This document shows positions 1-64,000 of a stretch of 64,000 nucleotides of DNA, in pieces. Position 1 is the stretch's first letter. The number at the start of each line of letters is the position of its first letter. The position numbers were made by a program, and so were the translations under genes. Source of the DNA: Eretmocerus hayati (lineage: Eukaryota > Arthropoda > Insecta > Hymenoptera > Aphelinidae); the NCBI GenBank assembly GCA_029851415.1, contig CM056744.1:71186172-71250171 (forward strand), read 5' to 3'. The notes under the pieces were generated by a model. It saw only the letters and a list, made by a program, of their open reading frames with translations. It searched no databases and was not told the DNA's origin.

Positions 1-3000
1 GCGTTGGATTGACGCTGTGGAACGATTTCAATGATGACCCAATCACTCGTTGCGTCATTGACCAATCGAGATGAATACTACAGGATCGGATTGGAATCGT
101 GGGTGCATGGTCTCTGACCTCCTCAATACTCACAATCAGGATTGAACTCCTCCAGGTTTCATATATTCCAATCGAATTCAATACTGCTGAGCAGGATTGG
201 AACGGCCTGAAGATGCGTTCTGCTATCGGTCTGAATCCTGCTAGGCAGCATTGAATTGACTGCGTTAATCGATGTCAATGTTGAACCAATCACTCCTTGC
301 GTCATTGACTAATCGAGATAATACTACAGAATCAAATTGGAATCGTGAGTGCATGGTCATTCCATCCTCCTCAATACTCACAATCAGTATTGAACTCCTC
401 TAGGTTTCTTATATTCCAATCGGATTGAATACTGCTGAGCAGGATTGGAACGGCCTGAAGATGAGTTATGCTATCGAAGTGAATCCCGCCAGGAGGCTAT
501 GGATTGACGGTGTTGATCTATTTCAATGATAACCCAATCACTCGTTGCGTCATTGACCAATCGAGCTGAATACTGTAGGATGGAATTCGGATCGTGGGAC
601 CATGTTCTCTATCCTCCTCAATCCTCACAATCAGTATTGAACTCCTCTAGATTTCATATATTCCAATCGAATCCAATACTGCTGAGCAGGATTGGAACGG
701 CCTGAAGATGAGTTTTGCTATCGGTCTGAATCCTGCCAGGCAGCATTCAGCCGACTCCGTCAATCGATTTCAATGATGACCCAAGCACTCATTGCGTGAT
801 TGACCAATCGAGATGAATACCACAGGATTGGATTGGAATCGTGGGTGCATGGTCATTCTATACTCCTCGATACTCACAATCAGTATTGAACTCCCTCTAG
901 GTTTCGTATAATCCAATCGAATTAAATACTGCTGAGCAGAATTGGAACGGCCTGAAGATGAGTTTTGCTATCAGTCTGAATCCTGCCAGGCAGCGTTGGA
1001 TTGATGCTGTGGAACGATTTCAATGATGACCCAATCACTCGTTGCGTCATTGACCAATCGAGATGAATACTACAGGATCGGATTGGAATCGTGGGTGCAT
1101 GGTCTCTGACCTCCTCAATACTCACAATCAGGATTGAACTCCTCCAGGTTTCTTATATTCCAATCGGATTTAATACTGCTGAGCAGGATTGGAACGGCCT
1201 GAAGATGAGTTTTGCTATCGGTCTCTATCCTGCCAGGCAGCATTGAGTTGACTGCGTCAATCGATTTCGATGATGACCGAATCTCTCATTACGTGATTGA
1301 CCGATCGAGATGAATACTGCAGAATCAGACTGGAATCGCGGGTGCATGGATATTCTATCCCTCTCAATACTCACGATCAGTATTCAACTTCTCTAAATTC
1401 CATATATGTCAATCAAATTCAATACTGCTGAGCAGAATTGGAATGGCCTGGAGCTGAGTTTTGCTATCGGTCTGAATCCTGCCAGGCAGCATTGAGTTGA
1501 CTGCGGCAATCGATTTCGATGATGACCCAATCTCTCATTACGTGATCGACCGATCGAGATGAATGCTACAGAATCGGATTGGAATCGCGGGGGCATGGTC
1601 TCTATCCTCCTCAATCCTCACAATCAGTATTGAACTCCTCTAGATTTCATATATTCCAATCGAATTCAATACTGCTCAGCAGGATTGGAACGGCCTGAAG
1701 ATGAGTTTTGCTATCGGTCTCTCTCCTGCCAGGCAGCATTGAGTTGACTGCGTCAATCGATTTCGATGATGACCCAAGCACCCATTGCGTGATTGACCAA
1801 TCGAGATGAATACCACAGGATTGGATTGGAATCGTGGGTGCATGGTCATTCTATACTGCTCGATACTCACAATCAGTATTGAACTCCCTCTAGGTATCGT
1901 ATAATCCAATCGAATTAAATACTGCTGAACAGGATTGGAACGGCCTGAAGATGAGTTTTGCTTTCAGTCTGAATCCTGCCAGGCAGCGTTGGATTGACGG
2001 TGTGGGACGATTTCAATGATTACGCAATCACTCGTTGCGTCATTGACCAATCAAGATGAATACTCCAGGATCGGATTGGAATCGTGGAAGCATGGTCTCT
2101 ATGCTCCTCAATACTTACAATCGGTATTGAACTTCTCTGAATTCGATGTATTTCAATCAAATACAATACTGCTGAGCAGGATTGGTACGCTCTGAAAATG
2201 AGTTTCGCTATCAGTGTGAATCCTGCCAGGCAGCATTTAGTCGACTGCGTCAATCGATTTCAATGATGACCCAATCAGTCATTCCGTGATTGACCGATCG
2301 AGATGAATACTACAGAATCGGATTGGAATCGCGTGTGCATGGTTATTCTATCCTTCTCAATACTCACAATCAGTATTCAACTGCTCAAAGTTTCGTATAT
2401 TCCAATCGAATTCAATACTGCTGAGCAGGATTGGAACGGCCTGAAGATGAGTTTTGCTATCGGTCTGAATCCTGCCAGGCAGCATTCAGCCGACTCCGTC
2501 AATCGATTTCAATGATGACCCAAGCACTCATTGCATGATTGACCAATCGAGATGAAAACCACAGGATTGGATTGGAATCGTGGGTGCATGGTCGTTCTAT
2601 ACTCCTCGATACTCACAATCAGTATTGATTTCCCTCTAGGTTTCGTATAATCCAATCGAATTAAATACTGCTGAGCAGGATTGGAACGGCCTGAAGATGA
2701 GTTTTGCTATCAGTCTGAATCCTGCCAGGCAGCGTTGGATTGACGGTGTGGAACGATTCCAATGATGACCCAATCACTCGTTGCGTCATTGACCAATCGA
2801 GATGAATACTACAGGATCGGATTGGAATCGTGGGTTTATGGTCTCTGACCTCCTCAATACTCACAATAAGGATTGAACTCCTCCAGGTTTCATATATTCC
2901 AATTGAATTCAATACTGCTGAGCAAGATTGGAACGGCCTGAAGATGCGTTCTGCTATCGGTCTGGATCCTGCTAGGCAGCATTGAGTTGACTGCGTCAAT

Positions 3001-6000
3001 CGATTTCGATGATGACCCAATCTCTCATTACGTGATAGACCGATCGAGATGAATACTGCAGAATCAGACTGGAATCGCGGGTGCATGGATATTCTATCCC
3101 TCTCAATACTCACGATCAGTATTCAACTTCTCTAGATTCCATATATGTCAATCAAATTCAATACTGCTGAGCAGGATTGGAATGGCCTGGAGCTGAGTTT
3201 CGCTTTCGGTCTGAATCCTGCCAGGCAGCATTGAGTTGACTGCGTCAATCGATTTCGATGATGACCCAATCTCTCATTACGTGATTGACCGATCGAGATG
3301 AATACTGCAGAATCAGACTGGAATCGCGGGTGCATGGATATTCTATCCCTCTCAATACTCACGATCAGTATTCAACTTCTCTAGATTCCATATATGTCAA
3401 TCAAATTCAATACTGCTGAGCAGCATTGGAATGGCCCGGAGCTGAGTTTCGCTATCGGTCTGAATCCTGCCAGGCAGCATTGAGTTGACTGCGGCAATCG
3501 ATTTCAATGATGACCCAATCTCTCATTACGTGGTCGACCGATCGAGATGAATGCTACAGAATCGGATTGGAATCGCGGGGGCATGGTCTCTATCCTCCTC
3601 AATCCTCACAATCAGTATTGAACTCTTCTAGATTTCATATATTCCAATCGAATTCAATACTGCTGAGCAGGATTGGAACGGCCTGAAGATGAGTTTTGCT
3701 ATCGGTCTGAATCCTGCCAGGCAGCATTCAGCCGACTCCGTCAATCGATTTCAATGGTGACCCAAGCACTCGTTGCGTCATTGACCAATCGAGATGAATA
3801 CTACAGGATCGGATTGGAATCGTGGGTGCATGCTCTCTGACCTCCTCAATACTCACAATCAGGATTGAACTCCTCCAGGTTTCATATATTCCAATTGAAT
3901 TCAATACTGCTGAGCAGGATTGGAACGGCCTGAAGATGCGTTCTGCTATCGGTCTGAATCCTGCTAGGCAGCATTGAGTTGACTGCGTCAATCGATTTCG
4001 ATGATGACCCAATCTCTCATTACGTGATTGACCGATCGAGATGAATACTGCAGAATCAGACTGGAATCGCGGGTGCATGGATATTCTATCCCTCTCAATA
4101 CTCACGATCAGTATTCAACTTCTCTAGATTCCATATATGTCAATCAAATTCAATACTGCTGAGCAGGATTGGAATGGCCTGGAGCTGAGTTTCGCTATCG
4201 GTCTGAATCCTGCCAGGCAGCATTGAGTTGACTGCGGCAATCGATTTCGATGATGACCCAATCTCTCATTACGTGATCGACCGATCGAGATGAATGCTAC
4301 AGAATCGGATTGGAATCGCGGGGGCATGGTCTCTATCCTCCTCAATCCTCACAATCAGGATTGAACTCCTCCAGGTTTCATATATTCCAACCGAATTCAA
4401 TACTGCTGAGCAGGATTGGAACGGCCTGAAGATGCGTTCTGCTATCGGTCTGAATCCTGCTAGGCAGCATTGAATTGACTGCGTTAATCGATGTCAATGT
4501 TTAACCAATAACTTCTTGCGTCATTGATGAATCGAGATAATACTACAGAATCAAATTGGAATCGTGAGTGCATGGTCATTCCATCCTCCTCAATACTCAC
4601 GATCAGTATTGAATTCCTCAAGGTATCATATATGTGACTCAAATCCAATACTGCTAAGCAGGATTGGAACGGCCTGAAGATGAGTTTTGCCATCGGTCTG
4701 AATCCTGCCAGGAACCATTCAGCCGACTCCGTCAATCGATTCCAACGATGACCCAATCTCTCATCACGTGATTGACCGATCGAGATAATACTACGGAATC
4801 GGATCGGAATCGCGGGTGCATGGATATTCTATCCCTCTCAATACTCACAATCAGTAACAACATCTTTAGATTCCATATATGTCAATCGAGTCCAATACTG
4901 CTGAGCGGGATTGGAACGGCCCGGAGATGAGTTTTGCTATCGGTCTGGATCCTCCCCGGAGGCATTGAATCGACGGTTTGAATCGTTTCCAATGATGTCC
5001 TAAGCACTCGTTGCGTCATTGACCAATCGAGATGAATATTACAGGATCGGATTGGAATCGTGGTTGCATGGTCTCTATCCTCCTTAATACTCACAAACAG
5101 TATTGAACTCCTCTGGCTTTCATATATGTCGATCAAATCCAATACTGCTGAGCAGGATTGGGACGGCCTGAAGATGCGGTTCGCTATCGGTCTGAATCCA
5201 CCCAGGCATTATTGAATTGACTGCGTCAATCAATGTCAATGTTGAACCAATCACTCCTTGCGTCATTGACTGATCAAGATGAATGCTACAGAATCGAATC
5301 GGAATCGTGAATGCATGGTCATTCTATCCTCCTGAATACTCACAATCACTATTGAATTCCTCTAGGTTTCTTGTTTTCCAATCGACTTCAATACTGCTGA
5401 GCAGGATTGGTACGGCCTGAAGATGAGTTTTGACATCGTTCTGAATCCTGCCAGGCAGCATTAATTGACGATGTCGATCGATTCCAATGATGAACCAATC
5501 ACTCGTTGCGTCATTGACCAATCGAGATGAATACTACAGGATCGGATTGGGATCAAGGGTGCATGGTCTCTATCCTTCTCAATACTCACAGTCAGTATTG
5601 AACTCCTCTGGGATCCGTATATCCCAACCGAATTCAATACTGCTGAGCAGGATTGGAACGGCCTGAAGATAAGTTTTGCTCTCTGTCTGAATCCTGCCAG
5701 GCAGCATTCAGTCAACTCCGTCAATCGATTACAATGATGACCGAATCACTCATTGAGTGATCGACTAATCGAGATGAATACTACAGGATCCGATTGGGCT
5801 CGTGGGTGCATAGATATTCTATCCCTGTGAATACTCACAATCAGTATTCATCTCCTCTAGAATCCATATATGTCGATCAAATCAAATATTGCTGAGCAGG
5901 GTTAGAACGGCCTGAAGATGAGTTTTGCTATCGGTCTGAATCCTGCCTAGCAGCATTGAATTGACGGTGTGGATCAATTTCAATGATGACCCAATGACTC

Positions 6001-6815
6001 GTTGCGTGATTGACCGATCGAGATGAATACTACACGATCGGATTGGGATCGTGGGTGCATGGTCTCTATCCTCCTCGATACTCACAATCAGTATTGAACT
6101 CCTCTAGGTTTCATATATTCCAATTGGATTCAATACTGCTGAGCAAGATCGGAACGGCCTGGAGATGAGTTTCGCTATCGGTCTGAATCCTGCCAGGCAG
6201 CATTGAGGTGACTGCGTCAATCGATTTCGATGATGACCTCATCACTCATCGCGTGATTGACCAATCGAGATGAATGCTACAGAACCGGATTGGAAACGCG
6301 GGTGCAAGGATATTCACTCACTCTCAATACTCGCAATCAGTAAGAACTCCTCTAGATTCCATATATGTCAATCAAATCAAATACTTCCGAGCAGGATTGG
6401 AACGGCCTGAGGGTGAGTTTTGCTATCGGTCTGAATCCTGACAGGAGGCATTGAATTGACGGTGTGAATAGAATTCAATGATGACCCAAGCACTCGTTGC
6501 GTCATTGACCAATCGAGATGAATACTACAGGATCGGATTGGAATAGTGGGTGCATGGTTTCTATCTTCCTCAATACTCACAATCAGTATCGAACTCCTCT
6601 AGGTTTCATATATGTCATCAAATTCAATACTGCTGAGCAGGATTGGAACGGCCTGAAGATGCGTTTTGCTATCGGTCTGAATCCTGCCAGGCAGCATTGA
6701 ATTGACTGCGTCAATCGATGTCAATGTTGAACCAATCACTCCTTGCACGATTGACCAATCGAGATGAATAATTCAGAATCGAATTGGAATCGTGTGAGCG
6801 TGGTCATCCTATCCT
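1..6815. repeat. Satellite array, left part (~247-bp monomer, ~27 copies)
   Basis: Head-to-tail repeats of about 247 bp. The anchor CTGCTGAGCAGGATTGGAA or a close variant returns at about 182, 429, 676 and 926, and so on to the end of the block. Monomers differ by point changes and small indels, so this is an aged array. Some groups of four monomers are closer to each other (around 2661-3113 and 3728-4105, about 992 bp apart), showing local higher-order copying. Within a monomer, the segment around AATACTACAGGATCGGATTGG resembles the anchor segment, hinting at an older shorter unit. The 60-150-codon frames here are not genes. The array is interrupted at 6815 by an LTR element and resumes at 31862. 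Confidence 0.95.
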
Positions 6816-6819
6816 CCTT
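6816..6819. other. Left target-site duplication (CCTT) of the LTR element
   Basis: CCTT directly precedes the TG of the 5' LTR, and CCTT directly follows the CA of the 3' LTR at 31858-31861. Four bases is the usual duplication for insect mdg1/412-type Ty3/gypsy elements. Confidence 0.85.
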
Positions 6820-6837
6820 TGCAACGTGGACGTTGCA
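6820..6837. repeat. Palindrome at the LTR 5' terminus
   Basis: TGCAACGTGGACGTTGCA: two perfect 8-bp arms around GG, starting at the first base of the LTR. The copy in the 3' LTR is at 30437-30454. Confidence 0.85.
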
Positions 6838-6872
6838 GCATGCTTTTCGTCTCCTCTCGTTAAACCCTCGTG

Positions 6873-6945
6873 GTCACCTCGGGCAAAGTGAATCAAGGTC
6901 TGATTTTCGTGTGTTATACTTTTTTGTTGAGGTGCCCGAGGTGAC
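6873..6945 (+). promoter_or_regulatory. LTR stem-loop with 13-bp perfect stem
   Basis: The 13 bases at 6873-6885 (GTCACCTCGGGCA) are complementary to 6933-6945. Pyrimidine-rich DNA upstream (CGTCTCCTCTCGT) also resembles the complement of the DNA after 6945, so the fold may extend. The loop holds a TATA-like GTTATACTTTT. A role in transcription or RNA folding is inference. The 3' LTR has the same stem. Confidence 0.5.
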
Positions 6946-7340
6946 GAGAAGAAGACGACAACGACGTTTCAAACGGGCTGATGGCTCCCGCCACCAGCGT
7001 GGTGGCAGCACCTCCCAGCCCACCAAGCCGGGCGGCGCAGCGCTTGCGCGGGCTAGAGGAAGCCGCGCCGCGCATCGCCGGCCGGCAATCTTGGGATGGC
7101 TCCCGGCCTAGATAGACCTCCCTGTAGATCGTGCCCTTAAATTCGCCGCGTGCTCCAGGAGTAGCGACCTAGGACGGGTCCAGTGATCGCGCCGCGGGTG
7201 CACAAGACGTTTCGTGTGTGTGTGGGTGAACCCAGTGCTAGTGCCAAGACTTGCGTTAGCGTGTGCTGACGCGTGGCCACCACACACGACCACATCTCGC
7301 CCAGGGTACACAGCTTTTGGAGGGTGACCCGGACTGGGCT

Positions 7341-7412
7341 AGAGAGAGAGAGAGAGCTGCAGCAGCAGCGAAATCAAGCAGCCCCAGCAGCAGAGCAGCA
7401 ACAGCGCAGCAG
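7341..7412 (+). promoter_or_regulatory. (GA)n and CAG-rich tract in the LTR
   Basis: Sixteen bases of alternating AG followed by CAG/AGC-rich sequence. GA repeats bind GAGA-factor-type proteins in insect promoters (established); a promoter role here is only inferred from position inside the LTR. It is also present in the 3' LTR near 30958. Confidence 0.3.
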
Positions 7413-8171
7413 TAGCGCCATCGCAGTGAGCTTCCGGACGATCGACATAGACCTACGCGGTGAGTGGCATTACGTCTTCCCCAGGGTGCATCCGCCCTCA
7501 TCGTGAACCTCCCCGGGCGGAGAGTCGTGTCCAGGGCTACCGGGTGGCCTATTTCCCAGCTCGCGACGCGGTGTGTCCTTCTTGTCCGCCGACCCATTGC
7601 GTCGTAACCGTGTCCCTCCAACCCCCCGCGCCAATATTAGCATGCACGTTTTGGCCATGCTGGGCCACGCGGGTCGATGTAGCGGCCATTTTGCGTAATA
7701 ATTCTGACTTCCGGAGACGAAGGCGCGGAGAGTTGGAGAGGGACGGGCCCGCCGGCTGGGGAAATAGCTCCCCCCCCCCCTCGCGTTAGCTCCGCCCACA
7801 ATGTATATGGGTGATTCCGCCGAAACAGTGCAGTGAGTAATTTCGAGTCAATGTACGGGGGTGTTTCCGCTGTAAAGTGACTTTTTGATATTGTGATTTT
7901 CTGTGAATTATTGGACAAATGAACGATTTGATGACAGTTTTCGCCTTAGATGGCGTTGTGAGTAGGTTTATCGACCTGCGAGTCGGGAAATGCGATTTCT
8001 GAAAGCAATAAATCCGTTTATATTTTTCTGAACGACGAGAGTGATTATTTGTGTCGATCGAATTCTACCATCGTCCGCAGAATACATTCGCGTTTTTCAG
8101 GTGCTCCCAAGATGCCCCACTGTCCCGCCCCTCGTGGCGCGGGGTGCCTGGCCCTAACCCGATCCGGCCCA

Positions 8172-8177
8172 AATAAA
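8172..8177 (+). promoter_or_regulatory. AATAAA, candidate LTR polyadenylation signal (5' copy)
   Basis: AATAAA about 70 bp before the LTR end. A second AATAAA lies at 8007-8012. Which is used, and where R ends, cannot be read from the sequence. Confidence 0.4.
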
Positions 8178-8243
8178 TGAGTCGGCGTTGGGTGGGTTTA
8201 TCTTTTCAGGAAATTTCCCCCTGCTGATGCCCGCCACGTTACA

Positions 8244-8260
8244 TGGCGATCCTGCCAGGA
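8244..8260 (+). promoter_or_regulatory. Primer-binding site, tRNA-Arg type
   Basis: TGGCGATCCTGCCAGGA lies directly after the CA of the 5' LTR. Its complement ends in GGATCGCCA, matching the 3' end of insect tRNA-Arg(ACG) including the added CCA. The match is recalled from knowledge of that tRNA, not searched. tRNA-Arg primes mdg1 and 412 of Drosophila. Confidence 0.85.
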
Positions 8261-8980
8261 TTTCGATGCAAGCCTATAACCTTCTGCAGCCTCTCGAATC
8301 CATACGCGATTTATTGTTATTCATCTATATATAATTGTAAATAGCTGAAAATCTTCGAATGAAATCGCACTGATTTTTCGCCGATTACGTGACTGAACCA
8401 CGCGATTCGATTTCTGCTAATTTGCTCGTTGCGATAAGCGTTGCGATTCATTTGTTCTATCGATTAAACCGGTAGAGGGCGTCTCCGAAATTCCGATTTC
8501 GTCTTGGGGGCAAAATGCTTCGGAGCTTCTGGGTTTTCGGACTATTTTCTGTAGAATCTGCACAACTCTCATCGGATAGATCAGCGGAACATGCTCTCAC
8601 ATCGCGAAGCAAGTGCGAGCAATGCATGAAATCGTAGGGCACTGTTCGACTCGCGCGGGATAACTCGAGGAGCTGAAGCGTTCCCATACCAAATGCGGAC
8701 ACCTGCGAAGGATACACGACTCTCCGTCCCCATCTGATTACATTGCATGCCATTTCAAGAATAGTAGTGTGAATAGAGGAGGAAGGGGACTCGCACATCC
8801 TTATCCTTGCCCAATTTCCCAGAATTTTCCGTCGAGGATTCAAAACCTCAACAAGGAGTCCGCCGAGACAATCGTCTCATCAGGGTCCGCCAGTGGGTTT
8901 GGGGGTCCGCCTATCTCATCGAGAGAGTAACTACCCTAATTATCCCGTGGCAAGTTGAACGTCACCGCGTAGGCATCAAG
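8261..8980 (+). other. Leader between primer site and first ORF
   Basis: About 720 bp with no supported gene. The frame of the downstream ORF stays open back to about 8807, but it has no ATG before 8981. A minus-strand frame across 8457-8843 has no recognisable content. Several TCCGCC hexamers occur near 8858-8912. Confidence 0.6.
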
Positions 8981-10693
8981 ATGTTCGGTAGAAAACCAAC
9001 AACGTCGATCCCATCGGGAGATCGACATGAGAGAATGACGATTACGCCGGATGTTGCTGGAATACTCGGCAAGGATCCGCGATATGTAGAGGCAGCCAAG
9101 CTGGTTGCGAGTCACGATTATAAAGAGGTTATGGTTCGATTGAATGAGGCTGGTCTCAGTCTAGGCGGCACACGTAATGCTCTACGCGTACGTTTGCTCC
9201 GCAACAATCTTTTGACCATAAACCCAAAGGAAGATGTACGATGGAACCCAGAGATTGACGAGCGTTCGAAGGAACACCCACCCCTCTCACCAGCTGCTTT
9301 ACAGGTAATGGCAGATATAGAGGGCGTGGAGATCGGGAGTGAAAATGGATCCGAAGTCGAGTACGAGTATGTTGTGGATGATCCGCCGGTGGTGACTTCG
9401 TCAACCAGGGTAACACAGAGTGGAATTGTGACCACTGTGGCCAACCCGTGCTCAATGATAACCGTCACGAGCTTGCATGGACCCATAGCAACTCGAGATC
9501 CCGTTCTGCTATCTGGCTATACGAATTTGCCTACCGCAGCTGAGTCTTTCCGCCAGATAGGCCACAATGCAACTTTCGCCGGGTGGGCCAACACCATGTT
9601 GCCTAACCCAGCCGATGCAGTTATCGGTCCGCCTCAGACTGATGCTACTAGGCGAATAGGTGGAAGAGGTTTGAGTTTCGAAGAAACTTGGTCTCGGTTG
9701 CAAGATCGACTGATCAGTTGCGAGATTGGAAACAAGAACAGCGATGAGCAAGTACTATTGAATTGTTGTGATAGTCCGAAGTCTGTTGAATTGACTGAAT
9801 CGGGAGTACGATCTACGCCTGTTAGCCGAAGCTGGGAAGATGAAAGCCAGATTGAAAACGCTAGAACATTGAACCCATCACGAGGAATTAATGAGATAGA
9901 GGTCCACCAAAGGAACGCCGAGAAGACTCATCATGATGGCCGAGGACAACCACAGACGATCCTGCTGCAGAAACAGCATGCACAACTGCTGTCTCGTATT
10001 GGCAAAGAAAGGTCTGTAGATGTTCCCACGCGTCTCACGAGTCGCTGCCAGTCGCACCATTCGTCGCATCAGGCGAGTGATTGGCTCTCGGAATCGCCAA
10101 GCCGTGACGAGACGAAGCCAAGGGTGTTAGATACACACCTCCCTGCTCTGAACGCCTCATCACAGCCCGCATCAGAGAAGAGACAGGTGGAACATGGAGA
10201 ATCAGTCGACAACCTCAAACTGAGTCAACCCATGGCTGAGTTGGTATCGAGGAATTATAGGTATTTGGAGTTGGCGGAGCGAGTATGCCGCTTACCCTTC
10301 AACGAAGTAAAACGCCTCCTGTGCCACCGTAAACTCAACACTATGGGAAGTATCAGTACATTGAGAAGCAGACTGATTCGAGCGGATATATTGTGGATGA
10401 ATCCGAATGAAGAAGTCCCGTGGAATGCGAAGATGGATGGACCCTTGCAAAAGTGCTCATCTTGGTTCTCTATGAAACAAAGCCAGCCATTTTTTGTGGA
10501 CGAGCCACGCCAGAGAACGGAGATTATCTCGCCAACCGTCCGAGTTTCCATCACCGCGGTAATGCAAACTACGCCAACGGTGGCAACTGCGGTAATAGGT
10601 CCTGTGACAGTTGAGACTTTCAGTATCTCCCAAGCTGTGGTATCTCCGGTAGAGGTGTCCAGTCTCGAGAGATTGATGAGAGTCCTAATGTGA
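8981..10693 (+). CDS. Gag-like protein with two SAP-like repeats (LTR element ORF)
   Basis: A 570-residue ORF, the only sizeable one in the LTR element. The ATG at 8981 is chosen because the open frame upstream contains no ATG and this one has A at -3; the ATG at 9035 is an alternative. Residues ~35-93 and ~428-486 are diverged copies of one ~59-residue unit: a helix, a SAP-like core (V..L...GL...G....LR.RL and V.RLL...L...G....LR.RL) and a tail NP.E.V.WN...D. SAP modules bind nucleic acid. Between the copies lies ~330 residues of polar, low-complexity sequence rich in Ser, Gln, His and Arg. There is no zinc knuckle, protease or polymerase motif. By position it corresponds to gag, so a structural RNA-binding role is plausible but inferred. 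No full-length homologue was recognised. Confidence 0.7.
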   Translation: MFGRKPTTSIPSGDRHERMTITPDVAGILGKDPRYVEAAKLVASHDYKEVMVRLNEAGLSLGGTRNALRVRLLRNNLLTINPKEDVRWNPEIDERSKEHPPLSPAALQVMADIEGVEIGSENGSEVEYEYVVDDPPVVTSSTRVTQSGIVTTVANPCSMITVTSLHGPIATRDPVLLSGYTNLPTAAESFRQIGHNATFAGWANTMLPNPADAVIGPPQTDATRRIGGRGLSFEETWSRLQDRLISCEIGNKNSDEQVLLNCCDSPKSVELTESGVRSTPVSRSWEDESQIENARTLNPSRGINEIEVHQRNAEKTHHDGRGQPQTILLQKQHAQLLSRIGKERSVDVPTRLTSRCQSHHSSHQASDWLSESPSRDETKPRVLDTHLPALNASSQPASEKRQVEHGESVDNLKLSQPMAELVSRNYRYLELAERVCRLPFNEVKRLLCHRKLNTMGSISTLRSRLIRADILWMNPNEEVPWNAKMDGPLQKCSSWFSMKQSQPFFVDEPRQRTEIISPTVRVSITAVMQTTPTVATAVIGPVTVETFSISQAVVSPVEVSSLERLMRVLM

Positions 10694-10845
10694 AGTCGAA
10701 AGAGAACGACGAGGGTCCGGGACGGATGCCTCTCCTCAGAAATCCGCCGCTGAGTGAAGCGAAGTTGGGAAAACCTGTGTATTTTATGAGTTGTGTGAGT
10801 GGAGCAAATGCAATTGATGTCGGCTAACTCATCGAGCACCTATCA

Positions 10846-10872
10846 GGAGTGAGGATCCCGGGATCTACTCTT
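10846..10872 (+). other. Apical-motif hairpin 1
   Basis: Outer stem GAGT/ACTC, then G.U, an unpaired AG on the 5' side, GATC paired with GATC, and loop CCGG. Confidence 0.65.
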
Positions 10873-11283
10873 AGACCACGCTGCAGATGAGGTTAGCTAA
10901 GAAGTCTTGAGATGAAAATGATGTGTGATTAGCCTTTGAAAGAAAAGAGAAGAAAGATAGCGAAAATTCATAGAGTTGTTGATGCGAAGAATGCTTGAAA
11001 CCGACAGTTCGTAGCCGTTGGAATTGGAAGATTGTATGATTCGCCAAGTGGTCTGAGATTATTTGATCATGGCGTTTTGTCTTGTCTATCCGCCAAATGA
11101 GGGTCGTAGGGACCTACCCTCATTCCAATCCGCCACGAAATGTTTGCCCAGGGTTGCTGACAGGGCAGATCTGGTCTGCATCGAGGCTAAGCCCAAAGGT
11201 GGGCAGCGAGTGCAGGGGTCTGACTTCGCGCCATGCTGTTGCAAGCAAAACCATAGGGCGAGGACCATGCAGATCTGCCCTTC

Positions 11284-11315
11284 AAAAAAAAAAAAAAAAA
11301 CTTCCTTCGGGGAAG
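11284..11315 (+). other. A17 run followed by a UUCG-type hairpin
   Basis: Seventeen A residues, then CTTCCTTCGGGGAAG, which can fold with CTTCC against GGAAG around a UUCG-containing loop. It could be the tail of an old retroposed insertion or a structured RNA part. No duplication flanking it was found. Confidence 0.35.
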
Positions 11316-11364
11316 AATAGCCATTGATCAATGGTCATATGGACTTCTCCGGTTGTCGGAGCGG

Positions 11365-11396
11365 GTAAGAGCGAGGATCGCATGATCTACTTTTAC
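11365..11396 (+). other. Apical-motif hairpin 2
   Basis: Outer stem GTAAGAG/CTTTTAC (with one G.U), a C/A mismatch, G.U, AG bulge, GATC/GATC, loop GCAT. An AGCG/CGCT pair lies just outside. Confidence 0.65.
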
Positions 11397-11475
11397 ATCT
11401 CGCTGCCAAAATAAAACGGAATCACCAAGGAGCAGGAGTCAAGTGGTTTCCGCCCGTTATGGTTGTATTCTGATG

Positions 11476-11513
11476 AGGTGGGGGTGAGGATCCTGATGAT
11501 CTGCCCTCGACCT
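11476..11513 (+). other. Apical-motif hairpin 3
   Basis: Outer stem AGGT-GGGGG against CCCTC-G-ACCT (one bulged G, one G.U), then U.G, G.U, AG bulge, GATC/GATC and a 5-nt loop CTGAT. Confidence 0.65.
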
Positions 11514-11582
11514 TTGTTGTGCGAAAGAGAAGAGAAATTCGTGAATCTGTCTGAGGAACGATCTGCTCTCCAGTCGCGATAG

Positions 11583-11630
11583 AAACTGGCAAGGAGTGAG
11601 GATCACGTGATCCACTCCCGAACAATTTCC
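11583..11630 (+). other. Apical-motif hairpin 4
   Basis: Inner stem GGAGTG/CACTCC, AG bulge, GATC/GATC, loop ACGT. Here the pair next to the bulge is G-C instead of the usual G.U. An outer GAAACTG/CAATTTC arm pairs with one mismatch. Confidence 0.65.
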
Positions 11631-11862
11631 CGCGATGAAATGGATGACTCGTGGCTTGAAAGCCGAGAGCTAGCCAACGCCGGGGTAGATCCGCAATTGA
11701 GCAGAACGTGTTCGTAACGGAGCAAGCAATCAGGAGCTGAGTCGCCCGGAGGCTTGACCAAGACTGAAAGACGAGAGAAAGAGGATCGTGGACATCCTCA
11801 CTCGAGTCCTTGCTCCAGTAACGAACTTCATGAGTTATAAGAGATCTGCTCTCTAGTCGCGA

Positions 11863-11909
11863 TTGAAACTTGAAAAGAGTGAGGATCATGTGATCTGCTC
11901 TGGTTTCAA
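11863..11909 (+). other. Apical-motif hairpin 5
   Basis: Outer stem TTGAAAC/GTTTCAA (7 bp perfect), inner AGAG/CTCT, U.G, G.U, AG bulge, GATC/GATC, loop ATGT. Confidence 0.7.
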
Positions 11910-12504
11910 CCGATGAAGCGAATGACCAGAAGCTAAGGGGGCCGAAGGCTGCCCGGTCTTGTGTCAAGTAGCACGTGAGCAGAACGTTTCGTTGCTGAGC
12001 AGAAAAATCAGGAGCTGAGTCACATGGCGGTGACCAAGACTGAGAGATGAGAGGGCGAAGATGGTGCACACTTCCTCTCAAATCCTTGTGCCAGTATCGA
12101 ATATTTTTGTCGAGTGATTGTGTCGTAGAGACTCAGGAGCTGAGGCACCTAGAGAGGCCAGCCCAAGCCTGAGGATGAGCGTCGTGAGAGAGATAGCGAA
12201 ATCGAACTGGAGGATCGCGAGAGGAAATGCTGCCTTGGCTTGCGCAGGCCAAAGAGCACTAAAGTTGCCGATGAGAACCGGGCCAGAAGTTGTCTCCCGG
12301 AATCTCATCCATGCCACTGCCTCCACCGCACGTCTTCCATTTCCGAAGGGAACGGAGGTTTCTACGCCTGAACTCCGCCGCCATGATGAGGGACGCCTTA
12401 AAGGATGTCGAGTGGGCCCGTGAGATGCCTTCCGTCGACTGAAAGAAACTGAAATCGAGGTTGGTGGTCGTGCGGACCTCACCTAGTTGTTGTGGATTAC
12501 ATTA

Positions 12505-12548
12505 GAAGTCAGGAGGGTGAGGATCAGATGATCTACCCGAATGGCTTC
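12505..12548 (+). other. Apical-motif hairpin 6
   Basis: Outer stem GAAGTC/GGCTTC (one U.G), inner GGGT/ACCC, G.U, AG bulge, GATC/GATC, loop AGAT. Confidence 0.7.
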
Positions 12549-12561
12549 CCAAGTCGCGAAG

Positions 12562-12590
12562 AGAGGTTAAGATCGTCAAATCTACCTTCT
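12562..12590 (+). other. Apical-motif hairpin 7
   Basis: Stem AGA-GGT against ACC-T-TCT with a one-base bulge, U/U mismatch, AA bulge, GATC against AATC, loop GTCA. This is the most degenerate copy. Confidence 0.5.
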
Positions 12591-12597
12591 GGAGCGT

Positions 12598-12649
12598 TGA
12601 CACGATGCACCAGGGGCGAGGATCATCCGATCTGCCTCGCATCGTGTCA
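12598..12649 (+). other. Apical-motif hairpin 8
   Basis: Outer stem TGACACGATGC/GCATCGTGTCA, 11 bp perfect. Inner GGGGC/GCCTC (one G.U), G.U, AG bulge, GATC/GATC, loop ATCC. This is the strongest copy. Confidence 0.75.
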
Positions 12650-12664
12650 GAAAAAGTGAATTGA

Positions 12665-12692
12665 GGAGGCATAGATCGAACGATCTGCTTTC
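12665..12692 (+). other. Apical-motif hairpin 9
   Basis: Stem GGAGGCA/TGCTTTC with two G.U pairs. The bulge is TA rather than AG, and the pair next to it is A-U rather than G.U. GATC/GATC, loop GAAC. Confidence 0.6.
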
Positions 12693-12714
12693 TATTTTAT
12701 TTCAAATCGCAGAC

Positions 12715-12747
12715 TTGAGGTTGAGGATCGAGTAGATCTGACCTCAG
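12715..12747 (+). other. Apical-motif hairpin 10
   Basis: Stem TGAGGT/ACCTCA (6 bp) with a flanking U.G, then U.G and G.U, AG bulge, GATC/GATC and a 5-nt loop GAGTA. An A run follows a few bases downstream. Confidence 0.65.
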
Positions 12748-14182
12748 CTGTAAAAAAAAAAAAAAAAGAGAGAAAGAGTCGTGAGCGAAGTTGTTGAAGG
12801 AGACCACAGAGATTTGTCGTGGATTTCTGTTGAGTATTGATGAGTTAGTGAAATGAATGCTGAGATGAAGAGAGAGTAAATGCAAACGGGAGCGAATGAG
12901 TGCGAAAATCTGAAGGATCCGCCAAGAATAAATCCGCCACCAGGGAGACTAGTCCTCTGAATTGACGCCGGGATATCCGAAAAACTGGAGACGAGATCGC
13001 TGGTTTGGTAGATTTTTGTCGGGTATGCCTGAGAAGGATTGACTCTAGATTGGTCGTGTGAGTGAATTGTGTGAGTTGTAGTTGTATGAAGTTGTTGAAA
13101 TTTAAATAATTGAGTCCGAAGTGAATCACAAATGCGAGCTAATACACCTACAGAGGAGAAGATTCGCCTTCGAAAATGACCTAGGATTGTGAATCAGGAG
13201 AGAGTGCGCCTATGTGTTTGGAGTCAAACAATGGGGTTGAATGAGTCATCCCCTATCCGCCGAGTGCCGATGAAGACAGATGTGGAGAGTCGGATGTGTG
13301 GTATACAGCCGATGTGTGTTGATGTAACGCCAGAATGTTAAAAAGAAGTCGAAAATAAGAGTTTTGGGATACAAATGGCACGTTTCAAGATAAGTATCCA
13401 GCCGAGTGAAATGTCTGAAGGATTAGTCGAGTTAGAGGAATCCATACGCAAGAAGTGTTGCTGGCGGAAGAATAATTCGAGTGTAGATTATCGAGTATTG
13501 GGAAGAAAAATTGGAAAAACAGCCGTGGCGGTGATATGAGAAGCAGATCTAATGGGTAGAGCACCAAGTTGCGTCCGTTTGAACAACAGAGCTACGACGA
13601 AAGAACTCAGTGTCCGATTGAACGACGGTAAAATGAAATGTCGTCGAGAAGTCAGGGAATGCCGGTCACATTAGACGTTTCTGCGTGGCGTGTGAAACGC
13701 ATAGCGAGTTGAGATTTCCGCCAGTCCGCCGAGATAGTATCGCTCGTGAAGAAATGATTCTTCAGAATTGCACAGAGAGGCTGTGCAAAACCGAAGACGA
13801 ACGTGAGCAGGAATGGAAGGATGCGAAAAAATGTGCGTCGATCGAAGAGTTTGAAGCACAATTCGTAGAAATGTTGACCTAGATTTTGGTCGGGAAAGTT
13901 GTTGGAATCACGAGCGGTGACCATGACTAGATGAACGATGTCTTGACTGAGTTGATTGGGGTGTCCGAGTTGACGCCAGATGGTCGATTGTGTATATCTT
14001 AGCGACTCAGAGTAAGAGTGCTAGTTCCGAATCAGAGACTGTCGTGACGAAGAGTAAATCACGTTACCGATGACAGGAAGTGTTTCGATTACAAATTTTC
14101 TTGTTGTTTTCAAAGGCCTATGGCATCGGACTCCATGGAGTCGAGGAATTTCCGCCAGGGCTCGAGTATTCACTCAAACATC

Positions 14183-14187
14183 CGCCG
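14183..14187. other. Left 5-bp target-site duplication (CGCCG) of the DNA transposon
   Basis: CGCCG immediately precedes CACAGTG; CGCCG immediately follows the inverted CACTGTG at 30040-30044. Five-base GC-rich duplications are characteristic of Transib and of RAG-mediated transposition. Confidence 0.9.
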
Positions 14188-14226
14188 CACAGTGGGGCGA
14201 AACATGCATTTTGCGGCACAAATCGT
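14188..14226 (+). other. Left terminal RSS-like signal (heptamer, 23-bp spacer, nonamer-like)
   Basis: CACAGTG at 14188-14194 equals the canonical RAG heptamer. After exactly 23 bp comes ACAAATCGT at 14218-14226, which agrees with the nonamer consensus ACAAAAACC at its first five positions only. The heptamer match is strong; the nonamer is suggestive. Confidence 0.75.
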
Positions 14227-14605
14227 ATCCACGCGAATTTTTGACCGATTGGATCGATCCAAAACGGATTTTCTTCGTTTTTTCATTCTCCACCTCAAGG
14301 CACTGCAACAATTTTGGAAATAATCGTTCTTGGATCTATAGAGCGTATGGGATGTTGAACTCGATCCGAGAGGAGAATACTACACATTCCTACTTACTAG
14401 GCATATGATTTTTGGCTCAAAACCATCCGAACTGACCTATATGGTCTTCGGGATGTGTATACAACCCTTTACCACTTTCCTGGGTTATTTATTCGTCTAT
14501 GATACGTTGCAAACGCCCAAAATTGGTCAGACTTGCAACTCACTCGGGATAGATGCTTTCTCGACCTCTTTGTTGGACAATTGGTGACTTCGAGACTGCA
14601 GAACG

Positions 14606-17600
14606 ACTTGCGGAAGCTAGAGAGCACTGCAAGGACCATCTAGAACGTTCTACCAACCAAATGCCACGTTGCGCGAGTCAAGAAATTGACGCTGGAACTT
14701 TTTACGATACTTTTTCGCTCGGAATCACTCGCGAATGGTGGAAAACTTCACGAAATCAGGAAATCCCGGTGTGTATTTGAACTTGCGGAAGCTCAGAAAT
14801 ACTGCGAGGACCATCTCATATGTCCTAGTTATCGAATGCCTCAAACTAGAGGTGAAAAAAATGCCGCTGGAATGATTTAAGACTCTGAATCCGACGAGAT
14901 TCGCTCGCGAATGGGGGGAGAACCCCTGAAACCATGTATTCTAGGTGCCCATACAAACTTGCGGAAACTGAAAAGCACTGCGAATATCATCTACAATGAT
15001 CCATCAATCGAATGCCCAAAGGTAGGGGTTATGAAATTGACGCTGGGATTTTTTATGAACCCTCTTTTGCAGGGGATCACTCACAAATGGTCGAAAAATC
15101 CTCAAAAACACGAATCCAGGCGTCTAAACAGACTTGCGGAAGCTAGAAAGCATTGCGAGGACCATCTAGAACGATCCACCAACCAAATGCCACGTTGCGC
15201 GAGTCAAGAAATTGACGCTGGAACTTTTTACGATACTTTTTCGCTCGGAATCACTCGCGAATGGTAGAAAACTTCACGAAATCAGGAAATCCCGGTGTGT
15301 ATTTGAACTTGCGGAAGCTCAGAAATACTGCGAGGACCATCTCATATGTCCTAGTTATCGAATGCCTCAAACTAGAGGTGAAAAAAATGCCGCTGGAATG
15401 ATTTAAGACTCTGAATCCGACGAGATTCGCTCGCGAATGGGGGGAGAACCCCTGAAACCATGTATTCTAGGTGCCCATACAAACTTGCGGAAACTGAAAA
15501 GCACTGCGAATATCATCTACAATGATCCATCAATCGAATGCCCAAAGGTAGGGGTTATGAAATTGACGCTGGGATTTTTTATGAACCCTCTTTTGCAGGG
15601 GATCACTCACAAATGGTCGAAAAATCCTCAAAAACACGAATCCAGGCGTCTAAACAGACTTGCGGAAGCTAGAAAGCATTGCGAGGACCATCTAGAACGA
15701 TCCACCAACCAAATGCCACGTTGCGCGAGTCAAGAAATTGACGCTGGAACTTTTCACGATACTTTTTCGCTCGGAATCACTCGCGGATGGTCGAGAACCT
15801 CAGTGAATCATGAAATCCCAGTGTGTATTTGAACTTGCGGAAGCTCGGAAATACCGCGAGGACCATCTCATATGTCCTAGTTATCGAATGCCTCAAACTA
15901 GAGGTGAAAAAAATGCCGCTGGAATGATTTAAGACTCTGAATCCGACGAGATTCGCTCGCGAATGGGGGGAGAACCCCTGAAACCATGTATTCTAGGTGC
16001 CCATACAAACTTGCGGAAACTGAAAAGCACTGCGAATATCATCTACAATGATCCATCAATCGAATGCCCAAAGGTAGGGGTTATGAAATTGACGCTGGGA
16101 TTTTTTATGAACCCTCTTTTGCAGGGGATCACTCACAAATGGTCGAAAAATCCTCAAAAACACGAATCCAGGCGTCTAAACAGACTTGCGGAAGCTAGAA
16201 AGCATTGCGAGGACCATCTAGAACGATCCACCAACCAAATGCCACGTTGCGCGAGTCAAGAAATTGACGCTGGAACTTTTTACGATACTTTTTCGCTCGG
16301 AATCACTCGCGGATGGTCGAGAACCTCAGTGAATCATGAAATCCCAGTGTGTATTTGAACTTGCGGAAGCTCGGAAATACCGCGAGGACCATCTCATATG
16401 TCCTAGTTATCAAATGCCTCAAACTAGAGGTGGAAAAAATGCCGCTGGAATGATTTAAGACTCTGAATCCGACGAGATTCGCTCGCGAATGGGGGGAGAA
16501 CCCCTGAAACCATGTATTCTAGGTGCCCATACAAACTTGCGGAAACTGAAAAGCACTGCGAATATCATCTTTAATGATCCATCAATCGAATGCCCAAAGG
16601 TAGGGGTTATGAAATTGACGCTGGGATTTTTTATGAACCCTCTTTTGCAGGGGATCACTCACAAATGGTCGAAAAATCCTCAAAAACACGAATCCAGGCG
16701 TCTCAACAGACTTGCGGAAGCTAGAAAGCATTGCGAGGACCATCTAGAACGATCCACCAACCAAATGCCACGTTGCGCGAGTCAAGAAATTGACGCTGGA
16801 ACTTTTTACGATACTTTTTCGCTCGGAATCACTCGCGGATGGTCGAGAACCTCAGTGAATCATGAAATCCCAGTGTGTATTTGAACTTGCGGAAGCTCGG
16901 AAATACCGCGAGGACCATCTCATATGTCCTAGTTATCAAATGCCTCAAACTAGAGGTGGAAAAAATGCCGCTGGAATGATTTAACACTCTGAATCCGACG
17001 AGATTCGCTCGCGAATGGGGGGAGAACCCCTGAAACCATGTATTCTAGGTGCCCATACAAACTTGCGGAAACTGAAAAGCACTGCGAATATCATCTACAA
17101 TGATCCATCAATCGAATGCCCAAAGGTAGGGGTTATGAAATTGACGCTGGGATTTTTTATGAACCCTCTTTTGCAGGGGATCACTCACAAATGGTCGAAA
17201 AATCCTCAAAAACACGAATCCAGGCGTCTCAACAGACTTGCGGAAGCTAGAAAGCATTGCGAGGACCATCTAGAACGATCCGGCAACCAAATGCCACGTT
17301 GCGCGAGTCAAGAAATTGACGCTGGAACTTTTTACGATACTTTTTCGCTCGGAATCTCTCGCGGATGGTCGAGAACCTCAGTGAATCATGAAATCCCAGT
17401 GTGTATTTGAACTTGCGGAAGCTCGGAAATACCGCGAGGACCATCTCATATGTCCTAGTTATCAAATGCCTCAAACTAGAGGTGGAAAAAATGCCGCTGG
17501 AATGATTTAAGACTCTGAATCCGACGAGATTCGCTCGCGGATGGGGGGAGAACCCCTGAAACCATGTATTCTAGGTGCCCATACAAACTTGCGGAAACTG

Positions 17601-19770
17601 AGAAGCACTGCGAATATCATCTACAATGATCCATCAATCGAATGCCCAAAGGTAGGGGTTATGAAATTGACGCTGGGATTTTTTATGAACCCTCTTTTGC
17701 AGGGGATCACTTACAAATGGTCGAAAAATCCTCAAAAACACGAATCCAGGCGTCTCAACAGACTTGCGGAAGCTAGAAAGCATTGCGAGGACCATCTAGA
17801 ACGATCCACCAACCAAATGCCACGTTGCGCGAGTCAAGAAATTGACGCTGGAACTTTTTACGATACTTTTTCGCTCGGAATCACTCGCGGATGGTCGAGA
17901 ACCTCAGTGAATCATGAAATCCCAGTGTGTATTTGAACTTGCGGAAGCTCGGAAATACCGCGAGGACCATCTCATATGTCCTAGTTATCAAATGCCTCAA
18001 ACTAGAGGTGGAAAAAATGCCGCTGGAATGATTTAACACTCTGAATCCGACGAGATTCGCTCGCGAATGGGGGGAGAACCCCTGAAACCATGTATTCTAG
18101 GTGCCCATACAAACTTGCGGAAACTGAAAAGCACTGCGAATATCATCTACAATGATCCATCAATCGAATGCCCAAAGGTAGGGGTTATGAAATTGACGCT
18201 GGGATTTTTTATGAACCCTCTTTTGCAGGGGATCACTCACAAATGGTCGAAAAATCCTCAAAAACACGAATCCAGGCGTCTCAACAGACTTGCGGAAGCT
18301 AGAAAGCATTGCGAGGACCATCTAGAACGATCCACCAACCAAATGCCACGTTGCGCGAGTCAAGAAATTGACGCTGGAACTTTTTACGATACTTTTTCGC
18401 TCGGAATCACTCGCGGATGGTCGAGAACCTCAGTGAATCATGAAATCCCAGTGTGTATTTGAACTTGCGGAAGCTCGGAAATACCGCGAGGACCATCTCA
18501 TATGTCCTAGTTATCAAATGCCTCGAACTAGAGGTGGAAAAAATGCCGCTGGAATGATTTAACACTCTGAATCCGACGAGATTCGCTCGCGAATGGGGGG
18601 AGAACCCCTGAAACCATGTATTCTAGGTGCCCATACAAACTTGCGGAAACTGAAAAGCACTGCGAATATCATCTACAATGATCCATCAATCGAATGCCCA
18701 AAGGTAGGGGTTATGAAATTGACGCTGGGATTTTTTATGAACCCTCTTTTGCAGGGGATCACTCACAAATGGTCGAAAAATCCTCAAAAACACGAATCCA
18801 GGCGTCTCAACAGACTTGCGGAAGCTAGAAAGCATTGCGAGGACCATCTAGAACGATCCACCAACCAAATGCCACGTTGCGCGAGTCAAGAAATTGACGC
18901 TGGAACTTTTTACGATACTTTTTCGCTCGGAATCACTCGCGGATGGTCGAGAACCTCAGTGAATCATGAAATCCCAGTGTGTATTTGAACTTGCGGAAGC
19001 TCGGAAATACCGCGAGGACCATCTCATATGTCCTAGTTATCAAATGCCTCAAACTAGAGGTGGAAAAAATGCCGCTGGAATGATTTAAGACTCTGAATCC
19101 GACGAGATTCGCTCGCGAATGGGGGGAGAACCCCTGAAACCATGTATTCTAGGTGCCCATACAAACTTGCGGAAACTGAAAAGCACTGCGAATATCATCT
19201 ACAATGATCCATCAATCGAATGCCCAAAGGTAGGGGTTATGAAATTGACGCTGGGATTCTTTATGAACCCTCTTTTGCAGGGGATCACTCACAAATGGTC
19301 GAAAAATCCTCAAAAACACGAATCCAGGCGTCTCAACAGACTTGCGGAAGCTAGAAAGCATTGCGAGGACCATCTAGAACGATCCACCAACCAAATGCCA
19401 CGTTGCGCGAGTCAAGAAATTGACGCTGGAACTTTTTACGATACTTTTTCGCTCGGAATCACTCGCGGATGGTCGAGAACCTCAGTGAATCATGAAATCC
19501 CAGTGTGTATTTGAACTTGCGGAAGCTCGGAAATACCGCGAGGACCATCTCATATGTCCTAGTTATCAAATGCCCCAAACTAGAGGTGGAAAAAATGCCG
19601 CTGGAATGATTTAAGACTCTGAATCCGACGAGATTCGCTCGCGAATGGGGGGAGAACCCCTGAAACCATGTATTCTAGGTGCCCATACAAACTTCCGGAA
19701 ACTGAAAAGCACTGCGAATATCATCTACAATGATCCATCAATCGAATGCCCAAAGGTAGGGGTTATGAAA
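14606..19770 (+). repeat. 526-bp tandem array, left (9.8 units; trimer of ~175-bp subunits)
   Basis: Units recur at exactly 526 bp (14606, 15132, ... 19340). Each is three related subunits: A starting ACTTGCGGAAGCTAGAAAGC, B starting ACTTGCGGAAGCTCGGAAAT and C starting ACTTGCGGAAACTGAAAAGC, with lengths 175, 176 and 175. Subunits are clearly diverged from each other, whereas 526-bp units are nearly identical, so homogenisation acts on the trimer. A 131-codon frame recurs in most units, but the A and C subunits are read in different frames, so it does not descend from a repeated protein domain. Confidence 0.95.
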
Positions 19771-19804
19771 TGTCTCGAAGCAGCCCCTTGATTCATCGCT
19801 GTTC

Positions 19805-20887
19805 ATGATCAGTATGGTGCCGTTGATGTTAGTTGCAGAAGACGATGAGATCGTATGGGAGAATCCGACGCCATCGTCCGTGAAATTTTGCCGACCAATA
19901 CAGTTCGAATTCGTGAAGGAAACTGCTGCAAACACAACAAAAGAATACGAATATTATAAGTCCAAAATTGACAATTTGCAGCCATGTATAATGGAAAAAC
20001 TCGGATCGGAGTTTAGAATCTACTACGAATGTCAATGCACCATGATCGATGGCAAGACTTGTAATGTCCTCACAGGACAAAAATGCTGCAACAATTGCAA
20101 TCTATGCAATGCCAAGCCGAGTCAGTCGAACAATGCGAATTTTGTGCCAGATATCCCAGTGAATGAGGAGTTTTATGCTTTTGGCATGTCTCCGTTGCAT
20201 TGCAGGATAAGGTTCTTGGAGCACTTGTTCCACGTGGCATGCAATATGGACTTCCAGCAGCACAAGGCCCAAGGTGAAGTATTGCAAGTCGTAAGAACCG
20301 CTCGGAAGTATATGCTACAGTCAAGTATCAAGAAACATCTCAAAGGTTTGACAATCGATGTCGTGAAAACCGGATACGGCACCTCTAACGATGGTAACAC
20401 TTCTCGGAGATTCTTTGAGAACCCACAAGAAACTGCAAGGGTACTTGGAATCAATGAGCGTTTGGTGGAAATGTACAAGGTATTCCTTGAGGCAATCAAT
20501 TGCACGAAACAGATTGATCCGGTCAAGATGAAGAAATTCTCTGAGGAAGTAATGGCTTTGTACGTATCGGAATATAGTTGGTACCCGATGCCTCCATCTG
20601 TTCACAAAGCTTTCATGCATGGATGCCAGATTGTCGAAAGAACCTCGGTACCAGTGGGAACTCTGAGCGAAGAGGCACAAGAAGCCACTAATAAAGTGGT
20701 GAAACGGGCTCGTTTGGAAAACAGTAGATGCTGTGACAGGCAATCTTCTAACGAAGACGTGCTCCACTATCTACTGTTCGCTTCGGATCCATTGATCTCG
20801 AGTCTGAGGGTAGGAGGAGAAAAGACCACCAAAGAGCTCTCACCTGAAGCACAAAGTCTCATGGTAGATTTCCAGGAGGCTGCGTGA
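19805..20887 (+). CDS. RAG1/Transib-like transposase, 5'-truncated (C-terminal catalytic part)
   Basis: 360 residues from the first ATG; the frame is open back to 19769, and residues upstream of that ATG (DSSLF) still look like family sequence, so the true protein was longer. Against vertebrate RAG1 (known: catalytic D600, D708, E962; zinc C727, C730, H937, H942) I align D82 in MIDGK with D708, C98/C101 in CNLC with the CxxC, H267/H272 in HKAFMH with H937/H942, and E293 in EATNK with E962. Further shared blocks are a W/F-E-x-P-x-P-x-S...C-R/K-P segment (residues 18-31), LHC (131-133) and E-DVL...SDP (317-329). The D600 counterpart should lie about 10-25 codons before the array junction and is missing. 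It also resembles an uncharacterised arthropod/cnidarian family with GTTNDGNTARR-like motifs (here residues 192-202), from recollection. Probably inactive alone unless an upstream exon exists. Confidence 0.85.
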   Translation: MISMVPLMLVAEDDEIVWENPTPSSVKFCRPIQFEFVKETAANTTKEYEYYKSKIDNLQPCIMEKLGSEFRIYYECQCTMIDGKTCNVLTGQKCCNNCNLCNAKPSQSNNANFVPDIPVNEEFYAFGMSPLHCRIRFLEHLFHVACNMDFQQHKAQGEVLQVVRTARKYMLQSSIKKHLKGLTIDVVKTGYGTSNDGNTSRRFFENPQETARVLGINERLVEMYKVFLEAINCTKQIDPVKMKKFSEEVMALYVSEYSWYPMPPSVHKAFMHGCQIVERTSVPVGTLSEEAQEATNKVVKRARLENSRCCDRQSSNEDVLHYLLFASDPLISSLRVGGEKTTKELSPEAQSLMVDFQEAA

Positions 20888-23110
20888 GAAGTACAAGCTG
20901 AACTTGTGAGTTTAGATCTATCGAAGTTTGGAATGGGTTATTTCAATTTTCCTTGACGATCATATTTTTGTTGTAGCAGTTATGAAGACTTTTCTTCTCC
21001 TCACTATGATCTAATATTCCTCACAAAGATTGTGCCGGAGAAGTTCCCTCTGTTTTTCTGTTTGATAGAACAGCTCGAGTTTCCTTCACAGGTTCACATG
21101 GTGCAGATAGTTCATTTCTGTCAGTTTCCATCGATCACTTGTACGTTCATGCGTTGCATGATATTTTGTACGCCTTTTGTGTGATAATCTTCTTTTTTGC
21201 GATTTCGTGCTCAGCGTTGTGCGCAAATCCAACTTCTCTTCATTGTCAGCAGTGTGTGAAGAAAAACGGAAAAAACTTCACGCTCAGTTTTACATTGACG
21301 CACCGATAAACTGTGCGTGAAATTGATTTCTGACACAGATTCCAATGCGTAAATGTAAAATCACGCACAAGTCACTCGGCATATCTGTGAGATGTGTGAC
21401 GATCTTGAAAATGTTTCTCAAATCATGAGACTAAACGTTCCAAAATGTCCCACGCACGCGTGGGTGAGCATACAGTCGAACCTATACATGTATACCTGCT
21501 CGTATGGGATTAACTATCTTTTGGGTAATCATTTGATGATCCAGGATTAATTTCTCTCTTGTTGACAGGAATTAATAATTCATCCACATTGAATGAGTAT
21601 AACTATACTTAATTTGGTTGTAACATTCTTGAATTTCACTATCTAGTCCAGAAATTGTTGTATTTTCCAAAGAATATTTTGATTTTTTTGTAAATATTAT
21701 GTGGAATCATACAAAATACTGTATTAACACGCCGTCTGGGCGAGTTCAACAGAGACAATGTTAGTAACAGTCGTGGATTTCGTTCTATATTGAGTTAGTT
21801 AGTCATTCTGATTAGTTCTCATCACCGTCTGATCACATTCTTTTCATAAGAATGTTCATGATAAAGATGACTGATGAGTTGATACTCCATTTGAATGTTC
21901 AACAAGATTCTCAGTTTTGTGAAACCGAGGAAAAACTCTGAATCTATTTTCGAATAATCGGTTATTGGTTTAATAAGCCAAGCTCTAATCTTGTTTACAG
22001 TCATTTGAATCTTGTAAATAAATCATTGAACTTACCAAAAATCTGGCTTATCTGTATCCGAGACTTGTTATTTGATAAATCACCGAAAACTATTAATTAT
22101 TGGGAATGATCTTATTTCAAATATCTAATTGATCTGTACAACCTTAAATTTTTGATTATTCAGAAATCAACAATAGTTAGAATTTTGCAGAGACTACAAA
22201 AATTTTATGAGAAGAGAACTTTTTTGAAACATTTCGAGAATTTATTATCGCTTCGCTTCCCGTGCGTAAATGTGTACTTTTGGGCGTGCGTGAAATTCAA
22301 TAGCTGTACGTGGATTTCACTCCTCATACTCGATCGGCAACTTGTGCGGAAATCACCCTTCTTGCACCCGTTGTGTAATGTACTATTTTCTCGTTCGGAA
22401 GGTGATCACAATGATGTCACTCAACGATTTGATAACATAATCATAGGGAGAACCGTCGATTAATATCGTGAATAAATCGAATTTTTGAACGTCCGAACGT
22501 TTCGACTGAACAATTGTCACGGACAATATCGATGTTGCTTGAGCAGACTCTTGGTTTGTTAATCGCGGGATACTTAATCATCCTTGTATAGTCCTGCTCT
22601 ATGCTGATTCTGGAATATTGAATCCTTAGCCGAGTGTATGAAGTTGTTCAACGGGAGAGGAGTTTCTCGGGAATTCCAGTTAAAAGTTTGATGAGAGATA
22701 TTTTTTGTACTGTAATCGTTGTATGAAATGTGTCCATACGGAGACTCTGTACAAATGGAGTCGATAGAAGATGGGTTTTCCTCAGCCATTCCTGAAGGAG
22801 AATCTCGTCCTCAGGCGAGGAAAAAATTGATTTCAACGAATTTGTTTGAACATTCATTTTTGTATTAAATTGATTATTCCGATGTTAAGGATGTCTTGTG
22901 GCTCTTTTAAATGAACACGATCACATTCTTCTCATCGAATCAGGATATGTAAATTAACGTTGCGCGACTCTTTCATCCGGAGAGCGGATTTTGGTCCCCT
23001 GGCCAATTTCGATCTAGGAGTCATGTCGGAGTCGAATGATAGTTATTCATCACTTCATGTACGATATTCCGACCCGAGAATCGGCCAACGAGATGATGCG
23101 CTGGTCAACG
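20888..23110 (+). other. Transposon centre downstream of the ORF, no gene recognised
   Basis: About 2.2 kb, AT-rich, with only short frames on either strand and no RAG2-like or other recognisable protein. It contains two clusters of related short motifs: GTGCGTGAAATT near 21309 and 22283, TGCGTAAATGT near 21346 and 22264, and further CGCAC/GTGCG words. AATAAA occurs near 22018 and could end the ORF transcript. The last ~170 bp before the right array (22940-23110) are less AT-rich and unmatched elsewhere in the window. Confidence 0.6.
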
Positions 23111-26100
23111 TGGTATTTCCGAGCTTCCGCAAGTTCAAATACACACTGGGATTTCATGATTCACTGAGGTTCTCGACCATCCGCGAGTGATTCCGAGCGA
23201 AAAAGTATCGTAAAAAGTTCCAGCGTCAATTTCTTGACTCGCGCAACGTGGCATTTGGTTGGTGGATCGTTCTAGATGGTCCTCGCAATGCTTTCTAGCT
23301 TCCGCAAGTCTGTTGAGACGCCTGGATTCGTGTTTTTGAGGATTTTTCGACCATTTGTGAGTGATCCCCTGCAAAAGAGGGTTCATAAAAAATCCCAGCG
23401 TCAATTTCATAACCCCTACCTTTGGGCATTCGATTGATGGATCATTGTAGATGATATTTGCAGTGCTTTTCAGTTTCCGCAAGTTTGTATGGGCACCTAG
23501 AATACATGGTTTCAGGGGTTCTCCCCCCATTCGCGAGCGAATCTCGTCGGATTCAGAGTGTTAAATCATTCCAGCGGCATTTTTTCCACCTCTAGTTTGA
23601 GGCATTTGATAACTAGGACATATGAGATGGTCCTCGCGGTATTTCCGAGCTTCCGCAAGTTCAAATACACACTGGGATTTCATGATTCACTGAGGTTCTC
23701 GACCATCCGCGAGTGATTCCGAGCGAAAAAGTATCGTAAAAAGTTCCAGCGTCAATTTCTTGACTCGCGCAACGTGGCATTTGGTTGGTGGATCGTTCTA
23801 GATGGTCCTCGCAATGCTTTCTAGCTTCCGCAAGTCTGTTGAGACGCCTGGATTCGTGTTTTTGAGGATTTTTCGACCATTTGTGAGTGATCCCCTGCAA
23901 AAGAGGGTTCATAAAAAATCCCAGCGTCAATTTCATAACCCCTACCTTTGGGCATTCGATTGATGGATCATTGTAGATGATATTCGCAGTGCTTTTCAGT
24001 TTCCGCAAGTTTGTATGGGCACCTAGAATACATGGTTTCAGGGGTTCTCCCCCCATTCGCGAGCGAATCTCGTCGGATTCAGAGTGTTAAATCATTCCAG
24101 CGGCATTTTTTCCACCTCTAGTTTGAGGCATTTGATAACTAGGACATATGAGATGGTCCTCGCGGTATTTCCGAGCTTCCGCAAGTTCAAATACACACTG
24201 GGATTTCATGATTCACTGAGGTTCTCGACCATCCGCGAGTGATTCCGAGCGAAAAAGTATCGTAAAAAGTTCCAGCGTCAATTTCTTGACTCGCGCAACG
24301 TGGCATTTGGTTGGTGGATCGTTCTAGATGGTCCTCGCAATGCTTTCTAGCTTCCGCAAGTCTGTTGAGACGCCTGGATTCGTGTTTTTGAGGATTTTTC
24401 GACCATTTGTGAGTGATCCCCTGCAAAAGAGGGTTCATAAAAAATCCCAGCGTCAATTTCATAACCCCTACCTTTGGGCATTCGATTGATGGATCATTGT
24501 AGATGATATTCGCAGTGCTTCTCAGTTTCCGCAAGTTTGTATGGGCACCTAGAATACATGGTTTCAGGGGTTCTCCCCCCATCCGCGAGCGAATCTCGTC
24601 GGATTCAGAGTCTTAAATCATTCCAGCGGCATTTTTTCCACCTCTAGTTTGAGGCATTTGATAACTAGGACATATGAGATGGTCCTCGCGGTATTTCCGA
24701 GCTTCCGCAAGTTCAAATACACACTGGGATTTCATGATTCACTGAGGTTCTCGACCATCCGCGAGTGATTCCGAGCGAAAAAGTATCGTAAAAAGTTCCA
24801 GCGTCAATTTCTTGACTCGCGCAACGTGGCATTTGGTTGGTGGATCGTTCTAGATGGTCCTCGCAGTGCTTTCTAGCTTCCGCAAGTCTGTTTAGACGCC
24901 TGGATTCGTGTTTTTGAGGATTTTTCGACCATTTGTGAGTGATCCCCTGCAAAAGAGGGTTCATAAAAAATCCCAGCGTCAATTTCATAACCCCTACCTT
25001 TGGGCATTCGATTGATGGATCATTGTAGATGATATTCGCAGTGCTTTTCAGTTTCCGCAAGTTTGTATGGGCACCTAGAATACATGGTTTCAGGGGTTCT
25101 CCCCCCATTCGCGAGCGAATCTCGTCGGATTCAGAGTCTTAAATCATTCCAGCGGCATTTTTTCCACCTCTAGTTTGAGGCATTTGATAACTAGGACATA
25201 TGAGATGGTCCTCGCGGTATTTCCGAGCTTCCGCAAGTTCAAATACACACTGGGATTTCATGATTCACTGAGGTTCTCGACCATCCGCGAGTGATTCCGA
25301 GCGAAAAAGTATCGTGAAAAGTTCCAGCGTCAATTTCTTGACTCGCGCAACGTGGCATTTGGTTGGTGGATCGTTCTAGATGGTCCTCGCAATGCTTTCT
25401 AGCTTCCGCAAGTCTGTTTAGACGCCTGGATTCGTGTTTTTGAGGATTTTTCGACCATTTGTGAGTGATCCCCTGCAAAAGAGGGTTCATAAAAAATCCC
25501 AGCGTCAATTTCATAACCCCTACCTTTGGGCATTCGATTGATGGATCATTGTAGATGATATTCGCAGTGCTTTTCAGTTTCCGCAAGTTTGTATGGGCAC
25601 CTAGAATACATGGTTTCAGGGGTTCTCCCCCCATTCGCGAGCGAATCTCGTCGGATTCAGAGTCTTAAATCATTCCAGCGGCATTTTTTTCACCTCTAGT
25701 TTGAGGCATTCGATAACTAGGACATATGAGATGGTCCTCGCAGTATTTCTGAGCTTCCGCAAGTTCAAATACACACCGGGATTTCCTGATTTCGTGAAGT
25801 TTTCTACCATTCGCGAGTGATTCCGAGCGAAAAAGTATCGTAAAAAGTTCCAGCGTCAATTTCTTGACTCGCGCAACGTGGCATTTGGTTGGTGGATCGT
25901 TCTAGATGGTCCTCGCAATGCTTTCTAGCTTCCGCAAGTCTGTTTAGACGCCTGGATTCGTGTTTTTGAGGATTTTTCGACCATTTGTGAGTGATCCCCT
26001 GCAAAAGAGGGTTCATAAAAAATCCCAGCGTCAATTTCATAACCCGTACCTTTGGGCATTCGATTGATGGATCATTGTAGATGATATTCGCAGTGCTTTT

Positions 26101-29100
26101 CAGTTTCCGCAAGTTTGTATGGGCACCTAGAATACATGGTTTCAGCGGTTCTCCCCCCATTCGCGAGCGAATCTCGTCGGATTCAGAGTCTTAAATCATT
26201 CCAGCGGCATTTTTTCCACCTCTAGTTTGAGGCATTTGATAACTAGGACATATGAGATGGTCCTCGCGGTATTTCCGAGCTTCCGCAAGTTCAAATACAC
26301 ACTGGGATTTCATGATTCACTGAGGTTCTCGACCATCCGCGAGTGATTCCGAGCGAAAAAGTATCGTAAAAAGTTCCAGCGTCAATTTCTTGACTCGCGC
26401 AACGTGGCATTTGGTTGGTGGATCGTTCTAGATGGTCCTCGCAGTGCTTTCTAGCTTCCGCAAGTCTGTTTAGACGCCTGGATTCGTGTTTTTGAGGATT
26501 TTTCGACCATTTGTGAGTGATCCCCTGCAAAAGAGGGTTCATAAAAAATCCCAGCGTCAATTTCATAACCCCTACCTTTGGGCATTCGATTGATGGATCA
26601 TTGTAGATGATATTCGCAGTGCTTTTCAGTTTCCGCAAGTTTGTATGGGCACCTAGAATACATGGTTTCAGGGGTTCTCCCCCCATTCGCGAGCGAATCT
26701 CGTCGGATTCAGAGTCTTAAATCATTCCAGCGGCATTTTTTCCACCTCTAGTTTGAGGCATTTGATAACTAGGACATATGAGATGGTCCTCGCGGTATTT
26801 CCGAGCTTCCGCAAGTTCAAATACACACTGGGATTTCATGATTCACTGAGGTTCTCGACCATCCGCGAGTGATTCCGAGCGAAAAAGTATCGTGAAAAGT
26901 TCCAGCGTCAATTTCTTGACTCGCGCAACGTGGCATTTGGTTGGTGGATCGTTCTAGATGGTCCTCGCAGTGCTTTCTAGCTTCCGCAAGTCTGTTTAGA
27001 CGCCTGGATTCGTGTTTTTGAGGATTTTTCGACCATTTGTGAGTGATCCCCTGCAAAAGAGGGTTCATAAAAAATCCCAGCGTCAATTTCATAACCCCTA
27101 CCTTTGGGCATTCGATTGATGGATCATTGTAGATGATATTCGCAGTGCTTTTCAGTTTCCGCAAGTTTGTATGGGCACCTAGAATACATGGTTTCAGGGG
27201 TTCTCCCCCCATTCGCGAGCGAATCTCGTCGGATTCAGAGTGTTAAATCATTCCAGCGGCATTTTTTCCACCTCTAGTTTGAGGCATTTGATAACTAGGA
27301 CATATGAGATGGTCCTCGCGGTATTTCCGAGCTTCCGCAAGTTCAAATACACACTGGGATTTCATGATTCACTGAGGTTCTCGACCATCCGCGAGTGATT
27401 CCGAGCGAAAAAGTATCGTAAAAAGTTCCAGCGTCAATTTCTTGACTCGCGCAACGTGGCATTTGGTTGGTGGATCGTTCTAGATGGTCCTCGCAATGCT
27501 TTCTAGCTTCCGCAAGTCTGTTGAGACGCCTGGATTCGTGTTTTTGAGGATTTTTCGACCATTTGTGAGTGATCCCCTGCAAAAGAGGGTTCATAAAAAA
27601 TCCCAGCGTCAATTTCATAACCCCTACCTTTGGGCATTCGATTGATGGATCATTGTAGATGATATTCGCAGTGCTTCTCAGTTTCCGCAAGTTTGTATGG
27701 GCACCTAGAATACATGGTTTCAGGGGTTCTCCCCCCATCCGCGAGCGAATCTCGTCGGATTCAGAGTCTTAAATCATTCCAGCGGCATTTTTTCCACCTC
27801 TAGTTTGAGGCATTTGATAACTAGGACATATGAGATGGTCCTCGCGGTATTTCCGAGCTTCCGCAAGTTCAAATACACACTGGGATTTCATGATTCACTG
27901 AGGTTCTCGACCATCCGCGAGTGATTCCGAGCGAAAAAGTATCGTAAAAAGTTCCAGCGTCAATTTCTTGACTCGCGCAACGTGGCATTTGGTTGGTGGA
28001 TCGTTCTAGATGGTCCTCGCAGTGCTTTCTAGCTTCCGCAAGTCTGTTTAGACGCCTGGATTCGTGTTTTTGAGGATTTTTCGACCATTTGTGAGTGATC
28101 CCCTGCAAAAGAGGGTTCATAAAAAATCCCAGCGTCAATTTCATAACCCCTACCTTTGGGCATTCGATTGATGGATCATTGTAGATGATATTCGCAGTGC
28201 TTTTCAGTTTCCGCAAGTTTGTATGGGCACCTAGAATACATGGTTTCAGGGGTTCTCCCCCCATTCGCGAGCGAATCTCGTCGGATTCAGAGTCTTAAAT
28301 CATTCCAGCGGCATTTTTTCCACCTCTAGTTTGAGGCATTTGATAACTAGGACATATGAGATGGTCCTCGCGGTATTTCCGAGCTTCCGCAAGTTCAAAT
28401 ACACACTGGGATTTCATGATTCACTGAGGTTCTCGACCATCCGCGAGTGATTCCGAGCGAAAAAGTATCGTGAAAAGTTCCAGCGTCAATTTCTTGACTC
28501 GCGCAACGTGGCATTTGGTTGGTGGATCGTTCTAGATGGTCCTCGCAATGCTTTCTAGCTTCCGCAAGTCTGTTTAGACGCCTGGATTCGTGTTTTTGAG
28601 GATTTTTCGACCATTTGTGAGTGATCCCCTGCAAAAGAGGGTTCATAAAAAATCCCAGCGTCAATTTCATAACCCCTACCTTTGGGCATTCGATTGATGG
28701 ATCATTGTAGATGATATTCGCAGTGCTTTTCAGTTTCCGCAAGTTTGTATGGGCACCTAGAATACATGGTTTCAGGGGTTCTCCCCCCATTCGCGAGCGA
28801 ATCTCGTCGGATTCAGAGTCTTAAATCATTCCAGCGGCATTTTTTTCACCTCTAGTTTGAGGCATTCGATAACTAGGACATATGAGATGGTCCTCGCAGT
28901 ATTTCTGAGCTTCCGCAAGTTCAAATACACACCGGGATTTCCTGATTTCGTGAAGTTTTCTACCATTCGCGAGTGATTCCGAGCGAAAAAGTATCGTAAA
29001 AAGTTCCAGCGTCAATTTCTTGACTCGCGCAACGTGGCATTTGGTTGGTGGATCGTTCTAGATGGTCCTCGCAATGCTTTCTAGCTTCCGCAAGTCTGTT

Positions 29101-29621
29101 TAGACGCCTGGATTCGTGTTTTTGAGGATTTTTCGACCATTTGTGAGTGATCCCCTGCAAAAGAGGGTTCATAAAAAATCCCAGCGTCAATTTCATAACC
29201 CGTACCTTTGGGCATTCGATTGATGGATCATTGTAGATGATATTCGCAGTGCTTTTCAGTTTCCGCAAGTTTGTATGGGCACCTAGAATACATGGTTTCA
29301 GCGGTTCTCCCCCCATTCGCGAGCGAATCTCGTCGGATTCAGAGTCTTAAATCATTCCAGCGGCATTTTTTCCACCTCTAGTTTGAGGCATTCGATAACT
29401 AGGACATATGAGATGGTCCTCGCAGTATTTCTGAGCTTCCGCAAGTTCAAATACACACCGGGATTTCCTGATTTCGTGAAGTTTTCCACCATTCGCGAGT
29501 GATTCCGAGCGAAAAAGTATCGTAAAAAGTTCCAGCGTCAATTTCTTGACTCGCGCAACGTGGCATTTGGTTGGTAGAACGTTCTAGATGGTCCTTGCAG
29601 TGCTCTCTAGCTTCCGCAAGT
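23111..29621 (-). repeat. 526-bp tandem array, right (12.4 units, inverted)
   Basis: Same trimeric unit as the left array, read on the minus strand, at exact 526-bp spacing (29621, 29095, ... 23309). Twelve complete units are followed by one A subunit and 24 bp of B. It is longer than the left array by about 2.6 units. Confidence 0.95.
23854..29450 (-). repeat. Six-unit (3156-bp) duplication inside the right array
   Basis: Rare variants recur at an offset of 3156 bp (6 x 526): CCCGTACC and TTCAGCGGTTC near 29200-29300 and 26044-26145; the outer-type B subunit near 28921 and 25765; and a C-subunit variant near 27676 and 24520. Matching blocks are roughly 27010-29450 and 23854-26294; bounds are approximate. 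Confidence 0.75.
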
Positions 29622-30000
29622 CGTTCTGCAGTCTCGAAGTCACCAATTGTCCAACAAAGAGGTCGAGAAAGCATCTATCCCGAGTGAGTTGCAAGTCTGA
29701 CCAATTTTGGGCGTTTGCAACGTATCATAGACGAATAAATAACCCAGGAAAGTGGTAAAGGGTTGTATACACATCCCGAAGACCATATAGGTCAGTTCGG
29801 ATGGTTTTGAGCCAAAAATCATATGCCTAGTAAGTAGGAATGTGTAGTATTCTCCTCTCGGATCGAGTTCAACATCCCATACGCTCTATAGATCCAAGAA
29901 CGATTATTTCCAAAATTGTTGCAGTGCCTTGAGGTGGAGAATGAAAAAACGAAGAAAATCCGTTTTGGATCGATCCAATCGGTCAAAAATTCGCGTGGAT

Positions 30001-30039
30001 ACGATTTGTGCCGCAAAATGCATGTTTCGCCCCACTGTG
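30001..30039 (-). other. Right terminal RSS-like signal (inverted)
   Basis: Exact reverse complement of 14188-14226: ACGATTTGT at 30001-30009, 23 bp, CACTGTG at 30033-30039. Both ends therefore have the same 23-bp spacing rather than a 12/23 pair. Confidence 0.75.
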
Positions 30040-30044
30040 CGCCG
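30040..30044. other. Right 5-bp target-site duplication (CGCCG)
   Basis: Direct copy of 14183-14187, adjoining the inverted CACTGTG end. Joining the flanks restores an uninterrupted LTR-element sequence with one CGCCG. Confidence 0.9.
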
Positions 30045-30406
30045 GGGGTCAAGAAGACCTCCCCAAATGGTCCGCCAAATGAGAGTATACCCATTCTCCT
30101 CCACCCCTTCCCCGAAACCCAGAGTCCGCTTCCTTGTGCGCTTTGAATTTTAGATAGCGTTGTAGTTGGGAATCCTTCCCTAGTAGTTGATTGTTCAGAG
30201 GATTTCTTTGAAAATGATCATTTTTTTTGATGAGTTGATTTGAATTTTGAATGTGGATTATTGTTGGATTTCGAATGATGAATATATTTGTTATGATTTG
30301 AATTTTGATTTCTGTAGCAATGTATTATGATGATTAGAATCCGCCGAGGTAACGATGAGGGTGGGCGCAGGGGAGACCAAGGCCACTTCGGTTCTGCTTC
30401 TCACCC
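30045..30406 (+). other. 3' internal region of the LTR element
   Basis: The remainder of the element between the nested insertion and the polypurine tract. The first ~100 bp are C-rich, then about 180 bp are AT-rich with GATTTGAATTTTGA-like words. No gene. TCCGCC occurs near 30071 and 30341. Confidence 0.6.
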
Positions 30407-30436
30407 AGGAGGGTGGGGGGGAGGAGCCGGGGGTAA
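30407..30436 (+). promoter_or_regulatory. Polypurine tract
   Basis: A thirty-base, almost pure purine stretch (GGAGGGT, a G run, GGAGG, G run, TAA) directly before the TG of the 3' LTR, in the position of the plus-strand primer. A CC and two T interrupt it. Confidence 0.75.
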
Positions 30437-31857
30437 TGCAACGTGGACGTTGCAGCACGCTTTTCGTCTCCTCTCGTTAAACCCTCGTCGTCACCTCGGG
30501 CAAAGTGAATCAAGGTCTGATTTTCGTGTGTTATACTTTTTTGTTGAGGTGCCCGAGGTGACGAGAAGAAGATGACAACGACGTTTCAAACGGGCTGATG
30601 GCTCCCGCCACCAGCGTGGTGGCAGCACCTTCCAGCCCACCAAGCCGGGCGGCGCAGCGCTTGCGCGGGCTAGAGGAAGCCGCGCCGCGCATCGCCGGCC
30701 GGCAATCTTGGGATGGCTGCCGGCCTAGATAGACCTCCCTGTAGATCGTGCCCTTAAATTCGCCGCGTGCTCCAGGAGTAGCGACCTAGGACGGGTCCAG
30801 TGATCACGCCGCGGGTGCACAAGACGTTTCGTGTGTGTGTGGGTGAACCCAATGCTGGTGCCAAGACTTGCGTTAGCGTGTGCTGACGCGTGGCCACCAC
30901 ACACGACCACATCTCGCCCAGGGTACACAGCTTTTGGAGGGTGACCCGGACTGGGCTAGAGAGAGAGAGAGAGCTGCAGCAGCAGCGAAATCAAGCAGCC
31001 CCAGCAGCAGAGCAGCAACAGCGCAGCAGAAGCGCCATCGCAGTGAGCTTCCGGACGATCGACATAGACCTACGCGGTGAGTGGCATTACGTCTTCCCCA
31101 GGGTGCATCCGCCCTCATCGTGAACCTCCCCGGGCGGAGAGTCGTGTCCAGGGCTACCGGGTGGCCTATTTCCCAGCTCGCGACGCGGTGTGTCCTTCTT
31201 GTCCGCCGACCCATCGCGTCGTAACCGTGTCCCTCCAACCCCCCGCGCCAATATTAGCATGCACGTTTTGGCCATGCTGGGCCACGCGGGTCGATGTAGC
31301 GGCCATTTTGCGTAATAATTCTGACTTCCGGAGACGAAGGCGCGGAGAGTTGGAGAGGGACGGGCCCGCCGGCTGGGGAAATAGCTCCCCCCCCTCGCGT
31401 AAGCTCCGCCCTCAATGTATATGGGTGATTCCGCCGAAACAGTGCAGTGAGTAATTTCGAGTCAATGTACGGGGGTGTTTCCGCTGTAAAGTGACTTTTT
31501 GATATTCTGATTTTCTGTGAATTATTGGACAAATGAACGATTTGATGACAGTTTTTGCCACAGATGGCGTTGTGAGTAGGTTTATCGACCTGCGAGTCGG
31601 AAAATGCGATTTCTGAAAGCAATAAATCCGTTTATATTTTTGAGAACGACGAGAGTGATTATTTGTGTCGATCGAATTCTACCAGTGTCCGCAGAATACA
31701 TTCGCGTTTTTCAGGTGCTCCCAAGATGCCCCACTGTCCCGCCCCTCGTGGCGCGGGGTGCCTGGCCCTAACCCGATCCGGCCCAAATAAATGAGGTGGC
31801 GTTGGGTGGGTTTATCTTTTCAGGAAATTTCCCCCTGCTGATGCCCGCCACGTTACA
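30437..31857 (+). repeat. 3' LTR (1421 bp)
   Basis: Direct repeat of 6820-8243 with about 23 substitutions. The same TGCAACGTGG start, palindrome, stem-loop, (GA)n/CAG tract and CCACGTTACA end are present. The C run near 31386 is shorter than in the 5' LTR. Confidence 0.95.
31786..31791 (+). promoter_or_regulatory. AATAAA, candidate polyadenylation signal (3' LTR)
   Basis: AATAAA about 66 bp before the LTR end, the copy that would serve element transcripts. Another AATAAA is at 31621-31626. Confidence 0.45.
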
Positions 31858-31861
31858 CCTT
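31858..31861. other. Right target-site duplication (CCTT) of the LTR element
   Basis: Directly follows the CA of the 3' LTR and matches 6816-6819. The satellite resumes in register immediately after. Confidence 0.85.
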
Positions 31862-34800
31862 TATACTCAAAATCATTATTGAACTCCTCTAGGTTTCTCA
31901 TATTCCAATCAAATCCAATACTGCTGAGCAGGATTGGAACGGCCTGAAGATGAGTTTTGCTCTCAGTCTGAAACCTGGGAGGCTGCATTCAGTCAACTTC
32001 GTCAATCGATTACAATGATGACCGAATCACTTATTGCGTGATCGACCAATCGAGATGAATACTACAGGATCGGATGGGGATCGCGGTTGCATGGATATTC
32101 TATCCCTTTCAATACTCACAATCAGTATCCAACTCCTCTAGAATCCATATATGTCAATCGAATCAAATATTGCTGAGCAGGGTTGGAACGGCCTGGAGAT
32201 GAGTTTTGCTATCGGTCTAAATCCTGTCAGGCAGCATTGAATTGAAGGTGTGAATCGATTTCAATGATGACCCAATCACTCGTTGCGTGATTGACCAATC
32301 GAGATGAATCCTACAGGATCGGATTGGGTTCGTGGGTGCATGGTCTCTATCCTCCTCAATACTCACGATCATTATTGATTTCCTCTGGGATCCGTATATC
32401 CCAACCGAATTCAATACTGATGAGCAGGATTGGAACGGCCTGAAGATAAGTTTTGCTCTCAGTCTGAATCCTGCCAGGCAGCATTCAGTCAACTCCGTCA
32501 ATCGATTACAATGATGACCGAATCACTCATTGCGTGATCGACTAATCGAGATGAATACTACAGGATCCGATTGGGCTCGTGGGTGCATGGATAATCTATC
32601 CCTGTGAATACTCACAATCAGTATTCATCTCCTCTAGAATCCATATATGTCAATCAAATCCAATATTGCTGAGCAGGGTTAGAACGGCCTGGAGATGAGT
32701 TTTGCTATCGGTCTGAATCCTGCCTAGCAGCATTGAATTGACGGTGTGGATCGATTTCAATGATGACCCAATCACTCGTTGCGTGATTGACTAATCGAGA
32801 TGAATACTACAGGATCGCATTGGGATCGTGGGTGCACGGTCTCTATCCTCCTCAATACTCACAATCAGTATTGAACTCCTCTAGGTTTCATATATTCCAA
32901 TTGGATTCAATACTGCTGAGCAGCATTGGAACGGCCTGGAGATGAGTTTCGCTATCGGTCTGAATCCTGCCAGGCAGCATTGAGGTGACTGCGTCAATCG
33001 ATTTCGATGATGACCTCATCACTCATCGCGTGATTGACCAATCGAGATGAATGCTACAGAATCGGATTGGAATCGCGGGTGCAAGGATATTCTGTCACTC
33101 TGAATACTCACAATCAGTAAGAACTCCTCTAGATTCCATATATGTCAATCAAATCAAATACTTCTGAGCAGGATTGGAACGACCTGAGGGTGAGTTTTGC
33201 TATCGGTCTGAATCCTGCGAGGAGGCATCGAATCGACGGTGTGGATCGAATTCAATGATGACCCAAGCACTCGTTGCGTCATTGACCAATCGAGATGAAT
33301 ACTACAGGATCGGATTGGAATAGTGGGTGCATGGTCTCTATCCTCCTCAATACTCACAAACAGTATTGAACTCCTCTGACTTTCATATATGTCAATCAAA
33401 TCCAATACTGCTGAGCAGGATTGGGACGGCCTCATGATGCGGTTCGCTATCGGTCTGAATCCACCCAGGCATTATTGAATTGACTGCGTCAATCAATGTT
33501 AATGTTGAACCAATCACTCCTTGCGTCATTGACTGATCGAGATGAATACTACAGAATCGAATCGGAATCGTGATTGCATGGTCATTCTATCCTCCTGAAT
33601 ACTCACAATCAGTATTGGATTCCTCTAGGTTTCTTGTTTTCCAATCGACTTCAATACTGCTGAGCAGGATTGGAACGGCCTGAAGATGAGTTTTGGTATC
33701 GTTCTGGATCCTGCCAGCCAGCATTAATTGACGATGTGGATCGATTCCAATGATGAACCAATCACTCGTTACGTCATTGACCAATCGAGATGAATACTAC
33801 AGGATCGGATTGGGATCGTGGGTGCATGGTTTCTATCTTCCTCAATACTCACAATCAGTATTGAACTCCTCTGGGATCCGTATATTCCAATTAAATTTAA
33901 TACTGCTGAGCAGGATTGGAATGGCCTGAAGATGAGTTTCGCTCTCAGTCTGAATCCTGCAAGGCTGCATTCAGTCAACTTCGTCAATCGATTACAATGA
34001 TGACCGAATCACTCATTGCGTGATCGACCAATCGAGATGAATACTACAGGATCGGATAGGGATCGTGGTTGCATGGATATTCTGGCCCTTTCAATACTCA
34101 CAATCAGTATCCAACTCCTCTAGAATCCATATATGTCAATCAAATCAAATATTGCTGAGCAGGGTTTGAACGGCCTGAAGATGAGTTCTGCTATCGGTCT
34201 AAATCCTGTCAGGCAGCATTGAATTGAAGGTGTGGATCGATTTCATTGATGACCCAATCACTCGTTGCGTGATTGACCAATCGAGTTGAATACTACAGGA
34301 TCGGATTGGGTTCGTGGGTGCATGATCTCTATCCTACTCAATACTCACAATCATTATTGATTTCCTCTGGGATCCGTATATCCCAACCGAATTCAATACT
34401 GCTGAGCAGGATTGGAACGGCCTGAAGATAAGTTTTGCTCTCAGTCTGAATCCTGCCAGGCAGCATTCAGTCAACTCCGTCAATCGATTACAATGATGAC
34501 CGAATCACTCATTGCGTGATCGACTAATCGAGATGAATACTACAGGATCCGATTGGGCTCGGGGGGCATGGATATTCTATCCCTGTGAATACTCACAATC
34601 AGTATTCATCTCCTCTAGAATCCATATATGTCAATCAAATCCAATATTGCTGAGCAGGGTTAGAACGGCCTGAAGATGAGTTTTGCTATCGGTCTGAATC
34701 CTGCCTAGCAGCATTGAATTGACGGTGTGGATCAATTTCAATGATGACCCAATGACTCGTTGCGTGATTGACCAATCGAGATGAATACTACAGGATCGGA

Positions 34801-37800
34801 TTGGGATCGTGGGTGCATGGTCTCTATCCTCCTCAATACTCATAATCAGTATTGAACTCCTCTAGGTTTCATATATTCCAATTGGATTCAATACTGCTGA
34901 GCAGGATTGGAACCGCCTGGAGCTGAGTTTCGCTATCGGTCTGAATCCTGCCAGGCAGCATTGAGGTGACTGCGTCAATCGATTTCGATGATGACCACAT
35001 CACTCATCGCGTGATTGACCAATCGAGTTGAATACTACAGAATCGGATTGGAAACGCGGGTGCAAGGATATTCACTCACTCTCAATACTCGCAATCAGTA
35101 AGAACTCCTCTAGATTCCATATATGTCAATCAAATCAAATACTCCCGAGCAGGATTGGAACGGCCTGAGGGTGAGTTTTGCTATCGGTCTGAATCCTGCG
35201 AGGAGGCATTGAATTGACGGTGTGAATCGAATTCAATGATAACCCAAGCACTCGTTGCGTCATTGACCAATCGAGATGAATACTACAGGGTCGGATTGGA
35301 ATAGTGGGTGCATGGTTTCTATCTTCCTCAATACTCACAATCAGTATCGAACTCCTCTAGGTTTCATATATGTCAATCAAATCCAATACTGCTGAGTAGG
35401 ATTGGAACGGCCTGAAGATGCGTTTTGCTATCGGTCTGAATCCTGCCAGGCAGCATTGAATTGACTGCGTCAATCGATATCAATGTTGAACCAATCACTC
35501 CTTGCACGATTGACCAATCGAGATGAATAATTCAGAATCGAATTGGAATCGTGTGAGCGTGGTCATCCTATCCTCCTCAATACTCAAAATCATTATTGAA
35601 CTCCTCTAGGGTCCTCATATTTCAATCAAATCCAGTACTGCTGAGCAGGATTGGAACGGCCTGAAGATGAGTTCTGCTCTCAGTCTGAATCCTGTGAGGC
35701 TGCATTCAGTCAACTTCATCAATCGATTACAATGATGACCGAATCACTCATTGCGTGATCGACCGATCGAGAAGAATACTACAGGATCGGATAGGGATCG
35801 TGGTTGCATGGATATTCTATCCCTTTCAATACTCACAATCAGTATCCAACTCCTCTAGAATCCATATATGTCAATCGAATCAAATATTGCTGAGCAGGGT
35901 TGGGACGGCCTGAAGATGAGTTTTGCTATCGGTCTGAATCCTGCCTAGCAGCATTGAATTGACGGTGTGGATCAATTTCAATGATGACCCAATGACTCGT
36001 TGCGTGATTGACCAATCGAGATGAATACTACAGGATCGGATTGGGATCGTGGGTGCATGGTCTCTATCCTCCTCAATACTCACAATCAGTATTGAACTCC
36101 TCTAGGTTTCATATATTCCAATCGGATTCAATACTGCTGAGCAGGATTGGAACGGCCTGGAGATGAGTTTCGCTATCGGTCTGAATCCTGCCAGGCAGCA
36201 TTGAGGTGACTGCGTCAATCGATTTCGATGATGACCTCATCACTCATCGCGTGATTGACCAATCGAGATGAATGCTACGGAATCGGATTGGAAACGCGGG
36301 TGCAAGGATATTCACTCACTCTCAATACTCGCGATCACTAAGAACTCCTCTAGATTCCATATATGTCAATCAAATCAAATACTTCCGAGCAGGATTGGAA
36401 CGGCCTGAGGGTGAGTTTTGCTATCGGTCTGAATCCTGCCAGGAGGCATTGAATTGACGGTGTGAATTGAATTCAATGATAACCAAAGCACTCGTTGCGT
36501 CATTGACCAATCGAGATGAATACTACAGGATCGAATTGGAATCGTGATTGCATGGTCTCTATCCTCCTCAATACTCACAATCAGTATTGAACTCTTCTAG
36601 GTTTCATATATGTCAATCAAATCGAATACTGCTGAGCAGGATTGGAACGGCCTGGAGATGAGTTTTGCTATCGGTCTGAATCCTGCCAGGCTGCATTGAA
36701 TTGACTGTGTCAATCGATGTCAATGTTGAAACAATCACTCCTTGCGTCATTGGATAATCGAGATGAATACTACAGAATGGAAATGGAATCGTTGGTGCAT
36801 GGTCTCTATCCTCCTCGATACTCACTATCAGTATTGAACTCCTCTAGGTTTCTGATATCCCAATCGAATCAGATACTGCTAAGCAGGATTGGAACGGCCT
36901 GAAGATGAGTTTTGCTCTCAGTTTAATCCTGCCAGGCAGCATTCAGCCAATTTCGTCAATCAATCCCAATGTCGACGCAATGACTCATTGCGTGATCGAT
37001 CAATCGAGATGAATACTACAGGATCGGATTGGGATCGTGGGTTCATGGTCCCTATCCTCCTCAATACTCACAATCAGTGTTGAACCCCTCTAGGTTTCAT
37101 ATATGTCAATCAAATCCAATACTGCTGAGCAGGATTGGAACGGCCTGAAGATGAGTTTTGCTATCGGTCTGAATCCTGCCATGCAGCATTCAGACGTTTC
37201 CGTCCCTCGATTTCAATGATGACCCAATCACTCATTGCGTGATTGACCAATCGAGATGGATACCACAGGATCGGATTGGAATCGTGGTTGCATGGATATT
37301 CTATCCCCCTCAATACTCACAATCAGTAACAACTTTTCTAGATACCATATATGTCAATCAAATCCAATACTGCTGAGCAGGATTGGAACGGCCTGAGGAT
37401 GCGTTTTGCTATCGGTCTGAATCCTGCCAGGCAGCATTGAATTGACTGCGTCAATCGATGTCAATGTTGAGAGAATCGATCCTTGCGTCATTGACTGAAC
37501 GAGATGAATACTACAGAATCGAATTGGAATCGTGAGAGCATGGATATTCCATCCCTCTCAATACTCACATTCAGTATTTCAACTCCTCTAGAATCCATAT
37601 ATGTCAATCAAATTCAATACTGCTGAGCAGGATTGGAACGGCCTGAAGATGAGTTTTGCTATCGTTCTGAATCCCGCCAGGCAGCATTGAATTGACTGCG
37701 TCAATTGATTTCGATGATGACCTAAACACTCGTCGCGTGATTGACCAATCGAGATGAATACTACAGGACCGGAATGGAATCGTTGGTGCATGGTCTCTAT

Positions 37801-40800
37801 CCTCCTCAATACTCACAATCAGTATTGATCTCCTCTAGGTTTCATATATGTCAATCGGATTCAATACTGCTGAGCAGGTTCAGAACCACCCGAAGATGAG
37901 CTTTGCTTTCGGTCTGAATCCTGGCAGGCAGCATTGGGTTGACTGTGGCAATCGATTTCGATGGGGACCTGATCACTCATCGCGTGATTGACCGATCGAG
38001 ATGAAGACTACAGGATCGGAATAGAATCGTTGGTACATGGTCTCTATCCTCCTCGATACTCACAATCAGTATTGAACTCCTCTAGGTTTCATATATGTCA
38101 ATCAAATTCAAAATTGTTGAGCAGGATTGGAACGACCTGAGGACGAGATTCGCTAACGGTCTGAATCCTGCCAGACAGCATTGAGTTGACTGCGTCAATC
38201 GATTTCGATGATGACCCAATCTCTCATTACGTGATAGACTGATCGAGGAAAATACTACAGAATCGGGATGGAATCGCGGGTGCATGTATATTCTATCCCT
38301 CTCAATACTCACAATCAGTATTCAACTCCTCTAGATTCCATATATGTCAATCAAATCCAATACTGCTGAGCAGGATTGGAACGGCCTGAAGATGAGTTTT
38401 GCTATCGGTCTGGATCCTGCCAGGAGGCATTGGAATGACAGTGTGAATCGATTTCAATGATGACCCAAGCACTCATCGCGTGATTGACCAATCGAGATGA
38501 ATACTACAGGATCGGATTGGCATCGTGGGTGCATGGTCCCTATCCTCCTCAATACTCACAATCAGTATTGAACTCCTCTACATTTCATATATGTCAATCG
38601 AGCCAATACTGCTGAGCAGGATTGGAACGGCCTAAAGATGAGTTTCGCTATCGGTCTAGATCCTGACAGGAGGCATTGGAATGACAGTGTGAATCGATTC
38701 CAATGATGACCCAAGCACTCGTAGCGTTATTGACCAATCGAGATGAATACTACAGGATCGGATTGGCATCGTGGGTGCATGGTCCCTATCCTCCTCAATA
38801 CTCACAATCAGTATTGAACTCCTCTACGTTTCATATATGTCAATCAAATCCAATACTGCTGAGCAGGATCGGAACGGCCCGAAGATGAGTTTTGCTATCG
38901 GTCTGAATCCTGCCAGGCAGCATTGAGTTGACTGCGTCGATCGATTTTAATGGCGACCTAATCACTCATCGCGTGATTGACCAATCGAGATGAATACTAC
39001 AGGATCGGATTGGCATCGTGGGTGCATGGTCCCTATCCTCCTCAATACTCACAATCAGTATTGAACTCCTCTACGTTTCATATATGTCAATCGACCCAAT
39101 ACTGCTGAGCAGGCTTGGAACGGCCTGAAGATGAGTTTTGCTATCGGTCTAGATCCTGACAGGAGGCATTGGAATGACAGTGTGAATCGATTTCAATGAT
39201 GACCCAAGCACTCTTTGCGTTATTGACCAATCGAGATGAATACTACAGGATCGGATTGGCATCGTGGGTGCATGGTCCCTATCCTCCTCCATACTAACGA
39301 TCAGTATTGAACTCCTCTAGGTTACATATATGTCAATCGAATGCAATACTGCTGAGCAGGATTGGAACGACTGGAAGATGAGCTTCGCTATCAGTTTGGA
39401 TCCTGCCAGGCAGCATTGAGTCGACTGCGTCAATCAGCTTCATTGATCATCCAATCACTCATTGCGTGATTGACCGATGGAGATGACGACTACAAATTCA
39501 AATTGAAATCGCGGGTGCATGGTTATTCTCTCCCTCTCAAGACTCACAATCAGTATTCAACTCTCCAAGATTCCATATATGTCAATCAAATCCAATACTG
39601 CTGAGCAGGATTGGAACGGTCTGAAGATGAGTTTTGCTATCGGTCTCTATCCTGCCAGGCAGCATTGAACTGACGGTGTGGATCGATTTCAATGATGACC
39701 CAATCTCTCATTACGTGATACACTAATCGGGATGAATACAACAGGATCGGGTTGGAATGAAGGGAACATGGTTTCTATCCTTCTCGATACTCACAATCAG
39801 TATCGAATTCTTGTCGGTTCCATATATTCTAATCAGATTCGATACTGCTGAGCAGGATTGGATCGGCCTGGAGATAAGTTTTGCTCTCGGTCTGAATCCG
39901 GTCAGGCAGTATTGAGCCGACTCCGTCAATCGATTTCTATGATGACCCAATCGTTCATTCCGTGATTTACCAATCGAGATGAATACTACAGGATCGGTGG
40001 GAATTGTGTGTGCATCGTCATTCTATCCCCCTCAATTCTCACGATCAGTATCGAACTCCCTCTAGGTTTCGTATAATCCAATCGAATTCAATACTACTGC
40101 GCAGGATTGGAACGGCCTGAAGATGAGTTTTGCTATCGATCCGAATCCTGCCAGGCAGCATTGAGTTGACTGCGTCAATCGATTTCGATGATGACCCAAT
40201 CTCTCATCACGTGATAGACCGATGGAGATAAATACTACAGAATCGGATTGGAATCGCGGGTGCATAGATATTTTCTCCCTCTCAATACACACAATCAGTA
40301 TTCAACTCCTCTAGATTCCATATATGTCAATCAAATCAAATACTGCTTAGCAGGATTGGAACGGCCTGAAGATGCGTTTTGCTTCCGGTCTGAATCCTGC
40401 CAGGCAGCATTGAGTTGACTGCATCAATCGATTCCGATGGTGACCTAATCACTCATCGCGTCATTGACTAACCGAGAAGAATCCTACAGAATCAAAAATG
40501 GGATCGTGTGTGCATGGTCATTCCATCCTCCTGAATACTCACAATCAGTATTGAACTCCTCTAGGTTCCTTATATTCCAATCGAATCCGATATTGCTCAG
40601 CATGATTGGAACGGCCTGGAGATGAGTTTTGCTATCGGTCTGAATCCTCCCAGGCAGCATGCAGCCGACTCCGTCAATCGATTCCAATGATGACCCAATC
40701 ACTCATTGCGTGATTGAGCAATCGAGATGAGAACTACAGAATCGGGTTGGAATCTTGGGTGCTTGGTGATTCTATCCTCCTCCATACTCACGATCAGTAT

Positions 40801-40974
40801 TGAACTCCTCTAGGTTTCGTATATTCCAAACGGTATCGACACTCCTGAGCAGGATAGGAACGACTTGGAAATGGGCTTTTCTATCGGTCAGAATCCTGCC
40901 AGGCCGCATTGAGTTGACTGCGTCAATCGATTCCGATGGTGACCCGATCACTCATTGCGTGATTGAGCAATCAA

Positions 40975-43900
40975 GATGAATACTACAGAATCGGGTTGGA
41001 ACCGTGGGTGCACGGTCTCTATCCTTCTCAAGAGTCACAATCAGTATTGAACTCCTCTAGGATTTATATATGTCAATCAAATCAAATATTGCTGAGCAGG
41101 ATTGGAACGGCCTGGAGTTGCGTTTTGCTATCGGTCTGATCCCTGCCAGGCAGCATTGAGTTGACTGCGTCAATCGATTTCGATGATGACCCAACCTCTT
41201 ATTACGTGATAGTACGATCGAGATGAATACTACAGGATCGGATTGGGATCGTGGGTGCAAGGATATTCTATCCCTTTCAATACTCTCAATCAGTATTCAA
41301 CTCCTCTAGGATCCATATATGTCAATCAAATCCAATATTGCTGAGCAGGGTTGGAACGGCCTGAAGATGGGTTTTGCTATCGGTCTAAATCCTGCCAAGC
41401 ATTATTGAATTAACTGCGTCAATCGATGTCAATGTTGATTCAATCACTCCTTGCGTCGTCGACTAGATGAGATGAATACTACAGAATCGGATCGGAATCG
41501 TGAGTGCATGGTCATTCTATCCTCCTGGATACTCACCATCATTATTGAACTCCTCTAGGTTTCTTGTTCTCCAATCGAATTCAATACTGCTGAGCAGGAT
41601 TGGGACGGTCTGACGATGAGGTTTGCTATTGGTCAGGTTCTTGCCAGGCAGCATTGAATTGACGGTGTGGATCGATTTCATGATGACCCAAGCACTCGTT
41701 GTGTCATTCACCAATCGAGATGAATACGACAGGATTGGATTGGAATCGTGGGTGCATGGTCTCTATCTTCCTCAATACTCACTATCAATTCTGAACTCCT
41801 CTAGGTTTCGTATGATCCAATCGAATTCGATACGGCTGAGCAGGATTGTAATGGCCTGAAGACGAGTTCCGCTAACGGTCTGAATCCTGCCAGGCAGCAT
41901 TGAGTTGACTGCGTCAATCGATTTCGATGATGACCCAATCTCTCATTACGTGATTGAGCATTCAAGATGAATACCACAGAATCGGGTTGGAATCGTGGGT
42001 GCACGGTCATTCTATCCTCCTCCATACTCACAATCAGTATTGAACTCCTCTAGGTCACATATATGTCAATCAAATTCAATACTGCTGAGCAGGATTGGAA
42101 CGACTGGAAGATGAGCTTCGCTATCAGTTTGAATCCTGCCAGGCAGCATTGAGTTGACGGCGTCAATCGATTTCGATGGTGACCCAAACACTCATTGCGT
42201 GATTGAGCATTCAAGATGAATACCACAGAATCGGGTTGGAATCATGGGTGCACGGTCATTCTATCCTCTTCCATACTCACAATCAGTATTGAACTCCTCT
42301 AGGTCACATATATGTCAATCGAATTCAATACTGCTCAGCAGGATTGGAACGACTGGAAGATGAGCTTCGCTATCAGTTTGAATCCTGCCAGGCAGCATTG
42401 ATTCGACTGCGTCGATCAGCTTCATTGATGATGCAATCCCTCATTGCGTGATTGATCGATGGAGATGAATACTACAGATTCGAATTGGAATCGCGGTTGC
42501 ATGGTTATTCTCTCCTTCTCAAGACTCACAATCAGTATTCAACTTTTCTAGATTCCATATATGTCAATCAAATCCAATACTGCTGAGCAGGATTGAAACG
42601 GTCCGAAGATGAGTTTTGCTATCCGTCTTTATCCTGCCAGGCAGCATCGAATTGACGGTGTCGATCGATTTCTATGATGACCCAATCGTTCATTGCGTGA
42701 TCGACCAATCGAGATGAATGCTACAGGATCGGATTGAAACCGTGTGTGCATGGTCATTCTATCCCCCTCAATTCTCACGATCAGTATCGAACTCCCTCTA
42801 GGTTTCGTATAATCCAATCGAATTCAATACTGCTGAGCAGGATTGGAACGGCCTGAAGATGCGTTTCGCTTTCGGTCTGAATCCTGCCAGGCAGCATTGA
42901 GTTGACTGCGTCAATCGATTCCAATGGTGACCTAATCACTCATCGCGTCATTGATCAACCGAGATGAATCCTACAGAATCAAATTAGAATCGTGTGTGCA
43001 TGGTCATTCCATCCTCCTGAATACTCACAAACAGTATTGAACTCCGCTAGGTTTCTTATATTCCAATCGGATCCAATACCGCTGAGCATGATTGAAACGG
43101 CCTGAAGATGAGTTCTGTTATCGGTCTGAATCCTCTTAGGCAGCATGCAGCCGACTCCGTCAATCGATTCCAATGATGACCCAATCACTCTTTGCGTGAT
43201 TGAGCAATCGAGATGAATACTACAGAATCGGGTTGGAATCGTGGGTTCATGGTGATTCTGACCTCCTCCATACTCACGATCAGTATTGAACTCCTCTAGG
43301 TTTCGTATATTCCAATCGGATTCGATACACCTGAGCAGGATTGGAACGACCTGGAAATGAGCTTTCCTATCGGTCTGGATCCTGCCAGGCAGTTTTGAGC
43401 CGACTCCGTCAATTGATTCCTATGATGACCCAATCGTTCATTGCGTGATTGACCAATCGAGATGAATGCTACAGGATCGGATTGGAATCGTGTGTGCATG
43501 GTCATTCTATCCCCTTTCAATTCTCACGATCAGTATCGAACTCTCTCTAGGTTTCGTATAATCCAATCGAAATCAATACTGCTGCGCAGGATTCGAACGG
43601 CCTCAAGATGAGTTCTGCTATCGGTTTGCATCCTGCCAGGCAGCATTGAGTTGACTGCGTCAATCGATTTCAATGGCGACCTAACACTCATCGCGTGATT
43701 GACCAATGGAGATGATACAACAGATTCGGAATAGAATCGTGGGTGCATGGTCATTCTATCTTCCTCCATACTCACGATCAGTATTGATCTCCTCTAGGTT
43801 TCGTATATTCCAATCGGATTCGATACTCCTGAGCAGGATTCGAACGACCTGAAGATGAGCTTTTCTATCGGTCTGAATCCTGGCAGGCGGCATTGAGTTG

Positions 43901-46900
43901 ACGTTGTCAATCGATTCCGATGGTGACCCGAACACTCATCGCGTGATTGAGCAATCGAGATGAATACTACAGGATCGGGTTGGAATCGTGGGTGCACGGT
44001 CATTCTATCCTCCTCCATACTCACAATCGGTATTGAACTCCTCTAGGTCACATATATGTCAATCGAATTCAATACTGCTGAGCAGAATTGGAACGGCCTG
44101 AAGTAGAGCTTCGCTATCGGTCTGGATCCTGCCAGGCATCATTGAGTCGACTGCGTCAATCAGCCCCATTGATGATCCAATCACTCATTGCGTGATTGAC
44201 CGATGGAGATGAATACTGCAGAATCGACGGAATCGCGGGTGCATGGTTATTCTATCCCCCCCAATACTCACAGTCAGTATTCAACTCCTCTACTTCCATA
44301 TATGTCAATGAAATCCAATACTGCTGAGCAGGATTGGAACGGCCCGAAGATGAGTTTCGCTATCGGTCTGAATCCCGCCAGGAGGCATTGAATCAACGGT
44401 GTGAATCGATTTCAATGATGACCCAAGCACTCGTTGCGGCATTGACACATCGAGATGAATACTACAGAATCGAATTGAAATCGTGGGTGCATGGTCATTC
44501 TATCCTCCCCAATACTCACAATCAGTATTGAATTTTCTAGGTTTCTTATATTCCAATCGAATTCAATACTGCTGAGCAGGATTGGAACGGCCTGGAGATG
44601 AGTTTTGCTATCGGTCTGAATCCTGCCAGGCAGCATTCAGCTGACTCCGTCAATCGATTGCAATGATGACCCAATCACTCATTGCGTGATTGACCAATCG
44701 AGATGAAAACTACAGAATCGGATTGGAATCGTGAGTGCATGGTCATTTCAACCTCCTCCATGTTCATAGTCAGTATTGAACTCATCTAGGTTTCGTATAT
44801 TTCAATCGGATTCAATACTGCTGAGCGGGATTGGAACGACCTGAAGATGAGCTTCGCTATGGTTCCGAATCCTGCCAGGCATCATTGAGTGGACTGCGTC
44901 AATCGATTTCAATGATGACCCAATCACTCATTGTGTGATTGACCGATCGAGATGAATACTACAGAATCGGATTGGAATCGCGGTTGCATGGTTATTCTAT
45001 CCCTCTCGATACTCACAATCAGTATTCAACTCCTCGAGAGTTCATATATGTCAATCAAATCCAATACTGCTGAGCACGAGTGGACCGGACTGACGATGAG
45101 TTTTGCTAGCATTCTGAATCCTGCCAGGCAGCATTCAATTGACGGTGTGGATCGATTTAGATGATGACCCAAGCACTCGTTGCGTCATTGACCAATCGAG
45201 ATGAATACTACAGGATCGGATTGGAATCGTGGGTGCATGGTCTTGATCCTCCTCAATACTCACAAACAGTATTGAACTCCTCTAGGTATCATATATGTCA
45301 ATCGAATTCAATACTGCTGAGCAGGATTGGAACGGCCTGGAGATGAGTTTTGCTATCGGTCTTAATCCTGCCAGGCTGCATTGAATTGACTGTGTCAATC
45401 GATGTCAATGTTGAAACAATCACTCCTTGCGTCATTGGATAATCGAGATGAATACTACAGAATGGAAATGGAATCGTTGGTGCATGGTCTCTATCCTCCT
45501 CGATACTCACTATCAGTATTGAACTCCTCTAGGTTCCTTATATTCCAATCGAATCCGATACTGCTCAGCATGATTGGAACGGCCTGGTGATGAGTTTTGC
45601 TATCGGTCTGAATCCTCCCAGGCAGCATGCAGCCGACTCCGTCAATCGATTCCAATGATGACCCAATCACTCATTGCGTGATTGAGCAATCGAGATGAGA
45701 ACTACAGAATCGGGTTGGAATCTTGGGTGCTTGGTGATTCTATCCTCCTCCATACTCACGATCAGTATTGAACTCCTCTAGGTTTCGTATATTCCAAACG
45801 GTATCGACACTCCTGAGCAGGATAGGAACGACTTGGAAATGAGCTTTTCTATCGGTCAGAATCCTGCCAGGCCGCATTGAGTTGACTGCGTCAATCGATC
45901 CCGATGGTGACCCGATCACTCATTGCGTGATTGAGCAATCAAGATGAATACTACAGAATCGGGTTGGAACCGTAGGTGCACGGTCTCTATCCTTCTCAAT
46001 AGTCACAATCAGTATTGAACTCCTCTAGCATTCATATATGTCAATCAAATCAAATATTGCTGAGCAGGATTGGAACGGCCTGGAGTTGCGTTTTGCTATC
46101 GGTCTGATCCCTGCCAGGCAGCATTGAGTTGACTGCGTCAATCGATTTCGATGATGACCCAACCTCTCATTACGTGATAGTACGATCGAGATGAATACTA
46201 CAGGATCGGATTGGGATCGTGGGTGCAAGGATATTCTATCCCTTTCAATACTCTCAATCAGTATCCAACTCCTCTAGAATCCATATATGTCAATCAAATC
46301 CAATATTGCTGAGCAGGGTTGGAACGGCCTGAAGATGGGTTTTGCTATCGGTTTGCATCCCGCCAGGCAGCATTGAGTTGACTGCGTCAATCGATTTCAA
46401 TGGCGACCTAACACTCATCGCGTGATTGACCAATGGAGATGATACAACAGATTCGGAATAGAATCGTGGGTGCATGGTCATTCTATCTTCCTCCATACTC
46501 ACGATCAGTATTGATCTCCTCTAGGTTTCGTATATTCCAATCGGATTCGATACTCCTGAGCAGGATTCGAACGACCTGAAGATGAGCTTTTCTATCGGTC
46601 TGAATCCTGGCAGGCGGCATTGAGTTGACGTTGTCAATCGATTCCAATGGTGACCCGAACACTCATCGCGTGATTGAGCAATCGAGATGAATACTACAGA
46701 ATCGGGTTGGAATCGTGTGTGCATGGTCATCCCATCCTCCTGAATACTCACAATCAGTATTGAACTCCTCTAGGTTTCTCGTATTCCAATCGAATCCAAT
46801 ACTGCTGAGCATGATTGAAACTGCCTGAAGATGAGTTTTGCTATCGGTCTGGATCCTGCCATGAGGCATTGGAATGACAGTGTGAATCGATTTCAATGAT

Positions 46901-49900
46901 GCCCCAAGCACTCGTTGCGTTATTGACCAATCGAGATGAATACTACAAGATCGGATTGGCATCGTGGGTGCATGGTCATCCCATCCTCCTGAATACTCAC
47001 AATCAGTATTGAACTCCTGTAGATTCCATATATGTCAATCAAATCCAGTACTGCTGAGCAGGATTGGAACGGCCTGAAGATGAGTTTTGCTATCGGTCTG
47101 GATCCTGCCATGAGGCATTGGAATGACAGTGTGAATCGATTTCAATGATGCCCCAAGCACTCGTTGCGTTATTGACCAATCGAGATGAATACTACAAGAT
47201 CGGATTGGCATCGTGGGTGCATGGTCATCCCATCCTCCTGAATACTCACAATCAGTATTGAACTCCTCTAGGTTTCTCGTATTCCAATCGAATCCAATAC
47301 TGCTGAGCATGATTGAAACTGCCTGAAGATGAGTTTTGCTATCGGTCTGAATCCTCCCAGGCAGCATGCAGCCGACTCCGTCAATCGATTCCAATGATGA
47401 CCCAATCACTCATTGCGTGATCGAGCAATCGAGATGAATACTACAGGATCGGATTGGAATCGTGTGTGCATGGTCATCCCATCCTCCTGAATACTCACAA
47501 TCAGTATTGAACTCCTCTAGGTTTCTCGTATTCCAATCGAATCCAATACTGCTGAGCATGATTGAAACTGCCTGAAGATGAGTTTTGCTATCGGTCTGAA
47601 CCCTCCCAGGCAGCATGCAGCCGACTCCGTCAATCGATTCCAATGATGACCCAATCACTCATTGCGTGATCGAGCAATCGAGATGAATACTACAGAATCG
47701 GGTTAGAATCGTGGTTGCATGGATATTCTATCCCCCTCAATACTCACAATCAGTAACAATTTTTCTAGATACCATATATGTCAATCAAATCCAATACTGC
47801 TGAGCAGGATTGGAACGGCCTGAGGATGCGTTTTGCTATCGGTCTGAATCCTGCCAGGCAGCATTGAATTGACTGCGTCAATCGATGTCAATGTTGAGAG
47901 AATCGATCCTTGCGTCATTGACTGAACGAGATGAATACTACAGAATCGAATTGGAATCGTGAGAGCATGGATATTCCATCAATCTCAATACTCACATTCA
48001 GTATTTCAACTCCTCTAGAATCCATATATGTCAATCAAATTCAATACTGCTGAGCAGGATTGGAACGGCCTGAAGATGAGTTTTGCTATCGGTCTGAATC
48101 CCGCCAGGCAGCATTGAATTGACTGCGTCAATTGATTTCGATGATGACCTAAACACTCGTCGCGTGATTGACCAATCGAGATGAATACTACAGAATCGGG
48201 TTGGAACCGTGGGTGCACGGTCTCTATCCTTCTCAATAGTCACAATCAGTATTGAACTCCTCTAGGATTCATATATGTCAATTAAATCAAATATTGCTGA
48301 GCAGGATTGGAACGGCCTGGAGTTGCGTTTTGCTATCGGTCTGATCCCTGCCAGGCAGCATTGAGTTGACTGCGTCAATCGATTCCGATGATGACCCAAC
48401 CTCTTATTACGTGATAGTACGATCGAGATGAATACTACAGGATCGGATTGGGATCGTGGGTGCAAGGATATTCTATCCCTTTCAATACTCTCAATCAGTA
48501 TCCAACTCCTCTAGAATCCATATATGTCAATCAAATCCAATATTGCTGAGCAGGGTTGGATCGGCCTGAAGATGGGTTTTGCTATCGGTCTAAATCCTGC
48601 CAAGCATTATTGAATTAACTGCGTCAATCGATGTCAATGTTGGTTCAATCACTCCTTGCGTCATCGACTAGATGAGATGAATACTACAGAATCGGATCGG
48701 AATCGTGAGTGCATGGTCATTCTATCCTCCTGGATACTCACCATCATTATTGAACTCCCCTAGGTTTCTTGTTCTCCAATCGAATTCAATACTGCTGACC
48801 AGGATTGGGACGGTCTGACGATGAGGTTTGCTATTGGTCAGGATCTTGCCATGCAGCATTGAATTGACGGTGTGGATCGATTTCATGATGACCCAAGCAC
48901 TCGTTGTGTCATTCACCAATCGAGATGAATACGACAGGATTGGATTGGAATCGTGGGTGCATGGTCTCTATCTTCCTCAATACTCACTATCAATTCTGAA
49001 CTCCTCTAGGTTTCGTATGATCCAATCGAATTCGATACGGCTGAGCAGGATTGGAATGGCCTGAAGACGAGTTCCGCTAACGGTCTGAATCCTGCCAGGC
49101 AGCATTGAGTTGACTGCGTCAATCGATTTCGATGATGACCCAATCTCTCATTACGTGATAGACTCATCGAGGTAAATACTACAGAGTCGGGATGGAATCG
49201 TGGGTGCACGGTCATTCTATCCTCCTCCATACTCACAATCAGTATTGAACTCCTCTAGGTCACATATATGTCAATCGAATTCAATACTGCTGAGCAGGAT
49301 TGGAACGACTGGAAGATGAGCTTCGCTATCAGTTTGAATCCTGCCAGGCAGCATTGATTCGACTGCGTCAATCAGCTTCATTGATGATGCAATCCCTCAT
49401 TGCGTGATTGATCGATGGAGATGAATACTACAGATTCGAATTGGAATCGCGGTTGCATGGTTATTCTCTCCCTCTCAAGACTCACAATCAGTATTCAACT
49501 TTTCTAGATTCCATATATGTCAATCAAATCCAATACTGCTGAGCAGGATTGAAACGGTCCGAAGATGAGTTTTGCTATCCGTCTTTATCCTGCCAGGCAG
49601 CATCGAATTGACGGTGTCGATCGATTTCTATGATGACCCAATCGTTCATTGCGTGATCGACCAATCGAGATGAATGCTACAGGATCGGATTGAACGCGTG
49701 TGCATGGTCATTCTATCCCCCTCAATTCTCACGATCAGTATCGAACTCCCTCTAGGTTTCGTATAATCCAATCGAATTCAATACTGCTGAGCAGGATTGG
49801 ATCGGCCTGAAGATGCGTTTTGCTTTCGGTCTGAATCCTGCCAGGCAGCATTGAGTTGACTGCGTCAATCGATTCCAATGGTGACCTAATCACTCATCGC

Positions 49901-52256
49901 GTCATTGAGTAACCGAGATGAATCCTACAGAATCAAATTGGAATCGTGTGTGCATGGTCATTCCATCCTCCTGAATACTCACAATCAGTATTGAACTCCG
50001 CTAGGTTTCTTATATTCCAATCGGATCCAATACCGCTGAGCATGATTGAAACGGCCTGAAGATGAGTTCTGTTATCGGTCTGAATCCTCTTAGGCAGCAT
50101 GCAGCCGACTCCGTCAATCGATTCCAATGATGACCCAATCACTCTCTGCGTGATTGAGCAATCGAGATGAATACTACAGGATCGGATTGGAATCGTGTGT
50201 GCATGGTCATTCTATCCCCTTTCAATTCTCACGATCAGTATCGAACTCCCTCTAGGTTTCGTATAATCCAATCGGATTCGATACTCCTGAGCAGGATTGG
50301 AACGACCTGGAAATGAGCTTCCCTATCGGTCTGGATCCTGCCAGGCAGTTTTGAGCCGACTCCGTCAATTGATTCCTATGATGACCCAATCGTTCATTGC
50401 GTGATTGACCAATCGAGATGAATGCTACAGGATCGGATTGGAATCGTGTGTGCATGGTGATTCTATCCCCTTTCAATTCTCACGATCAGTATCGAACTCC
50501 CTCTAGGTTTCGTATAATCCAATCGAAATCAATACTGCTGCGCAGGATTGGAACGGCCTCAAGATGAGTTCTGCTATCGGTTTGCATCCTGCCAGGCAGC
50601 ATTGAGTTGACTGCGTCAATCGATTTCAATGGCGACCTAACACTCATCGCGTGATTGACCAATGGAGATGATACAACAGATTCGGAATAGAATCGTGGGT
50701 GCATGGTCATTCTATCTTCCTCCATACTCACGATCAGTATTGATCTCCTCTAGGTTTCGTATATTCCAATCGGATTCGATACTCCTGAGCAGGATTCGAA
50801 CGACCTGAAGATGAGCTTTTCTATCGGTCTGAATCCTGGCAGGCGGCATTGAGTTGACGTTGTCAATCGATTCCGATGGTGACCCGAACACTCATCGCGT
50901 GATTGAGCAATCGAGATGAATACTACAGAATCGGGTTGGAATCGTGGGTGCACGGTCATTCTATCCTCCTCCATACTCACAGTCGGTATTGAACTCCTCT
51001 AGGTCACATATCTGTCAATCGAATTCAATACTGCTGAGCAGAATTGGAACGGCCTGAAGTAGAGCTTCGCTATCGGTCTGGATCCTGCCAGGCATCATTG
51101 AGTCGACTGCGTCAATCAGCTCCATTGATGATCCAATCACTCATTGCGTGATTGACCGATGGAGATGAATACTGCAGAATCGACGGAATCGCGGGTGCAT
51201 GGTTATCCTATCCCCCCCAATACTCACAGTCAGTATTCAACTCCTCTACGTCCATATATGTCAATGAAATCCAATACTGCTGAGCAGGATTGGAACGGCC
51301 CGAAGATGAGTTTTGCTATCGGTCTGAATCCCGCCAGGAGGCATTGAATTAACGGTGTGAATCGATTTCAATGATTACCCAAGCACTCGTTGCGGCATTG
51401 ACACATCGAGATGAATACTACAGAATCGAATTGAAATCGTGGGTGCATGGTCATTCTATCCTCCTCAATACTCACAATCAGTATTGAATTTTCTAGGTTT
51501 CTTATATTCCAATCGAATTCAATACTGCTGAGGAGGATTGGAACGGCCTGAAGATGAGTTTTGCTATCGGTCTGAATCCTGCCAGGCAGCATTCAGCTGA
51601 CTCCGTCAATCGATTGCAATGATGACCCAATCACTCATTGCGTGATTGACCAATCGAGATGAATACTACAGAATCGGATTGGAATCGTGAGTGCATGGTC
51701 ATTTTAACCTCCTCCATGTTCATAATCAGTATTGAACTCATCTAGGTTTCGTATATTTCAATCGGATTCAATACTGCTGAGCGGGATTGGAACGACCTGA
51801 AGATGAGCTTCGCTATGGTTCCGAATCCTGCCAGGCATCATTGAGTGGACTGCGTCAATCGATTTCAATGATGACCCAATCACTCATTGTGTGATTGACC
51901 GATCGAGATGAATACTACAGAATCGGATTGGAATCGCGGTTGCATGGTTATTCTATCCCTCTCGATACTCACAATCAGTATTCAACTCCTCGAGAGTTCA
52001 TATATGTCAATCAAATCCAATACTGCTGAGCACGATTGGACCGGACTGACGATGAGTTTTGCTAGCATTCTGAATCCTGCCAGGCAGCATTCAATTGACG
52101 GTGTGGATCGATTTAGATGGTGACCCAAGCACTCGTTGCGTCATTGACCAATCGAGATGAATACTACAGGATCGGATTGGAATCGTGGGTGCATGGTCTC
52201 GATCCTCCTCAATACTCACAAACAGTATTGAACTCCTCTAGGTATCATATATGTCA
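40975..52256. repeat. Satellite segmental duplication, 40975-45300 versus 48180-52256
   Basis: The two blocks are collinear at an offset of 7205 bp in their first part and about 6955 bp afterwards. The change of about 250 bp is one extra monomer in the first block near 42050-42300. Confidence 0.75.
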
Positions 52257-55200
52257 ATCGACTTCAATACTGCTGAGCAGGATTGGAACGGCCTAAAGAT
52301 GAGCTTCGCTATCGGTCTGGATCCTGCCAGGCATCATTGAGTCGACTGCGTCAATCAGCTCCATTGATGATCCAATCACTCATTGCGTGATTGACCGATG
52401 GAGATGAATACTGCAGAATCGCATCAGAATCGCGGGTGCATGGTTATTCTATCCCTCTCGATACTCACAGTCAGTATTCAACTCCTCTACTTCCATATAT
52501 GTCAATGAAATCCAATACTGCTGAGCAGGATTGGAACGGCCCGAAGATGAGTTTTGCTATCGGTCTGAATCCCGCCAGGAGGCATTGAATTAACGGTGTG
52601 AATCGATTTCAATGATGACCCAAGCACTCGTTGCGGCATTGACACATCGAGATGAATACTACAGAATCGAATTGAAATCGTGAGTGCATGGTCGTTCTAT
52701 CCTCCTCAATACTCACAATCATTATTGAACTCCTCTAGGTTTCATATATTCCAATTCAATTCAATACAGCTGAGCAGGATTGAAACGGCCTGGAGATGAG
52801 CTTCGCTATGGTTCCGAATCCTGCCAGGCATCATTGAGTGGACTGCGTCAATCGATTTCAATGATGACCCAATCACTCATTGTGTGATTGACCGATCGAG
52901 ATGAATACTACAGAAGGATTGGAATCGCGGTTGCATGGTTATTCTATCCCTCTCGATACTCACAATCAGTATTCAACTCCTCGAGAGTTCATATATGTCA
53001 ATCAAATCCGATACTGCTGAGCACGATTGGACCGGACTGACGATGAGTTTTGCTAGCATTCTGAATCCTGCCAGGCAGCATTTAATTGACGGTGTGGATC
53101 GAGTTAGATGATGACTTAAGCACTCGTTGCGTCATTGACCAATCGAGATGAATACTACAGGATCGGATTGGAATCGTGGGTGCATGGTCTCTATCTTCCT
53201 CAACACCCACAATCAGTATTGAATTCCTCAAGGTACCATATATGTGACTCAAATCCAATACTGCTGAGCAGGATTGGAACGGCCTGAAGATGAGTTTTGC
53301 CATCGGTCTGAATCTTACCAGGAATCATTCAGCCGACTCCGTCAATCGATTCCAATGATGACCCAATATCTCATTACGTGATTGACCGATCGAGATAATA
53401 CTACGGAATCGGATCGGAATCGCGGGTGCATGGATATTCTATCCCTCTCAATACTCACAATCAGTAACAACATCTCTAGATTCCATATATGTCAATCGAA
53501 TCCAATACTGCTGAGCAGGATTGGAACGGCCCGGAGATGAGTTTTGCTATCGGTCTGAATCTTGCCAGGCATTATTGAATTGACTGCGTCAATCGATGGC
53601 AATGTTGAACCAATCACTCCTTGCGTCATTGACTGATCGAGATGGATACTACAGAATCGAATCGGGATCGTGAGTGCATGGTCATTGTATCCTCCTGAAT
53701 ACTCAGAATCAGTATTGAACTCCTCTAGGTTTCAATACTGCTGAGCAGGATTGGAACGGCCTGAAGATGACTTTTGCTTTCAAAGTGGATCCCGCCAAGA
53801 AGCATTGGATTGACGGTGTGGATCTGTTTCAATGATAACCCAATCACTCTTTGCGTCATTGACCAATCGAGCTGAATACTGTAGGATGGAATTCGGATCA
53901 TGGAAGCATGGTCTCTATCCTCCTCCATACTCACAATCAGTATTGAACTCATCGAGAATTCATATATTCCAACCGAGTTCAACACTGCTGAGCAGGATTG
54001 GAACGGCCTGAAGATGAGTTTTGCTATCGGTCTGAATCCTGCCAGGCTGCATTCAGCCTACTCCGTCGATCGATTCCAATGATGACGAAATCACTCATTG
54101 CGTGATTGACCAATCGAGATGAATACCACAGGATTGGATTAGAATCGTGGGTGCGTGGTCATTCTATACTCCTCAATACCCACAATCAGTACTGAACTCC
54201 TCTGGGATTAGTATATTCCAATCGAATTCAATACCCCTGAGTAGGATCAGAACGTCCTGGAGATCAGTTTTGCTCTCAGTCTGGATCCTGCAAGGCAGCA
54301 TTTAGTCAACTTCGTCAATCGTATACAATGATGACCGAATCACTCATTGCGTGATCGACTAATCGAGATGAATACTACAGGATCGGATTGGGATCGTGGG
54401 TGCATGGTCTCTATCTTCCTCAATAGTCACAATCAGTATTGAACTCTTCTGGGTTTCATATAGTCCATTCGAATTCAATACGGCTGAGCAGGATCGGAAC
54501 GGCCCTAAAATGAGTTTTGTTATCGGTCTCAATCCTGCGAGGCAGCATTGAGTTGACTGCGTCAATCGATTTCGATGATGACCCAATCTCTCATTACGTG
54601 ATTGACAGATCGAGATGAATACTACAGAATCGGATTGGAACCGCGGGGGCATGGATATTCTATCCGTTTTGATACTCACAATCAGTTTTCAACTCCTCTA
54701 GAATCCATATATGTCAATCAAATCCACTATTGCTGAGCAAGGTTGGAACGGCCTGATGATGAGTTTTGCTATCGGTCTAAATCCTGCCAGGCAGCATTGA
54801 GTTGACTGCGTCAAGCGATTTCGATGATGACCCAATCTCTCATGACGTGATTGACCGATCGAGATGAATACTATAGAATCGGATTGGAATCGCGGGTGCA
54901 TGGATATTCTATCCCTCTCAATACTCGCGATCAGTAAAAACTCCTCTAGATTCCATATATGTCAATCAAATCCAATACTTCTGAGCAGGATTGGAACGGC
55001 CTGAAGATGAGTTTTGCTATCGGTCTGGATCCTGCCAGGAGGCATTGGATTGACGGTGTAAATCGATTCCAATGATGACCCAAGCACTCGTTCCGTCATT
55101 GACCAATCTGGAACAATACTACAGGATCGGATTGGAATAGTGGGTGCATGGTCTCTATCCTACTTAATACTCACAATCAGTATTGAACTCCTCTAGATTC

Positions 55201-58200
55201 CATATACGTCAATCAAATCCAATACTGCTGAGCAGGATTGGAACGGCCTGAAGATGCGTTTTGCTATCGGTCTGAATCCTGCCAGGCAGCATTGGATTGA
55301 CTGCGTCAATCGTTGTCAATGTTGAACCAATCACTCCTTGCATTATTGACTAATCTAGATGAATACTTCAGAATCGGCTTGAAATCGTGAGATCGTGGTC
55401 ATTCTATCCTCCTTAATACTCACAATCAGTATTGAACTCCTCTAGGTTTCGTATATTCCAATCAAATCCAACACTGCTGAGCAGGATTGGAATGGCCTGA
55501 GAATGAGTTTTGCTATCAGTCTGAATCCTGACAGGCAGCATTGAGCCGACTCCGTCAATCGATTTCGATGATGATCCAATCACTCATTGCGTGATTGAAC
55601 AATCGAGATGAATACTACAGGATCGGATTGGAATCGTGGGTGCATGGTCTCTATCCTCCTCAATACCCACAATCAGTAACAACTCCTCCAGATTCCATAT
55701 ATGTCAATCAAATCCGATACTGCTGAGCACGATTGGACCGGACTGACGATGAGTTTTGCTAGCATTCTGAATCCTGCCAGGCAGCATTCAATTGACGGTG
55801 TGGATCGATTTAGATGATGACCCAAGCACTCGTTGCGTCATTGACCAATCGAGATGAATACTACAGGATCGGATTGGAATCGTGGGTGCATGGTCTCGAT
55901 CCTCCTCAATACTCACAAACAGTATTGAACTCCTCTAGGTATCATATATGTCAATCGACTTCAATACTGCTGAGCAGGATTGGAACGGCCTGAAGATGAG
56001 CTTCGCTATCGGTCTGGATCCTGCCAGGCATCATTGAGTCGACTGCGTCAATCAGCTCCATTGATGATCCAATCACTCATTGCGTGATTGACCGATGGAG
56101 ATGAATACTGCAGAATCGCATCAGAATCGCGGGTGCATGGTTATTCTATCCCTCTCGATACTCACAGTCAGTATTCAACTCCTCTACTCCCATATATGTC
56201 AATGAAATCCAATACTGCTGAGCAGGATTGGAACGGCCCGAAGATGAGTTTTGCTATCGGTCTGAATCCCGCCAGGAGGCATTGAATCAACGGTGTGAAT
56301 CGATTTCAATGATGACCCAAGCACTCGTTGCGGCATTCACACATCGAGATGAATACTACAGAATCGAATTGAAATCGTGTGTGCATGGTCGTTCTATCCT
56401 CCTCAATACTCACAATCATTATTGAACTCCTCTAGGTTTCATATATTCCAATTCAATTCAATACAGCTGAGCAGGATTGAAACGGCCTGGAGATGAGCTT
56501 CGCTATGGTTCCGAATCCTGCCAGGCATCATTGAGTGGACTGCGTCAATCGATTTCAATGATGACCCAATCACTCATTGTGTGATTGACCGATCGAGATG
56601 AATACTACAGAAGGATTGGAATCGCGGTTGCATGGTTATTCTATCCCTCTCGATACTCACAATCAGTATTCAACTCCTCGAGAGTTCATATATGTCAATC
56701 AAATCCGATACTGCTGAGCACGATTGGACCGGACTGACGATGAGTTTTGCTAGCATTCTGAATCCTGCCAGGCAGCATTTAATTGACGGTGTGGATCGAT
56801 TTAGATGATGACTTAAGCACTCGTTGCGTCATTGACCAATCGAGATGAATACTACAGGATCGGATTGGAATCGTGGGTGCATGGTCTCTATCTTCCTCAA
56901 CACCCACAATCAGTATTGAATTCCTCAAGGTACCATATATGTGACTCAAATCCAATACTGCTGAGCAGGATTGGAACGGCCTGAAGATGAGTTTTGCCAT
57001 CGGTCTGAATCTTACCAGGAATCATTCAGCCGACTCCGTCAATCGATTCCAATGATGATCCAATATCTCATTACGTGATTGACCGATCGAGATAATACTA
57101 CGGAATCGGATCGGAATCGCGGGTGCATGGATATTCTATCCCTCTCAATACTCACAATCAGTAACAACATCTCTAGATTCCATATATGTTAATCGAATCC
57201 AATACTGCTGAGCAGGATTGGAACGGCCCGGAGATGAGTTTTGCTATCGGTCTGAATCTTGCCAGGCATTATTGAATTGACTGCGTCAATCGATGGCAAT
57301 GTTGAACCAATCACTCCTTGCGTCATTGACTGATCGAGATGGATACTACAGAATCGAATCGGGATCGTGAGTGCATGGTCATTGTATCCTCCTGAATACT
57401 CAGAATCAGTATTGAACTCCTCTAGGTTTCAATACTGCTGAGCAGGATTGGAACGGCCTGAAGATGACTTTTGCTTTCAAAGTGGATCCCGCCAAGAAGC
57501 ATTGGATTGACGGTGTGGATCTGTTTCAATGATAACCCAATCACTCTTTGCGTCATTGACCAATCGAGCTGAATACTGTAGGATGGAATTCGGATCATGG
57601 AAGCATGGTCTCTATCCTCCTCCATACTCACAATCAGTATTGAACTCATCGAGAATTCATATATTCCAACCGAATTCAACACTGCTGAGCAGGATTGGAA
57701 CGGCCTGAAGATGAGTTTTGCTATCGGTCTGAATCCTGCCAGGCTGCATTCAGCCTACTCCGTCGATCGATTCCAATGATGACGAAATCACTCATTGCGT
57801 GATTGACCAATCGAGATGAATACCACAGGATTGGATTAGAATCGTGGGTGCGTGGTCATTCTATACTCCTCAATACCCACAATCAGTACTGAACTCCTCT
57901 GGGATTAGTATATTCCAATCGAATTCAATACCCCTGAGTAGGATCAGAACGTCCTGGAGATCAGTTTTGCTCTCAGTCTGGATCCTGCAAGGCAGCATTT
58001 AGTCAACTTCGTCAATCGTATACAATGATGACCGAATCACTCATTGCGTGATCGACTAATCGAGATGAATACTACAGGATCGGATTGGGATCGTGGGTGC
58101 ATGGTCTCTATCTTCCTCAATAGTCACAATCAGTATTGAACTCTTCTGGGTTTCATATAGTCCATTCGAATTCAATACGGCTGAGCAGGATCGGAACGGC

Positions 58201-61200
58201 CCTAAAATGAGTTTTGTTATCGGTCTCAATCCTGCGAGGCAGCATTGAGTTGACTGCGTCAATCGATTTCGATGATGACCCAATCTCTCATTACGTGATT
58301 GACAGATCGAGATGAATACTACAGAATCGGATTGGAACCGCGGGGGCATGGATATTCTATCCGTTTTGATACTCACAATCAGTTTTCAACTCCTCTAGAA
58401 TCCATATATGTCAATCAAATCCACTATTGCTGAGCAAGGTTGGAACGGCCTGATGATGAGTTTTGCTATCGGTCTAAATCCTGCCAGGCAGCATTGAGTT
58501 GACTGCGTCAAGCGATTTCGATGATGACCCAATCTCTCATGACGTGATTGACCGATCGAGATGAATACTATAGAATCGGATTGGAATCGCGGGTGCATGG
58601 ATATTCTATCCCTCTCAATACTCGCGATCAGTAAAAACTCCTCTAGATTCCATATATGTCAATCAAATCCAATACTTCTGAGCAGGATTGGAACGGCCTG
58701 AAGATGAGTTTTGCTATCGGTCTGGATCCTGCCAGGAGGCATTGGATTGACGGTGTAAATCGATTCCAATGATGACCCAAGCACTCGTTCCGTCATTGAC
58801 CAATCTGGAACAATACTACAGGATCGGATTGGAATAGTGGGTGCATGGTCTCTATCCTACTTAATACTCACAATCAGTATTGAACTCCTCTAGATTCCAT
58901 ATACGTCAATCAAATCCAATACTGCTGAGCAGGATTGGAACGGCCTGAAGATGCGTTTTGCTATCGGTCTGAATCCTGCCAGGCAGCATTGGATTGACTG
59001 CGTCAATCGTTGTCAATGTTGAACCAATCACTCCTTGCATTATTGACTAATCTAGATGAATACTTCAGAATCGACTTGAAATCGTGAGATCGTGGTCATT
59101 CTATCCTCCTTAATACTCACAATCAGTATTGAACTCCTCTAGGTTTCGTATATTCCAATCAAATCCAACACTGCTGAGCAGGATTGGAATGGCCTGAGAA
59201 TGAGTTTTGCTATCAGTCTGAATCCTGACAGGCAGCATTGAGCCGACTCCGTCAATCGATTTCGATGATGATCCAATCACTCATTGCGTGATAGAACAAT
59301 CGAGATGAATACTACAGGATCGGATTGGAATCGTGGGTGCATGGTCTCTATCCTCCTCAATACCCACAATCAGTAACAACTCCTCCAGATTCCATATATG
59401 TCAATCGAATCCAATACTGCTGAGCAGGATCGAATTGGCCCGAAGATGAGTTTTGCTATCGGTCTGGATCCTGCCGGGAGGCATTGATTCGACGGTGTGA
59501 ATCGATTTCAATGATGACCCAAGCACTCGTTGCGTCATTGACCAATCGAGATGAATACTACCAGATCGAATTGGAATCGTGGTTGCATGGTCTCTATCCT
59601 CCTCAATACTCTCAATCAGGATTGAACTCCTTTAGGTTTCATATATGTCATTCAAATCCAATACTGCTGAGCAGGATTCGAACGGCCTGAAGATGAGGTT
59701 TGCTATCGGTCTGAATCCTGCCAGGCAGCATTCAGCCGACTCCGTCAATCGATTCAAATGATGAACCAATCACTCATTGCGTGATTGAGCAATCGAGATG
59801 AATACTAGAGAATCGGATTGGAATCGAGGGTGCATGGTGAGTCTATCCTTCTCAATACTCACAATCAGTATTCAACTGCTCAAAGTTTCGTATATTGCAA
59901 TCGAATTCAATACTGCTGAGCAGGATTGGAACGACCTGGAGATGAGTTTTGCTTTCAAAGTGAATCCCGCCAAGAGGCATTGGATTGACGGTGTGGATCT
60001 ATTTCAATTATAACCCAATCACTCGTTGCGTCATTGACAAATCGAGCTGAATACTGTAGGATGGAATTCGAATCGTGGAAGCATGGTCTCTATCCTCCTC
60101 CATCCTCACAATCAGTATTGAACTCATCTAGGTCTCATATATTCCAATCGACTTCAATACTGCTGAGCAGGATTGGAACGGCCTGAAGATGAGTTTTGCT
60201 ATTGGTCCGAATCCTGCCAGGCAGCATTGAATTGACTGTGTGGAACGATTTCAATGATGACCCAATCACTCGTTGCGTCATTGACCAATCGAGATGAATA
60301 CTACAGGATCGGATTGGAATCGTGGGTGCATGGTCTCCAGCCACCTCGATACTCACAATCAGTATTGAACTCCTCTAGGTTCCTATATTCCAAATGAATT
60401 CGATACCACTGAGCAGGATTGGAACGGCCTGGGGATGAGTTTCGCTATCGGTCTGAATCTTGCCAGGAGGCATTGGATTGACGGTGTCAATCGATTTCGT
60501 TGATGACCCAATCTCTCATTACGTGATTGATCGATCGAGATGAATACTACAAAATCGGATTAAGATCGCGGTTGCATGTATATTCTATCCCTCTCAATAC
60601 TCACAATCAGTATTCAACTCCTGTAGATTCCATATATGTCAATCAAATCCAGTACTGCTGAGCAGGATTGGAACGGCCTGAAGATGAGTTTTGCTATCGG
60701 TCTGGATCCTGCCATGAGGCATTGGAATGACAGTGTGAATCGATTTCAATGATGCCCCAAGCACTCGTTGCGTTATTGACCAATCGAGATGAATACTACA
60801 AGATCGGATTGGCATCGTGGGTGCATGGTCATCCCATCCTCCTGAATACTCACAATCAGTATTGAACTCCTCTAGGTTTCTCATATTCCAATCGAATCCA
60901 ATACTGCTGAGCATGATTGAAACTGCCTGAAGATGAGTTTTGCTATCGGTCTGAATCCTCCCAGGCAGCATGCAGCCGACTCCGTCAATCGATTCCAATG
61001 ATGACCCAATCACTCATTGCGTGATCGAGCAATCGAGATGAATACTACAGGATCGGATTGGAATCGTGTGTGCATGGTCATCCCATCCTCCTGAATACTC
61101 ACAATCAGTATTGAACTCCTCTAGGTTTCTCGTATTCCAATCGAATCCAATACTGCTGAGCATGATTGAAACTGCCTGAAGATGAGTTTTGCTATCGGTC

Positions 61201-64000
61201 TGAATCCTCCCAGGCAGCATGCAGCCGACTCCGTCAATCGATTCCAATGATGACCCAATCACTCATTGCGTGATCGAGCAATCGAGATGAATACTACAGA
61301 ATCGGGTTAGAATCGTGGTTGCATGGATATTCTATCCCCCTCAATACTCACAATCAGTAACAATTCTTCTAGATACCATATATGTCAATCAAATCCAATA
61401 CTGCTGAGCAGGATTGGAACGGCCTGAGGATGCGTTTTGCTATCGGTCTGAATCCTGCCAGGCAGCATTGAATTGACTGCGTCAATCGATGTCAATGTTG
61501 AGAGAATCGATCCTTGCGTCATTGACTGAACGAGATGAATACTACAGAATCGAATTGGAATCGTGAGAGCATGGATATTCCATCCCTCTCAATACTCACA
61601 TTCAGTATTTCAACTCCTCTAGAATCCATATATGTCAATCAAATTCAATACTGCTGAGCAGGATTGGAACGGCCTGAAGATGAGTTTTGCTATCGGTCTG
61701 AATCCCGCCAGGCAGCATTGAATTGACTGCGTCAATTGATTCCGATGATGACCTAAACACTCGTCGCGTGATTGACCAATCGAGATGAATACTACAGAAT
61801 CGGGTTGGAACCGTGGGTGCACGGTGTCTATCCTTCTCAATAGTCACAATCAGTATTGAACTCCTCTAGGATTCATATATGTCAATTAAATCAAATATTG
61901 CTGAGCAGGATCGGAACGGCCTGGAGTTGCGTTTTGCTATCGGTCTGATCCCTGCCAGGCAGCATTGAGTTGACTGCGTCAATCGATTCCGATGATGACC
62001 CAACCTCTTATTACGTGATAGTACGATCGAGATGAATACTACAGGATCGGATTGGGATCGTGGGTGCAAGGATATTCTATCCCTTTCAATACTCTCAATC
62101 AGTATCCAACTCCTCTAGAATCCATATATGTCAATCAAATCCAATATTGCTGAGCAGGGTTGGAACGGCCTGAAGATGGGTTTTGCTATCGGTCTAAATC
62201 CTGCCAAGCATTATTGAATTAACTGCGTCAATCGATGTCAATGTTGGTTCAATCACTCCTTGCGGCATCGACTAGATGAGATGAATACTACAGAATCGGA
62301 TCGGAATCGTGAGTGCATGGTCATTCTATCCTCATGGATACTCACCATCATTATTGAACTCCTCTAGGTTTCTTGTTCTCCAATCGAATTCAATACTGCT
62401 GAGCAGGATTGGGACGGTCTGACGATGAGGTTTGCTATTGGTCAGGATCTTGCCAGGCAGCATTGAATTGACGGTGTGGATCGATTTCATGATGACCCAA
62501 GCACTCGTTGTGTCATTCACCAATCGAGATGAATACGACAGGATTGGATTGGAATCGGGGGTGCATGGTCTCTATCTTCCTCAATACTCACTATCAATTC
62601 TGAACTCCTCTAGGTTTCGTATGATCCAATCGAATCCGATACGGCTGAGCAGGATTGGAATGGCCTGAAGACGAGTTCCGCTAACGGTTTGAATCCTGCC
62701 AGGCAGCATTGAGTTGACTGCGTCAATCGATTCCGATGATGACCCAATCTCTCATTACGTGATAGACTGATCGAGGTAAATACTACAGAGTCGGGATGGA
62801 ATCGTGGGTGCACGGTCATTCTATCCTCCTCCATACTCACAATCAGTATTGAACTCCTCTAGGTCACATATATGTCAATCGAATTCAATACTGCTGAGCA
62901 GGTTTGGAACGACTGGAGGATGAGCTTCGCTATCAGTTTGAATCCTGCCAGGCAGCATTGATTCGACTGCGTCAATCAGCTTCATTGATGATGCAATCCC
63001 TCATTGCGTGATTGATCGATGGAGATGAATACTACAGATTCGAATTGGAATCGCGGTTGCATGGTTATTCTCTCCCTCTCAAGACTCACAATCAGTATTC
63101 AACTTTTCTAGATTCCATATATGTCAATCAAATCCAATACTGCTGAGCAGGATTGAAACGGTCCGAAGATGAGTTTTGCTATCCGTCTTTATCCTGCCAG
63201 GCAACATCGAATTGACGGTGTCGATCGATTTCTATGATGACCCAATCGTTCATTGCGTGATCGACCAATCGAGATGAATGCTACAGGATCGGATTGAAAT
63301 CGTGTGTGCATGGTCATTCTATCCCTCTCAATTCTCACGATCAGTATCGAACTCCCTCTAGGTTTCGTATAATCCAATCGAATTCAATACTGCTGAGCAG
63401 GATTGGATCGGCCTGAAGATGCGTTTTGCTTTCGGTCTGAATCCTGCCAGGCAGCATTGAGTTGACTGCGTCAATCGATTCCAATGGTGACCTAATCACT
63501 CATCTCGTCATTGAGTAACCGAGATGAATCCTACAGAATCAAATTGGAATCGTGTGTGCATGGTCATTCCATCCTCCTGAATACTCACAATCAGTATTTA
63601 ACTCCGCTAGGTTTCTTATATTCCAATCGGATCCAATACCGCTGAGCATGATTGAAACGGCCTGAAGATGAGTTCTGTTATCGGTCTGAATCCTCTTAGG
63701 CAGCATGCAGCCGACTCCGTTAATCGATTCCAATGATGACCCAATCACTCTTTGCGTGATTGAGCAATCGAGATGAATACTACAGGATCGGATTGGAATC
63801 GTGTGTGCATGGTCATTCTATCCCCTTTCAATTCTCACGATCAGTATCGAACTCCCTCTAGGTTTCGTATAATCCAATCGGATTCGATACTCCTGAGCAG
63901 GATTGGAACGACCTGGAAATGAGCTTTCCTATCGGTCTGGATCCTGCCAGGCAGTTTTGAGCCGACTCCGTCAATTGATTCCTATGATGACCCAATCGTT
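47017..64000. repeat. Satellite segmental duplication, 47017-50394 versus 60621-64000
   Basis: Collinear at an offset of 13,604-13,606 bp, with a nearly identical variant series. The second copy runs off the end of the window, so its full length is unknown. Confidence 0.8.
51997..59390. repeat. Satellite higher-order repeat, two tandem copies of 3697 bp
   Basis: 51997-55693 and 55694-59390 match almost base for base at an offset of 3697 bp, which is 15 monomers. Rare variants are shared in order, for example the truncated monomer near 53730/57427 and the TTAGTATATTCC variant near 54207/57904. Few differences are visible, so the duplication is recent compared with monomer divergence. Confidence 0.85.

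Follow-up and report, generated by a model that had tools for sequence, protein, structure and literature searches.

Nested arrangement of the locus

The window, i.e. the whole 64-kb stretch of DNA that was analysed, contains a transposon that lies in an LTR retroelement, which itself lies in satellite DNA, so that the transposon is the innermost of three layers. Satellite arrays fill positions 23–6818 and 31863–63997; their unit measures 247–249 bp, the double unit 496 bp, and units match each other at 81–83%. The features between the arrays are as follows:

6820–8243, plus strand: 5' LTR of the retroelement hosting the transposon
14183–14187, plus strand: left target-site duplication (TSD), CGCCG
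14188–30039: whole transposon, 15,852 bp, defined by its ends and TSD
14188–14604, plus strand: left unique tip, 417 bp, starting with CACAGTG
14605–19771, plus strand: left array, nine full 526-bp units and 433 bp
19769–20884, plus strand: truncated Transib transposase open reading frame (ORF), 372 codons, matching HzTransib
20885–23101, no strand assigned: rest of the core, A+T-rich, without recognisable coding match in six frames
23102–29622, minus strand: right array, inverted, 12 full 526-bp units and about 209 bp
29623–30039, minus strand: right unique tip, 417 bp, with CACTGTG at its end
30040–30044, plus strand: right TSD, CGCCG
30437–31857, plus strand: 3' LTR of the same host retroelement

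The two LTRs of the retroelement are about 1.4 kb long and 98.2% alike; their alignment holds 23 substitutions over 1,421 positions, plus three gap columns. Both start with TG, end with CA and are accompanied by CCTT flanks on either side of the retroelement. A primer-binding-like TGGCGATCCTGCCAGGA follows the first LTR and a purine-rich run is located before the second. After subtraction of the transposon and one TSD copy the retroelement (6820–31857) measures 9,181 bp. It holds a single long ORF (8777–10690, 638 aa), which did not reach any Pfam cut-off (best AA_kinase, 15.1 versus 24.9 bits) and whose only pattern match in the contig scan was not confirmed as a relative. No pol was found among the scanned ORFs of the retroelement, which is therefore perhaps non-autonomous itself. 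By eye, two similar stretches can be seen in the 638-aa product, 'RYVEAAKLV...' (9080 onward, codon 102) and 'RYLELAERV...' (10259 onward, codon 495); a BLASTP self-comparison did not report this pair.

The transposon opens with CACAGTG at 14188 and closes with CACTGTG at 30033–30039, and the heptamer does not occur again inside the element on either strand. CGCCG directly flanks both ends as a perfect 5-bp TSD. Inverted CACAGTG ends and perfect CGCCG flanks had been proposed in the initial annotation and were found exactly there. Inverted termini that start with CAC and resemble recombination signal sequences (RSS), as well as a 5-bp TSD, are characters of the Transib superfamily, and Transib elements favor G+C-rich targets such as CGCCG. 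Within the tip (14188–14226) CACAGTG, which is the V(D)J heptamer, is followed by 23 bp and then by ACAAATCGT, a loosely nonamer-like stretch at the 23-bp distance. It agrees with the RSS nonamer at five of nine positions, a weak match that may be due to chance.

Between these ends the left arm extends over 5,584 bp, the right arm over 6,938 bp and the core over 3,330 bp, so that the arms account for 79.0% of the element. Together they comprise about 22.2 units of 526 bp, and the earlier estimate of arms of 5.6 and 6.9 kb, about 79% of the element and 22 units is thus confirmed. The left and right tips are identical over all 417 bp. When the arms are aligned from the outside, 49 mismatches are found in 5,584 positions (99.1% alike in register), the first one at position 668, and beyond the tips the inverted match is already broken at the third base. 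Ends, TSD and inverted arms are far beyond chance. Inverted arms of such length, filled with tandem repeats and enclosing a smaller core, correspond to the layout of a foldback element.

Composition of the arm arrays

The left array consists of nine full units and one of 433 bp, the right array of 12 full units and a partial one of 209–215 bp, depending on the choice of the inner border. Each 526-bp unit falls into three subunits (175, 176 and 175 bp) that have diverged from one another, with pairwise identities of 113/180, 126/181 and 110/179 columns. Among the 21 full units only 34 of the 526 columns are variable. The tip-proximal units represent types of their own: L1 and R1 differ at three positions and L2 equals R2. 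Units without any difference are L2, R2 and R8, R3 and R9, R4 and R10, as well as L5, L7 and R11. In the right arm the block R2–R4 is thus identical to R8–R10, and a single base separates R5 from R11, suggesting a recent block duplication at a spacing of six units. The edges of this duplication are not clean, with 16 differences between R1 and R7 and five between R6 and R12.

We permuted the order of the left units and compared them in register with the right arm. With all nine units, 4,368 of 362,880 orders do as well as the observed one (0.012); without units 1 and 2 the number is 2,184 of 5,040 (0.43). Likeness by position is therefore present only near the tips. Copying between the arms beyond the tips is weakly supported, and copying of the arms unit by unit was set aside on this weak support.

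The source of the 526-bp unit was approached by local alignment with three pieces from the first 380 of the 417 bp of the tip, each best score being set against 200 letter shuffles. The scores were reached by 111, 130 and 119 of the 200 shuffles, and an array made of tip repeats, the arrangement of Tetris, was rejected. The array was also rejected as former transposase coding DNA, since a PDB search with the tip and two units, translated in the three plus-strand frames, found nothing at E ≤ 10. Within the 64-kb window neither the unit nor the tip is matched at E ≤ 1e-3 anywhere else, and exact tip and satellite words did not occur in the viral contigs.

Alternatively, the arms may come from a satellite of the host that was trapped between the ends of an ordinary short Transib derivative, instead of being an outgrowth of the element's subterminal DNA; this origin is less likely and is compatible with our main reading of the element given below. 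The organization of the unit as a three-part higher-order repeat is satellite-like, and the similarity between unit and tip is not significant. On the other hand no match to the unit was seen in the window beyond the element itself, despite the satellites that surround it.

The transposase reading frame

The ORF at 19769–20884 matches residues 124–461 of the HzTransib chain 6pqn with an E-value of 2.4e-81 and 277 bits, 148 of 337 aligned residues (44%) being identical. The best RAG1 chain reaches an E-value of 0.0015 and the RAG1L chain 0.0024; RAG1L and RAG1 chains score 20–21 bits, RAG1 chains at most 21.1 bits. In a tblastn search of the window with the printed part of HzTransib, 19790–20809 was retrieved with an E-value of 1.5e-82, besides one match at chance level (E 7.3). 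The protein is thus homologous to Transib and distinct from RAG1 and RAG1L. A RAG1-like identity was rejected, as HzTransib scores far higher and the Pfam RAG1 family stays below its cut-off (19.3 versus 25 bits). The initial annotation had described the transposon as RAG1/Transib-type; protein, ends and TSD bear out the Transib part, and RAG1 applies only in the wide sense (277 versus at most 21.1 bits). Relatives of the ORF were not confirmed for any of four pattern matches in viral contigs or 17 in genome contigs.

The catalytic triad of HzTransib is given as D126, D225 and E436 in the available text of the review PMC6941560. An offset of 17 places these residues at chain positions 109, 208 and 419, and D94 and E305 of the ORF align with HzTransib D225 (chain D208) and E436 (chain E419). 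C110 and C113 of the ORF align with chain C224 and C227, and H279 and H284 with chain H392 and H397; from the anatomy of RAG1 we take these four residues to be zinc ligands. The match to HzTransib starts only at chain position 124, 15 residues past the first catalytic Asp, so that the N-terminus and the first D are absent from the ORF. Of the zinc and catalytic residues of RAG1 type that had been claimed, the Cys and His pairs of the zinc site are present, together with two of the three catalytic residues. The complete DDE triad of an autonomous Transib was not found, the first D being missing. Because both the N-terminus and this residue are missing, the copy is very probably non-autonomous and unable to make active transposase.

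The start of the ORF coincides with the end of the left array. A TGA at 19766–19768, still in the array and within six bases of its end at 19771, shuts the frame. The first in-frame ATG is codon 13, and homology to HzTransib begins at most eight codons from the array border. Judged by base composition, a fixed frame would stay open over 372 codons with a probability of 1.3e-10; the open frame fits a recent truncation but also a retained function.

An autonomous giant Transib, in which an N-terminal exon located in the left arm or tip is spliced across the array to the C-terminal ORF, would account for the long open frame with its conserved zinc ligands, D and E, and AG dinucleotides at about 19779–19783 could serve as acceptors. 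We consider this improbable: the tip and the two translated units gave no PDB match at the threshold above, although a Transib N-terminus is perhaps too diverged for such a one-sequence search, and those two differ little from the remaining units. Moreover the TGA closes the frame, and at most eight codons lie between the array border and the start of homology.

In the rest of the core (20885–23101) six-frame searches yielded no Transib or RAG match in PDB, unrelated matches having E-values of 0.18 or worse, and Pfam likewise gave no family up to E 1. On these searches a second gene in the core was rejected, and a RAG2-like convergent gene of the ProtoRAG type was not found in the six frames of this region. 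Assignment of a short core ORF to TMEM132_C was rejected as chance level (E 0.51). Rfam gave no match at gathering score in the window.

Proposed origin and related elements

The 15.9-kb element is real and represents a Transib with foldback architecture. In our view it likely derives from the Transib superfamily as a foldback-type, non-autonomous element, which was moved in trans and whose arms grew by unequal exchange and inter-arm repair. A full-length Transib transposase encoded elsewhere in the genome would recognize the CACAGTG tips, cut via nick and hairpin, and insert the element into the LTR retroelement, thereby making the 5-bp duplication. The arms would have been extended from a shorter element by tandem duplication of the 526-bp unit and unequal exchange, and the inverted arms would have been kept alike through exchange or gap repair after excision. 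The transposase gene probably had its 5' portion replaced during an arm extension or a repair of this kind. That the insertion is genuine while array length or arm symmetry are artefacts of repeats collapsed or expanded during assembly is very unlikely. Near-identical 526-bp units are hard to assemble and the R2–R4 and R8–R10 blocks are identical, but the arms are unequal in length with 49 in-register differences, the two arrays break off inward at unlike points of the unit (433 versus about 209 bp) and the inverted likeness stops at the tips.

HzTransib from Helicoverpa zea is described in the available text of PMC1852546 as an element of 3,518 bp with the TSD GCTCG, long terminal inverted repeats (TIRs) and a 489-aa product. 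The element studied here is alike in its transposase (148/337 over chain 124–461), the 5-bp TSD and long TIRs. It differs from the roughly 3.5 kb and 489-aa product of HzTransib in its length of 15.9 kb, its arms made of tandem arrays and the loss of the N-terminus and first D. The previous statement that known Transib elements span a few kilobases with short terminal repeats is right for HzTransib as to length, yet the TIRs of HzTransib are described as long.

Foldback elements of other families share the design of the arms. For Galileo, a member of the P superfamily in Drosophila, the available text of PMC3573991 reports long TIRs with internal tandem repeats whose number is unequal between the TIRs, copies with the longest TIRs lacking a transposase ORF, 7-bp flanking duplications and TIR lengths between 18 and about 1,264 bp. 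Long tandem-repeat arms, unequal repeat numbers and loss of transposase are found in our element as well; Galileo differs in its P-superfamily transposase, its 7-bp duplications and its TIRs of at most about 1,264 bp versus 5.6–6.9 kb here. Tetris from Drosophila virilis, alongside which Tm1 is mentioned, is composed of a unique outer domain followed by tandem repeats of about 220 bp, is non-autonomous and is tied to satellite formation (PMC4079207, available text). The same source gives a TSD of 8–10 bp and no conserved ORF, suggests membership in Mutator, and proposes that foldbacks arise independently from different lineages. A unique outer domain followed by tandem repeats and non-autonomy are shared with the 15.9-kb element, whereas the TSD (8–10 versus 5 bp), the suggested Mutator membership and the lack of a conserved ORF set Tetris apart. 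ProtoRAG and RAG-like transposons have CAC-starting ends, a 5-bp TSD, a RAG1-family protein and a RAG1L and RAG2L pair according to the available text of PMC7204232. The first three characters are present here; in contrast to elements with the RAG1L and RAG2L pair, the protein is far closer to Transib (277 versus 20–21 bits for RAG1L and RAG1 chains) and no second gene was found.

The architecture had been put forward as a class not yet described. This does not apply to foldback arms of tandem repeats as such, which are described for Galileo and Tetris; for Transib we found none. In the open-licence PubMed Central text accessible to the search no passage with 'Transib' or 'foldback' links both, a result from which other wording would escape, and in wider searches, as far as titles and abstract starts go, there was none among the matches listed. 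In the retrievable parts of three papers both words occur separately: PMC9659126 has Transib in a reference title only and uses foldback for Tetris, and in PMC3930673 and PMC4862133 Transib is a table row and foldback belongs to a reference title on Galileo. Arms of foldback design occur in other transposon families; for Transib they may not have been recorded before.

The whole reading is drawn from one element copy, and one truncated copy does not yet show a family. We only tentatively suggest that the host harbors a foldback Transib family with inherited kilobase-long satellite-like arms, which could provide extra DNA for transposase binding or pairing, and through which a transposase of the RAG superfamily would spread higher-order satellite arrays. 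Should further copies bear this out, the foldback layout would have emerged in the RAG/Transib superfamily as well, following P and Mutator-type elements, and its arms would exceed the cited Galileo TIRs several-fold in length. Cut-and-paste transposition of the RAG type with its hairpin breaks would then be tied to long palindromes and the birth of satellites, and the element would offer a natural substrate for the cargo limit of the transposase and for the repair of inverted arms after excision.
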